Shown: piece after piece, positions 1 through 48,543 of the stretch | How the letters are laid out: the number at the start of each line of letters is the position of its first letter | Numbering within the stretch: the stretch's first letter is position 1 | Assembly (NCBI GenBank): GCA_026707045.1 | Contig: JAPOXO010000108.1 | Location: 27,003-75,545, forward strand | Origin: Gammaproteobacteria bacterium | Lineage (GTDB): Bacteria; Pseudomonadota; Gammaproteobacteria; Pseudomonadales; Azotimanducaceae | Direction of reading: 5' to 3' | Length of the DNA stretch: 48,543 nucleotides | Notes under the pieces: model-generated | What the model was told of the DNA's origin: nothing | Databases searched by the model: none | The model's input: only the letters and a program-made list of their open reading frames with translations | Position numbers and translations under genes: made by a program

Positions 1-12
1 CACAAAGTCGCT

Positions 13-498
13 CTAAAACTTCAACAGTCTCATTTGGTAGGACTCAAGTTCAATCACGCCGACCGCATTGAGTCCCTTCATGTGTCCCGCGCATTCTCCA
101 GGATTGAAGATTGTCAATCCATCTTGCCGTTCCATACGAAGCAGGTGAGTGTGACCGTGCAGCGCAACATCGGTGTCTTGAATCAATGTTTCGGTCAAGT
201 CCCTCGGATCATGCACCACGACGACGCGTCTCGCACCAAAGTTTAGAAACAGTGGAGGTTGCCTAAACTGAAATTCGTTTCTCGCCGCAATGTGCTTTAG
301 TGAAGCGATTTCAACATCGTTGTTTCCAAAGACACCCGAAAAGGGTGCGTTCAGATCTGCAAACAGTTCAAGGGTCTTCGCTGTGGTAATGTCTCCTGTG
401 TGCACTACATGGTCGACCTTCGCCTCATTGAAGAGGCGAACAATCTCCAAAACGTTACGCATGTGATTGTGCGTATCGCTTACTACTCCGATTTTCAT
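13..498 (-). CDS. YfcE/MJ0936-family metallophosphoesterase
   Basis: Small calcineurin-like phosphodiesterase of the YfcE/MJ0936 family, about 161 residues from the chosen ATG at 498. Metal-ligand motifs are visible in the expected order: SDTHNH near the N terminus, HTGDIT, GNND and HGHTH. Family members are two-metal cytoplasmic phosphodiesterases whose natural substrates are poorly known. The reading frame extends nine residues upstream, but MKIGVVSDTH is the usual family N terminus, so I start there. It diverges from the TonB-dependent receptor gene and shows no link to it. Family assignment is firm; substrate is unknown. Confidence 0.9.
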   Translation of the reverse strand: MKIGVVSDTHNHMRNVLEIVRLFNEAKVDHVVHTGDITTAKTLELFADLNAPFSGVFGNNDVEIASLKHIAARNEFQFRQPPLFLNFGARRVVVVHDPRDLTETLIQDTDVALHGHTHLLRMERQDGLTIFNPGECAGHMKGLNAVGVIELESYQMRLLKF

Positions 499-795
499 TC
501 CTCCAGTGCCTCGAAGTGTGCACATACTGCTACTGAATTGGAGGCTCTATGTTGCTCGGAGACGAGGTTCGCTTCCATAGTTCGTTCATTATTGCCACGA
601 TATTTCTCCACGATTTCCGTGACAACGACCCTGTTTTCACTGGTGTCAGAGAATTCAGAACGTCACACCTTCATTTAAATTCATCATCTCTAAACTGCCG
701 TTTAGACTAGCAGAATCTCCCAAACAAGCGGTCATCAATACATTTCAAGAGAGTTGGGTTGATTCTCGTTGCGTCGAGTATTTTTCATCTAACAG

Positions 796-824
796 TTGAC
801 AATTACCTCAGAAAGTTTTATTAA
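796..824 (+). promoter_or_regulatory. Sigma-70-type promoter for the TonB-dependent receptor
   Basis: A perfect -35 hexamer TTGACA (796-801) is followed by a 17-base spacer and TATTAA (819-824). Transcription would start near 831, leaving a leader of about 90 bases before the ATG at 923. This is the best promoter match I found in the window. Confidence 0.7.
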
Positions 825-830
825 TGCACT

Positions 831-922
831 TGAAGTCTAAAGAACTGAATGGGTCCCTGGCGAATTGACAGGACTTTAGTCCTTTGCAAACTTGCCCTAA
901 GGGATAGATACAGGGGGTACAT
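831..922 (+). promoter_or_regulatory. Structured 5' leader of the receptor mRNA
   Basis: The predicted leader contains a 6-bp hairpin, AGGACT-TT-AGTCCT (870-883), and then CCCTAAGGG (895-903) just before the ribosome binding site AGGGGG (912-917). The CCCT segment could also pair with the G-rich binding site, so an alternative fold that hides it is possible. No known riboswitch class is recognised. Confidence 0.35.
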
Positions 923-3900
923 ATGCGACTACGATTAGGATCGCTTGCCGCGATTCTGGCTTCAGCCGCTCTCTTATGGACGGTGTCAGCGATGGCGCAA
1001 GAGGAGGAGAGCGATGAAGAGGAGGATGTTGATGCCGCCGCGGAGGCGGAAGACGAGGCGGAAGACGATGAAGAGATGGAGCAGATCTTTGTAACTGGAT
1101 CCGCCATTCGTCGAGACAATTTCGACACGCCTTCTCCGATGGACATCATCACCGAATTGGACATCCAGCTTGCTGGAACACCTGACTTGGGTGACATCAT
1201 TTTTGATCAAACCTATCAGGTAGGCGTGAACGCGAATGCTGCGCCGTTCGAGCACCCGACCGGACGTGCGGACGACCAGTCCGTGCAACGTGGCGTCGAA
1301 GTGTGGGCGAACATTCGCGGACTGGGCACCCGTGCCACCATGACGATGATGGACTCACACCGAGTTCCCGCCAACGTACAGGGCTACGGACCTGGAACGC
1401 GGCGTTCCGGTTCGGATGTCAATTCGTTGTATCCGGGAATTGCGATTGGTCGAGTCGAGACCATTCTTGATGGTGCTTCGGCTCTGTATGGATCCGAAGC
1501 CGTCTCTGGGGTCGTCAACGTGATTCCGCAAAAAAACTTCGACGGTTTCCGCGCCAACTATTCGACGCAACAGGCAATCGAAGGCGGCGCCCCATCCAAG
1601 TCGTTCGAACTCCTGGCCGGCGCGCAGAGCGAGAAGTCAAGCGCGATTTTCGCGATGGCAATTCGCGACGTAGACCGAATGGCCGCTACGGAACGACCTC
1701 AATTCATCATCTCGTCGGCCGGGTGGACTGGACAACTCCTGCCGACGTGGAGCGAAACAGGAACAAGCAATCCAGGCGATTGGAGAGTTCCATTCCGAGA
1801 CGAAAGTGGCGAGTTGGTACCGTGGACACCTTCCGGTTGGGCGCAGTTCCCGACGGGCACACCACTACCGGGATATCTCGCAAGTTCGCACCCTTGGTAT
1901 CTCTATCCAACGGGCGAACCGATTCGACTTCAAGTAGACGACTTTGACGGTGACGGGGTTCCCGACGTTGAGGAATTTACCTACGCTAGCACGACCATAG
2001 CGGACAACCAAGGCCGACTAAGAGTGCTTAGAAAAGTCGATCCGGGCTGTGGCTACGACTTCGGCGCTGGATACAACAGCTTGGACGGCGTGCGATTTGC
2101 CGCCGGGTCGGTCTCGGAATCCGGAGGTCTTGGATATACCGACACGACGAAGGTGGGCAACTTCCTAAACGAGTACCTGACAGGTAACGTCTGGGGACGC
2201 GAGACCCGTACCACCGGTGACGAGGCAGGGAGCCACGGATCGGAGTACGACTGTCGACGTATAACGACGGACTTTCAAGACATGCAGACTCCTCAGGATC
2301 GCGAGCAGGGCATGGCTTTCTTCGAGCACAGATTCAATGACTACGTTTCGTTCCACGGAGAGGTCACCATAAGCCGACTCGAAAGCCGGGGCCGACAAAA
2401 CGACTGGTTCGGGATCGACGAGTGGGGAGCCGCGGCAGGTGAAGACACGCTTAGTCCATTCATACCTTTCGCCATCGGTTCCAATCCGGGGAATCCCTTC
2501 CGAGCGTTTGCGGATGGATCAAACACCTGCGACTTGCTGCCGAACCTACCAGGTTGCGACGAGTTCACGAATGGCCGGTATTACACGTACATCGACGACA
2601 ACGGCACTCCGGACAATCCGGACGACGACATTGAAAGAACCATCGATATACACAACGAAACGGAACTTTCGTACATAGACGCAAATGGGAACGGGGTCTA
2701 CGACTATCTGCAAGAGGCCGGCGAGTGGCTTGTCTTCGCGCAGGATTCAAACGGCGACGGCCTTCCCGATCGCGACGTCGACGGCGACGGAGTTGCGGAA
2801 GACTGGGAACTCAACGACCGAACCGCACAGCACAGCGCTCAGAATCGAGTGCTACTGTTGCCGCTGGACAGCGATGTGGACGGCGATGGAATTCCCGACC
2901 GATTCGATCCGGACTCGCACGGAACGATAGGCGTGCGTCTGTTCGAGGACGCAAGACTGAATAACTTGGCTGCGCATCCAAAGCAGCCCTACGTTCATGA
3001 GAGCTATCCATGGCTGAACGGCGACATGAGCTTCGATCATCGTGCCCAGCTGAACGACATGCGGCTGCGACTTGGGGCCACTATCGAAATTCCAGATACG
3101 GAGTGGTACATCAATGCCGACTGGGTATGGGCTCTGAACAAGCGAGAGAATGACTGGCTAGAGCCGATTTGGCACTGGGCCGTCAACTCGTTTAGGTGTT
3201 CTGGCGGACGAGACGGCCAGCAGTGCTTCAATCCGTTCAGCACGAGTTGGTTGGCGTCGGATCCCGAGACGGGAGAGTTGCTGCCCCAGTGGCGCGACAA
3301 GGACGACCCGGCTTGGAACACGACGCTCGAGACAAGGAACGCGGGAATCATTCCGAGAACCGACCAGCGTCTCGTGGGATTTGTACTCGTGGACCTCATT
3401 GCATCGAACTCCAACCTGTTCAATCTACCGTGGAACAATGCGCCGGTGGGATTCGCAATTGGCATGCACCATCGAATCGAGTCGGAGGAATACCGACCCA
3501 ATCAGGTTGGTGCTGCATCATTGGGTTCCTCGATTGTGAGTTTCCAGTACACGGAGGAGCAAACCGACGCGGTGTTCACAGAATTCCGCTGGCCGATGAT
3601 TTCGAATCCGCGTTGGGGAGAAATGGAGGTTCAGACCGCAATCCGCTATGCAGAATTCACGGGACGAGGTTCCCTGTCAGCCACGGGTGAAACGGCGAAC
3701 TTCGATGTCACGATCCCCAAGTTTGCGATGAGCTACACGCCGAACGACAACCTGTCAATGCGCTTTAGCCGTACGGAAGGCTTTGTTCTGCCAGGAATGT
3801 TCCAGCTCTTCAATGTCACCGATGGTGAAGGTTCATCCGAGGAAACCATTCGCGACTACGTTTGCGACGGACTTCCGGAACTGCCTCAATGTGGAGGTGC

Positions 3901-5167
3901 CGGACCTGGAGGAGCAATCCAGGGTGTATTGGTAATACCAAACTCGGCAAATCGAAACTTGTCTGCGGAAGTTTCCGAACTGTGGAACACGGGCTTTACT
4001 TTCCGAATGTTCGACGACGACTTCAGAATGGACATCGACTATACGGATGTTGCGTTCAATGGAAGGGCGGAACGAATCGGAGCAGCCGCTGTGGTCAATC
4101 AGAACGAGGCGGGATTCGAGCAGTTCATCAAGGATCGATGCGGAATCGACACATTGATCGACTACGACAATGCGAACAAGTATCCGATCGACCAGTACCC
4201 CAACATTCCTCGTACGCCGCTGGACTACGTTGCCCAGACTCCGCTCGCGGAGCAGCAGTGTCGTCTTGCCGCCGTGGAGGAGTGGCTTTCGCAAGAGACC
4301 GCACTTTCGGGTGGAGTGATTGTCCGAGAAGACGGAAGACTTACACAGGCTTCGAACGCATGGATCAATCAGGGCGAATACCGAACTCGTACCCTTATAG
4401 CTCAGGGCGGGTACAGCTTTGATAGCGAAGAGATTCCGTTCATCGGTGGAAACTACGGCAACTTCAGCGCGAATTTCTCCGTGACGCGAATGCTTGAATT
4501 GAGCCTGACCAGATATGGGGCTGACTCCGGACATGGCTATGCAGGTCTCAATGTCGATGGTGTCGGAAACCGAAATGCTGTCGCATTTTGGGCAGGATCA
4601 GATCTTGCGACTCCTTTACCACCCACACCGGAATATCGAGTCAATCTTGGATTGCGTTGGTTCTCCGGACCGCATACGGCTCAACTTGGAGTTCGATGGC
4701 ACGACTCGCTGACAGATGTCAGTGCTGCCTACGACGAGATAACCGAATGGACCAAGTGCCGCGAGCGTCCCGATGGTTCCTACACACGGAACAACGGGGA
4801 CTTGTGCTCCGAAACGGAATACCTGACAGACCCCAACGGATGGAACAACAACGAGTTCAATGGAAGATCGGTGTTCAATGTTGATGACACGGACGACATT
4901 CCCAACTTCGTTTGGGATGAGTCGCAAGCCTGCATTGACCAGGACAGAAACCCCTATTGCAAGATCCCTTCGGGCGCGTATTGGGATTTCAGCTATACGT
5001 ATAGCCGTACCGGTTTCTTGGGCATGTCTTCGTTCTCGGTCAATGTTTCTATTCGAAACCTCCTTGATCACTATCCCACACCGATTCCATCAGGAGTTGG
5101 TTTTGAGGCGTATGTGGACAACGGAATGGGTCGATTGGGCTTTGCTCGAATATCGATGAACCTGTAG
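923..5167 (+). CDS. TonB-dependent outer-membrane receptor with acidic linker and calcium-loop-like repeats
   Basis: Large TonB-dependent receptor, 1414 residues, longer than the usual 700-1000. Signal peptide at residues 1-25 (ending AMA). Residues 27-53 are an acidic stretch, 19 of 27 Asp or Glu, followed by a TonB-box-like segment EQIFVTGS (53-60) and a plug domain with LDGASALYGSEAVSGVVN. The barrel ends with the typical RNLLDHYP motif, but the last residue is Leu rather than the usual aromatic. Within the predicted barrel, DxDxDG loops resembling thrombospondin type-3 or dockerin calcium sites occur at residues 340-348, 586-594, 608-627 and 649-664, probably in long extracellular loops. 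Many cysteines are present outside the signal peptide. Start ATG has AGGGGG upstream. It precedes two TPR/CRTAC1 pairs, suggesting a joint role. Substrate is unknown. Confidence 0.93.
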   Translation: MRLRLGSLAAILASAALLWTVSAMAQEEESDEEEDVDAAAEAEDEAEDDEEMEQIFVTGSAIRRDNFDTPSPMDIITELDIQLAGTPDLGDIIFDQTYQVGVNANAAPFEHPTGRADDQSVQRGVEVWANIRGLGTRATMTMMDSHRVPANVQGYGPGTRRSGSDVNSLYPGIAIGRVETILDGASALYGSEAVSGVVNVIPQKNFDGFRANYSTQQAIEGGAPSKSFELLAGAQSEKSSAIFAMAIRDVDRMAATERPQFIISSAGWTGQLLPTWSETGTSNPGDWRVPFRDESGELVPWTPSGWAQFPTGTPLPGYLASSHPWYLYPTGEPIRLQVDDFDGDGVPDVEEFTYASTTIADNQGRLRVLRKVDPGCGYDFGAGYNSLDGVRFAAGSVSESGGLGYTDTTKVGNFLNEYLTGNVWGRETRTTGDEAGSHGSEYDCRRITTDFQDMQTPQDREQGMAFFEHRFNDYVSFHGEVTISRLESRGRQNDWFGIDEWGAAAGEDTLSPFIPFAIGSNPGNPFRAFADGSNTCDLLPNLPGCDEFTNGRYYTYIDDNGTPDNPDDDIERTIDIHNETELSYIDANGNGVYDYLQEAGEWLVFAQDSNGDGLPDRDVDGDGVAEDWELNDRTAQHSAQNRVLLLPLDSDVDGDGIPDRFDPDSHGTIGVRLFEDARLNNLAAHPKQPYVHESYPWLNGDMSFDHRAQLNDMRLRLGATIEIPDTEWYINADWVWALNKRENDWLEPIWHWAVNSFRCSGGRDGQQCFNPFSTSWLASDPETGELLPQWRDKDDPAWNTTLETRNAGIIPRTDQRLVGFVLVDLIASNSNLFNLPWNNAPVGFAIGMHHRIESEEYRPNQVGAASLGSSIVSFQYTEEQTDAVFTEFRWPMISNPRWGEMEVQTAIRYAEFTGRGSLSATGETANFDVTIPKFAMSYTPNDNLSMRFSRTEGFVLPGMFQLFNVTDGEGSSEETIRDYVCDGLPELPQCGGAGPGGAIQGVLVIPNSANRNLSAEVSELWNTGFTFRMFDDDFRMDIDYTDVAFNGRAERIGAAAVVNQNEAGFEQFIKDRCGIDTLIDYDNANKYPIDQYPNIPRTPLDYVAQTPLAEQQCRLAAVEEWLSQETALSGGVIVREDGRLTQASNAWINQGEYRTRTLIAQGGYSFDSEEIPFIGGNYGNFSANFSVTRMLELSLTRYGADSGHGYAGLNVDGVGNRNAVAFWAGSDLATPLPPTPEYRVNLGLRWFSGPHTAQLGVRWHDSLTDVSAAYDEITEWTKCRERPDGSYTRNNGDLCSETEYLTDPNGWNNNEFNGRSVFNVDDTDDIPNFVWDESQACIDQDRNPYCKIPSGAYWDFSYTYSRTGFLGMSSFSVNVSIRNLLDHYPTPIPSGVGFEAYVDNGMGRLGFARISMNL

Positions 5168-5177
5168 CGTTAGATCA

Positions 5178-5198
5178 ATTCAGTCGAATAGACTGAAT
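5178..5198 (+). repeat. Inverted repeat just after the receptor stop codon
   Basis: Perfect 8-bp arms ATTCAGTC and GACTGAAT around a 5-base loop, 11 bases after the receptor stop. It sits immediately upstream of the main terminator and may protect the mRNA 3' end. No T-tract of its own. Confidence 0.5.
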
Positions 5199-5205
5199 CT
5201 TTTAA

Positions 5206-5245
5206 AGGTCCGGCACCGGACTGTTTCGGTGCCGGACTTTTTTAT
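5206..5245 (+). terminator. Rho-independent terminator of the receptor gene
   Basis: An 11-bp GC-rich stem, GTCCGGCACCG (5208-5218) with CGGTGCCGGAC (5227-5237), an 8-base loop and the T-rich run TTTTTTATT. It is a textbook intrinsic terminator. It separates the receptor transcript from the TPR/CRTAC1 genes, which therefore need their own promoter or read-through. Confidence 0.93.
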
Positions 5246-5288
5246 TCTTTGTATTTAATTCACATGAATCAGTCCAAGCTTATGCAAC

Positions 5289-5317
5289 TTGACCAATTCA
5301 ATCGTCGAACCGACAAT
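5289..5317 (+). promoter_or_regulatory. Weak candidate promoter for the first TPR/CRTAC1 pair
   Basis: TTGACC (5289-5294), 17-base spacer, GACAAT (5312-5317). The -35 is close to consensus but the -10 lacks its first T, so this is tentative. It lies after the terminator and before the TPR gene, where a promoter is expected. Confidence 0.25.
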
Positions 5318-5454
5318 TACGCATCTATTGGTGATTCGGTTGGGCTTGGGTTCAGTAGAGTTCTTGAGACTGCTGAGGTCCCGTCTTTTTCGCGCTAGAG
5401 TTGATCAGAGTCGTGACACATACAGATTGGTCCAAATGGACGGAACGGAGCGTA

Positions 5455-6867
5455 ATGTTTGCTCGGATTATGTTGCTGTGGTTGCTGTGCGCGATTGGCT
5501 GGTCATGCAGCAATCCGAATGATGAGTCCGACCTCATTGGCTTTGCGCACGTCCTAGATACGAGTCAGCTCGACTCAGAACTATCAGAAACAATTATTGA
5601 AACTATAGACCTCATAGAAAAGACACCGTACTCGGCTTCGTTACGTGGACGATTGGGGATGATCTACGAGGTAAACCACTTCCTCGAAGAGGCGAGAATC
5701 ATGTACGAACAAGCCTCGACTTTAGACCCAAGAGAATTTGCATGGTGGTATTTCGGTGCGTTGATTGACCAACAAAAAGGTGATATCGACAGGGCGCTGG
5801 AGAAAATTGACCAGGCAATTGACATCGATCATGGTTATGTACCGGTTCATCTGCATCGAGGAAATTGGTTGCTTCAACAGGACCGACTCTCGGAAGCTCT
5901 CGAAGCTTTTGGAGACGCGGCAGCACTTGGCGCAGGTTCTCCAGCAGCCGTGGGCATTGCACAGGTACACATTCGCAGAGAAGAATTCGAGGAAGCTGTG
6001 GACGTGTTGGTTCCATACTCTGAATCATTGCCCCATCCTCAAATCTGGAGGTTACTTGCTATCGCGTACGGCAGGCTAGGCATGGAATCTGAAGCAGAGG
6101 TTGCGAGAGCGCTAAGTAAAGAAACAACACCATTGCATTGGTTGGATCCTTTGCGTCAAAGACCCAACAGATACGTTCGTGGCTTCGGTAGACGCATTGT
6201 GTTCGCACAAAGCCTTTTGAGGGCGGATCGCTACAACGACGCGCTGCGCGAACTCGAGCGTTTGCTGGACATAGAGCCCAACGATGAAGCCTTGATCAGC
6301 AACCTGGCTGTGGTGTACGAGAAGACACAACAACCGGAAAAGGCAAAAGAGATTCTTGAAAGAGGAATTGATTTGATGCCGGAACAGTTTCGTTTCTATG
6401 TCCAGTTGGGAGATCTGATGTATCGAGGCGGACACAGTGAAGATGCTCTTGCTTTACTAACCCAAAGCACGAAAATCAACGAACGCAATCCCGGTGCCTA
6501 TGAACGATTGGGCTCAGTACTCATGCGACTGCAACGATTTGACGAGGCGATTGCGGCGTTCCACAACGCTATAGACTTCGGATATAGTGATGTGGCGGAA
6601 ATTCGTTTGCGCATTGGAACGATCTATGGATACCGGGAACAATGGCTGGAAGCAGTAAGCGAGTTTTCCCAAGTAGTTGAGTTGGATCCTGGAAACGCAA
6701 ATGGACATGTCTATCTTGCGCATGCGTTGATTGAAAAAGGTGAACTCGATCAAGCGGAAGCAGCATTGAAATGGGCTCGCAGGCTTAGGGTGAATCCTGA
6801 ACTGCTTCAACCACCCAGTCTACTCATCGAAGAACGGCGGAATCAGACAGATCCTAATTCGCCATGA
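5455..6867 (+). CDS. TPR-repeat lipoprotein, copy 1
   Basis: Tetratricopeptide-repeat protein, about 470 residues from ATG 5455. The start follows GGAG (5447-5450) and gives a short hydrophobic leader ending in Cys18-Ser19; upstream codons back to a TTG at 5401 would lengthen the leader unnaturally. The Cys context (GWSC) is a poor lipobox, so lipidation is likely rather than certain. The rest is a run of 34-residue helical repeats in two blocks around a central RYVRGFGRR segment. A clear paralogue lies at 8581, sharing RGRL.M.Y.VN, HPQI.RLLA.AY and GYR.QW. The stop overlaps the next ATG by four bases, so it is co-translated with the CRTAC1-like gene. TPRs usually bind proteins; the partner may be that neighbour. 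Specific function unknown. Confidence 0.85.
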   Translation: MFARIMLLWLLCAIGWSCSNPNDESDLIGFAHVLDTSQLDSELSETIIETIDLIEKTPYSASLRGRLGMIYEVNHFLEEARIMYEQASTLDPREFAWWYFGALIDQQKGDIDRALEKIDQAIDIDHGYVPVHLHRGNWLLQQDRLSEALEAFGDAAALGAGSPAAVGIAQVHIRREEFEEAVDVLVPYSESLPHPQIWRLLAIAYGRLGMESEAEVARALSKETTPLHWLDPLRQRPNRYVRGFGRRIVFAQSLLRADRYNDALRELERLLDIEPNDEALISNLAVVYEKTQQPEKAKEILERGIDLMPEQFRFYVQLGDLMYRGGHSEDALALLTQSTKINERNPGAYERLGSVLMRLQRFDEAIAAFHNAIDFGYSDVAEIRLRIGTIYGYREQWLEAVSEFSQVVELDPGNANGHVYLAHALIEKGELDQAEAALKWARRLRVNPELLQPPSLLIEERRNQTDPNSP

Positions 6868-8552
6868 GTCAATCCTACTTGAGCTTCATCCCAATGCTCT
6901 GGTCAGTCGTTTCTCTCTGGGGTTGCAGCGCCTCATTGGATCAATCGGAGAACGAACCTCGGATAGATGTTTGGTTCGTTGAAGAATCCGAATTAAGAGG
7001 GATTGACTTCGTTCATCAGTCGGGGCACCGTATAAAACACCTGTTACCAGAAATTACCGGTAGCGGAGTGGCATTGACCGATGTCAATGGAGACGGCTTG
7101 TTGGACATCTACCTTATTCAGAGTGGCTCACTTTTGGATGAGGACCGTGCGAATATAGGAGCTAACCAACTGTATTTGAACATAGGAGAAGGAAACTTTG
7201 AACTTCAGGAGGAAAGCGGCCTTGCAGACTACGGGTATGGGATGGGAGTGGCCGCTGGGGACTACGACAACGACGGAGACAACGACTTTTTCGTGACCAA
7301 CGTCGGCGAGAATAGGATGTTTAGGAATGACGGATCTGGTTCGTTCACAGATGTAACGAACGAGACTGGATTGGGTGACAATCTATGGGGCACTTCAGCG
7401 GCGTTTCTGGATCTGGACAAAGACGGGGACCTTGATCTCTACCACGCCAACTACCTTCACTGGACACTGGAAATCGAGTTGCCCTGCTTCGGAAGCGGAG
7501 TGGAGACGTATTGCCCACCTAACAACTACCAGTCTCCAGCAATAGATCGTATATTTCGAAACAATGGAGACGGGACGTTTACCGATGTCACCAGAAATGC
7601 TGGTATCACTACCGCATTTGGAAATGGGTTTGGTGTGATTGGAGCAGACTATGACGACAATGGATATGTGGATGTGTTTGTTGCCAACGACCTCACTGTT
7701 AATCAGTTGTGGATGAATCAAGGCGACTTTCGGTTTTTGAACGAAGCAATGTCTCGGGGCTCTGGAGTTGATGGATTTGGAACCATTAAAGCAGGCATGG
7801 GTGTTGCGTCGGCTGATCCAGATCAGGACGGTGATTTTGATATCTTGGTTGTGAACCTGACTGGTGAATCCGACTCTTTTTTTCGTAACGAAGGAACTCA
7901 CTTTACTGACTCCACAAGTGAAATCGGCCTGAGTGCACCAAGTCGGCGTTATACGAGATTTGGTGTTGTGATGGCTGATTTCGACAACGACGGCTGGTTG
8001 GACATCTATGAGGCGAACGGTGGCGTGAGCCCGGTAGATCTCGGAGCCGAGGACATTTATGCTGAACCCAACAGCCTGTATCGTGGTTTGGAAAACGGAC
8101 GCCTTGAGGAAGTTTTTCCACTGGGAGGAACAGTACAGTCTCTTGTACATACAAGTCGCGGGTTAGGAATAGGCGATTTAGACAACGATGGAGGATTGGA
8201 CTTGGTCGTTGTGAATCGCGACGCAAAAGCTTATGTGTTGATGAACCGTTTTTCCAGCCGTGGCAATTGGATTGCATTCTCGGTACTGTCGGAGCACGAG
8301 AGCGATGCAATTGGAGCGGTTGTCTCTCTTGTTCGCGACGGACGTCGTGTCTACGGGTCTGTTCAGCCGGAAGGTAGCTATCTCTCGTCCAACGATCCAC
8401 GAGTTCATTTTGGACTTGGTGCTGCAGCACGCGTGGAAGACGTGACAGTTTTGTGGCCCTCGGGCGAAGTTGAAACGTTCGGAGACTTCGCAAGCGGTGG
8501 TTACGAGGTCTTGAAGATGGGGAATGGAACTCCATCGGAATGGACGCGCTAA
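6864..8552 (+). CDS. CRTAC1-family FG-GAP/VCBS and UnbV-domain lipoprotein, copy 1
   Basis: 562-residue protein of the bacterial CRTAC1 type. A hydrophobic leader ends in LWGC with candidate lipidated Cys21 followed by Ser. The body holds FG-GAP/VCBS-like repeats with calcium-binding loops such as DVNGDGLLD, DYDNDGDND, DLDKDGDLD and DFDNDGWLD, predicting an integrin-alpha-like beta-propeller. The C-terminal ~90 residues carry the ASPIC/UnbV signature (SYLSSNDPRVHFGLG, VLWPSGEVE). The gene begins inside the upstream TPR stop (ATGA). Human CRTAC1 is extracellular, and bacterial members are usually secreted, but their biochemical role is not established. Ser after Cys suggests outer-membrane sorting. 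Paralogue at 10214. Confidence 0.9.
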   Translation: MSQSYLSFIPMLWSVVSLWGCSASLDQSENEPRIDVWFVEESELRGIDFVHQSGHRIKHLLPEITGSGVALTDVNGDGLLDIYLIQSGSLLDEDRANIGANQLYLNIGEGNFELQEESGLADYGYGMGVAAGDYDNDGDNDFFVTNVGENRMFRNDGSGSFTDVTNETGLGDNLWGTSAAFLDLDKDGDLDLYHANYLHWTLEIELPCFGSGVETYCPPNNYQSPAIDRIFRNNGDGTFTDVTRNAGITTAFGNGFGVIGADYDDNGYVDVFVANDLTVNQLWMNQGDFRFLNEAMSRGSGVDGFGTIKAGMGVASADPDQDGDFDILVVNLTGESDSFFRNEGTHFTDSTSEIGLSAPSRRYTRFGVVMADFDNDGWLDIYEANGGVSPVDLGAEDIYAEPNSLYRGLENGRLEEVFPLGGTVQSLVHTSRGLGIGDLDNDGGLDLVVVNRDAKAYVLMNRFSSRGNWIAFSVLSEHESDAIGAVVSLVRDGRRVYGSVQPEGSYLSSNDPRVHFGLGAAARVEDVTVLWPSGEVETFGDFASGGYEVLKMGNGTPSEWTR

Positions 8553-8580
8553 CTTAGATTTTTTGAGTGTGTCCTGAACT

Positions 8581-10113
8581 GTGAACAGTGCGTTTGAACA
8601 ATGTCGAAAAGTGGACGCTGGAAGGGCTTGTTATCAAAATGTCAAAGATCGAATCAGTCGCTCGGACAAGGAGAAAGTTGCAAGAGCGAAATCGATTACC
8701 AGAATCGTCATTGCAACACTGATTACGGCTCTTGCATGCATTTCATGTTCATCCCCAAGGGATTCCGTTGGGGTTGTGTTTCCCGAGACTGAAAATCCAA
8801 CTCTGCCTGACCTCACTGCAGTCGACGAGGAATTAGCAAGTTACATACGGACCCGACACGAGAAAGTAGAGCAATACCCAACATCTGGTTCCGAACGCGG
8901 ACGACTTGCTATGACCTATGACGTAAACAACTGGACTCGTCAGTCATTGCCGATTTACGAACAAGCTCAACAACTGGATCCCCACGAATTCATGTGGCCA
9001 TACTTCAGTGCACATCAGCACGCAAAATTGGGAGAATACGAACACGCTGTTGCAAAGCTCGAAGACGCGATCTCAATCGATCCGGAATATACGGCGGCTT
9101 GGTTGTGGTTGGGCTCTTGGCTACTGAGGTTGGATCAATTTGACGAAGCCGAGACGGCATTCGAAAGAGCTTTCTCAATAGACCAGAGTTTTTATGCCAT
9201 CATTGGAAAGGCTCGTGTAAAGCTCAGAAGCGGCAATTCGCAGGAAGCTATAGATTTGCTTGAACCTCTGCGAGTCAAAACATTGCATCCCCAAATCTTT
9301 CGGTTGCTTGCAAGCGCGTACGAAGATTTGAGACGCGCTAGTGAGGCGAAAGTTGCAAGAGCATTGGGTAAGCAAGATGCTGCGTTGAATTGGCCGGATT
9401 CAATAATGCTCCGTCGAGAAAAGCATATACGGGGATTCGGAGAGCGTTTGTCTCGAGCCCAACGATTGATTCAAGCCAATCGTCTTGAAGATTCGCTCAT
9501 AGAGCTTTCAGCATTGCGATTGAAATATGGAGAACGGCCTTCTTTGGTCAGTACATTGGCGTGGGTATATTCGTTGAAACGAGAAACGGATTTAGCTATT
9601 GAAACGCTGCAAATTGGAATAGAAGCAGATCCGAACCACCAGCCTTACTACACGCAATTAGGCGATTTGGTCAGCCTCACTGGCGCTTTAGGAACTGCAG
9701 AAGCACTCTTGCGGAAGAGTGTCGAGTTAAATTCATCTGATTCCGAAGCCTACTTGAGACTGGGGATTGTGTTAATGCAACAAGAACAGTTCGACGATGC
9801 AATAGATTCACTTAAAAATGTACTGGAACTTGGCTCTAGTTCCAATTCCATTTCAGAAGCTCACTTGCATCTGGGAACGATTGAAGGCTACAGGAAGCAG
9901 TGGGGCAAGGCTGCTGAGCACTTTAAGAAGACGATTGAACTGAATCCGCGCCACATCGCCGCACACGAAAGACTCTGCTATGTCTACATCGAAACGGGTC
10001 AGTTCGATGAACTGGAATCTGCTCTACGGTGGGCGAATCAATTGGCAATCCCGCCGGAAAATTTTGATCAGGTCATCGCGTACCGGGACGAAGTTCTTGC
10101 GCACTCCGAGTGA
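8581..10113 (+). CDS. TPR-repeat lipoprotein, copy 2
   Basis: Paralogue of the TPR protein at 5455, up to 510 residues. The frame opens at GTG 8581 without a good ribosome binding site; another GTG is at 8611. Either start leaves a charged N-terminal region of 30-40 residues before the hydrophobic segment (about 39-52), unusually long for a signal peptide. Lipidation could occur at Cys53 or at Cys56, which is followed by Ser; neither has an ideal lipobox. TPR units fill the rest, with the shared KHIRGFGER centre and a GYRKQW motif. It starts 28 bases after copy 1 of the CRTAC1 gene and is followed by copy 2. Function unknown; inferred to act with its CRTAC1 partner. Confidence 0.82.
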   Translation: MNSAFEQCRKVDAGRACYQNVKDRISRSDKEKVARAKSITRIVIATLITALACISCSSPRDSVGVVFPETENPTLPDLTAVDEELASYIRTRHEKVEQYPTSGSERGRLAMTYDVNNWTRQSLPIYEQAQQLDPHEFMWPYFSAHQHAKLGEYEHAVAKLEDAISIDPEYTAAWLWLGSWLLRLDQFDEAETAFERAFSIDQSFYAIIGKARVKLRSGNSQEAIDLLEPLRVKTLHPQIFRLLASAYEDLRRASEAKVARALGKQDAALNWPDSIMLRREKHIRGFGERLSRAQRLIQANRLEDSLIELSALRLKYGERPSLVSTLAWVYSLKRETDLAIETLQIGIEADPNHQPYYTQLGDLVSLTGALGTAEALLRKSVELNSSDSEAYLRLGIVLMQQEQFDDAIDSLKNVLELGSSSNSISEAHLHLGTIEGYRKQWGKAAEHFKKTIELNPRHIAAHERLCYVYIETGQFDELESALRWANQLAIPPENFDQVIAYRDEVLAHSE

Positions 10114-10213
10114 AACATAGGTGCTGATTCTGCGAGCATACGCGGCATTCATCCTTGGCCCTCGTTTTTCGGAAATCGTGCATTCCTAAGTAGGACTACT
10201 CTTCACAGTCGCC

Positions 10214-11887
10214 GTGTGCCCGAAATTACTTTGTCTCAGCGATTGGACAGCACGAGAAATTACGATCGTTCTTTTATTGGGCACAGGACTTGCCGCGTGT
10301 TCGACAGAAGATGGGGCTCCAAGCCAAAGTGAGGACGCATGGTTCATCGAGGAGTCATCTCAACGAGGAATCACTTTTGAGCATAACTCTGGTTTTCGCT
10401 CGATTCCGCTACTTCCCGAAATCAACGGTAGCGGAGTCGCTCTGGCTGATTTAAATGGGGATGGATGGTTAGACATCTATTTCGTACAAAGCGGCAGCCT
10501 CTACGAAGAGGAAGCAGGACAGTGGCACAACGAACTCTACTTCAACATGCATAACGGAAAATTCGAAAAGGCATCGATGACGAGCGGCGCGGGCGATTCC
10601 GGTTACGGCATGGGAGTGGCGGCGGGAGACTACGACAACGACGGAGACGTAGACCTGTACGTAACCAACGTTGGGCGAAATGTGTTGTTAGCCAACGACG
10701 GAACTGGTTCATTTCGTGATGTGTCAGCAGAGGCTGGTGTGGATGACTCCTCCTTTGGTGCGTCTGCAACATTTCAAGATTTTGACCAGGACGGCCATCT
10801 TGACTTGTTTGTTGCCAACTATGTCGACTGGACTAGAAACGCTGAAGTGGAGTGCTACGAAGGTGGTATTCGTTCCTATTGTCCACCAGCCCGATACGAT
10901 GCGCCCGCAGCCAACCTTATATACAAGAATAACGGTGACGGAACATTCAGCAATTCTTCAGAAGAAAGTGGAATTGGTGCGGAATTTGGCAATAGTTTCG
11001 GCGTGGTCAGCGCCGACTTCAATTCAGATGGCCTGATCGATTTGTATGTAGCCAATGACCGCACTCCCAATGAGCTCTGGATTAACCAAGGCGGGTTCAA
11101 ATTTGCAAACTTAGCCGAATCTTACGGAGTTGCGGCTGATGGTTTTGGTCAAGTCAAAGCCGGGATGGGAGTTACAACCAATGACTATGATCGGGATGGA
11201 GATTTTGACCTGCTGATTGTGAATCTAGTTGGAGAGACCGATACGTTCTTTCGAAACGACGGTACACACTTTGTGGATATCACTAACCAAACTGGATTGA
11301 ATACAAAAACCACCCGATATACACGATGGGGAGTCATTCTCCAGGACTTCAACAATGATGGATTGTTGGATCTGTATGTGGCAAACGGTGGAGTCTATCC
11401 CAGCGACTTGCGTTCGGGAGACATCTATGCTGAGCAAAACATACTTTTTGATGGTCTGTCGGATGGTTCATTTGTGCACGCACGAAAAGGGCCCGGATGG
11501 ATGCATACGAGCCGTGGATGCGCCGTGGGGGACGTAGACAACGACGGAGGATTGGACCTTGTGGTGGTAAACCGAGATGCACCTCCGTATTTGATGCTCA
11601 ACAGTGTCGAGAAACGAGGAAATTGGCTATCACTCGAGCTTAGAAATCAAATGGGAAGGAGTGCGCTGGGTGCAGTACTTTCCTATGCCATCGGTGGACA
11701 GACTCATTATTCAATGGTTTCTCGAGATGGGAGCTTCATGTCGTCGAGCGACGCACGAGTACATCTGGGACTCGGTGAAGAAAAACTCATTACAGAATTG
11801 GAAGTCCGTTGGTCCAACGGTCAAATTGAGCATCTCGGAGACTTTGCAGCTAACCAGTTCTTAGTGCTGCACCAGGACGAAGACTGA
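10214..11887 (+). CDS. CRTAC1-family FG-GAP/VCBS and UnbV-domain lipoprotein, copy 2
   Basis: 557-residue paralogue of the protein at 6864. It has the clearest lipobox of the four, LAAC with Cys29 followed by Ser30. Calcium-loop repeats include DLNGDGWLD, DYDNDGDVD, DFDQDGHLD, DYDRDGDFD and DFNNDGLLD. The C terminus has the UnbV signature (SFMSSSDARVHLGLG, VRWSNGQIE). Unlike the first pair, it is 100 bases away from its TPR partner and starts with GTG, so translational coupling is lost. A stretch of identical DNA (7260-7280 and 10628-10648), encoding DYDNDGD, is consistent with paralogy, though overall the copies have diverged well. It ends convergently with the flavoprotein gene, 24 bases away. 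Confidence 0.9.
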   Translation: MCPKLLCLSDWTAREITIVLLLGTGLAACSTEDGAPSQSEDAWFIEESSQRGITFEHNSGFRSIPLLPEINGSGVALADLNGDGWLDIYFVQSGSLYEEEAGQWHNELYFNMHNGKFEKASMTSGAGDSGYGMGVAAGDYDNDGDVDLYVTNVGRNVLLANDGTGSFRDVSAEAGVDDSSFGASATFQDFDQDGHLDLFVANYVDWTRNAEVECYEGGIRSYCPPARYDAPAANLIYKNNGDGTFSNSSEESGIGAEFGNSFGVVSADFNSDGLIDLYVANDRTPNELWINQGGFKFANLAESYGVAADGFGQVKAGMGVTTNDYDRDGDFDLLIVNLVGETDTFFRNDGTHFVDITNQTGLNTKTTRYTRWGVILQDFNNDGLLDLYVANGGVYPSDLRSGDIYAEQNILFDGLSDGSFVHARKGPGWMHTSRGCAVGDVDNDGGLDLVVVNRDAPPYLMLNSVEKRGNWLSLELRNQMGRSALGAVLSYAIGGQTHYSMVSRDGSFMSSSDARVHLGLGEEKLITELEVRWSNGQIEHLGDFAANQFLVLHQDED

Positions 11888-11911
11888 TTTGCGTTCTTGG
11901 TTTGTTAGCGC

Positions 11912-12934
11912 TTAATTTACCCCAAGCCGTTCTTGCAGCAGAGGACTTGTAGTGGTGTATTGAAGATGAACTTTCTCTCCAGGATTGAGTCGTTCCTTGA
12001 TAGCGAATGCGGCCAGAGCGGCTTCATGGAATCCCGATAGGATCAGTTTCTTTTTTCCTGGATATACCGCAATATCTCCAATTGCGTAGATGCCTGGAAT
12101 GTTCGTCTCAAATTTTTCCGTATCTGTAATCACCTGATTGCGCTGAAGTTCCAAATCCCAATTCGCTATTGGGCCAAGTCGAGGAGACAGTCCGAAAAAC
12201 ACCAACAAATAATCGACATCCAAGCGCTCGACATCTCGATTCGGCTGCGTTATGTGAACTTCGGTCATGCGACCGTCTCTTTCGGTCAGTTCGGTAGCAT
12301 TACCTACCATAAAGCGCATCTTTTCGTCAGAGACAAATTGCTTCATCTTTTCGACTGTGGCGTCTGCCGCGCGAAACTTCTCGCTCCGATGAACCAAAGT
12401 CAAGGAACGCACTTTCTCGACTAATTCGACTGTCCAGTCAAGGGCAGAGTCTCCTCCTCCGAGTACGACAACATTTTTGTCCTTGAGCAGTGATTTGTCC
12501 TGAATGCGGTAAAAGATCTGCTTGTCCACGAAACGATCAATGCCTTGTACCCTCAAGGGCTGTGGTTGGAATGAACCGACACCTCCGGCGATGACGACTG
12601 CTGACGAATTGATTTCGAGACCTTTGCTTGTGCGAATATTGAACGTGTTGCCTTCGGTGGGATTGAGTTCCGTCACTTGCTGGTCGAGATGAAAGACTGT
12701 TTCGAACGGTTTAATTTGTTCAAGCAATCGATCCACCAGCTCCAATGCGGAACAGACAGGGATACCCGGAATGTCGTAGATGGGCTTATCGGGATAGAGT
12801 TCGTAACACTGACCACCGACACTCGGTAAAGCGTCCACGACATGAGCGTTCATACCTAGCAGGCCAAGCTCGAAAACTTGGAAAATTCCACACGGCCCCG
12901 CGCCCACAATTACTGCATCAGTCGTTGCTTGCAT
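11912..12934 (-). CDS. Ferredoxin-NADP+ reductase, thioredoxin-reductase-like (YumC type)
   Basis: 340-residue FAD/NAD(P)H flavoprotein. The FAD-binding GAGPCG motif is at residues 11-16, followed by GGQCYELYPDKPIYDIPG, typical of YumC-type ferredoxin/flavodoxin-NADP+ reductases. A second nucleotide-binding motif, VVVLGGGDSALDW, lies in the middle and IYAIGDIA closes the FAD domain. The CxxC redox pair of true thioredoxin reductases is missing, supporting the FNR-like assignment. It is 21 bases downstream of gatB in the same direction and is probably cotranscribed, although no functional link is evident. Electron partner is unknown. Confidence 0.88.
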   Translation of the reverse strand: MQATTDAVIVGAGPCGIFQVFELGLLGMNAHVVDALPSVGGQCYELYPDKPIYDIPGIPVCSALELVDRLLEQIKPFETVFHLDQQVTELNPTEGNTFNIRTSKGLEINSSAVVIAGGVGSFQPQPLRVQGIDRFVDKQIFYRIQDKSLLKDKNVVVLGGGDSALDWTVELVEKVRSLTLVHRSEKFRAADATVEKMKQFVSDEKMRFMVGNATELTERDGRMTEVHITQPNRDVERLDVDYLLVFFGLSPRLGPIANWDLELQRNQVITDTEKFETNIPGIYAIGDIAVYPGKKKLILSGFHEAALAAFAIKERLNPGEKVHLQYTTTSPLLQERLGVN

Positions 12935-12955
12935 TTATGATTGAGAACCTCATGT

Positions 12956-14401
12956 TTAGGTGGAAGTGAGTTCAATGAAGATTTCACTTAATTTCTTGGG
13001 GTCGGCCTTTCCGTGCGAAGTCTTCATGGCTTGTCCAATCAAGAATCCTAAGACCTTAGACTTTCCTTCAGATAGTTGTTTTACTTGATCGGGATGGCTG
13101 GCCAAAATTGTCTGCGCTAGTTCTCGCAGTTCGCTGTTGTCGGAAATTCGTGCTTGTTTTACTTGATCCAGAACATCATGCACTGAGCCGCCTTGTGACA
13201 ACACCTGATCGAATACTTGCTTGGCTAGAGCGTCCGAGACTTCGCCGCTGTCTACATGACGGAGAATTACTCCTAACGATTCCGGCGACAAGGAAAATTT
13301 TTCTATGGTTATGGCATCCCGATTCAACACTGAGGAAACATTTCCCAAAACCCAATTCGCAACAAGACTTGCATTGTTTGTAACTTTACAGATAGCTTCG
13401 AAGTAGTCGGAGGTCGCTCGATCGCGAGTAAGAAGCGCAGCAACTGCGGGGTTGAGGTTTAAGTAAGTTGTATAGCGTTTTCGACGGTTACTGGGCAGTT
13501 CGGGCATTGACTGACTGATGGATCGAACCAAATCTTGAGATACTTCTACCGGTAACAGGTCAGGGTCGGGAAAGTACCTGTAATCGTCTGAGAATTCCTT
13601 TCCACGCATGCGGCGTGTCTCGTCTCGTTCCACGTCGTAGAGGCGAGTTTCGCGTTCAACGGTTTCATTTTGTTCTAGTAGAGAAATTTGCCGGTCAATT
13701 TCGTACTGTACTGCTCGTTCCACAAATCGAAACGAATTGACGTTCTTGATTTCAGTTCGGTTTCCTAAAGCCTGTGTTCCGTGCCTTCGTACGGATACGT
13801 TTGCATCGCAACGCATAGACCCTTCATTAAGGTTGCCATCGCAAATTCCTAACCAAGTAACGAGGGTGTGAAGTTGTCGAAAGCACGCAGCGGCTTCGGA
13901 GGATGAGTTCAAATCGGGCTCCGTAACGACTTCCAACAGCGGTGTTCCAGCACGATTCAAATCGATGGCTGTTACTTTCTCATAGCGATCATGAATGGAC
14001 TTACCAGCATCCTCCTCGAGATGAGCTCGTGTGATACCGATAGTTTTGACTGTGTCACCGTCTACATGCAGATCCAATGAACCCTTCCCGACAATCGGAT
14101 TTGCCAGCTGAGTGATTTGATAGCCCTTTGGAAGGTCGGGATAGAAATAGCTTTTACGCTCGAATCTGCAAGTGGGGGAAATGCTTGCACCAATCGCGAC
14201 GCCGAACATGATCGCCTTGTTCAATGCTTCTTTATTCAATACAGGCAACGTGCCCGGGATTGCGAGATCTACGAGATTTGCTGACGTATTCGGAACAGGG
14301 TGCACACTTGCGGGCGAAGTGGAAAACAACTTGGACTCAGTGTTCAGTTGAACATGAATCTCCAAACCAATTACGGGTTCCCAGTGCGATGAGCAGCTCA
14401 T
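12956..14401 (-). CDS. gatB: Aspartyl/glutamyl-tRNA amidotransferase subunit B
   Basis: GatB, 481 residues from ATG 14401. The N terminus WEPVIGLEIHVQLNTESKLFS is the family signature, and the C-terminal YqeY/GatB tail is present. It activates Glu-tRNA(Gln) or Asp-tRNA(Asn) by phosphorylation and transfers ammonia delivered by GatA. The frame runs ten codons further upstream, but the chosen ATG overlaps the gatA stop as ATGA, typical of coupled subunits. Full length with no lesions seen. Confidence 0.97.
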   Translation of the reverse strand: MSCSSHWEPVIGLEIHVQLNTESKLFSTSPASVHPVPNTSANLVDLAIPGTLPVLNKEALNKAIMFGVAIGASISPTCRFERKSYFYPDLPKGYQITQLANPIVGKGSLDLHVDGDTVKTIGITRAHLEEDAGKSIHDRYEKVTAIDLNRAGTPLLEVVTEPDLNSSSEAAACFRQLHTLVTWLGICDGNLNEGSMRCDANVSVRRHGTQALGNRTEIKNVNSFRFVERAVQYEIDRQISLLEQNETVERETRLYDVERDETRRMRGKEFSDDYRYFPDPDLLPVEVSQDLVRSISQSMPELPSNRRKRYTTYLNLNPAVAALLTRDRATSDYFEAICKVTNNASLVANWVLGNVSSVLNRDAITIEKFSLSPESLGVILRHVDSGEVSDALAKQVFDQVLSQGGSVHDVLDQVKQARISDNSELRELAQTILASHPDQVKQLSEGKSKVLGFLIGQAMKTSHGKADPKKLSEIFIELTST

Positions 14402-15840
14402 GAGAGTGTGGCGGGACATTGAAGATGCCAATCTGTCAACGACTGAAAATCCACTCCCAGTTCGAACAAATTTGACTCGCCAAAATGGGGACCAATGATT
14501 TGCAGCCCAACCGGCAAGCCGTCTGCAAAGCCGCAGGGAATGCTCATGGCTGGAAGCCCGGCCATGTTCACTGGAACAGTAAATTGATCCTGTTTGTACA
14601 TTTCCGTCGGTTCGCGGTCCATTGCATGAAGTCGAAACGCCGTAGTTGGTGTTGCAGGAGAGAGTATTAAGTCGACACTTTCAAATGCTCGGAGATAGTC
14701 GTCCCGAATAAGTCTGCGTATTTTTTGCGCTTTGACGTAGTATGCGTCGTAGTGCCCGACGGACAGCACAAACGTACCTGTCAATATACGTCGTTTCACT
14801 TCTTGCCCAAAGCCTTCACTACGGGAGCGCTCACAAAGTTCGTCGAACGTTGAACCTTGCTTACTTCTTAATCCATAGCGAATCCCGTCGTATCGTGCAA
14901 GGTTCGCAGAAGCTTCGGCACAAGAGATCACATAGTAGGCTGCCACAGCGACATTGAAGTGGGGTAAATCTATCTCAATGATCGTGTTTCCCTGTTCTTC
15001 AAGAATCTTTCGGGCTTCTTCGAGAGGTCTAGCGATTGAATTTGGCAAGTCTGAAAACAGAGAACTTGGATAGCCAAGCTTCATTTGTTTTTGTTTGGAT
15101 TTTGTTGAAGCACTTTTTAGTGTTGAACTTGTTGAGTCTTGTGTGTCGTGACCTGACATCGAATTGAACATCAAACGTGCATCTTCAACCGTTCGCGTGA
15201 GAGTACCTGGATGATCTAGACTTGATGCGAACGCAATCATTCCAAATCGAGAATTGAGACCATAGGTTGGCTTAAATCCGGTGACTCCACAAAAAGAGGC
15301 TGGTTGACGAATTGATCCGCCTGTGTCCGAACCGGTGCATGCCGGGGCGATACAAGCCGCTACTGCTGCTGCTGATCCACCCGAAGAACCTCCAGGTACT
15401 CGGTCCAGATTCCATGGATTTCGTACCGGACCGAACTTGCTTGTCTCGTTGGAAGATCCCATTGCAAATTCATCCATATTGGTCTTGCCAAGACATATCG
15501 CTCCGGCATTTTGGAGGTTTTCAACGATCGTTGCGTCATATGGAGCGACGAATGAATCGAGCATAGATGAGCAGCATGTTGTCTTTTCTCCCTTGACACA
15601 AAATACATCCTTGTGGCCAATAGGAATGCCAATCAGAGGTTTTAATAGTCCGTCGGATATGTGCTTGTCTGCCAATTGTGCGGATCGTAATGCCGCTTCA
15701 TCGTATGTGGCAACAAAGCTGTTGAACTGACAATCCGTTCGACGAATTCGAGCTAAATACTCACTCGTTATTTCATACGAACTGATTTGGCGCGTTTCGA
15801 GAAGTTCGCGTAACTGCACAAGAGACTGGACCGTTTCCAC
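14398..15840 (-). CDS. gatA: Aspartyl/glutamyl-tRNA amidotransferase subunit A
   Basis: GatA, 480 residues, the amidase that releases ammonia from glutamine. The Ser-cisSer-Lys triad is readable: Lys77 in GHKD, Ser152 in PGGSSGGS and nucleophile Ser176 in GSDTGGS. It starts with GTG one base into the gatC stop (TAGTG), and its own stop overlaps gatB, so the three subunits are translationally coupled in the order C-A-B. Length is as expected. Confidence 0.97.
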   Translation of the reverse strand: METVQSLVQLRELLETRQISSYEITSEYLARIRRTDCQFNSFVATYDEAALRSAQLADKHISDGLLKPLIGIPIGHKDVFCVKGEKTTCCSSMLDSFVAPYDATIVENLQNAGAICLGKTNMDEFAMGSSNETSKFGPVRNPWNLDRVPGGSSGGSAAAVAACIAPACTGSDTGGSIRQPASFCGVTGFKPTYGLNSRFGMIAFASSLDHPGTLTRTVEDARLMFNSMSGHDTQDSTSSTLKSASTKSKQKQMKLGYPSSLFSDLPNSIARPLEEARKILEEQGNTIIEIDLPHFNVAVAAYYVISCAEASANLARYDGIRYGLRSKQGSTFDELCERSRSEGFGQEVKRRILTGTFVLSVGHYDAYYVKAQKIRRLIRDDYLRAFESVDLILSPATPTTAFRLHAMDREPTEMYKQDQFTVPVNMAGLPAMSIPCGFADGLPVGLQIIGPHFGESNLFELGVDFQSLTDWHLQCPATLS

Positions 15841-16124
15841 TACGGATCTACTACTCTCGGTACAACATAGAATCCATCGATTGTCTTTGCGGCAAATTTC
15901 TGATAGACGTCCCGTTCTATATCGTCATCGGCGACATCCTCTCGCAAGGCTTGAACAGAATCAAGCGGATGGGCCAATGGTTCTATTTTGTCTGTTGAGA
16001 TGGACTTTATCTCGTCGACGAATTTCAGTATAGTGCTCAAGTCTTGGAGTAAAGGAAGACGTTCGTCTACCTCCAAACGTATTCGGCTAAGTTGCCCAAG
16101 TCTTGCGAGGGTTGTATCGTCCAC
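15840..16124 (-). CDS. gatC: Aspartyl/glutamyl-tRNA amidotransferase subunit C
   Basis: GatC, 94 residues, the small helper that clamps GatA to GatB. LARLGQLSRIRLEVDE and the LAHPLDSVQALREDV segment are family features. The start is GTG at 16124. It is the first gene of the minus-strand gat operon and diverges from mreB across a 417-base gap, an arrangement common in Pseudomonas-like bacteria. Confidence 0.95.
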   Translation of the reverse strand: MDDTTLARLGQLSRIRLEVDERLPLLQDLSTILKFVDEIKSISTDKIEPLAHPLDSVQALREDVADDDIERDVYQKFAAKTIDGFYVVPRVVDP

Positions 16125-16541
16125 AGTGATATGTATCCACGAAATTAGAAGATATATGACCTATGCGAAAAACGCATTGACAATGTCTTCGGGAGTGGTT
16201 CAAACCTAAACGGGCAAGGCCAGCAACCACGATTTGATTGCGGGTATTCTATGCCGTGAAACAAAACTTGCCTAAGGCAACGCAGACACTCGCTGTTTGT
16301 TAGCAATCTGATTGTCAATTACCCTAAAGACACAATCACTGATCCATTTCGCTCTCCTTTTAGACACTGTTTTTCGTTATTGCACTTTCTCAGTTCTTAG
16401 GGGAGTTTTCAAGCTTAAAGAGTTGGATAGCAAGACGCATTTATTAGCTTGTATGTTTTGCCTGAGATGCCAGTGGGCACTAGTGGTAGTGCTACAATCC
16501 GTCGATAATTCGAACTCCTTTCAAGCTGTAGAGACATGTAG
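16125..16541. other. Divergent gatC-mreB intergenic region
   Basis: 417 bases without a recognisable gene. It contains a small inverted repeat ATGCG-AAAAA-CGCAT (about 16161-16175) near gatC and an extended -10 element before mreB. I see no tRNA or small-RNA gene. Confidence 0.65.
16490..16498 (+). promoter_or_regulatory. Extended -10 element, candidate mreB promoter
   Basis: TGCTACAAT fits the extended -10 pattern TGnTATAAT with one mismatch. No good -35 lies 16-18 bases upstream, which extended -10 promoters can tolerate. The predicted start would be about 37 bases before the mreB ATG. Confidence 0.35.
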
Positions 16542-17567
16542 ATGTTAAGAGCAATCCGCGGCCTCTTTTCCCCAGATATGTCCATCGATTTGGGCACCGC
16601 GAACACCTTGATTTTTATTAAGAATCAGGGTATTGTCCTAAACGAGCCTTCGGTTGTGGCCATCCGTCCAAATGACCGTAGCGTTGCAGCTGTGGGCACA
16701 AATGCCAAGTCGATGTTAGGCAGAACCCCAAAGGAGATTAGCGTAATTCGTCCAATGAAGGACGGCCAGATAGCGGATTTCCAGGTCACAAGCCGAATGC
16801 TTCGCTACTTTATCGACAAAGCGATTGGTGGTAAGTTCTTTGCTGGAAGTCCACGCGTGCTTGTTTGCATTCCGTGCAAGTCTACGCAGGTAGAAAAGAG
16901 AGCGATTAGGGAATCGGTCGACTCAGCCGGCGCACGCGAGGTGTTCTTGATTGAGGAACCTTTAGCGGCCGCTGTTGGCGCAAACTTGAACATTCAAGAT
17001 GCGAGAGGATCGATGGTTGTAGACATCGGAGGCGGCACCACCGATATTGCAATTATGGCCCTGAATGGAGTTGTCGTGTCTGAGAGTATTCGGGTTGGAG
17101 GTGACGAGTTCGACGAGGCCGTGATGCTCTATGTGCGCCAGAAGGAAGGATGTGTAATCGGTGAGTCCACCGCAGAACTGATTAAGAAGAGAATTGGGAC
17201 TGCGGTTCCGGTGAACGAGATACAGGAAATGACAGTAACTGGCCACAATTTGTCGGCTGGAGTCCCGCGTAGAATCGTGCTCAACAGTGACCACATGCAA
17301 GAGGCTTTGCATGTCTCAACCCAGCAAGTTATGGAAGCAGTCAAGGCTGCACTGCAGCGTTGCCCACCGGAACTCTCTGCCGACATTGCAGAGAGCGGAA
17401 TCATGCTCACTGGAGGAGGAGCCCTTCTCAATGGTCTCGACGAATTGTTGCAGCAAGAGACAGGACTACCTGTAATGGTTGCTGAAGATCCGCTTACGTG
17501 CGTCGCGGAAGGTTGCGGAAAAATCTTGGACTCGGACTACATAAACTACCTTGCGGAAAGCACGTAG
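16542..17567 (+). CDS. mreB: Rod-shape actin homologue MreB
   Basis: MreB, 341 residues, the bacterial actin that guides lateral cell-wall synthesis. [13 protein letters not shown] gives the phosphate-1 loop near residue 13, [12 protein letters not shown] the phosphate-2 loop, and [15 protein letters not shown] the adenosine motif. ATG start, no strong Shine-Dalgarno. It begins the mreBCD cluster and implies a rod-shaped cell. Length is slightly under the usual 345-347. Confidence 0.97.
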
Positions 17568-17641
17568 TTTGCGAAGAGTATGAGAAACCATGGAATCGCA
17601 GCTTGCATTGGAGCTATTGAAAGTCTCGTTTACCCGGCTCT

Positions 17642-17660
17642 CACAGCACATCTAGCTGTG
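17642..17660 (+). repeat. Hairpin just upstream of the mreC start
   Basis: CACAGC (17642-17647) pairs with GCTGTG (17655-17660) around a 7-base loop, nine bases before the TTG start of mreC. There is no T-tract, so it is not a terminator. It occupies the place where a ribosome binding site would be. Confidence 0.4.
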
Positions 17661-17669
17661 TAAACTAAT

Positions 17670-18515
17670 TTGGCTACAGACGCAAGAAAGCGCTTTAGTA
17701 CGCCGACTACCTTTGTACTGTTGATTTTCTTGTCCATTGCATTGGTCATTACAGATTTAAGTGGACAGTTTTTGGGCGTACCGCGACAATTGACAACGTG
17801 GGTTACTAACGGCCTATACTCGGGGATCAACGCTCCGGGACGATGGCTCACATATTCGTCTTTTTACCTTCAAGATCGAGCGCAGCTGTTGGAATCACAA
17901 AGGGCACGTGAACGCGAATATCAGGATGCCGTTGTCAAAAATCGTCGCTTTGACGCCCTGGCTAGAGAGAATTCCGAACTGCGTCAGGTTTTGGCATTGG
18001 TGCAGCGTAGCCCCGATCTAGAGTTAGTTACAGCTGAACTGACTGCAACTGTGTTTGAACCTGGACGAAACGAAATACTCATCAACCGCGGCAAGTCCCA
18101 CGGTGTACTTGACGGCATGGCGGTACTGGATGCCACGGGAATTTATGGACAGGTAGTAGAGTCGTTGGCTTTTACTAGCCGAGTGATTCTTATTACCGAT
18201 CGCAGACTGGCGGTTCCGGTTGTAGTGCAACGATCTGGTACGCATGCATTGATAACAGGGATTGGAAATTCGTCAGAGCTTGTCTTGGAACACGCAGAGA
18301 TAACCGCTGATATTGAAAATGGCGATCTGCTAGTTGCCTCTGGCTTGGGTGGTGTTTATCCGCACGGCTATCCAGTTGGTGTTGTGATGTCAATGGAGCC
18401 CGATGCATCGGGAGTCGAAATGCGAGTTATGGTCGAACCACTTGCTTCAATGCATCGCCGCACCTGGTTACTGGTCGTTGTTGGTGGAACAACTAGTGAA
18501 GTTGCCGAGGAATAA
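17670..18515 (+). CDS. mreC: Rod-shape determining protein MreC
   Basis: MreC, 281 residues: a short cytoplasmic tail, one membrane segment (about 15-35), a coiled-coil stretch rich in Arg/Glu (about 68-110) and the periplasmic beta-barrel region with RGKSHGVLDGMAVLD and VVQRSGTHALITG. It scaffolds the elongasome between MreB and PBP2. The TTG start is chosen because no ATG or GTG precedes the membrane segment. It lacks a visible ribosome binding site and follows a hairpin. It overlaps mreD by about 20 bases. Confidence 0.93.
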   Translation: MATDARKRFSTPTTFVLLIFLSIALVITDLSGQFLGVPRQLTTWVTNGLYSGINAPGRWLTYSSFYLQDRAQLLESQRAREREYQDAVVKNRRFDALARENSELRQVLALVQRSPDLELVTAELTATVFEPGRNEILINRGKSHGVLDGMAVLDATGIYGQVVESLAFTSRVILITDRRLAVPVVVQRSGTHALITGIGNSSELVLEHAEITADIENGDLLVASGLGGVYPHGYPVGVVMSMEPDASGVEMRVMVEPLASMHRRTWLLVVVGGTTSEVAEE

Positions 18516-19008
18516 CGTAGGATTCGCGCTCACGCTCGTTCTAGCGCTGGTGCTCACGATGCTGGACTTGCCTCATTTTGCTCCAGCGGCTTTGACTTAC
18601 TTCACACCAAATTTCGCATTGCTAGTCTGTTATTACTGGGCAACGAATTCTCCAACGCATTTTTCGGTCATGGTGGCGTGGCTGTTTGGTTTTTTGTTTG
18701 ATGCACTTCACGCTGAACCGTTCGGTTTAAATGGCTTCATTTTGTGCGTAGTTGTATTAGTGGGACTAAACCTTCCTCGTCGTTCGAATAGACCAATTCT
18801 TGGATACCAGCTGCTAGCTTTGCTTTTGCTGGTAATTTTTGCCGAAATCGTGCGTCTAATAGTGATGCAGTTCGTAGAGTATCCCGTGCAAGGATCAATT
18901 GTGGCAATTCCTTGGTCAATAGTTGCCTCGCTGGCTTTTTGGTTCATTGTCGTGGTGATACTCGACAGATGGATTGTCGTCGACGACTCGAATGTTTCCT
19001 TCTCGTAG
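18496..19008 (+). CDS. mreD: Rod-shape determining membrane protein MreD
   Basis: MreD-like integral membrane protein of about 170 residues with five or so hydrophobic segments and the family-like sequence LFGFLFDALHAEPFGLNGF. It completes mreBCD. The start is either GTG 18496 or TTG 18502, both overlapping the mreC 3' end. A much longer frame from 18403 lies inside mreC and is not credible. Confidence 0.88.
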   Translation: MKLPRNNVGFALTLVLALVLTMLDLPHFAPAALTYFTPNFALLVCYYWATNSPTHFSVMVAWLFGFLFDALHAEPFGLNGFILCVVVLVGLNLPRRSNRPILGYQLLALLLLVIFAEIVRLIVMQFVEYPVQGSIVAIPWSIVASLAFWFIVVVILDRWIVVDDSNVSFS

Positions 19009-19116
19009 TGCAGGCTCACCTTGTGCTGCGATTGGTCCTATCGTTTAGTCTTGGATCGCTACCGAGAATCGCTTGACTGACGATTGTCAAAAATTTTTTG
19101 TAATCGAGCCTAGCGA

Positions 19117-22100
19117 TTGAGGAGAGGCTTGAAGTTCAATCTTCGCAGCGTGTTTTTTCTTACGGTTACCACACTAACCGCTGTGTTTGCGTTGATGGTC
19201 GTCTCTGGTCGATTTGTTGCTTGGCTGGCTCCCGGTCACGAGAAGGGGATTAACGAATATCTCTCCGCGCATGGACTGCAAGTTGAGGGTCTAAAGATTC
19301 GTTGGTCTGGACTAAACCCGATTATTCAGGCTGATAAGGTTGAAGCGTCGGGGGTTTCAGCCGAAGGCGTATCGTTAGAGATTGATGTAATTCTCTCATT
19401 GTGGAGAAATCGTTTTTCGCTCTCTAACTTTTCGGCAAACCACGTACAAGCTGAACTAAATCTTAGTGAACGAAATCGGCAAGCTTCTGGCGCGGACGCG
19501 CGCCCAGCGGGATTCGGCGTGATTGATGTTCTTTTCGGCTCGCAAAACCTTGACGTCCGTATTACAGGTGTTATTTCTTCAATCGAAGGTGAAACACAAA
19601 CCGTAAAGGCTAAGCTGCAATCCCAGACGATCGAAGATCAAAAGGTTGTATTTGTTGAATTAGAGCCAATGGGATCGTGTGAAGGGTGTGGTCTGGAGAT
19701 TCGATACTTGAGGAGAAAGTCAGCTTTCTTATTTCCCGATATCATCGAGTCATTGCATGTATCAGCGCGTGATTTTGAGCTTCTACCGGCAGCTTGGAAC
19801 GTGCCATATCTCAGAAACATGTCGTTGAACGGCACGTTTGAGCTTAGATCTCGTAATGGGCTTGGCAAGGCTCTCGCAGATGTCCAAGTTCGGACTTTGA
19901 ACGAATCGTCTCCTAAAGCCACAGTGAATGCGAATCTAGCGGTAAACATAATCAAGGACGAGTTTCATGGCGTCTTGCAGAACGCTGTAGTTTCCATCGG
20001 AAACGTCAAGACACATCTTCCTGTTGCGAATCTCGCGACTGAGGGTGGCTTCGGAAAGAACCACATTTGGATCGATCGCGCGAACATCCACGCATTAGTG
20101 GACTTGATTGAAGGATTCGGAGTGTCGACGCATCCTGTTATCGCTTGGATTACGGGTTTGGGACCCGAAGGAGAGCTACATGACATTCAATTGCGTCATG
20201 ATGAAGGGAAGTTTGTAGTTCGAGCTAATGCAAGAGATATACAGACGCATGCACATGCCGCAATTCCCGGAGTTCAAATCGAATATCTGGAGATCTTGGG
20301 ATTGAATCGTGACTTTCTCTTGAAGACACTCGGCGCAGCTGCAGACATTACATTTCAGACATGGTTAGACCAGTCAAGGTCTTTTCCCAACCTGGATGGA
20401 TCGGTACTTCTCAGTTATCGAAGTAACAAGCTAGGAACTCGCATCATTGTGGATCGAGCTTCCTATGAGGGAGATGAGATTGCGGGACGGTTCGGCTACC
20501 TTATGAACTTTGATACGGATCGAAGGTCGATGGGTCTCAATGCTCAAGCACAGGAGGTCGCGATTCCAAAAATCCAGCAGTTTGTTCCTAATGGGACTAG
20601 CAAGGCAGTTCGTGTCTGGCTAGTAGACAACATTCAGAATGGCGTCCTGCACAACACTGCAGCAATTTACCACAGTTTCCAACTTGAAGAAGGGTCTCGG
20701 AACTCTTCGGTCTTTGAAGCGAAAGCAGATCTGAGCCAGATCATTGCTCAGTTTCACGAAGACTGGCCGCAATTGGAAGACGCACGAGGACAGATTTGGC
20801 TCACCGATAAATTTCTCGACATTGACATCGAGTCCTGCCACACAGCAGGCATTCTCGTCAATTCAGGCGATGTCAATGTGTGGTTTGAAGACGCCACCGT
20901 CGATGTAAATTTCTTAGCGGACTCTAACGTTGGAATATTGCTTGACTATGTCGAATCTACACCGCTGACAGATGTCGCTACGGTCAATTTCAGCAACGTA
21001 CGGGGTAGTGGTCAGGTTGACATTGTGTCCACATTGAGATTTGAACCGGGAGAGAAACAACCGCTCGTAGACATCAAACTGACACTCGACGACGCAACAT
21101 TGACTTTGAACGCACCAAGTATTGACGTCAATGAGCTATCTGGAAGCATTCTTTTTTCCACGCCGTTTACTCTATCCAGCCAAGATCTCGTAGGTTCGGT
21201 TTTTGGAAACGTCAGTCCGATTCAGATTAGTTCCCAATCTTCGGATGACGCTTCTTTGCTAAGAATTCAGTACGAGAGTCGGTTTGAGCCTGAAGACATG
21301 GTTTCCTACATTGGAGAGTGGGTTGAGGACGTGGCGGATGGTGAATCCGATTTACGCTTGAACCTAGCATTTGCAACGAATGGATCCTCGACTTCATTTG
21401 TCGATATCGAAAGTTCGTTAATGGGAATTGAACTCAGTTTGCCTGAGCCCTTTGGGAAGAGTGTAGAGACAACCAGAGCTACCCGAGCACGAATTGAATT
21501 TGGAGATGTTCCGCGTGTGCACTTTAATTCGGGTGTCGTATCCTCTTTTTTTGACCTTCGAGGAAACGGCGGATTGCACGGTAGCATTGGTTTGAATGTG
21601 CCTCCGCCGGACTATGGTCCAGAACACTTTGGTCTTCTTGTCACGGGACATTTGGATTCGCTTAACTTGGAAGCGCCCCGTGGAGGGAGCAGACTGAATC
21701 TGCCTTCGCATATCAATTTGCGAGAACTTTCGGTCAACCAAGTGGAGATGCAAGGCCTTACCTTTTCTGACGTAAAAGTCGACGGTATCTATTCGGAATC
21801 CCAAATTGATTTGACCGTTGAATCAACGGAATTGGTTGGTCGTGTATCAAAGTCAGGACACGAACCGTTCCTTGTGGAGGTGAACCGAATCCTATTGGAA
21901 CGTCAAGAGTCTAGGTCGGGCGATCCGCTTTCTCCAGCGATATTGAATTGGATTCCAACAATGAACTTGAAAATTGATGACATTCTGTTAGTTGACGAAG
22001 ATCAGCAGGAATCCAGTTTTGGGGCTTGGACTATGGCCATTGAATCTCACGAGAAAGAATTGAGAATTGCAGAGATAGAAGGAGATGTCAGAGGACTGCT

Positions 22101-22851
22101 GATCGACGGGGGTATTACATGGAACACCAGCGAAAACACAACCCGTTTTTTGGGGAATGTACAGGCGGACCAGCTGCATGAAGTTTTGCCTCAATGGGAC
22201 TACGAACCGAACGTCGAAAGTAAAGCACTTCAAACGGAAGTGGACCTCAAATGGCCAGGTTCTCCTCTCATGTTCGATCTCTACGCAACAACAGGCTCGT
22301 TTGAAGGAGATCTTGACGAAGGCCGATTTTTGGATGTCAATGCAGGAGGCGGTGCCCTGCGCATTGCGGGGCTACTAAATTTTGCAGTAGTTCTTCAGCG
22401 GTTGCGATTGGACTTTAAGGATGTTTTCCGAGAGGGAACAAGCTTCAATCGCATTTTGTTCGATGCGCAAACAGACAAGGGAATTCTGCGGATTGACGAG
22501 CCATTGCACATCAAGACGACTGGCTCAGACATTTTGCTAGCGGGTACCATGGACTTGAATACAGATACATTGGACATGGAGGTTGTAGTAACCTTGCCCG
22601 TATCGAGCAGCTTGCCTTGGTGGGTGGGTATTGCCACGGCAAATCCAGTAGCCGTGATTGGTTCTCTTGTCGGTAAGAAGATATTTGAAGGACCACTAAA
22701 TCGAATGTCAAGCATGAAGTATCGAGTGACGGGGTCATTGGACGATCCTGATATTCAGTTCGTAGGATTGTTTCGAGACAGCTTGGACGGCGACAACGAA
22801 GACGGCCAGGAAAGCAATGAGACTGTAGAGGGAAATGAAGAAAATGAGTGA
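19117..22851 (+). CDS. yhdP: YhdP family AsmA-like envelope protein
   Basis: Very large AsmA-like protein, 1244 residues, close to E. coli YhdP (1266). One N-terminal membrane anchor (about 10-30) precedes a long beta-rich periplasmic part with DUF3971/AsmA-type repeats and a C-terminal AsmA_2-like region near [10 protein letters not shown]. In E. coli, YhdP and its paralogues TamB and YdbH carry phospholipids to the outer membrane. The start is TTG 19117, or TTG 19129, which has AGGAG a few bases upstream. It follows mreD and overlaps tldD at its 3' end, as in relatives, but maf and rng, often found between mreD and yhdP, are absent. Confidence 0.9.
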
Positions 22852-24289
22852 CACTCAAATGGAAAACCCAAAGAATCAACTATTAGCAGCGAGCGACATC
22901 ACTGACAGCAAGTTGGAAGACCTTATGGGTCGAATGATGTCGCGCCAAGTGGACCGGGGTGAACTTTACTTTCAAAGTTTCCGCAATGAGTCCTGGGCAC
23001 TAGAAGAAGGTTTAGTTAAGGACGCTGGATTCTCCGTATCCAGAGGAGTGGGTGCGCGGGCGATTAGCGGCGAGAAGAGCGGTTTTGCGTACGCCGACGA
23101 TATTAGGCCCGATGTTCTGGAGCAAACTACAAGCGCCGCTAAATCCATCGCTAAGCAAGGAAGTGGAACTGTTGCACACGTGGAGTCCGATAGAGCTCTT
23201 CCGATGTTCTATGGAACTTCGGATCCGATTACTTCTGTATCACAGGAAGACAAAGTGGCATTGCTGTCTCGAGTTGATAAGTTCGCTCGAAACTTGGATC
23301 CTCGAGTAAAGGAGGTTTCAGTGCGGATTGCTGCAACGCACGAATCTGTGTACATATATTCGAGCGACGGGGTGAGTAGCGGCGACGTGCGTCCGCTTGT
23401 ACGATTCAGCGTGTCCGTAATCGCAGAACAGAATGGTCGCAGAGAACAAGGGATGTCAGGCGGCGGCGGTCGTCACGACCTCAAGTGGCTTTTCGAAGGC
23501 GAAAACGCTGAAGATTTTGCAAGAGAAGCTGTACGGCAAGCTCTTGTAAATCTTGATGCCGTCGATGCACCTGCAGGCCCCATGCAGGTGGTTCTGGGTC
23601 CAGGATGGCCTGGCGTTCTGTTGCACGAAGCGGTGGGACATGGATTGGAAGGCGATTTCAATCGAAAAGGCACTTCGGCTTTCTCCAATCGCATCGGTCA
23701 ACAGGTTGCATCCCCATTGTGCACGATCATTGACGACGCAACAATTCCCAATCGGCGGGGTTCGCTTTCTATGGATGACGAAGGCACTCCAGGACAAAAG
23801 ACTGTGCTCATCGAAAACGGGGTCCTCAAGGGCTACATGCATGACAAGCTCAACTCCGCCTTGATGGGCACTACCAGTACGGGAAACGGACGTCGCGAAT
23901 CGTATGCTCACCAGCCCATGCCGCGTATGACCAATACGTTTATGTTGGCGGGGGAAAGCGACCCTGAAGAAATTATCAAGAGCGTGGACTTCGGTGTGTA
24001 TGCAGTTGCATTTGGAGGAGGACAGGTAGATATCACTTCTGGACAGTTTGTGTTTTCAGCGACTGAAGCCTATTTGATCGAACAAGGCAAGAAGTCGGCG
24101 CCAATTCGAGGCGCTACCTTGATTGGCAACGGTCCCGAGATCATGACTCGGGTCTCTATGGTGGGCAACGACCTTGAGCTGGATCGAGGAGTTGGCGTGT
24201 GCGGAAAGGAAGGGCAGGGAGTTCCCGTGGGCGTGGGTCAACCTACATTGAAAGTCGACGAAATCACGGTGGGAGGCACATCAACGTGA
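22844..24289 (+). CDS. tldD: Metalloprotease TldD
   Basis: TldD, 481 residues from ATG 22844 (an ATG at 22835 is also in frame but sits too close to the GAGGG element). The zinc motif HEAVGH (His261, Glu262, His265) is intact. TldD and TldE/PmbA form a heterodimeric protease that degrades unstructured peptides and matures some microcins. The start overlaps the yhdP stop, and the stop overlaps pmbA as GTGA, so the partner is made next. Conserved [19 protein letters not shown] supports the assignment. Confidence 0.96.
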
Positions 24290-25668
24290 GTTCAATGAAG
24301 TCATCAGAGATCCAAGCTGCAATGGATTTTCAGGAACCGCACACCAAACAAGACGAAGAATCGCTTAAAGGCTTTGTACAGAGAATTCTTGATGAAGCAA
24401 AGAAACAAGGTGCTTCGGCTGCAGAAGTAGCAGCAGGCGACGACATCGGGCTGTCGGTTGTGGTTCGGTCAGGAGACTTGGAGACGGTGGAATTCAGCCG
24501 CGACCGCGGCTTTGGAATCACCGTATATTTGGGCAACAAGAAAGGCAGTTCATCTACTACAGATATCAGTGATGACTCCATTCGAGAATCCGTTGAAGCG
24601 GCTGTGGGCATTGCGCGCTACACGGAGCCCGATCCCTTTAGCGGTTTGGCGGATCCAGACCGATTAGCAACGGAGTTTCACGACTTGGACCTCTACCATC
24701 CTCGAGCCATGGATGTCGATGAAGCAAAAGAAAACGCGTTGATCATTGAATCCTGCGCACAAGACGTTGATTCAAAAATCTTCAAGTGCGACAGTTCTCG
24801 TGTTGGGTCTGCTTCGGCTTGCACGGCTTATGGAAATAGCTTGGGTTTTCTTCATGCCGAACGAGAGTCGCGCTACAACATGTTTGCCGATGTGATTGCA
24901 AAGAACAAAGATGGCATGCAACGCGACTACTGGTATTCAACCAACCGAAATGCAGACGAACTTGAAACTCCTTCTAGCATCGGCGAGACTGCTGCAAACC
25001 GCGCTTTGTTGAAGCTTGATCCTCGACCCATTCCCACCGGGGAGTATCCAGTGCTTTTTGATCGCGGTATTGCGAGTGGACTGATCGGACATCTAATCAG
25101 TGGACTGGGAGGACGGGCGCAGTACTTAAAGTCGTCCTACTTGCTAGACTCGATGAACAAGCAAGTTGCTACCGACGCATTGACATTGCGAGAACATCCT
25201 CACTTGAAGGGTGCACTTGGAAGTCGATCGTACGACTCCGAAGGTGTTGCGACGACTGAGAAACCCTTCGTTGAGCACGGTATCGTGCGAAATTATGTGC
25301 TAAGCAGCTATTCGGGACGGCATCTCGACATGCCTACGACAGGAAACGCATCAGGCGTTTGTAATCTAACGGTTGAGGCTACCCTTCAACCGGTTGACGA
25401 CATACTGAAACAAATGGGCACAGGACTGCTTGTACAGTCGTTGATGGGTCAGGGCGTGAATATTGTCACAGGTGATTACTCGCGAGGTGCTTCCGGTTAC
25501 TGGATTGTCGATGGCGAGTTTGCACATGCCGTTGACGAGCTAACAATTGCAGGAAAGTTGGATGAGATGTTCATGCACATGATTGCATTTGGAGATGACA
25601 TAGATCTTCGGCACAGCATTCGAACCGGATCGCTCCTAGTCGAATCCATGACTGTAGCCGCTAATTGA
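24286..25668 (+). CDS. pmbA: TldE/PmbA protease subunit
   Basis: PmbA/TldE, 460 residues from GTG 24286. That start overlaps the tldD stop (GTGA) and has GGGAGG nine bases upstream; the longer frame from 24199 lies inside tldD. It is the non-metal partner of TldD: no HExxxH is present, as expected. The C-terminal half has GNASGVCNL and [14 protein letters not shown]. The neighbour yjgA, found between tldD and pmbA in Pseudomonas, is missing. It ends 12 bases from the convergent ptsO stop. Confidence 0.95.
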
Positions 25669-25680
25669 GGTTTACCAGCA

Positions 25681-25953
25681 CTACTCAACCTCTCCAAAAC
25701 GATTGTTGATCAAGTCGCTAAGCGCTTCAAACGCTTGCTCTGCTTCGTCTCCGTCGGTCTTGAGGACAAGCTCAGTTCCTTGCTCTGCCGTAAGCGTCAT
25801 GATGTTCATGATGCTCTTTCCATTTACTAGAGCATCTTCTGACCGTCCCAGTTGAATGACACAAGGAAAGGACTTGGACAATTGGATGAACTTTGCGGCT
25901 GCTCGAGCGTGAAGACCAAGCTTGTTGACAATCGTCACCTTGCCCGTCGTCAT
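25681..25953 (-). CDS. ptsO: Nitrogen-PTS phosphocarrier NPr (HPr family)
   Basis: HPr-like protein, 90 residues. The phosphorylation site is His15 in KLGLHARAAAKF, and the second conserved region is VNGKSIMNIM. In the nitrogen PTS it relays phosphate from PtsP to PtsN. No PtsP gene is in the window. Its ATG overlaps the rapZ stop (ATGA), placing it last in the ten-gene operon. Confidence 0.95.
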   Translation of the reverse strand: MTTGKVTIVNKLGLHARAAAKFIQLSKSFPCVIQLGRSEDALVNGKSIMNIMTLTAEQGTELVLKTDGDEAEQAFEALSDLINNRFGEVE

Positions 25954-26813
25954 GAAATAGGCTCGTGTTGCTCTCGATGTCGAACGAGGACGTTGGGATA
26001 GGCGTCTCGAAATGAACTGGCGAGTCGTTCAGCCATGTAAACGGAGCGGTGTCTTCCACCGGTGCAACCCGTAGCAACCGTCATGTACACTCGATTCTGT
26101 CTTTCGAACTCCGGCAACCACTGGTGCAGAAATCCCACGATCTGACTGTGCATTTGATCGACGATTTGGTGCTTTGCAAAGAACTCTTTAACTGGTTCAT
26201 CCAATCCTGATAGTTCGCGAAGCTCCGCCTCCCAATGTGGATTGGGAAGGCATCGGAGATCAAACACGAAGTCAGCATCTACCGGAACTCCACTCCGATA
26301 CGCAAATGACCTGAACAACAAGGAAACGCTTCTCTCGTCGACATCCACCAGCCTTTCTTTGGTCATTAATACCAGGTCGTGGGTTGACCACTGTGTGGTG
26401 TCAATTTTGAGGTCCGCCATTTCGGCTAGGTGTCGGAGCAACTTGGATTCCAAGTCTATTGCTTGACGAAGGTCTGTTTCGATTTTCTCAAGCGGGTGTC
26501 GACGTCGTGTCTCACTGAATCGCTTGACTAGTACTGGGCCACTAGCGTCCAGGTAGATGACTCGAGGAGTGAAGTCGACTCGCGCTACGGACTTCAGGAT
26601 ATTGGGGAGTTGATCTAAAGCTGTTGGAGGACTTCGCGCATCGATTGAGACGGCAAAGTCTTGTGTGGTCTGCTCTTCAGACGTGTCCTCAACAAACTTT
26701 TCTAACAAACTGGCTGGAAAATTGTCGATGCACATGAACCCCTCGTCTTCGAGAGCGTGCAGTACTGTGCTCTTTCCAGATCCCGATCGTCCTGTGATTA
26801 TGTACAACCTCAT
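25950..26813 (-). CDS. rapZ: RNase adapter protein RapZ
   Basis: RapZ, 287 residues from ATG 26813. Walker A is GRSGSGKS (8-15); the C-terminal domain has TVATGCTGGRHRSVYMAERL. In E. coli it presents the small RNA GlmZ to RNase E and so tunes glucosamine-6-phosphate synthesis for the cell wall. The chosen start overlaps the ptsN stop (ATGA); an ATG three codons earlier is less fitting. The position between ptsN and ptsO is conserved in gammaproteobacteria. Confidence 0.96.
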   Translation of the reverse strand: MRLYIITGRSGSGKSTVLHALEDEGFMCIDNFPASLLEKFVEDTSEEQTTQDFAVSIDARSPPTALDQLPNILKSVARVDFTPRVIYLDASGPVLVKRFSETRRRHPLEKIETDLRQAIDLESKLLRHLAEMADLKIDTTQWSTHDLVLMTKERLVDVDERSVSLLFRSFAYRSGVPVDADFVFDLRCLPNPHWEAELRELSGLDEPVKEFFAKHQIVDQMHSQIVGFLHQWLPEFERQNRVYMTVATGCTGGRHRSVYMAERLASSFRDAYPNVLVRHREQHEPIS

Positions 26814-27295
26814 GGTGTACATTCCTCCGCAGCAAATCGAACAAAGGTCGTGTAAAGGTCAGTAGGCGATTGGACAGTAAGGAGCTGTTTCAAGTTTGAT
26901 GGCGAGCTTGCGATCAATGCGATAGTTCTCAAAATTTGCAAGTGCTCGCTTGTTGCTTCTGCTGGAACAACTAATGCAACGACAAGCCTCACCTTTTCCT
27001 CCCTCCCGAATGGAACGGCTGTATTGACCCGTATGAGTGCCGCGGTGGGCGTCATACATAGCTCGTGCCTGCAGTGTGGAATTGCGATCTCGCTGTCGTC
27101 CAAAGCGGTGCTTCCCAACTCTTCTCGTTCAATGAATTTCTCCAGCAGACCTCGCTGATCCAATTCCTTCTGATTTCGGCTCAGAAGACAGGAGGCTCGT
27201 TCAAGGATCGATTTACGAGATTCACATGTCTCGATAATCTCGACGGTTTCGGGTTTCAGGATATCTTCGAAACTTATCACCTGCTGAATTCGCAA
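26810..27295 (-). CDS. ptsN: Nitrogen-PTS enzyme IIA (PtsN)
   Basis: EIIA-Ntr, about 161 residues from TTG 27295; GTG 27280 is an equally possible start, and neither has a clear ribosome binding site. The phosphoacceptor is His74 in the IPHCRH motif (counted from the TTG). The protein regulates potassium and nitrogen-related processes by phosphorylation-dependent binding rather than sugar transport. It lies between hpf and rapZ in a coupled operon. Confidence 0.94.
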   Translation of the reverse strand: MRIQQVISFEDILKPETVEIIETCESRKSILERASCLLSRNQKELDQRGLLEKFIEREELGSTALDDSEIAIPHCRHELCMTPTAALIRVNTAVPFGREEKVRLVVALVVPAEATSEHLQILRTIALIASSPSNLKQLLTVQSPTDLYTTFVRFAAEECTP

Positions 27296-27309
27296 TTCTT
27301 TGCGTTTGA

Positions 27310-27618
27310 CTAGCGCGACATTGCGCGTTCACGATGTCGAGAGGATTTTTCTTTGTGTTTGATGACTTGTCGGTCAAGTTTGTTCACTAGGGAATCAATG
27401 GCTGATTGAATGTCAGGTGCACGTGTGTCGGCAAACAACTCGTTGCCGTTTACGTGTACCGTGGCTTCTGCTCGATACTGTATCTTGTCGACCGAAAGGA
27501 TTACTCGGACGGTCGTTATTTGGTCGTAATGCCGTTCGATTCGAGACAGCTTTTTCTTGATATTGGACCTAAGTCGGTCATTGATATCGACGTGCTTTCC
27601 AGTGATGTCGAGGTGCAT
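27310..27618 (-). CDS. hpf: Ribosome hibernation-promoting factor (short HPF)
   Basis: HPF/YfiA family, 102 residues, the short type that forms 100S ribosome dimers together with RMF in gammaproteobacteria. MHLDITGKHVDINDRLR is the typical N terminus, followed by a basic helix and a basic tail. A strong AAGGGG ribosome binding site lies upstream of the ATG. It follows rpoN by 79 bases, the usual place. Confidence 0.95.
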   Translation of the reverse strand: MHLDITGKHVDINDRLRSNIKKKLSRIERHYDQITTVRVILSVDKIQYRAEATVHVNGNELFADTRAPDIQSAIDSLVNKLDRQVIKHKEKSSRHRERAMSR

Positions 27619-27697
27619 ATTTTTCCCCTTTTCTTAGCGCGTTTCGTTCACACGAATATCTTACAGTCAAATACCTTGTTCATGGTTAAGTCGAACT

Positions 27698-29212
27698 CTA
27701 GATGGAGATTTGGCGGGCTTTAGATGGTGGGATGGACAACGACTCTCGATACTTTGCCACCGTTCGTCGTGCAATGCGAATATCTTTCGCTCGCAGCATG
27801 CTTGTGATGCTGCTGTCAGACAATGGACTGGCGGGATCCTCTTCACTTGTGAACTTGCGGATGAGGGCTTTGATTGCCCTACTCGAGATTTCATTTCCTT
27901 GCAATGTGTGCACATGACTCGAAAAAAAGTACGAAAGTTCGAAGATTCCACGCGGACATGCCAAGTACTTTCGCATCGTGATTCGAGAGATTGTGGACTC
28001 GTGCACTCCTACCATCAGAGCAATGTCGGACCTCAAAAGAGGTCGCATAAACGATTCTCCCTTTTCGAAGAATGCTCGCTGTTCCTCAACTATTGCAGAA
28101 GCCGCTTTCACTAGCGTGGAGGATCGATGCTTCAATCCGTCAAGGAGAACTTTGGCGTCGCGAAGTTGGGTGCGCAGAAAAGAGCGTTGTTTTTTTGTAG
28201 ACGCTTCGTTTATTGCGTTCGCATAGATCGAGTTGATTCGAACCGAGGGAATTGCGTCGTCGTTGATGTCTACGACCCACTCGCCATCCTCATACTTGAC
28301 AAAGACGTCGGGCACGATGTAGTTGGCTTCCACATCGCAAAATTGCGCGCCGGGTCTAGGGTTAAGAGTTTGGATATAGGACAGTGCTGCTTCCAGTTTG
28401 TCCAAGCTAGAGTTTGTCTTCTTCCTCATGACATCGAAGTCTCGATCAACTAGCTCATCAAAACACGTCTCAACCAAGTTTAGAGCCAATTTTTGTTCAG
28501 GATCAGCAAGTTGAGTGTCTTGAAGCTGAATCAACAAACACTCTCGCAGATTCTTCGCACCAATGCCCGGTGGATGTAGTTTTTGGATCTCATCAAGAAT
28601 TGACTGCAGGAATTCCTCACCGATTTGTGCTTTTCGATCCGAGTCCTGTGAAATTTCTCTGAGGGATTCTGTCAGGTAACCGTCTGAATTCAAAGACTCA
28701 ATTATTCTTAGTGCCCAATGAAGTTGTCGATCGGAAAGATCGAGTTGCTCCAATTGATCAAAGAGATGCTCCGTGAGCGAAGTTGTATAAGTTTGAAGCG
28801 TGGTCCAATCCGTAGTGCTATCTGAAGTGGTACGGTCGGCCAAGTAAGAATCAGACCATTCCAGTTCATTAGAGTCATCGATGGTGGTCAGATCGATGCC
28901 GGGGTCGTTGTTGAGAGCCTCATGCATCTCGATGAGTTCGTCCAATGGTTCAGAGGCATCATCTTCGTCACGTAGCTCTTCGCCCTCGCTGAGAGGGTCA
29001 CCGACATCTTCCTCGGCGAGAGGTTCGTCGTAGGTAGAGTCATCGTCAAATGTGGTCTCGTCACCCCAATCGAGCATGACATTGGACTCACATGCTGACT
29101 GAATCTCTTGATTCAATTCAATAGACGAAAGTTGCATCAGTCGGATGTTTTGTCGCAGTTGCTGCGAGAATCGTAGCTGTTGCCGCTGCTGAAATGTGAG
29201 AGTCTGCTTCAT
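27698..29212 (-). CDS. rpoN: RNA polymerase sigma-54 factor RpoN
   Basis: Sigma-54, 504 residues. Region I is the Gln- and Leu-rich N terminus (QQRQQLRFSQQLRQNIRLMQ), region II is very acidic (about 50-115), then come the core-binding region, a helix-turn-helix around GVHESTISRITMRK and the RpoN box ARRTVAKYRE (481-490). It reads -24/-12 promoters with enhancer-binding activators, none of which is encoded here. It sits 15 bases after lptB. Confidence 0.97.
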   Translation of the reverse strand: MKQTLTFQQRQQLRFSQQLRQNIRLMQLSSIELNQEIQSACESNVMLDWGDETTFDDDSTYDEPLAEEDVGDPLSEGEELRDEDDASEPLDELIEMHEALNNDPGIDLTTIDDSNELEWSDSYLADRTTSDSTTDWTTLQTYTTSLTEHLFDQLEQLDLSDRQLHWALRIIESLNSDGYLTESLREISQDSDRKAQIGEEFLQSILDEIQKLHPPGIGAKNLRECLLIQLQDTQLADPEQKLALNLVETCFDELVDRDFDVMRKKTNSSLDKLEAALSYIQTLNPRPGAQFCDVEANYIVPDVFVKYEDGEWVVDINDDAIPSVRINSIYANAINEASTKKQRSFLRTQLRDAKVLLDGLKHRSSTLVKAASAIVEEQRAFFEKGESFMRPLLRSDIALMVGVHESTISRITMRKYLACPRGIFELSYFFSSHVHTLQGNEISSRAIKALIRKFTSEEDPASPLSDSSITSMLRAKDIRIARRTVAKYRESLSIPPSKARQISI

Positions 29213-29227
29213 ACCGCGGCTTTGATG

Positions 29228-29953
29228 CTATAGTTTGAATTCCTCTCCGAGGTAGGATCGCCGAACAGCTGGATTGTCCAGAATTGCGGCTGTGTCTCCC
29301 TCTGCAATTACATGCCCTTCATTGACAATGTATGCCCTATCACACAAATCAAGCGTATCTCGAACATTGTGGTCGGTTATAAGCACTCCAATGCCCCTCG
29401 ATGTCAGGTGCCGCACGTTGTTCTTGATGTCAGCAACGGAGATGGGGTCTACTCCAGCAAATGGTTCATCCAGTAGCATGAATTTAGGCTCGGACGCCAA
29501 CGCTCGTGCTATTTCAAGTCTTCTCCTTTCTCCTCCGGAGAGTCGTTCCCCAAGCGTGTCCTTGACATTCTGCAAGCCAAACTCGTTCATCAAGTCTTCC
29601 GTTCTTGCAATTCGTTCCTTTCGATTCAATCCCCGTTGAAGTTCCACTATGGCAAGGATGTTCTTGTAAGTGCTTAATCGGCGAAAAACGCTTGCCTCCT
29701 GAGGAAGATACCCGAGACCACGTCGTGCGCGAACATGCATTGGGGCATTGGAAGCGTCATATTCATCGATACTTATCGTTCCACCATCCATTTTCACGAT
29801 GCCCACAATGCAGTAAAAGCAGGTTGTTTTACCAGCTCCGTTAGGCCCCAGTAGCCCGACAACCTCACCTGTTGACACCGAGAGTGAGACATTTTCTACG
29901 ACTTGACGCTTTCCATATCTCTTGGATACTTGATTTGCGCTTAGGATGCTCAC
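29228..29953 (-). CDS. lptB: LPS export ABC ATPase LptB
   Basis: LptB, 241 residues, the ATPase that powers LPS extraction by LptFG. Walker A GPNGAGKT (36-43), signature [15 protein letters not shown] and Walker [14 protein letters not shown] are all intact. The start is GTG 29953. It lies 36 bases after lptA. LptF and LptG are not in this window, as is usual. Confidence 0.97.
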
Positions 29954-29989
29954 AATGTTCGTTTTCCTCTGATCATGAGGTTGAGTTCG

Positions 29990-30517
29990 CTACTCGTTCG
30001 TAGGATTTGCTTCCACTTCAATGTTGCGCAAGATGACTTCTACTTGCTTATCGGGATCTACAGATTCCGCTTCAAACTGATTCTCGTCGACGTCGAGCCG
30101 GATCTTGTCTCCGGTGATCGAGATTTCTTCGCTCTCCACTCTTGCATTTCCTTCAAATTCAATCTGATTTTCTGCAACACCAAAAATGACAGTAGACGCT
30201 TCAGCACGAATCTCTTCTTGCTTCTCACCATCGTCTAATGTGAGTTGTAGCCGTACCGGAGTTCCTTTCGCTTCAATTCCCTTAACCGAACCTTCCTCGA
30301 CTTGCAACGACATGGTGTCGGCTTGCAGGCTCATTGAACCCCGAGTCAGTTCTACGTTTCCACTTACAAACGCTCCTCCATCGATTGATCCTCGAACATC
30401 GTCAGCCAAAATCCTAAGAGTCTCATCATTTGGCTCAGCTGCAGAAATGTTGTTGCCTAAAAGCAACAACATGAAAAGTACTGACCAGCTTTTACTGTTG
30501 AGAATTATCCGGCGCAT
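29990..30517 (-). CDS. lptA: Periplasmic LPS-bridge protein LptA
   Basis: LptA/OstA-like protein, about 175 residues from ATG 30517, which has GGAA six bases upstream; a GTG at 30532 is in frame but less likely. Signal peptide ends near ISAAEP. The beta-jellyroll region has GNVELTRGSMSLQADTM and FEGNARVESEEISITGDKI, the repeated strand pattern of the LPS bridge. It overlaps the lptC 3' end by 26 bases. Confidence 0.93.
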   Translation of the reverse strand: MRRIILNSKSWSVLFMLLLLGNNISAAEPNDETLRILADDVRGSIDGGAFVSGNVELTRGSMSLQADTMSLQVEEGSVKGIEAKGTPVRLQLTLDDGEKQEEIRAEASTVIFGVAENQIEFEGNARVESEEISITGDKIRLDVDENQFEAESVDPDKQVEVILRNIEVEANPTNE

Positions 30518-31103
30518 ATTCAATTTCCACACGGTGGGTTTTCGATCCGATTAGTTGAAATTCGTTGGTCTTGAGATCGAATTCGAATGAGCTTGCTTTG
30601 AAGGTGGCGAGTTCGTTTTGGATGGTCACTGATCGTTGGCTTTCAAGAGTCCGTTCGTCCGGGTAGTAAACCAGGTCCTGTCCGCTCAGCGAAAGGGCTA
30701 GTTTTTGATTTCTTTCATTCACTACGTTAACCTCCCCTATAAGGTCAATTCGCGGTCGTTCACTTGGCTCGGACTCTGAAGTCGCATTCTTTATGATCGC
30801 CTTCGATGCCGTTAGATTCCAAATCACTCCTCCCTCAAGTTCAATATGGAGATCGATGTCATCAAGCGTCACGATGTCTTCCTGTTGAGAGTGTTCCATC
30901 GCGGAAGCTAACGCTTTGAACTGTAGCGAGCCATCGTCTCCATACTCGAGCATTTCAACTTTGCCAATTCGGATGACGGGTTCGTCTTGCAGGTCTTCGG
31001 CCGTTGGATCTGAACGGTTGTCAGACATTTGAGTGGAAAAAAACCACACACCTCCGATCACGAGTGCGAAGATCACTGTGGCAGCTAAAGCTCTCTGCTT
31101 CAC
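30492..31103 (-). CDS. lptC: LPS export protein LptC
   Basis: LptC-like protein, 203 residues from GTG 31103, which overlaps the kdsC stop (GTGA). One N-terminal membrane anchor (about 6-24) precedes a periplasmic jellyroll rich in beta strands. It links LptB2FG to LptA. Sequence is weakly conserved, as is normal for LptC; the call rests on topology and its place between kdsC and lptA. The longer frame to 31220 lies inside kdsC and is not credible. Confidence 0.9.
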   Translation of the reverse strand: MKQRALAATVIFALVIGGVWFFSTQMSDNRSDPTAEDLQDEPVIRIGKVEMLEYGDDGSLQFKALASAMEHSQQEDIVTLDDIDLHIELEGGVIWNLTASKAIIKNATSESEPSERPRIDLIGEVNVVNERNQKLALSLSGQDLVYYPDERTLESQRSVTIQNELATFKASSFEFDLKTNEFQLIGSKTHRVEIEYAPDNSQQ

Positions 31104-31615
31104 TTGTTGTGTGCTTCGACCAACAGGTCGCAAATCTCTCTCACGGCACCGTTTCCACCAGGCGATGTGGTGACAATGTCGGCCAAACTTCGAGCTGGCC
31201 CAGTCCCATTGGGCACGCAAACCGCTACGCCCACGGCTTGAAACAAACAGACGTCAGGTACATCGTCTCCAATGTGAGCAACTTGCTTCGGAAGAATTCG
31301 TGCCTTGGCGCAAAAATCTTCGAGTGCTTCTGTCTTTATAGCAATTCCTTGATATACGTTCGTGATTCCTAATTCCGAAGCTCGCACTTCGACCGCTTGA
31401 GACGTTCTACCAGAAATAATCGCGATATCAATTCCTATTTCTTGTATTGCTTTGATTCCGTATCCATCGTGCACGTTGAACGAATGGAAGATTTCACCGT
31501 CTTCGCTGTAGATGAGTCGGCCGTCGGTAAGTACTCCATCGACATCGACCGTCAGTGCGCGCACGTTGGAAAATCGGTCTTGGAGTTCTTGAGATAGAGA
31601 GTAGAAATGGCTCAC
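31100..31615 (-). CDS. kdsC: Kdo-8-phosphate phosphatase KdsC
   Basis: KdsC, 171 residues from GTG 31615, which overlaps the yrbG stop (GTGA). HAD motif I is DVDGVLTDG, motif II ISGR, and motif III/IV is HIGDDVPD. It dephosphorylates Kdo-8-phosphate for LPS inner-core synthesis. The isomerase gene kdsD, usually directly upstream, is missing from this locus, so it must lie elsewhere or be replaced by a paralogue. Confidence 0.95.
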   Translation of the reverse strand: MSHFYSLSQELQDRFSNVRALTVDVDGVLTDGRLIYSEDGEIFHSFNVHDGYGIKAIQEIGIDIAIISGRTSQAVEVRASELGITNVYQGIAIKTEALEDFCAKARILPKQVAHIGDDVPDVCLFQAVGVAVCVPNGTGPARSLADIVTTSPGGNGAVREICDLLVEAHNK

Positions 31616-32583
31616 AAGTCCTGCCAATAGACCATGACGATGTAACAACAATATGAAGCCAAGAACACTACTCCTTCACACCTTGTGATAGTTTTCTTCG
31701 CTCCAATTCCGTTTGCGAAAAGCGCAAGCAACATGGTCAAAATGAACATGGCTCCGAAGTCTCTCCAGAAATCGATGGGTGTGATAGAGGAAGGACTCAA
31801 AAGTGCGGGTACGGAAAGCACCGCAAGAATATTGAGAATGTTGGATCCGACGATGTTTCCAATGGCAATTTCTGGACTACGACGCAGCGCAGCCGCCATC
31901 GTTGCGGCAAGTTCAGGAAGACTGGTACCCGCCGCAACCACCGTCAAACCCACAAGCATTTCGGGAACTCCGAGGATTGCTGCAATGCGCTCTGCGGAAG
32001 ACACGATAACTTTTGCGGAAACTGACAAAAAGACCAAGCCGATTGCCAATTGAATCCAAGCCCGAAGCGGAGACATGCGTTCAAGGTCTTCGACTTCGCT
32101 CTCAATTTCTTCAGGCAGTTCTCCGGTAGTTCTCGTGTCTCTAACAAGTCGATAAAGGATATAGCCCAAGAACGCGAGCAGAATCAGTCCATCAACGCGA
32201 CCTACATATAAATTGGCAAGGCAAAATGCTGTGATACAGGTTGCTACAAGAAGCATGGGAAGTTCACTACGTAACACACGCTCCTCGAATGGCAATGGGA
32301 CCACGATGGCAGTGAGGCCTAGGACCAAGCCGATGTTCGCTATATTCGATCCGATGGCATTTCCTATGGCGGTATCTGGACTCTCCGTGTAGGAATCGGT
32401 TATAGCTATGAGGATTTCGGGGGCGGACGTACCGATGGATACAGCGGTAAGTCCAATTATGAGCTCTGAGACACCGAGATAGTGTGCAGCTATCTTGGCT
32501 GCGTCAACGAAATAAGAAGCACTGACGACAAGAACGACAAACCCGACGACGAGCAAGGCAACCCAGAGCCAAATTACGCCCAT
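31612..32583 (-). CDS. yrbG: CaCA-family cation/Ca2+ antiporter YrbG
   Basis: YrbG-type sodium/calcium-exchanger family protein, about 323 residues from ATG 32583. Two alpha-repeats are visible, one with AVSIGTSAPEILIAITDS and the other with VVAAGTSLPELAATMA, around an acidic cytoplasmic loop (EEIESEVEDLE). About ten membrane segments. It is the first gene of the minus-strand operon and diverges from ibaG. Ion specificity is inferred from family only. Confidence 0.92.
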   Translation of the reverse strand: MGVIWLWVALLVVGFVVLVVSASYFVDAAKIAAHYLGVSELIIGLTAVSIGTSAPEILIAITDSYTESPDTAIGNAIGSNIANIGLVLGLTAIVVPLPFEERVLRSELPMLLVATCITAFCLANLYVGRVDGLILLAFLGYILYRLVRDTRTTGELPEEIESEVEDLERMSPLRAWIQLAIGLVFLSVSAKVIVSSAERIAAILGVPEMLVGLTVVAAGTSLPELAATMAAALRRSPEIAIGNIVGSNILNILAVLSVPALLSPSSITPIDFWRDFGAMFILTMLLALFANGIGAKKTITRCEGVVFLASYCCYIVMVYWQDL

Positions 32584-32726
32584 TCGTTCGTGTCCCAGTG
32601 TAAATTTCGATTTTATCAATCGCTTTGAGGCGTGAGATATTGTCTTCGGAGCATCCTAGACACAAAAAAGTGAGAATAGTGACGAGTGTTCCGACCTGGA
32701 AACGACCTCTTGCTAAAACAGTTGGA

Positions 32727-32746
32727 CATCATCTCCAACGATGATG
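32727..32746. repeat. Inverted repeat between yrbG and ibaG
   Basis: Perfect 7-bp arms CATCATC (727-733) and GATGATG (740-746) around a 6-base spacer, in the divergent promoter region. It lacks a T-tract and could be an operator. Confidence 0.35.
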
Positions 32747-32796
32747 GGTCATCGTCACTGATATGAGTGGTTGCCTGTCAGCACCGAAACTGCACG

Positions 32797-32805
32797 TGTT
32801 ATAGT
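32797..32805 (+). promoter_or_regulatory. Extended -10 element before ibaG
   Basis: TGTTATAGT matches the extended -10 pattern TGnTATAAT with one mismatch, 36 bases before the ibaG ATG. No good -35 is present. Confidence 0.35.
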
Positions 32806-32841
32806 TTGTTTTGTCCAAATTCAGTTTGGCAAAAGGAACGT

Positions 32842-33072
32842 ATGGACCTTCAGAGTGAGATCGAAGATCGATTGTCGAAGGAATTCGGCGATTCCAATAT
32901 CGAAGTGGGAGTACAAGGCAATCATGCTAGTGTCAAAGTGGAGTCGGAGCGGTTTGACGGTCTCCGACCAGTCGAACGACAGCGAATGGTCTACAGCTGT
33001 TTAAACGAACTTATCCGGAATGGGTCACTCCATGCAGTAACAATAGTTGCAAGCGTTCCCAAGACGCTCTGA
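32842..33072 (+). CDS. ibaG: BolA/IbaG-family protein
   Basis: 76-residue BolA-like protein from ATG 32842, preceded by AAAGGAA. The BolA helix-strand pattern and the motif SVKVESERFDGLRPVERQRMVY are clear. IbaG binds monothiol glutaredoxin and Fe-S clusters. It precedes murA by 15 bases, a conserved pair. The upstream extension to 32767 lacks family similarity. In most relatives mlaFEDCB would lie on its upstream side; here yrbG does. Confidence 0.93.
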   Translation: MDLQSEIEDRLSKEFGDSNIEVGVQGNHASVKVESERFDGLRPVERQRMVYSCLNELIRNGSLHAVTIVASVPKTL

Positions 33073-33087
33073 GAAAGACTTAGCAAC

Positions 33088-34353
33088 TTGGACAAATTAC
33101 TGGTACGAGGAGGAGAACCTCTTAAAGGAGAGACAAAGGCTTCCGGATCCAAGAATTCATCACTCCCCATTCTGGCAGCGACACTGCTGGCATCAAAGCC
33201 TGTTCGTTTAAGCAACCTTCCTCATCTTCGTGATGTCACAACCATGCTGGAATTGCTCGCCGTGCTTGGAGCAAGAGTCAGCTTGGATGAGAGCTTAGCG
33301 GTAACGATCGATACGAACTCTGTATCAAACTTGAAGGCACCCTATGACTTGGTACGAAAAATGCGGGCGTCTTTTCTTGTGCTAGGTCCGTTGCTCGCTC
33401 GACACGGTCGCGTTGAGGTATCGCTACCAGGAGGTTGTGCCATAGGAACTAGGCCTGTCGATCAGCATCTTAAGGCACTGGAACTCATGGGAGCCACGAT
33501 TAGCATTGTGAACGGATACGTAACCGCAACCTGTGAGAGAGGTCTTGAGGGAGCTCATGTTGCAATGGATGTAGTAACAGTTGGAGGCACACAGAATGTA
33601 TTGATGGCGGCGACTCTTGCTCGAGGAACAACGGTGATTGAGAACGCTGCCCAAGAACCCGAAGTAGTGGAGTTGGCCTCCTGCCTCCGGGAGATGGGTG
33701 CATCGATAACGGGAGACGGTTCCAGCACTATCACCGTGGACGGCTGCAACCAACTTCAGGGATGTTCGTATCGAGTAAAGTCAGATCGCATCGAGGTGGG
33801 CACCTACCTCATAGCGGCAGCGGCCACACGAGGTCACATTTGTATCCATGATGCATGTCCCGAGACCTTAGATGCCGTGTTAGACACACTGCGGGATTTT
33901 GGTCCCGATGTACAGGTCAGCGGATCAACGATTGAATTGGATGCACGAACGAATTCTTCGCGGGCGACAGATATTTTCACAGCAGTCTACCCTGGTATCC
34001 CCACCGATCTTCAGGCTCAGTTCATGGCCCTCAATTGTGTATCGGAAGGAGTCAGTCAAATTACCGAGACGATATTTGAAAATCGTTTTATGCATGTTCA
34101 GGAATTGGTTCGGCTTGGGGCTGACGTTCGTCTAATGGATGCCCGCACAGCAACAGTTAAAGGAGTCTCACAGCTTCGGGGAGCACCGGTTATGGCAACG
34201 GATCTGCGCGCATCTTCAAGTTTATTGATTGGTGCTCTAGTGGCTACGGGTGAGACGGCAATCAATCGGATCTACCACATAGATCGAGGCTACGAGCGCA
34301 TTGAAGAGAAACTTGGCTGGTTGGGCGCGGATATTCGCCGCGTGAGCGTATAG
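33088..34353 (+). CDS. murA: UDP-N-acetylglucosamine enolpyruvyl transferase MurA
   Basis: MurA, 421 residues, first committed step of peptidoglycan synthesis. The catalytic Cys117 is in LPGGCAIGTRPVDQH, predicting fosfomycin sensitivity. The N terminus MDKLLVRGGEPLKGE begins with TTG. Length matches the family (about 419-421). It follows ibaG closely and is probably cotranscribed with it. Confidence 0.97.
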   Translation: MDKLLVRGGEPLKGETKASGSKNSSLPILAATLLASKPVRLSNLPHLRDVTTMLELLAVLGARVSLDESLAVTIDTNSVSNLKAPYDLVRKMRASFLVLGPLLARHGRVEVSLPGGCAIGTRPVDQHLKALELMGATISIVNGYVTATCERGLEGAHVAMDVVTVGGTQNVLMAATLARGTTVIENAAQEPEVVELASCLREMGASITGDGSSTITVDGCNQLQGCSYRVKSDRIEVGTYLIAAAATRGHICIHDACPETLDAVLDTLRDFGPDVQVSGSTIELDARTNSSRATDIFTAVYPGIPTDLQAQFMALNCVSEGVSQITETIFENRFMHVQELVRLGADVRLMDARTATVKGVSQLRGAPVMATDLRASSSLLIGALVATGETAINRIYHIDRGYERIEEKLGWLGADIRRVSV

Positions 34354-34684
34354 CTGACGAGCGAAATCGGTCTTTCCAGCATACTTTGGTCCTTCAATTG
34401 GCACGCCTGTAAAGTTTCGGCAATTGAGGGAGACAATTTGACAGTTAGCCGTTCGATGTGTCGTACGGTCGAATCACACTCTTAGCTGTTGCGAAACGTT
34501 GCGTTGGTGGAAATCTGAAAACGCATGATTTATAAGAACGCTATCGCATGTTTCGCAAGACAGTAAACGCACTCTTTGTGAACAAAGTTATATGTCATCG
34601 AAGAATCCTCAACTCGGTGGAATACTTCAACCCTTCATCATTGATAATTGACGAACTATTAATGGTTCGAGCATTTAGCCCGTT
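34354..34684. other. Intergenic region between murA and the SulP transporter
   Basis: 331 bases with no credible gene. It holds a long-armed inverted repeat (34391-34430) soon after murA and the near-palindrome CTTTGT-GA-ACAAAG (34574-34587). A weak promoter-like pair, TTCATC (34634-34639) and TATTAA (34657-34662) with 17-base spacing, lies just before the transporter start. Confidence 0.6.
34391..34430 (+). repeat. Inverted repeat downstream of murA
   Basis: CCTTCAATTG pairs with CAATTGAGGG across a 20-base loop; nine Watson-Crick pairs plus one G-T wobble. No T-tract follows, so it is at best a processing signal or a rho-independent-like element without the tail. Confidence 0.4.
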
Positions 34685-36328
34685 TTGATTCGTTCCAAAC
34701 TGCCTCTACTCAAGGACTACAGCCTGCAGCTACTCCGAGGTGACATTCTAGGAGGCGTTACAGCCACCATAGTTGCAATCCCCATCGCCCTGGCGTTCGG
34801 CATAGCCTCGGGTCTTGGCGCCATTGCAGGGTTGTACGGTGCCATTGCAGTGGGTTTTTTCGCCGCTGTTTTTGGAGGAACTAATACTCAGATATCCAAA
34901 CCTACCGCACCCATGACCGTTGCCATGGCATTGATTGTGACCAGCTATGCCGATTCGTTGGGTGAAGCATTCACGATCGTTGTTATGGCAGGAACGATTC
35001 AGGTATTGCTTGGGATTTCAAGAATTGGACGCTATGTCGCGTACACGCCCCGAGTGGTCGTATCAGGGTTCATGTCCGGTATCGGACTGATAGTAATAAT
35101 CATGCATGTTCTGCCACTGATGGGTATGGAGCCTTCTAGTGGTGGTGCACTAGGCACGATTGCTGAGATTCCGGAGGCAATCAAGAACGTAAATTTTCAA
35201 GCTCTTGCCGTAGGCTGTGTAGCCCTTGCAATTGCCATTCTATGGCCCCGCAAATTGGGTAAGTTTCTTCCTGGGCCCATAGTGGCGATACTTGCCGGAA
35301 CACTATTGAGTGTCTTCTGGTTGACAGATGTACCGATAGTGGGTGAGTTACCAGCAGGTCTTCCAACAATTCAAGCTGAAGTGCCGAGCATGGAATTTTT
35401 GCTGGGGTCATTGGAACCAGCCTTGATTCTAGGATTGCTTGGGTCTGTCGACAGTCTCATTACCTCACTGATTGCAGACACATTGACTGGTACTCGCCAC
35501 AAATCCAATAAGGAATTGATTGGTCAAGGCATCGGCAATATTGCGTCAGGTCTGATTGGAGGTCTGCCTTGTTCGGGGTCTACAGCTAGTACGGTTACCA
35601 ATATTCAGGCTGGTGGAAGAACGAAAGTATCGGGAATTTTGTATGCATTGCTAATGTTCGGCCTGCTGATGGGGCTCGGCTCGTTCATTGAGCCGATCCC
35701 GCTTGCGGCTCTAGCTGCTGTACTAATAAGGGTTGGATGGGGAATTATCGACTGGCGAATTGTGTCACGAATTCATTTAATCAATCGCGCTCAATTGCTG
35801 GTTTTCCTTCTAACGCTGAGTTTGACCATGTTTGTGGATCTGATCATGGCTGTGGCAGTAGGTTTGATTGTTGCATCCATGGCTCACGCTCGCACACTAG
35901 AGAAATTTGAACTAGACAGTGTGATTTCAGTACCTGTTCTCGATCAGGTGTTCTTAAGAGATAGCGTGGACGTGGGTGATATTGATCCGTTCAGCGCACG
36001 AGTGGGCATAGTCTCTTTGAAAGGAATTTTCTCAGTCGCATCGTCGTCGAATCTAGTAGAGGCTGTCGGCAAGGACATCCAAGATCACGAAATCGTTATC
36101 TTCGATTTTTCCGAAACTTCTTACTTGGACGATAGCGCTGCAATGGTCATAGACCAACTTGCCGAAGTGGCGATGCAGCAGAATACGCTGTTTATTGTTG
36201 CGAGTCTGCACGGACCGGTTAAACAAACACTGCTCTCCTTGAACATCCTGAGATTGATTCCCGAAGATCAAATCGTCGAAACCATGGAGGAAGCGAAGCA
36301 ACTTGCTCAGCAACGTTTAGCAGTTTAG
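34685..36328 (+). CDS. SulP-family anion transporter with STAS domain
   Basis: 547-residue SulP transporter. A SulP membrane domain (about 10-400) has the signature-like stretches GLYGAIAVGFFAAVFGGTNTQISKPTAPM and GGLPCSGSTASTVTN, and the C-terminal STAS domain (about 440-545) carries SYLDDSAAMVI. Members move sulfate, bicarbonate, dicarboxylates or other anions, so substrate is open. The start is TTG 34685, with the upstream context giving no better choice. It stands alone between murA and zapE. Confidence 0.92.
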   Translation: MIRSKLPLLKDYSLQLLRGDILGGVTATIVAIPIALAFGIASGLGAIAGLYGAIAVGFFAAVFGGTNTQISKPTAPMTVAMALIVTSYADSLGEAFTIVVMAGTIQVLLGISRIGRYVAYTPRVVVSGFMSGIGLIVIIMHVLPLMGMEPSSGGALGTIAEIPEAIKNVNFQALAVGCVALAIAILWPRKLGKFLPGPIVAILAGTLLSVFWLTDVPIVGELPAGLPTIQAEVPSMEFLLGSLEPALILGLLGSVDSLITSLIADTLTGTRHKSNKELIGQGIGNIASGLIGGLPCSGSTASTVTNIQAGGRTKVSGILYALLMFGLLMGLGSFIEPIPLAALAAVLIRVGWGIIDWRIVSRIHLINRAQLLVFLLTLSLTMFVDLIMAVAVGLIVASMAHARTLEKFELDSVISVPVLDQVFLRDSVDVGDIDPFSARVGIVSLKGIFSVASSSNLVEAVGKDIQDHEIVIFDFSETSYLDDSAAMVIDQLAEVAMQQNTLFIVASLHGPVKQTLLSLNILRLIPEDQIVETMEEAKQLAQQRLAV

Positions 36329-36437
36329 TTGTGGATTCAAGAGATCACTCCCTTTTCTCTGCATTAACTTGATGTGATCGGGGTGTTCATAGGCCTTGTG
36401 ACCCACAATACTCAGATCTGCTTTGGATTGACAGTGT

Positions 36438-37562
36438 GTGCTCTACGTAAGTCCATTATTCTTAGCGATCATCCCAGACCTTGTTGTTAGATCACTCTTG
36501 AGCACCATTACTAATATCGAGCTAGATAGCTATCAAGTAGCTCTAGCTCAACGGCTGGGCGATCTAGCTCTTAGTGTTCAAAGAGCTCACGACACTCGAA
36601 CCTCGATTCCCGCCATCGTGCGAAGGGTGTTTGGACGAACCCATTTGCCGGAAAAAGGACTGTACATATGGGGCGGCGTGGGGCGCGGCAAGACCATGCT
36701 CATGGATCGCTTCTACGAAAGTCTAACCTTTGACAAGAAACGACGATGGCACTTTCACCGCTTCATGCAGGACATTCATGAGAAGCTAAATGAGCTTTCC
36801 GGTAACTCAAACCCGCTCCAAGAGGTAGCAGACCAAATTCGCCAGAATGCATCGGTAGTGTGTCTTGATGAGTTCTTTGTATCGGACATCGGAGATGCGA
36901 TGATTTTGAGCGAATTGCTCGAATCCATATTCGAAAGAAATATAGTTCTCGTGGCAACTTCCAATCTTGTCCCAGAAATGCTGTACGAAAACGGATTGCA
37001 GCGAAGAAGATTTCTTCCGGCCATAGAACTCATAAAAACGCACATGGAAATCGTCTTTCTGGGAGGAGATGACGACTACCGGTTGAAAGCTCTGCTGAAT
37101 CGAGACCTCTATCGAATAAGCGCAAAAGCCACACCTCAATTGATTGATCAGGATTCGGCCGAGCTAGTCGGTTCTTCCCACCGCAAGACTAGTCCTTTAA
37201 TAGTCAACAAGCGAAAGATTGAGTGTGTGTATAGAGGAGAGGGGATCGTTGCATTTGGATTCAAGGAACTATGCGAAGGACCAAGAAGTGCTTCCGACTA
37301 CATTGAGATTGCCAGAACACACCACACCGTCCTAATTTACGATGTACCCGAACTCTCGCTGGGGAAGGAAGAAGCATCTAAACGCTTCATCAACGCAATC
37401 GACGTGTTCTATGATCGGAACGTAAATCTTGTGTTACATGCACACAAACCAATTGGGAGCTTGTATATTGGTGTTCGGTTCACGAAAGAATTCCAGAGGA
37501 CACGCAGTAGGATTGCGGAAATGAGCTCGACGGAATATTTGACGAGGGCACACCGTGCATAA
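36438..37562 (+). CDS. zapE: Cell-division ATPase ZapE (AFG1 family)
   Basis: ZapE/AFG1-type AAA ATPase, 374 residues from GTG 36438, or about 354 from TTG 36498. Walker A GGVGRGKT is preceded by KGLYIW, Walker B is VVCLDEFFVSDIGDAMIL, and the C-terminal half has FKELCEGPRSASDYIEIA, all family features. It modulates the Z ring under stress in E. coli. Its last eight bases overlap the start of the PQQ dehydrogenase, an unusual partner. Confidence 0.93.
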   Translation: MLYVSPLFLAIIPDLVVRSLLSTITNIELDSYQVALAQRLGDLALSVQRAHDTRTSIPAIVRRVFGRTHLPEKGLYIWGGVGRGKTMLMDRFYESLTFDKKRRWHFHRFMQDIHEKLNELSGNSNPLQEVADQIRQNASVVCLDEFFVSDIGDAMILSELLESIFERNIVLVATSNLVPEMLYENGLQRRRFLPAIELIKTHMEIVFLGGDDDYRLKALLNRDLYRISAKATPQLIDQDSAELVGSSHRKTSPLIVNKRKIECVYRGEGIVAFGFKELCEGPRSASDYIEIARTHHTVLIYDVPELSLGKEEASKRFINAIDVFYDRNVNLVLHAHKPIGSLYIGVRFTKEFQRTRSRIAEMSSTEYLTRAHRA

Positions 37563-39852
37563 GCAGACTCTAAAGGAAAACTGCTCCAAGATTTGTGGTG
37601 CATACCCAGATCGATACTTCCTCTACCTGTCCAAAAAATTTCTAAAGATCTTCTTGTCTACGATATTCGTTTTCGCCTCGATTACGGTTCTTGCGAAGCC
37701 TGAGTACATCGCTCAAGCTATGGAGTATGGAGCGAAAGATTGTTCCTTCTGTCACGCAACCGCGCTGGGCGGAGAAGCAGTGAACGAAAGGGGCCAGTGG
37801 CTGATTGAGGAACGTGAGCGTCGCAAGACAGACGAGATTGATGTGGCTTGGCTCGAGTCGAGAGGTGATGAAGTCGTTGAAACGCCCGACGAGACTACTG
37901 AAGATTTGGAAGATGCAATATCAGAGCGTCCCTCGGATGATTTAACTTCCAATTCAACGGAAATCGCAATCGACCCTGAACGTCCATTTGACTTTACAAC
38001 GAATTTCGGCGAGTGGCCAGCCTATGGTGGAGACATTGGTGCACGCAAATACTCACCTCTGAATCAAATCACTCGCGAAAACCTTAGTCAACTTCAGCTC
38101 GCATGGGTGTGGGAATCCGAAACCGACAAAGGCGTACGGAACGAACGAGACGCAGCTAAAGCTCCCGACATGTTTAAGGGCACTCCCCTCATGGTAGACG
38201 GCCGTTTGTTCATGCGTACGCGCTATTCCGCTGTGGAAGCCGTGGACGCACAGTCGGGTGAGACTCTGTGGACCTATGATCCGGGAACGAGAGAAGGGCC
38301 ACGTCCGGCGATGTTCGGATTTACAACACGGGGTTTGGCGTTCTTTAAGGACAAATCCGGTGGTCGCATACTGCTGGTAACAAGCCGCGGTTGGTTGATT
38401 GCGCTCGATGCCGAGAGCGGTGAACTCATTGAGGGCTTCGGCACCAAAGGTAAAGTGGATCTTCGCAAAGGGTTGCGACGACCATTGGATCCTAGACAGA
38501 TTGCTTGGAGCCATGCCCCCAATGTATGCGGAGACGTTGTAGTGATTGGAAGTCAACCGACAGACGATTCGCACTCTTGGAGCTTCTCTCCGCCATGGAA
38601 CAGCAATCTTCCGCTAGGCGACGTACGAGGATTCGACGTAAAGACTGGCGAACAGAAATGGGTGTTCAAAACCGTTCCCCAAGAGGGGGAAGTAGGGAAC
38701 GAGACTTGGGGAAACGAATCTTGGAAATGGATGGGAAACACCAATGTATGGTCTACGACCAGTTGCGATCCAGAACTCAATCTCGTCTATCTTCCTGTCA
38801 CAGCTCCAACGAATCACTTCTACGGGGGAGCTCGTCCAGGTGACAATCTGTTTGGAACGTCGCTAGTCGCTGTAGATGCTTCTACAGGAGAGTACGTTTG
38901 GCACTTTCAAAATGTTCGCCACGATATTTGGGACTATGACAATCCCGCCGCTCCAGTAGTGGCGGACATACATCGAAATGGCAAGACAGTGAAGGTTGTC
39001 GCCCAAGTCACTAAGACCGGCTACCTGTTTGTGTTTGAACGAGCCACCGGAGAACCAATTTGGGAAATTGAGGATGTAGAGGTGCCCGGCAGCGACTTGG
39101 AGGGTGAGCAACCGTCTCCTACCCAGCCGAGACCCACTTGGCCGCCTCCTTTTGAAATGCAGGGTCTTGTTGAGGAGAACGTAATTGATTTCACTCCCGA
39201 GATCAGAGAGCGAGCGATGGCAGCACTCAGCAAATTTAAGATTGGTCCGCTTTTTACCACTCCTTCCACGAAAGGTACATTAATTCTCCCAGGCATTGGT
39301 GGCGGAGCAAACTGGGGCGGAGCAGCATTCGATCCTGTCGATCAATCTCTGTTTGTAGCGTCTCGGAGACAGCCCACGTTGATAATTTCTTTTCCGGAAA
39401 AAAGGAATCGTGGAATCAAGTACAACGGCATTTTCACGATGCCGAGTTTTGAAAGAGGGCTTCCGTACATCAAACCTCCGTGGTCGAGCATCACTGCTTA
39501 TGACTTGAATACGGGAGACATCAAGTGGACAGTACCGAATGGCAGAGGACCTGTTGACCATCCTCTGTTGAGCGACCTGAATCTACCTGCATTGGGCCAG
39601 ATCGGGGCTGCACCAGGTCTTCTTGTCACGCCCACCGCCATATTCTTTGGTTCTCGAGACAGGGGCAATCAATTGATTGCAATGGACAAGTCGAACGGAA
39701 AAGTCCTATGGAGACACAATATTGCTGGTTTTTTTAGCGATGCTCCACCTATTACTTACATGTTTGGTAATAAGCAGTACTTGGTGATAGGAACAGGAGG
39801 ATCATGGGAACCCGCTCGAATGGTTGCTTTTGCATTGCAATCGTCAGATTGA
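37555..39852 (+). CDS. PQQ-dependent dehydrogenase with N-terminal heme-c motif
   Basis: 765-residue quinoprotein from GTG 37555, inside the zapE 3' end. The N-terminal extension is long; the hydrophobic segment (about 29-47) ends VLA and should be a signal peptide or anchor. A single CSFCH heme-c site (Cys63, Cys66, His67) follows, then an acidic linker (about 100-140) and a PQQ propeller starting at WPAYGGDIGARKYSPL. Propeller features include FQNVRHDIWDYDNPAAP and GPLFTTPSTKGTLILPGIGG, as in glucose/quinate-type enzymes. I do not see the vicinal Cys-Cys of methanol/ethanol dehydrogenases. It should oxidise a sugar or alcohol in the periplasm, passing electrons through its own heme. PQQ biosynthesis genes are not here. 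Substrate unknown. Confidence 0.9.
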   Translation: MHKQTLKENCSKICGAYPDRYFLYLSKKFLKIFLSTIFVFASITVLAKPEYIAQAMEYGAKDCSFCHATALGGEAVNERGQWLIEERERRKTDEIDVAWLESRGDEVVETPDETTEDLEDAISERPSDDLTSNSTEIAIDPERPFDFTTNFGEWPAYGGDIGARKYSPLNQITRENLSQLQLAWVWESETDKGVRNERDAAKAPDMFKGTPLMVDGRLFMRTRYSAVEAVDAQSGETLWTYDPGTREGPRPAMFGFTTRGLAFFKDKSGGRILLVTSRGWLIALDAESGELIEGFGTKGKVDLRKGLRRPLDPRQIAWSHAPNVCGDVVVIGSQPTDDSHSWSFSPPWNSNLPLGDVRGFDVKTGEQKWVFKTVPQEGEVGNETWGNESWKWMGNTNVWSTTSCDPELNLVYLPVTAPTNHFYGGARPGDNLFGTSLVAVDASTGEYVWHFQNVRHDIWDYDNPAAPVVADIHRNGKTVKVVAQVTKTGYLFVFERATGEPIWEIEDVEVPGSDLEGEQPSPTQPRPTWPPPFEMQGLVEENVIDFTPEIRERAMAALSKFKIGPLFTTPSTKGTLILPGIGGGANWGGAAFDPVDQSLFVASRRQPTLIISFPEKRNRGIKYNGIFTMPSFERGLPYIKPPWSSITAYDLNTGDIKWTVPNGRGPVDHPLLSDLNLPALGQIGAAPGLLVTPTAIFFGSRDRGNQLIAMDKSNGKVLWRHNIAGFFSDAPPITYMFGNKQYLVIGTGGSWEPARMVAFALQSSD

Positions 39853-39919
39853 CCGTCTTTGTCTCCGACAGATCGGGGAAGTTACTGGCTTCGATTCGCC
39901 CGGTACTCAGATTCCCCTA

Positions 39920-40657
39920 ATGGAGTTTCCCGCTTTTCACGAGGAAGTCTGCGATGCCCTAGCAAAAATCGGCAAGCCAAGTCTAGGTGAGCACATCGCT
40001 GAGGACCGAAGATCCAATCTCGAGTATTTGGGCGTTCGCGTTCCGCTGCGACGGAAGATCGCTCATGCGGGGTTTTCCTTCAGCGACGCCAATGATGCTG
40101 AGGTTCTGAGAGTCTGGAATGATCTTTGGATGCATTCACCGAATGGCGATGTGATGTTTTGTGCACTCGACTGGTGCAGGAGTAAAGCAAAGCAAGCGGT
40201 CAATCCCGAATATTGGCACACGATCAGAAATTGGATCGAACGAGTGGAAAACTGGGCTCACTCCGATGGATTATGCTCGATCTACTCCTTGTTCTTGGCC
40301 GTTGACGAGGGAGGTCCCTGGACTGATCTTGATTCATGGAATCGATCGGACAAGGAATGGTACAAACGCGTATCCATTGTCAGCTTGTTGCGCAACAGCT
40401 CAAAATACCCGACTTACATGCCGTTTGAAAAGGCAATTCCCTATCTAGAGCGGTGCTTGGAAGATCGAAGGTTTTACCTTCAAAAAGCAGTTGGATGGGT
40501 ATTGGGTGAATTTCGCAAAGACTATCCTTCTGAGGTGGACGAGTTTTTGAAAGTCAATCTCAAAGAGATCAGTTCACCGGCATTGACCCGAGCACTCGAA
40601 AGAGCTAGCTCTGAAGAACGAAGACAGTGGAGACAACGCAAGAAGGAGCTCGTCTGA
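39920..40657 (+). CDS. AlkD-like DNA alkylation repair protein
   Basis: 245-residue all-helical protein of the DNA alkylation repair (AlkD/HEAT-like) family, from ATG 39920. RVPLRRKIAH near the N terminus, WIERVENWAHSDGL in the middle and FYLQKAVGWVLGEFRKDYP near the end match the family pattern. AlkD glycosylases remove bulky cationic alkyl bases, but many homologues are uncharacterised, so activity is inferred. The frame runs upstream to 39824 inside the dehydrogenase gene, which is unlikely to be translated. It ends convergently with fur. Confidence 0.88.
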   Translation: MEFPAFHEEVCDALAKIGKPSLGEHIAEDRRSNLEYLGVRVPLRRKIAHAGFSFSDANDAEVLRVWNDLWMHSPNGDVMFCALDWCRSKAKQAVNPEYWHTIRNWIERVENWAHSDGLCSIYSLFLAVDEGGPWTDLDSWNRSDKEWYKRVSIVSLLRNSSKYPTYMPFEKAIPYLERCLEDRRFYLQKAVGWVLGEFRKDYPSEVDEFLKVNLKEISSPALTRALERASSEERRQWRQRKKELV

Positions 40658-40690
40658 CACTTTAAAGCGGCTTGGGTCGGTTAGGTGAGC

Positions 40691-41095
40691 CTATTCCTTC
40701 TTCTTACGGACGTAGAGGACGAGTTCATGGTCCACGAGTTCGAATCCTCGCGATTCAACAACCTTTCGCTGCAGCGATTCAATTTCCTCATCTACGAATT
40801 CGTAAACCTGACCGGTTGAAATGTCGATCATGTGGTCATGATGGTCCGCAGTCTTGAGTTCGTAGATTGCACGCCCGTCGTCGAAGTTGTGCCGATCGAC
40901 AATATCAGCCGCTTCAAACTGAGTCAGCACTCGGTAAACGGTTGCCAGTCCGATTGACTCACCAGCATTCAAAAGTTTACGGTAGACATCTTCTGCGGAA
41001 AGATGGTGCGGTTCGGCCTTTTCGAGTACTTCAAGAACTTGAAGGCGAGGCATCGTGACCTTCAATCCAGCGTTCCTAAGATCTTTCTTAGACAT
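40691..41095 (-). CDS. fur: Ferric uptake regulator Fur, cysteine-free
   Basis: Fur, 134 residues. The DNA-binding wing-helix has LKVTMPRLQVLEVLE and SIGLATVYRVLTQFEAADIV, and metal ligands are in ADHHDHMID. It represses iron-uptake genes when Fe2+ is bound. Where E. coli Fur has two structural-zinc cysteines (CLDC), this protein has DIST; in fact it contains no cysteine at all. The Pseudomonas type keeps one. The C-terminal VLYVRKKKE matches Pseudomonas-like Fur. It diverges from the peptide-type ABC ATPase gene. Confidence 0.95.
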   Translation of the reverse strand: MSKKDLRNAGLKVTMPRLQVLEVLEKAEPHHLSAEDVYRKLLNAGESIGLATVYRVLTQFEAADIVDRHNFDDGRAIYELKTADHHDHMIDISTGQVYEFVDEEIESLQRKVVESRGFELVDHELVLYVRKKKE

Positions 41096-41114
41096 GTGAC
41101 TTGGCTCGTGCTAG

Positions 41115-41129
41115 TATCGAAGTTCGATA
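41115..41129. promoter_or_regulatory. Perfect palindrome upstream of fur
   Basis: TATCGAA-G-TTCGATA, a 15-base perfect inverted repeat, lies 20 bases upstream of the fur ATG. It is not a Fur-box consensus. Its position fits an operator for autoregulation or for another repressor. Confidence 0.4.
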
Positions 41130-41213
41130 TGGATAGTTTAAATTGAAACTCCGGGACTAGGCGACTCTTGTGAGACTAAATTTGGATTCCTTTCGAGTTG
41201 CCCTTAAGAATCC

Positions 41214-41232
41214 GTTTTTCATTATCACTATC
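41214..41232 (-). promoter_or_regulatory. Candidate Fur box in the fur/ABC intergenic region
   Basis: Read on the minus strand, the 19 bases match 14 of 19 positions of GATAATGATAATCATTATC, with two good hexamers (GATAGT, GATAAT) and a poor third. It lies between the divergent fur and ABC ATPase genes. The match is modest. Confidence 0.3.
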
Positions 41233-41294
41233 GGCTAGCATAGACAGTGGCTGGTGAGGCACTTTAGTGGGTGCTGGGTTGTTGAGGAGAAGAT

Positions 41295-42902
41295 GTGTCT
41301 AGTATCTTGGAGGTAAACGATCTCAGGGTAAATTTCGGTCAAGAAGAAGCGGTTCGAGGTGTCTCGTTCAACATTGACCAAGGTGAAACCGTCGCGCTTG
41401 TAGGTGAATCCGGATCCGGAAAGTCGGTAACTGCACTCTCTGTACTTCAGTTACTTCCCTATCCTCTGGCTAGTCATCCATCGGGAAGCGTGCTTGTCGA
41501 AGGCGAAGAGGTAATCAACGCGTCCCAGGAAACACTTCTCAACATTCGTGGTGGGAAAGTCAGCATGATTTTCCAGGAACCCATGACCTCGCTAAATCCA
41601 CTGCACAAGATCTCGAAGCAAGTTGGCGAAGCACTACGCGTACACAAGGGATTATCCAAAAGGGCTGCTTTGGAACGAACACTCGAGCTGCTGCAGTTGG
41701 TTGGACTTCAGGACGCTCGGCAACGACTCGGCGCATACCCGCACGAACTCTCTGGCGGACAGCGACAAAGAGTGATGATTGCAATGGCACTTGCCAACGA
41801 ACCCAAACTTCTGATCGCGGACGAGCCGACGACAGCATTGGATGTGACGATTCAGGCACAGATTCTCGCATTGCTGAAGGAACTGCAAACTGAAATGAAC
41901 ATGGCGATGCTCTTGATCACCCACGACTTGGGAATCGTTCGTTCAGTTGCAAACCGTGTCTGCGTAATGACTGAAGGTCTCATCGTTGAGCACGGATCCA
42001 ACGAACAAATATTTGGAGCTCCGAAGCACGCGTACACTCAGCACTTGTTGGCTGCCGAGCCATCGGGAGATCCCGCGCCCACCAACAATCAGGCAAATGT
42101 CACTGCGGAAGCTCGGCACTTTACCGTGAAATATCCGATTGGAAAGGGTTGGCTGGGCGGCAACCAATACATGACGGCGGTCGACAATGTTGAGGTCGTA
42201 GTTCGTGCAGGTCAAACGGTTGGAGTCGTCGGCGAGTCGGGCTCGGGAAAGACTACGCTGGGTCTGGCAATGTTAAGACTGCTAGCCAGCGAAGGCGATC
42301 TGGAGTTTGATGGTCAAAGCATTGTTGAACTAAAAGGCAAGGCCCTCACACGGTTGCGAAAGGACATGCAGGTTGTTTTTCAGGATCCTTATGGAAGTTT
42401 GTCGCCTCGAATGACGGTCCAGCACATCATCGAAGAGGGGCTTGGTGTTCACCATCCTGAACTTTCCCGCTCCGATCGACAAAGCAGAGTCGCTGAAATC
42501 ATGGGCGAAGTGGGACTGGATCCTTCCACCATGATTCGATATCCCCACGAGTTTTCAGGGGGGCAGCGACAAAGGATTTCGATCGCTCGCGCAATGGTGC
42601 TGCAGCCACGATTCGTGGTCTTGGACGAACCTACATCGGCTCTAGACATGTCTGTGCAAGCCCAAATTGTGGATCTACTTCGAGAACTGCAGCAAAAGCA
42701 CAATCTTGCCTACTTGTTTGTAAGTCACGATCTCAAAGTAGTCCGTGCACTGGCAAATTGGCTAATCGTCATGCGAGATGGTGAAATCGTCGAACAAGGC
42801 CCAGCCCAGCAAGTATTCGAGACTCCTAAGAGTGAATACGCGAATGCATTGTTTGGTGCAGCGCTCGACATGAAAGTCGACGAAGAATTTGTCCGGCAGT
42901 AA
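41295..42902 (+). CDS. Two-domain peptide/microcin-type ABC ATPase (YejF-like)
   Basis: 535-residue protein with two fused nucleotide-binding domains of the oligopeptide (Dpp/Opp, YejF) class. Walker A motifs are GESGSGKS (37-44) and GESGSGKT (313-320), signatures LSGGQRQRVMIAMAL and FSGGQRQRISIARAM, and Walker B sites LLIADEPTTALD and FVVLDEPTSALD. It would energise import of peptides or related solutes with two permeases and a binding protein, none of which is adjacent. GTG start with GAGGAG five bases upstream. Confidence 0.93.
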   Translation: MSSILEVNDLRVNFGQEEAVRGVSFNIDQGETVALVGESGSGKSVTALSVLQLLPYPLASHPSGSVLVEGEEVINASQETLLNIRGGKVSMIFQEPMTSLNPLHKISKQVGEALRVHKGLSKRAALERTLELLQLVGLQDARQRLGAYPHELSGGQRQRVMIAMALANEPKLLIADEPTTALDVTIQAQILALLKELQTEMNMAMLLITHDLGIVRSVANRVCVMTEGLIVEHGSNEQIFGAPKHAYTQHLLAAEPSGDPAPTNNQANVTAEARHFTVKYPIGKGWLGGNQYMTAVDNVEVVVRAGQTVGVVGESGSGKTTLGLAMLRLLASEGDLEFDGQSIVELKGKALTRLRKDMQVVFQDPYGSLSPRMTVQHIIEEGLGVHHPELSRSDRQSRVAEIMGEVGLDPSTMIRYPHEFSGGQRQRISIARAMVLQPRFVVLDEPTSALDMSVQAQIVDLLRELQQKHNLAYLFVSHDLKVVRALANWLIVMRDGEIVEQGPAQQVFETPKSEYANALFGAALDMKVDEEFVRQ

Positions 42903-43052
42903 TTGGGCTGGGCTCAACCTCTACCAATTCAATCATCGAGTTGTCCAGTAAATCGACTTGGCAACTTGGCTAGACCTCACGCTGGGTAGACGCATTTCTC
43001 CCACACCCTGCGACGAGTTGCTTCAAAACTGCCAGATTACAAGCAAAGAAAA

Positions 43053-43916
43053 ATGAAAGCAATTGCAGACGGCTATGGTTTGATTGAGGCTCCAGTCTGG
43101 CACACAGAACTTGGTCTCTTATTCAGCGATGTAATCAACGGAGGTGTGTACCACTTGGACTCACAAGGCCGAGTTCACGTTGTTTTCCCTCATCGAAGAG
43201 GCATAGGCGGGATGGTCTTGCACAGCGACGAAGGCGTTGTAGTTAGCGGTCGCAATATTTCCTACAAGCGATTTGGCGGAGATGGATCTACCCTTTTGTT
43301 GGATAGAGATCCCGACAATGGAAACGTGGGATACAACGACATTACTGCCGATAAACTCGGTAGGGTATATGCGGGATCCCTGGGTTCGAGCCCGGTCTTT
43401 GAAGACGGAAGAGAGCCACGAGCCGGCGATTTGTATGTCATTGATTTGGATGGATCGTCCAGAATTGTTGCCGAAGATGTCATGCTCACCAATGGTTTGG
43501 GGTTTTCACCTGATGGCACTACCTTGTATCACTCTGATTCGAGACGAAGCCATGTAGTCAAGTACGCCGCACGCGACAATGGGGATTTGGGATCTAAAGA
43601 GATCTTCGCTGAGTTTGAAATGGGTGCTCCGGATGGATTGGCGGTGGCGGAAGACGGTTCCGTATGGATTGCCATGGCAGGAGGGTCCGGAGTCAGCGTT
43701 CACTCTTCATCTGGAGAACGCTTAGAGTTTGTCGAGATTCCGTTGCCGATGTGTACTAGCGTTTGCTTCGGCGACCCAGACATGAAGACTCTTTACATAG
43801 TCACTGGCTCTAACGGTGTGGAAGGAGGCAATCGAGGGGCTGTCTTCAAATACCGGACTGCTACACCTGGACTTAAGGTTCCAGCTGCTCGGGTTAAGTT
43901 AGTAGATTCCGAATAG
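43053..43916 (+). CDS. SMP-30/gluconolactonase/LRE-like protein
   Basis: 287-residue six-bladed beta-propeller of the SMP-30 family. Likely metal ligands are Glu in LIEAPVW, Asn in TNGLGFSPDG and Asp in the HSDSRRSHVV region. Family members are lactonases or paraoxonase-like hydrolases needing a divalent metal. ATG start with AAAG upstream. It is 150 bases after the ABC ATPase and ends 10 bases from the convergent slipin stop. Substrate is unknown; a link to the sugar-type PQQ dehydrogenase 3 kb away is possible but not shown. Confidence 0.88.
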   Translation: MKAIADGYGLIEAPVWHTELGLLFSDVINGGVYHLDSQGRVHVVFPHRRGIGGMVLHSDEGVVVSGRNISYKRFGGDGSTLLLDRDPDNGNVGYNDITADKLGRVYAGSLGSSPVFEDGREPRAGDLYVIDLDGSSRIVAEDVMLTNGLGFSPDGTTLYHSDSRRSHVVKYAARDNGDLGSKEIFAEFEMGAPDGLAVAEDGSVWIAMAGGSGVSVHSSSGERLEFVEIPLPMCTSVCFGDPDMKTLYIVTGSNGVEGGNRGAVFKYRTATPGLKVPAARVKLVDSE

Positions 43917-43926
43917 GTCGAATCGG

Positions 43927-44730
43927 CTATTGATGTGACTCTGAGGCCGGAGTTGATCCTTCACTTCCTTCGCCTTTTGAATCAATCCCCGTCAGCTTAT
44001 GCAGCGATTCCATTAGGTTTACTGGCAATGGAAACACTATAGTCGATGACTTCTCACCAGCAATTTCCGTCAAAGTTTGCAGGTACCGCAACTGCATTGA
44101 ACCTGATTGAGTGGCAAGTTTCTCAGCCGCATCTACAAGTCGTGTAGAGGCTTCAAATTCCCCATCGGCATGGATGATTTTCGCGCGTCTCTCTCTTTCC
44201 GCTTCGGCTTGTTTCGCAATTGCCCTAACCATAGTGGCATCGATGTCGACATGTTTAATTTCCACATTCGCGACCTTGATGCCCCACTGGTCCGTTTGCT
44301 GATCCAAAATGGCTTGAATGTTTTCGTTCAACCTTTCGCGTTCTGCCAACAATTGATCCAATTCGTGCTGACCCAACACTGAGCGGAGAGTCGTCTGCGC
44401 CAATTGTTCCGTGGCGAGCATATAGTCCTCGACGTTGATAATCGCCTCTTTTGGCTTGAGCACGCGGAAGTAGAGAACAGCGTTGACCTGCACTGAAACG
44501 TTGTCTCGAGTGATTAAGTCTTGTGTGGGAACATCCATTGTTACGGTTCGAAGATCGACTTTGATCATTTGCTGAATGATCGGGATCACGATGATGAGTC
44601 CGGGCCCTTTCACGTTTTGAAAGCGACCGAGAAACAGAACGACTGCCCGTTCATACTCTCGCATTATCCGCAACGATGAGATGAGGAAGATTACGAGAAG
44701 GAACGCAAGTGCAGCAAAGAAAATAAGCAT
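43927..44730 (-). CDS. Slipin (stomatin-like SPFH membrane protein)
   Basis: 267-residue slipin. One N-terminal membrane hairpin (about 1-20) precedes the SPFH domain with [15 protein letters not shown], and the helical region [15 protein letters not shown] is characteristic. Slipins oligomerise in the inner membrane and are substrates or partners of NfeD-type proteases. The gene starts four bases after the nfeD stop, the classic pair. Confidence 0.93.
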
Positions 44731-44734
44731 GACG

Positions 44735-46108
44735 TTAAGCTACCTTTTCAACTGTAAGGGTCAATCCATCCATGGACTTTACGACGACTGTATCATCTTT
44801 GACCAATGGGGTTTCACAAACTGCGGACCAAATCTCACCCGCAACACGTACTCTGCCGTTCGTTTCGAAGTTCTCCACGACCGTCGCTCTCTCGCCTATG
44901 ACCGCATCTACTCCCGAAACGGGGCCCCGTTTCCAATGCTGATAGGCTTTTCGTCCGACAAAAAACACAAGGGCAGCGGTACCAAGTCCAAATGCGATGA
45001 TGATTTCGAGAGATACACGAAATCCCTCAATGTCGGTATCAAACAGAAGCAAAGAACCTGCCAGGAATGCCACCACTCCACCGAGGCCCAGAACACCATA
45101 AGTGGGTGTGAACACCTCCGCTACCAGCAGTCCAAATCCAACGATCAGCAGGGCGAGACCGGCGAAACTCACCGGCAACATTTGCAACGCATAGGCTGCC
45201 AACAACAAACAAATTACTCCGACTATACCGCCCGCGCCTAGCCCGGGGCTGTAGAACTCGAACAACAGTGCATTGATGCCAATGATCAAGAGCAAATATG
45301 CAATATTGGGGTCCGTGATTACTTTCAAAAACTCGTAACGCCAATCCGTTTCTACTTCAACAACCGTGGCCGACGCCGTATTAAGTGTTACATCTGCACC
45401 ATCGACATTGGAAATGGTCTTGCCGTCTATCTGTGCGAGCAAATCGGGCAGATCCTTTGCAATGTATTCAATCACATTCATTTCCAGTGCAGCCGATGCT
45501 GTCAGGTTGGCTGCTTCTCGAACAGTCAATTCGGCCCAGTCCGCGTTGCGACCTCGCAGTTCCGCTAAGCTTCTAATATAAGCTACAGCGTCGTTGACGA
45601 CCTTCTTGTCCATAGCAGACGGATCGCTGGGTTTCGACTCCCTCGATTCATCTCCTTCTTGATCGGAGTCGCTTGGACGGTCGAAGCCTCCTGGAGCTGG
45701 AAATCCTCCACCCTCACCGCCAATCGATACTGGAGTGCTTGAACCGATGTTTGTCACGGGGGACATTGCTGCAATGTGGCTCGCGTAGGTGAGATACGTT
45801 CCTGCGCTGGCAGCTCGAGCCCCGTCCGGTGCTACGTATATGGCAACAGGAACCGGTGATGCCAGGATTTCTTTGACCATGTCCCGCAGAGAACTCACTA
45901 GTCCTCCTGGCGTGTCAAGACGCATGACTACCAGTTCGACATTGTCGGCGTCCGCATCCTTGAGAGCTCTAATGAAGTAATCTGATGTTGCTGGACCAAT
46001 GGCGCCATTGATGTCTACAACACGCACCTCCTGAGCACTCAGAGTCGTACTGAAGAGGAGTAGAAATGGAAGCAGACAAACAACCTTGAAAAGCCGATGT
46101 GTCTTCAT
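44735..46108 (-). CDS. NfeD-family membrane-bound serine protease
   Basis: 457 residues from ATG 46108. Signal peptide ends LSAQE; a ClpP-like protease domain follows, with [14 protein letters not shown] and the nucleophile region [12 protein letters not shown] low-complexity Gly/Ser/Asp/Glu insert (about 145-180) is followed by four or more membrane segments and a C-terminal OB-fold NfeD domain. The long type matches archaeal PH1510, which cleaves stomatin. It is coupled to slipin; presumed role is membrane protein quality control. Confidence 0.92.
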
Positions 46109-46233
46109 TTGGAGATTCCTGCTTGACCCCAATTTGTGAACACAAGATTATTAGACATGATACGCAGTTTGCGGTTGCATCAGCACGCAGTAACGTTGGT
46201 TGGCACCTGCGAATTTCGCTGCATTGCGTTGCG

Positions 46234-46989
46234 TCATGTGCACCAATAGAAGAAAGAAACTGCACGTCTTTTGCTTTGTGATTGATTGGGGTTGGACCAA
46301 TGAACAGTAAGACTGGAATGTATCGCTGCGTCTCCGGGGTCAATTTCTATTGGAGTGGCATTGTCAGTCGATTTATCGAACCCTTCGATTCCAACCTTCG
46401 CCGGATATTCGACTCGATGACTTCCTCTCTCGTAATGTAGGCATCCGTTGCTATTTCTAGCAGCATCCAATGCGATCCAGATTGTTGCCCCCCAACTTCG
46501 ATGACCAATCGCGTCGAAATGCGGTTCAATTCCACGAGATTCGCCCGGAATTCGCTCAAAGTACGCAGTCGTTGCCGGCTTTAGCTCAGATTCCAAGAGT
46601 TCTTTGATGAAACGATACGGCTTTCCTTTTCGCAATTGCTGATTGAACCAAGGATTAGCCTCCTGGAGGTTTTTTATTGTGCCGCCGAAAGCTTTTTTTG
46701 CGGCTGTTTGGAACGTTGCGTCATAGTCTATTGAATCCAAGTAGAACTCGGTCTGAGTAGTGAGCTCTCGAAGTTCGTCTTGATTGAGAAAATTACGGAC
46801 GATTGCGAACCCATCTCGGTTGAAGTCGGATCGGAGGTTCGAATAGTCGATTTGAAGGGGTGGTCTGTTCAAATCGGGGAGGGTAAAGACAGGACAAACC
46901 ATTTTATCTTCAGCTAATTCCTTGAACCACAAATCGGTATGGTCTGCTAATGGAGAACTGAAAAAGCTCAGCTGAATTGTTGAAGACAT
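46234..46989 (-). CDS. Phytanoyl-CoA dioxygenase (PhyH)-family protein
   Basis: About 251 residues from ATG 46989. The Fe(II)/2-oxoglutarate facial triad is suggested by His and Asp in EPHFDAIGH and a distal His in HSSLTVHWSNPNQS, with a nearby Arg for 2-oxoglutarate. The N-terminal part has FNRDGFAIVRNFLNQDEL, typical of PhyH proteins. Substrates in this family vary widely (fatty acyl-CoA, ectoine, phosphonates), so function is open. It is divergent from surE. Confidence 0.85.
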   Translation of the reverse strand: MSSTIQLSFFSSPLADHTDLWFKELAEDKMVCPVFTLPDLNRPPLQIDYSNLRSDFNRDGFAIVRNFLNQDELRELTTQTEFYLDSIDYDATFQTAAKKAFGGTIKNLQEANPWFNQQLRKGKPYRFIKELLESELKPATTAYFERIPGESRGIEPHFDAIGHRSWGATIWIALDAARNSNGCLHYERGSHRVEYPAKVGIEGFDKSTDNATPIEIDPGDAAIHSSLTVHWSNPNQSQSKRRAVSFFYWCT

Positions 46990-47110
46990 TGTGGAACGTG
47001 AATCGTACAATCGCTGTTCGTTTTAAGCAAAGCCAGTCGCAACTTCACAGACTATGCTCTAACAATTGGTCGAAGGAGTGCAAGCTAGTGGAGCTGAGGG
47101 ATAGTGAGTA

Positions 47111-47941
47111 ATGAATTGTCGAATAGTTGTAACCAACGACGATGGGGTTGATTCTGCTGGCATACAGGTGCTGGCACGGTATTTGGAAAAAGCGGGGCAC
47201 GATGTTACGATCATTGCCCCGGATTACGATGCATCTGGAACGGGCACATCGCTGGGCACGTACTCCGCTTCAAGACCAATTCGTTTCAAAGAGACAAAAG
47301 TCGAATCGTTTGGTGGAAGTGTGTTTGCCGTTGCTGGACCACCGGCTCTCTGCTCTCTCCTTGCGTCCAACGAAGCGTTTTGCAATCGCCCGGATCTAGT
47401 CGTCTCCGGGATAAATGCTGGGATGAACGTCGGTCGTTCAGTTGTTCATTCTGGCACTGTAGGAGCCGCCATTGCCGCACAAAACTTCGGAATGCGAGGA
47501 CTCGCAGTGAGTGTAGGGGGAGCAGATCAGTGGTATTGGGAATGCGCAGCAGACATTGCGCTTCAGGTCGTGCCATCGATTCTGTCAGGTCCGGACCGGT
47601 CTGTTACCAATGTCAACGTACCTGGGTTGCCGATTGAAAGTGTGAAGGGGTTGAAGTGGGGACACTTGGCTCGTCTTGGTTCAGTTCGAGGTGTTGTGAA
47701 ACGGCTGACATCTAGCAACATTTACGTGGAAAACGTACGTACAGACTACAACCCTGAAAGGAATACCGATCTCGCCTTAACCCGAGAAGGATTCGCGACC
47801 ATCACTTGTCTTCAGGGTGCGACCGAAGTTTGGAATTCTTTCTCCATTGCCGGAGAAGAATTCGACGTAAACTCACGTGTTTGTGGAGCTATGGCTGGAG
47901 ATTCGGTATGCCCGCCGCTTGCCTATGCGAGTCAGATTTAA
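47111..47941 (+). CDS. surE: 5'/3'-nucleotidase SurE
   Basis: SurE-type nucleotidase, 276 residues. Metal and phosphate motifs are NDDGVDSAGI at the N terminus, SGTGTSLG, SGINAGMNVG and HSGTVGAA. The enzyme dephosphorylates nucleoside monophosphates and short polyphosphates. ATG start with GAGGGAT upstream. It is longer than E. coli SurE (253). The usual partners pcm, nlpD and rpoS are absent; it stands alone here, so it could be a paralogue of a canonical surE elsewhere. Confidence 0.92.
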   Translation: MNCRIVVTNDDGVDSAGIQVLARYLEKAGHDVTIIAPDYDASGTGTSLGTYSASRPIRFKETKVESFGGSVFAVAGPPALCSLLASNEAFCNRPDLVVSGINAGMNVGRSVVHSGTVGAAIAAQNFGMRGLAVSVGGADQWYWECAADIALQVVPSILSGPDRSVTNVNVPGLPIESVKGLKWGHLARLGSVRGVVKRLTSSNIYVENVRTDYNPERNTDLALTREGFATITCLQGATEVWNSFSIAGEEFDVNSRVCGAMAGDSVCPPLAYASQI

Positions 47942-48327
47942 GATAAAACCAATATGTCGTCCTGATTACTAGGCAATTGGCTATCGTCGAGGGGGCCTCG
48001 GCGAATCAGCTGTTCCTTTTCGTGTTGTACTTGGCCTATGGTCTTAATGCGTAGCAGTCTTGATGTTTGAGCGCTTTAACTGTGCGCTGCACACTGAAAA
48101 ACTAACTCAGATAAAGTTCACTAAAATATGTACAAAGATACATAAGTTCGGGAATGATAGTTGCTTTAGAAATCGTGCTCCTGTCCCGTCATTCAAATCA
48201 GACTCGTAGTTGACTAGCTGGCAGCTATCAAGCCGATCAGTCAGATGGCTATCAAATGGTTTGAAAATTCAAGGGAATATCATTGGACGCCAAAGGACAT
48301 CGACATGACGACTCTCGGACAGCAACA
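47942..48327. other. Intergenic region after surE
   Basis: 386 bases with no recognisable gene, tRNA or terminator. Small elements: TAGCT-GGC-AGCTA (48215-48227) and a repeated octamer GCTATCAA (48224 and 48248 areas) before the next gene. No clear promoter pair was found. Confidence 0.55.
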
Positions 48328-48543
48328 ATGGATCAAGTAGACAACGCTAAATTGCGCATAGCGTTTATTGGCGGTGGAGGGATAGCGCGTACGCATATGC
48401 GCTACTTAAGCCGAATGAGCGACGTGGAAATCGTAGCAGTGGCGGACGTGGTCGAGGAAAACGCAAAGAGACTCTGTCAAGAGTTCGATATTCCCGGATC
48501 GCACACGGACTTTGAGACGATGCTCAGGAAATTTCAACCTGAT
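48328..48543 (+). CDS. Gfo/Idh/MocA-family oxidoreductase, N-terminal fragment
   Basis: The first 72 codons of a dinucleotide-dependent oxidoreductase; the window ends inside it. After a short leader the Rossmann motif LRIAFIGGGGIARTHM is followed by VEIVAVADVVEENAKRL and the FDIP...DFETML pattern, all typical of the Gfo/Idh/MocA N-terminal domain. ATG 48328 is the only good start seen; its ribosome binding site is weak. Substrate cannot be inferred from this part. Confidence 0.85.
   Translation, partial: MDQVDNAKLRIAFIGGGGIARTHMRYLSRMSDVEIVAVADVVEENAKRLCQEFDIPGSHTDFETMLRKFQPD

Follow-up and report, generated by a model that had tools for sequence, protein, structure and literature searches.

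The window, by which we mean the whole 48,543-nucleotide stretch of DNA analyzed here, comes from a draft assembly of 3.34 Mb in 143 contigs. As the initial annotation described, five genes follow one another on the forward (+) strand: a giant TonB-dependent receptor (TBDR; 923..5167), a TPR protein (TPR1; 5401..6867), a CRTAC1-like protein (CRTAC1-1; 6864..8552), a second TPR protein (TPR2; 8581..10113), and a second CRTAC1-like protein (CRTAC1-2; 10214..11887). TPR1 shares its last 4 bases with CRTAC1-1, 28 bases separate CRTAC1-1 from TPR2, and 100 bases separate TPR2 from CRTAC1-2. The receptor stop is 233 bases from the TPR1 start, and this gap holds a terminator-like hairpin of 17 pairs with a T-rich tail (5204..5241, + strand). 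Pfam matches over curated cutoffs bore out the earlier domain calls, namely a plug and TonB_dep_Rec barrel in the receptor, TPR families in TPR1 and TPR2, and FG-GAP_3 together with UnbV_ASPIC in the CRTAC1-like proteins (UnbV_ASPIC at amino acids [aa] 482 to 542 of CRTAC1-1, 8307..8489, and aa 484 to 550 of CRTAC1-2, 11663..11863). The two pairs are paralogous, with 53% identity over 519 columns between the CRTAC1 copies and 39% over 459 columns between the TPR copies. Among the NCBIfam models listed, no equivalog scored above its cutoff for any of the five proteins, and the domain model TPR_END_plus did so in TPR1 and TPR2. Neighboring genes gave no conspicuous clue to a substrate; a questin-oxidase-like gene found at the related locus of genome G105 is absent from the window.

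The receptor is 1,414 aa long (156.5 kDa) and is a TBDR by its domains, with matches to PF07715 (aa 67 to 197, 1121..1513; 32.6 bits, cutoff of 23.9) and PF00593 (aa 813 to 1291; 40.6 bits, cutoff of 27). The remaining receptor frames that it matched in its own genome were 700 to 1,094 aa long. Ahead of the plug is a TonB-box-like stretch at aa 53 to 59 (1079..1099), and residues 53 and 57 to 60 were invariant in an alignment of four receptor sequences. Seven calcium-type motifs (Dx[DN]x[DN]G), some overlapping, lie at aa 340 to 656. Between the window and genome G159, where dS is near saturation, identity was 94% for the receptor, 73 to 79% for its four partners, and 64 to 97% for flanking proteins. 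Judged from these identities, the receptor is strongly constrained and unusually conserved, and its partners change at a rate usual for this region. We had considered whether fast partner divergence might point to surface exposure and dropped the idea, since flanking genes diverge equally.

An AlphaFold model of TPR1 was a helical TPR superhelix (pLDDT of 92.4). Its best fold matches were OGT-type TPR domains, and the top 50 rows of the fold search were other TPR proteins. CRTAC1-1 was modeled as a propeller and carries seven Dx[DN]x[DN]G motifs in its sequence; VIA-align rows for this protein span chiefly residues 34 to 467 and cover the C-terminal domain less. With an FG-GAP propeller and a UnbV_ASPIC domain, both proteins belong to the CRTAC1/ASPIC-UnbV family. 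Vertebrate CRTAC1 (9etn) is an animal protein and offers no direct clue to a bacterial role. The open-licence literature, in the portions of text it returned, gave no function for bacterial CRTAC1-like proteins; one paper, in excerpt, places such a gene beside hydrazine-synthase-like genes. The same literature returned nothing joining CRTAC1, tetratricopeptide, and TonB-dependent, nothing on CRTAC1 structure among the entries listed, and, in the excerpts pairing UnbV with TonB, paralog tables only.

Lipoprotein leaders had been claimed for all four smaller proteins, and this claim held in part. CRTAC1-2 has LAAC, identified by eye because its distance from the receptor, slightly above 5 kb, put it outside the lipobox scan. 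CRTAC1-1 (LWGC) and TPR2 (ALAC) matched only the loose form of the lipobox pattern, which was applied as a plain sequence motif, and TPR1 (GWSC) failed the scan. All four are therefore called putative lipoproteins here, TPR1 with a weak lipobox. Across the family, among proteins encoded no more than 5 kb from a TBDR, a lipobox was present in 40 of 54 CRTAC1 proteins (24 strict and 16 loose) and in 45 of 65 TPR proteins (33 strict and 12 loose).

The candidate system proposed initially is upheld to the extent that TPR-CRTAC1 accompanies the receptor clade much more often than chance would allow. The receptor clade (E of 1e-40) occurred in 32 of 206 family genomes, representing 6 of 37 genera. 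Window-type CRTAC1 (E of 1e-60) occurred in 50 of the 206, including all 32 receptor genomes, and 18 genomes had CRTAC1 without the receptor clade (p values for the genome overlap ignore kinship, and copy numbers are lower bounds, with two candidates per genome scored in the receptor search and six in the CRTAC1 search). Within a class sample of 369 genomes, the window's own genome gave the only match to the receptor clade. Among 145 genomes sampled from the order, receptor matches outside the genus (E of 1e-20) spanned the N-terminal plug part only.

We then considered 44 receptor loci, made up of 40 fetched by the receptor, two accompanying CRTAC1 hits, the window, and G105. Among the 30 loci with at least 5 kb downstream, a TPR gene was found within 5 kb in 29, a CRTAC1 gene in 28, and both in 27; the nearest TPR and CRTAC1 genes both lay downstream on the receptor strand in 19 of the 30. 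A recurrent order, receptor, one more gene, TPR, and CRTAC1, appeared in 14 of the 44 loci. In 13 of these 14 (L164 excepted), the intervening gene seems by eye to encode one and the same secreted protein of about 250 aa. The window and its closest relatives, G159 and G169, have just 116 to 234 bases at that place, no intervening gene, and a doubled pair, and loci of the G105 type have altered order and strand, with a divergent pair upstream of the receptor.

Receptor and CRTAC1 also share a history of duplication. Over 27 of the 44 loci, distances between receptors correlated with distances between nearest CRTAC1 copies (r = 0.72; 0 of 2,000 permutations), and in 26 of 27 comparisons the nearest receptor and nearest CRTAC1 agreed on the locus. 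These comparisons come from four multilocus genomes of one genus and are not independent. The CRTAC1 tree comprised 78 of 95 rows after a length and score filter, 18 of them labeled "edge." On it the receptor-clade label was clustered (11 changes versus a shuffled mean of 26.5; 0 of 500 shuffles as low), and receptor-free copies were scattered (10 changes versus a shuffled mean of 10.5; 210 of 500 as low). CRTAC1-2 of the window counted there as having no receptor solely through its 5,047-base distance from the receptor. Because each window copy clusters with the corresponding copy of G159 and G169, the doubling of the pair predates these three species.

By the terms of the initial annotation, its proposal would fall if such pairs usually lacked a TonB-dependent receptor nearby and no complex were predicted. 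The first part of this condition applies in Planctomycetota, Poribacteria, and Verrucomicrobia, where all loci counted below were receptor free, but half of the Acidobacteriota loci had a TBDR-type neighbor, and in the window's family this receptor has TPR-CRTAC1 beside it as a rule. Starting from the pair, we took four genomes assembled into one to three contigs, with at least 12 pairs in which TPR immediately precedes CRTAC1; 7 of these pairs lay within 2.2 kb of a TBDR, with an expected share near 5% (179 plug matches in 19.7 Mb; binomial, 5e-7). For the remaining 5, the surrounding 5 kb contained no TBDR; the G345 pair among them is about 10 kb from one. Removal of overlaps discarded two window-type CRTAC1 frames, one at L171 and one at L188 (G345), the latter 1.8 kb from a TBDR with no TPR frame directly upstream and so outside the 12 pairs. 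When genomes lacked the receptor clade, the pair often adjoined a different type of TBDR (L179, L180, L190 to L193, L195, and L196); at L181, L194, L197, and L198 it had no adjoining TBDR.

Beyond the family, among the best 80 of 576 loci, drawn from many phyla, 63 had TPR no more than 4 kb from CRTAC1. Of the 43 loci with 4 kb of flank on both sides, 11 had a TBDR-type protein in that range. Labels here and in the family locus counts above were set by small profiles of our own sequences that weak members may escape. By phylum, as assigned from record titles within the same 80, TBDR-type neighbors occurred in 8 of 16 loci of Acidobacteriota, 2 of 6 of gammaproteobacteria, and 1 of 4 unassigned loci, and in 0 of 7 of Planctomycetota, 0 of 8 of Poribacteria, and 0 of 2 of Verrucomicrobia. 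The TBDR profile seeds were drawn partly from the very loci examined, and Pfam found a plug in 3 of 9 (L099, L060, and L062). The six seeds lacking a plug were all from Acidobacteriota, four with CarboxypepD_reg and OMP_b-brl_4 and two with CarboxypepD_reg alone, so "TBDR" in that phylum denotes TBDR-like outer-membrane proteins. Taken across phyla, the counts of receptor-free pairs make the TPR-CRTAC1 pair the more widespread unit. They rule out an obligate dependence of the pair on the receptor, and since such pairs are common, its basic job need not involve one. A pair that exists receptor free elsewhere must do something by itself, for example bind a ligand or serve as a scaffold, which a receptor could exploit. 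It seems that receptors of unlike types joined the TPR-CRTAC1 pair, in a sequence of events that we infer.

The hairpin between the receptor and the other four genes was absent from the initial annotation. Of 37 receptor loci, 27 had a terminator-like hairpin of at least 8 pairs no more than 300 nucleotides from the receptor stop, compared with 6 of 740 shuffled stretches, and the stem sequences vary among genera. Such a signal weakens the reading of a single five-gene operon; the receptor may have a separate transcript, or the hairpin may set a receptor-rich ratio. A promoter-like site at 5289 to 5317 was rejected as evidence, sites of this kind being fewer in the sequence (7) than in shuffles (9.8).

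Lipoproteins paired with TonB-dependent transporters are known from several systems. SusC-SusD glycan transporters resemble the locus in combining an enlarged receptor with a helical-repeat lipoprotein, which is the fold of SusD. Here, however, the partner is modeled as a TPR superhelix, the Pfam tables for both TPR proteins list no SusD family (some likeness to SusD may still exist), and a CRTAC1 propeller is additional. In Bacteroides vitamin B12 uptake, as excerpted from PMC10404256, the TonB-dependent transporter BtuB carries the seven-bladed beta-propeller surface lipoprotein BtuG, and excerpts of PMC13142918 describe the same plan for the xenosiderophore transporter XusA and XusB, a propeller of the DUF4374 family seated on it. 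The window shares the plan of a propeller-fold, putative lipoprotein encoded with a transporter, which shows a likeness of plan but is no evidence of common descent. The Pfam tables of both CRTAC1 proteins held only FG-GAP_3, UnbV_ASPIC, and FG-GAP, neither a BtuG- nor a DUF4374-family propeller, so the propeller here is of a different family. Unlike BtuB-BtuG, the system has a receptor about twice as large, a TPR protein alongside in most loci, and a host that is no Bacteroidete, and it is known from genes and models. Proteobacteria also encode lipoproteins with TBDRs in the Slam-linked systems TbpAB, LbpAB, and HpuAB, with a TBDR in 120 of 185 Slam clusters according to the available text of PMC5449769, but the lipoprotein families differ from those found here.

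We tentatively propose, at a little under an even chance, that the locus is an outer-membrane uptake module in which a giant TonB-dependent receptor is served by outer-membrane lipoproteins. The recurrence of the receptor with two putative lipoprotein kinds, in a little-known bacterial group, suggests an uncharacterized uptake machine that works like the gut Bacteroides systems for nutrient capture with other parts, and by analogy a SusCD-like capture mechanism is plausible. CRTAC1, as a calcium-type beta-propeller lipoprotein, would be the cap that binds substrate, like BtuG or XusB; the TPR lipoprotein would scaffold it and dock it onto the enlarged receptor, which would import the captured ligand via TonB. 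The two pairs might be alternative or cooperating capture units. Such a module would presuppose lipidation in this strain, surface exposure, a physical complex, capture, and import. If true, it would challenge the apparent exclusivity of lipoprotein-capped TBDTs to Bacteroidetes stated in the excerpts of PMC10404256, a statement that itself weighs against an uptake module. Frequent receptor-free pairs, the scattering of receptor-free copies, the hairpin, and the poor lipobox of TPR1 also weigh against it. With a receptor as conserved partner, a role of bacterial CRTAC1-like proteins becomes directly testable.

Other arrangements are conceivable. The TPR and CRTAC1 lipoproteins could face the periplasm, receiving or processing the imported ligand or serving the giant receptor as scaffold or assembly factor, with no capture outside. 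Envelope assembly commonly involves TPR lipoproteins, and NCBIfam gave subcutoff matches to PilW, Tgl, NlpI, and LapB. A search for surface-export machinery (SlipAM of the Slam exporter) had 0 matches in 7 genomes, a result that carries little weight, as the 14 controls had 0 too. Other CRTAC1 proteins in these genomes adjoin a Cytochrome_C554-matching protein (L121) or ABC-transporter-like frames (L041 and L007). The great size of the receptor, which would leave space for partners on its outer side, is a better fit to a cap, as we infer from excerpts of PMC10404256 in which the enlarged SusCD receptor provides lipoprotein docking surfaces, and we consider a periplasmic role rather unlikely.

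Receptor and pair might instead be independent envelope modules that share regulation or a nutrient and make no contact, as receptor-free pairs in many phyla, the hairpin between the modules, and the rearranged order and strand of G105-type loci would allow. This is unlikely in view of the co-duplication of receptor and CRTAC1 (26 of 27) and their joint retention in 27 of 30 loci. TBDRs are abundant (eight genomes each had 13 to 54 plug matches), and three common envelope gene types could meet by chance, but genome overlap, locus counts, the reverse test from pair to receptor, and co-duplication all contradict a chance neighborhood, which we regard as very improbable.

The uptake module may have a further partner. 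Secreted Sel1-repeat proteins of about 210 to 280 aa are encoded beside 20 of the 44 loci, at a distance of up to 8 kb, and in many of them a TonB-box-like stretch follows the signal peptide. A strict pattern of our own for this stretch matched 24 of 45 Sel1 proteins, 33 of 58 TBDR frames, and 2 of 607 other frames, compared with an average of 0.1 of 45 shuffled Sel1 proteins. By eye, 2 of the 24 matches seem doubtful, and among the 21 nonmatching proteins several have a box-like stretch. One paper, in excerpt, lists a Sel1 gene among TBDR neighbors and draws no link to a TonB box. It is quite unlikely, but conceivable, that these are capped TonB transporters outside Bacteroidota with a CRTAC1 lid, a TPR arm, and TonB engagement aided by the Sel1 proteins. 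Sel1 relatives (E of 1e-10) occurred in 38 of the 206 genomes, including every receptor genome and solely genomes with CRTAC1, so that the gene sets are perfectly nested (receptor, 32; Sel1, 38; CRTAC1, 50). A Sel1 scan of the window found none; its genome has four Sel1 matches, three of them consecutive on another contig.

In related genera, a gene for a secreted, cysteine-containing protein of about 250 amino acids lies directly downstream of the giant TonB-dependent receptor gene (at least 19 loci, called by eye). Examples are found at positions 6836 to 7774 of locus L142 and 2557 to 3339 of locus L160, with similar genes elsewhere. Neither of the two members that we tested had a Pfam match, and the gene is absent between the receptor and the first TPR gene of the window. 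In G105, a relative from the same genus as the window genome, the last CRTAC1 gene is immediately followed by a questin-oxidase-like gene (L038, 16753 to 17733).

Secreted Sel1-repeat proteins are encoded on contig C3 of the window's own genome (L199, 648 to 3243) and at further loci (L039, L142 to L144, L158, L173, L175, L178, and L200 to L205). Many of them carry a TonB-box-like motif at the N-terminus, and their co-occurrence is nested with that of the receptor clade and CRTAC1.

A second CRTAC1-containing cluster spans 4259 to 18062 of locus L121. There, a 1110-aa TPR and FG-GAP protein is encoded together with a further CRTAC1, a protein that matches Cytochrome_C554, and a frame resembling an ABC transporter. 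Similar frames are present in G105 (L041/L042, contig C24) and on contig C8 of the window's own genome (L007). In Acidobacteriota, CarboxypepD_reg outer-membrane proteins adjoin CRTAC1-TPR genes (L077, L083, L099, L122, and L137).

As far as its genes were tested, the remainder of the window (16542 to 47941) appears ordinary in content. The tested genes included those for MreB, MreC, MreD, and YhdP, along with two PmbA/TldD proteins, RapZ, sigma-54, an ABC ATPase, an Na/Ca exchanger, EPSP synthase, a sulfate permease, an AFG1 ATPase, a PQQ dehydrogenase, a DNA alkylation repair protein, SMP-30, Band 7 and NfeD proteins, and SurE.

Follow-up and report, generated by a model that had tools for sequence, protein, structure and literature searches.

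We identified a cluster at positions 923-11887 of the analyzed 48,543-nucleotide stretch (the window) that encodes a 1414-aa TonB-dependent receptor (TBDR) and 2 paralogous TPR/CRT (CRTAC1-like) pairs, as determined from the ORF listing and Pfam. The cluster may represent an outer-membrane importer that depends on TonB and has TPR and CRT proteins as accessory lipoproteins, a reading to which we give a little less than an even chance and which suggests an uptake machine of parts so far not described together. Bacterial UnbV/CRTAC1 proteins are named without an assigned role in passages of 3 papers (PMC3174227, PMC12758564, PMC3909097). Within the CC-licensed PMC literature, no paper combined CRTAC1 with TonB-dependent, and the passages that joined ASPIC and UnbV with TonB merely listed the names. 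As a CRT gene lies beside this receptor clade wherever the contig permits, the clade provides a testable setting for CRT function, and genetics at 1 such locus could give the UnbV/CRTAC1 family a role.

All 5 ORFs lie on the + strand. The receptor (923..5167), a member of a giant-receptor clade, carries a Plug domain (32.6 bits, curated cut-off 23.9) and a TonB_dep_Rec_b-barrel domain (40.6 bits, cut-off 27), and its homologues form at least 163 protein clusters at E<=1e-30 among 7990 candidates scored. The segment EQIFVTGS (residues 53-60; 1079..1102, +), preceded by an acidic stretch, is TonB-box-like, resembling the TonB box of proteobacterial TBDRs. TPR1 (5401..6867; 488 aa as listed, with ATG at 5455 judged by eye a likelier start than 5401) has a stop codon in a 4-base overlap with the start of CRT1 (6864..8552; 562 aa), followed by TPR2 (8581..10113) and CRT2 (10214..11887). 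TPR1 and TPR2 were 39% identical over 459 positions, and CRT1 and CRT2 53% over 519. Both CRTs had FG-GAP_3, FG-GAP, and UnbV_ASPIC, each above the Pfam cut-off, and both TPR proteins matched TPR families, with repeat families only among the best 25 of 27 and of 26 matches. An earlier note on this DNA had described a big receptor and 2 paralogous TPR plus FG-GAP/UnbV pairs running in the same direction; ORFs, Pfam, and identities bear out the gene content, and the direction is correct, yet a strong terminator-like hairpin with a T run (5204..5241, +; by pairing count and fold) divides TBDR from TPR1.

The note had also proposed checking co-occurrence across genomes, and this check came out in its favor. 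Among 24 loci picked on receptor similarity alone, a CRT gene was located within 2.6 kb of the receptor in 22, with a pair-type TPR also there in 19 of these, and in the other 2 the contig ended just past the receptor. In the genome from which the window derives, 5 UnbV sites were found in 3.34 Mb, and only 1 of 28 Plug-domain genes, namely the window receptor, was near a CRT. Judged by gene position, the receptor-CRT association is not chance; a chance neighborhood was rejected on the 22 linked loci, the 2 truncated by contig ends, and the single Plug gene near a CRT. The linkage persisted over deep receptor lineages and altered gene order and orientation, and several loci had at least 2 pairs beside 1 receptor. 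The receptor clade had no match in 368 further genomes drawn from the class, with few candidates scored per genome. Receptor and CRT distances were correlated (Mantel r 0.88 for 18 loci with 1 CRT chosen per locus, 0/5000 permutations; r 0.63 for 10 representatives, 3/5000 permutations), and the 2 trees, compared without a species-tree control, agreed partially and conflicted in places. CRT1 and CRT2 formed sister clades, each containing only the window and genomes G006 and G014. The pairs were duplicated inside the sub-lineage of the window.

The hairpin has 17 pairs, with 9 pairs in the runner-up among 11 sites, although the number of sites was at shuffle level (mean 11.5). Such hairpins were present behind 19 of 21 receptor genes of the clade, compared with 1/36 after TPR genes, 1/30 after CRT genes, and 13/435 in shuffles. 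With a terminator-like hairpin behind so many clade receptors, a single uninterrupted operon for receptor and lipoproteins is unlikely. This division, together with the occurrence of CRTs and pairs without a receptor, would fit a conserved neighborhood with no functional interaction, but we consider that explanation highly improbable given a linkage seen in every locus not cut off by a contig end and retained through receptor divergence and rearrangement. A riboswitch as a pointer to the substrate was dropped, as Rfam had no match in window positions 1-12500 at E<=1.

The modeled receptor barrel (mean pLDDT 77.5; plug absent from the model) has 22 strands, counted by hand with a 3-residue first strand included and short intra-loop strands excluded, and its long loops are on 1 side. 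A Ca-binding-like cassette (TSP3/EF-hand-like DxDxDG; residues 586-665; 2678..2917, +), defined by motif positions, was placed on this long-loop side, and at least 3 DxDxDG motifs within 150 aa were present in 119 of the 120 receptor homologues listed and in 0 of 1000 shuffles. We propose from the model that the long loops, 1 with the cassette, may constitute an elaborate outer vestibule. Barrel fold matches included FecA, TbpA, and SusC, with a low TM for TbpA (0.33-0.35 by query length). The receptor clade also has many conserved cysteines, which, along with the very long loops, would suit a role of TPR and CRT as assembly or stability factors for an oversized, cysteine-rich, Ca-cassette receptor; TPR lipoproteins are known in outer-membrane protein assembly, BamD being an example. 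We regard this role as improbable, as several loci have multiple pairs for a single receptor and the identical pair type also occurs beside receptors without the Ca cassette.

CRT1 was modeled with a pLDDT of 92, and its top PDB match was murine CRTAC1 (9etn; E 1.1e-30, TM 0.72/0.73), also the sole solved relative found by sequence. The earlier note had ascribed lipoprotein-like leaders to all 4 small products, which holds well for CRT2 (lipobox GLAAC) and acceptably for CRT1 (LWGC, missed by the regex), whereas TPR1 (GWSC) and TPR2 (CISC) are weak if judged alone. Among relatives, a relaxed lipobox regex matched 47/55 CRTs and 41/51 TPRs versus 56/430 other ORFs of the same loci; this count was used because any Cys near the leader, present in 54/55 CRTs and 50/51 TPRs, was also found in 265/430 other ORFs and is therefore uninformative. 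The lipobox-column Cys was present in 24 of 38 rows of a cross-phylum CRT alignment. Further, a natural single-protein fusion of TPR, FG-GAP, and UnbV was identified (L065:2075-5371).

Ranked after CRTAC1, the fold matches of CRT1 included GlcNAc lectins and integrin alpha propellers, and Ca-type motifs are present in both receptor and CRT. These features would fit a surface layer that serves Ca-dependent adhesion or shielding, its propeller lipoproteins binding partners or guarding the receptor and not feeding it. We consider such a layer very unlikely, because among close relatives the receptor is conserved and not diversifying, even in its long loops, and the TonB-box-like segment is kept. 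Against G014, the 2 longest receptor loops were conserved equally with the strands. Receptor identity was 88-94% versus 53-78% for the lipoproteins, so tight co-variation was not seen. The receptor was 88% identical to that of a genus mate whose GatB was only 58% identical, an unusual conservation that points to a putative invariant ligand. Recent receptor transfer as its cause was judged unlikely because the silent sites are near-saturated (pS 0.67 versus G006, 0.76 versus G014), though in both comparisons they were the lowest of 8 genes. In genus mates, Pfam matches from 1 genome placed questin-oxidase-like, beta-lactamase-like, and Rieske (LigXa-like) genes close to the cluster; these are absent at the window locus and were therefore not used as a substrate clue. 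Many relatives encode extra secreted Sel1-like proteins bearing their own TonB-box-like segments, which we keep as a side observation since a strict regex found the motif in just 14 of 25.

TPR-CRT pairs also occur away from this receptor clade. A TBDR was detected at 0/20 loci with such pairs in Planctomycetota and 0/23 in Poribacteria, and a receptor was missing from the stretch fetched for 9 of 52 CRT rows of Gammaproteobacteria, some of these stretches having 1 short flank. That every CRT belongs to a receptor was rejected, as the stretches fetched around the 3 of 5 UnbV sites lying elsewhere in the window's own genome had no receptor. Pairs also adjoin other-clade receptors in Gammaproteobacteria and Acidobacteriota, with pairs of equal type at gammaproteobacterial loci L057, L058, L080, and L083. 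The pair thus seems to be an older module than its link to this receptor. The earlier note would have regarded the association as chance if pairs were usually found without a TBDR and no complex was predicted; the receptor-less pairs in other phyla and in some Gammaproteobacteria go halfway to this. Its proposal of a receptor-lipoprotein system is favored by the linkage, the partial tree agreement, and the lipobox enrichment, and is weakened by these pairs and by the probable lack of an uninterrupted transcript. A related CRT subtype adjoins c554/MtrC-like membrane cytochromes and TPRs. The cytochrome neighbors and the pairs without a detected TBDR are in line with TPR-CRT pairs being periplasmic-face scaffolds that take or process cargo after the receptor, or serving multiple envelope processes with the receptor as 1 client; we rate this as somewhat unlikely, set against a receptor clade linked to CRT at every locus open to view and receptor elaboration on the long-loop side.

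For the favored uptake system, the analysis establishes gene content, conserved neighborhood, partly congruent trees, enriched lipoboxes, the predicted CRT1 fold, and the modeled loop sidedness; a physical complex, an outer-face location, ligand binding, and import are inferred. The giant receptor would offer a 22-strand barrel with long loops forming an outer vestibule, and a helical TPR scaffold lipoprotein would act as a pair with a CRT lipoprotein composed of an FG-GAP beta-propeller and a UnbV domain. This pair would assist the receptor, in all likelihood from the outer face, by binding or passing on 1 conserved ligand, with TonB powering import after hand-over. A more specific version, which we consider rather unlikely, is a distinct importer class in which the clade-defining Ca-binding loop of the hyperconserved giant receptor docks an integrin-like FG-GAP/UnbV propeller lipoprotein via calcium, the TPR lipoprotein serves as scaffold, and Sel1-like proteins, possibly TonB-pulled, often take part.

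SusD has TPR-like helices, and SusC/SusD (RagA/RagB) resembles the window system in combining a large-loop TBDR with an outer-membrane lipoprotein partner, a location that is presumed here. The window system differs in its extra propeller lipoprotein and in the hairpin between receptor and lipoprotein genes; the receptor scored 16.5 bits with the SusC/RagA model TIGR04056 (cut-off 368.25), and no SusD family was among the best 25 of 27 and of 26 Pfam matches of TPR1 and TPR2. TbpA/TbpB likewise pairs a large-loop TBDR with a lipoprotein, and TbpA was among the best barrel fold matches; however, the small proteins of the window are TPR and FG-GAP/UnbV proteins, with no TbpB-type lipoprotein among the Pfam matches listed for the 4, and TIGR01786 (TonB-hemlactrns) gave the receptor 16 bits (cut-off 323.75). 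The window CRTs share FG-GAP and UnbV_ASPIC domains, and CRT1 the CRTAC1 fold, with the CRTAC1/UnbV_ASPIC family, but are bacterial, lipoprotein-like, and TPR-paired. A bacterial CRTAC1-family FG-GAP gene with conserved neighbors is also described in PMC12758564, where it adjoins hydrazine-synthase-like subunits; the neighbors in that account are haem-protein subunit homologues, with no TonB receptor. By analogy, the best reading is a receptor with accessory lipoproteins that would work like SusCD or TbpAB while being a member of neither.

Downstream of the TonB-dependent receptor gene (923-5167, plus strand; 1,414 aa) lay TPR1, CRT1, TPR2, and CRT2, in that order and all on the plus strand, ending at 11887. 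ORF calls and Pfam confirmed the arrangement described in the earlier note, a receptor and then two same-direction pairs of a TPR-repeat protein and a CRTAC1-like protein (CRT) with FG-GAP repeats and an UnbV_ASPIC domain. The pairs were paralogous, as proposed there, with pairwise identities of 39% for the TPRs and 53% for the CRTs. CRT1 and CRT2 formed sister clades in the CRT tree, each comprising the window genome and its close relatives G006 and G014, which indicates that the pair was duplicated within this sub-lineage. The lipoprotein-like leaders claimed for all four products were convincing in CRT2 and acceptable in CRT1, with those of TPR1 and TPR2 weak taken alone; among relatives, a relaxed lipobox regex matched in 47 of 55 CRTs and in 41 of 51 TPRs; the corresponding figure for the other ORFs of these loci was 56 of 430. 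The lipobox cysteine was invariant in a 12-row CRT alignment of the window and its relatives and was present in 24 of 38 rows of a cross-phylum alignment with mechanically picked start codons.

Loci were selected by similarity to the window receptor (E <= 1e-60), disregarding neighbors. A set of 58 relatives gave 11 loci in 10 genomes; among 120 family genomes, 16 qualified, and the 10 of these that were new gave 13 loci. In this set of 24 loci, where receptors split over 2 contigs in 3 genomes (G016, G069, and G092) were each counted as presumably 1 locus, a CRT gene lay within 2.6 kb of the receptor in 22, a count unaffected by how broken receptors are paired. The remaining 2 (L041 and L191) reach a contig end just past the receptor, and the co-occurrence of receptor clade and CRT genes that the earlier note had suggested looking for was thereby borne out. 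These loci are mutually related and all from one family, hence not 24 independent events; several deep lineages were present in the receptor tree despite the single-family sampling. A pair-type TPR was identified in 19 of the 22 CRT-linked loci, with the CRT directly after the receptor in L182, L190, and L193. The genome containing the window has 28 Plug genes, 1 of them near a CRT, and 5 UnbV sites, 2 of them near a receptor.

Two accessory genes were found with the clade. U1 encodes a cysteine-rich product of roughly 255 aa, and the 3 copies scanned with Pfam gave nothing above cut-off; it directly followed the receptor in 8 loci (L179, L180, L181, L183-L186, and L189), and a frame running off the contig end of L041 matched it (E 1.4e-6). 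U2, whose product of about 240 aa matched Sel1 weakly and below cut-off, was present in many of the loci and, in the window genome, on other contigs. Secreted-looking Sel1-like proteins of about 240 aa (3 genes each at L043:3575-5912 and, in the own genome, L196:648-3243; also L197:162-1013) carried TonB-box-like segments past the leader, such as EELIVRG and EHLIVTG, with the strict pattern in 14 of 25 and near variants in most others by eye; a TonB box in non-receptor proteins would be unusual.

The CRT alignment was also searched against a single genome of each species. The best 80 of 563 confirmed places were used, with phyla assigned from record titles and nearby receptors sought by local profiles, which divergent receptors could escape. 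Pairs usually lacking a TonB-dependent receptor, which the earlier note would take, if no complex is predicted either, as a sign of chance association, were found in Planctomycetota (receptor in 0/20 loci) and Poribacteria (0/23), but not in Gammaproteobacteria (3/5, the other 2 being contigs of 3-4 kb) or Acidobacteriota (18/29, Oar-type); Gemmatimonadota (0/2) and Verrucomicrobiota (0/1) yielded none with these profiles. Counting only stretches of 14 kb or more gave 3/3 for Gammaproteobacteria, 13/17 for Acidobacteriota, 0/11 for Planctomycetota, and 0/17 for Poribacteria. Pfam identified OMP_b-brl_4 in 8 of 8 acidobacterial receptors checked and CarboxypepD_reg in 7, the exception being truncated at its start. 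The acidobacterial receptors lay up to 7.5 kb from the CRT, a distance at which chance contributes. Of the 80 loci, 62 had a TPR close to the CRT. Among the 52 gammaproteobacterial rows of the CRT tree, 37 had a receptor within 10 kb, a biased rate since many rows were fetched on account of a receptor; 3 more had one on a neighboring stretch that was also fetched (L044, L046, and L052), 3 were cut at contig ends (L055, L079, and L173), and 9 had none in their stretch (L056, L059, L060, L161-L164, L169, and L172; one short flank in L059, L060, and L172). Because pairs occur both without a detected receptor and beside different ones, the TPR-CRT pair is probably an older module to which different receptors became linked later. 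Separately, the CRT lipoprotein-like genes of L161-L164 and L169 form a clade and are solitary, no TPR or receptor having been detected in their vicinity; L163 has a DUF3604 gene beside its CRT.

Receptor and CRT distances were correlated (Mantel r = 0.88, 18 loci, 0/5000 permutations as high; r = 0.63 for 10 representatives, 3/5000), with a single CRT chosen per locus. The window's genus holds 2 distant receptor lineages (mean identity 45%), with CRTs split likewise (49%), and L181, L183, and L184 clustered in both trees. L180 was the partner of L041 among the receptors; among the CRTs it grouped with L079 and with L173, which may be the other half of the broken locus L041. L179 was discordant, its receptor nearest the window's lineage (100/98) and its CRT weakly with L180 (80/75), and the receptor tree placed the genus's second lineage with L042 and others, a grouping absent from the CRT tree. 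As the agreement lacks a species-tree control, it demonstrates co-inheritance rather than co-adaptation.

At least 3 DxDxDG motifs within 150 aa were identified in 119 of the best 120 of 163 receptor homologues, and at least 2 in all 120, compared with 0 of 1,000 shuffles; other receptor types near CRTs had none or one, and the C-terminal clade fragments in L186 and L193 had none. The barrel model (residues 215-1414, plug omitted, mean pLDDT 77.5) had 22 strands by our own count, and the long loops pointed to one side, which we take to be the outside from standard receptor topology. The Ca-binding-like DxDxDG cassette (residues 586-665) sits in a 211-residue loop. Fold comparison ranked FecA, TbpA, and SusC-type receptors highest, with low TM scores of about 0.3 when normalized to query length. 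Identity between the window and G006/G014 was 94/88% for the receptor, compared with 77/58% for GatB, 84/71% and 70/63% for 2 other flanking genes, 71/57% for a different receptor encoded in the genome, and 71-78/53-69% for the TPRs and CRTs. Against G014, conservation was 0.89 and 0.90 in the 2 longest loops, 0.91 in strands, and 0.85 in other loops; against the more distant G036, it was 0.40 and 0.51 in the 2 longest loops and 0.51 in strands. The receptor's silent sites are slightly less saturated than those of neighbor genes; since they are nevertheless near saturation, selection is a likelier source of the conservation than recent transfer.

The predicted CRT1 structure (pLDDT 92, pTM 0.91) best matched murine CRTAC1 (9etn, E 1.1e-30, TM 0.72), followed at far lower significance by GlcNAc lectins, aldos-2-ulose dehydratase, KICSTOR, and integrin alpha propellers. 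Other CRT architectures were also observed. One protein (L065:2075-5371) combines TPR, FG-GAP, and UnbV under Pfam, a natural fusion of both partner types, and the own genome encodes FG-GAP plus UnbV proteins of 1,271 aa (L006:7625-11440, contig 39) and 1,261 aa (L008:6518-10303, contig 23) with a Flg_new_2 repeat and a vanadium-chloroperoxidase-like (VCPO_2nd) C-terminal region. A second CRT subtype (L007:9175-13217 in the own genome, and L062-L070) adjoins a membrane c554/MtrC-like cytochrome with TPRs, assigned by Pfam in L007 and L065 and by similar leaders in the others; downstream of this CRT, 5 genus mates encode a receptor of about 905 aa.

Among the 21 clade loci with sufficient sequence 3' of the receptor gene, 19 had a terminator-like hairpin with a T run there; such a hairpin followed 1 of 36 TPR genes (mostly coding sequence downstream) and 1 of 30 CRT genes, and arose in 13 of 435 shuffles. 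The window's hairpin (5204-5241, 17 pairs) stands out by strength only, as positions 500-12100 held 11 terminator-like sites versus 11.5 in shuffles. The receptor is therefore probably a separate transcription unit, or one whose read-through feeds the lipoprotein genes.

The best-supported reading of the locus is a TonB-dependent importer with putative TPR and CRTAC1-like lipoprotein partners. In membership tests, the window locus failed as a SusC/SusD system and as a TbpA/TbpB system, so that by analogy it would at most resemble either of them in its way of working.
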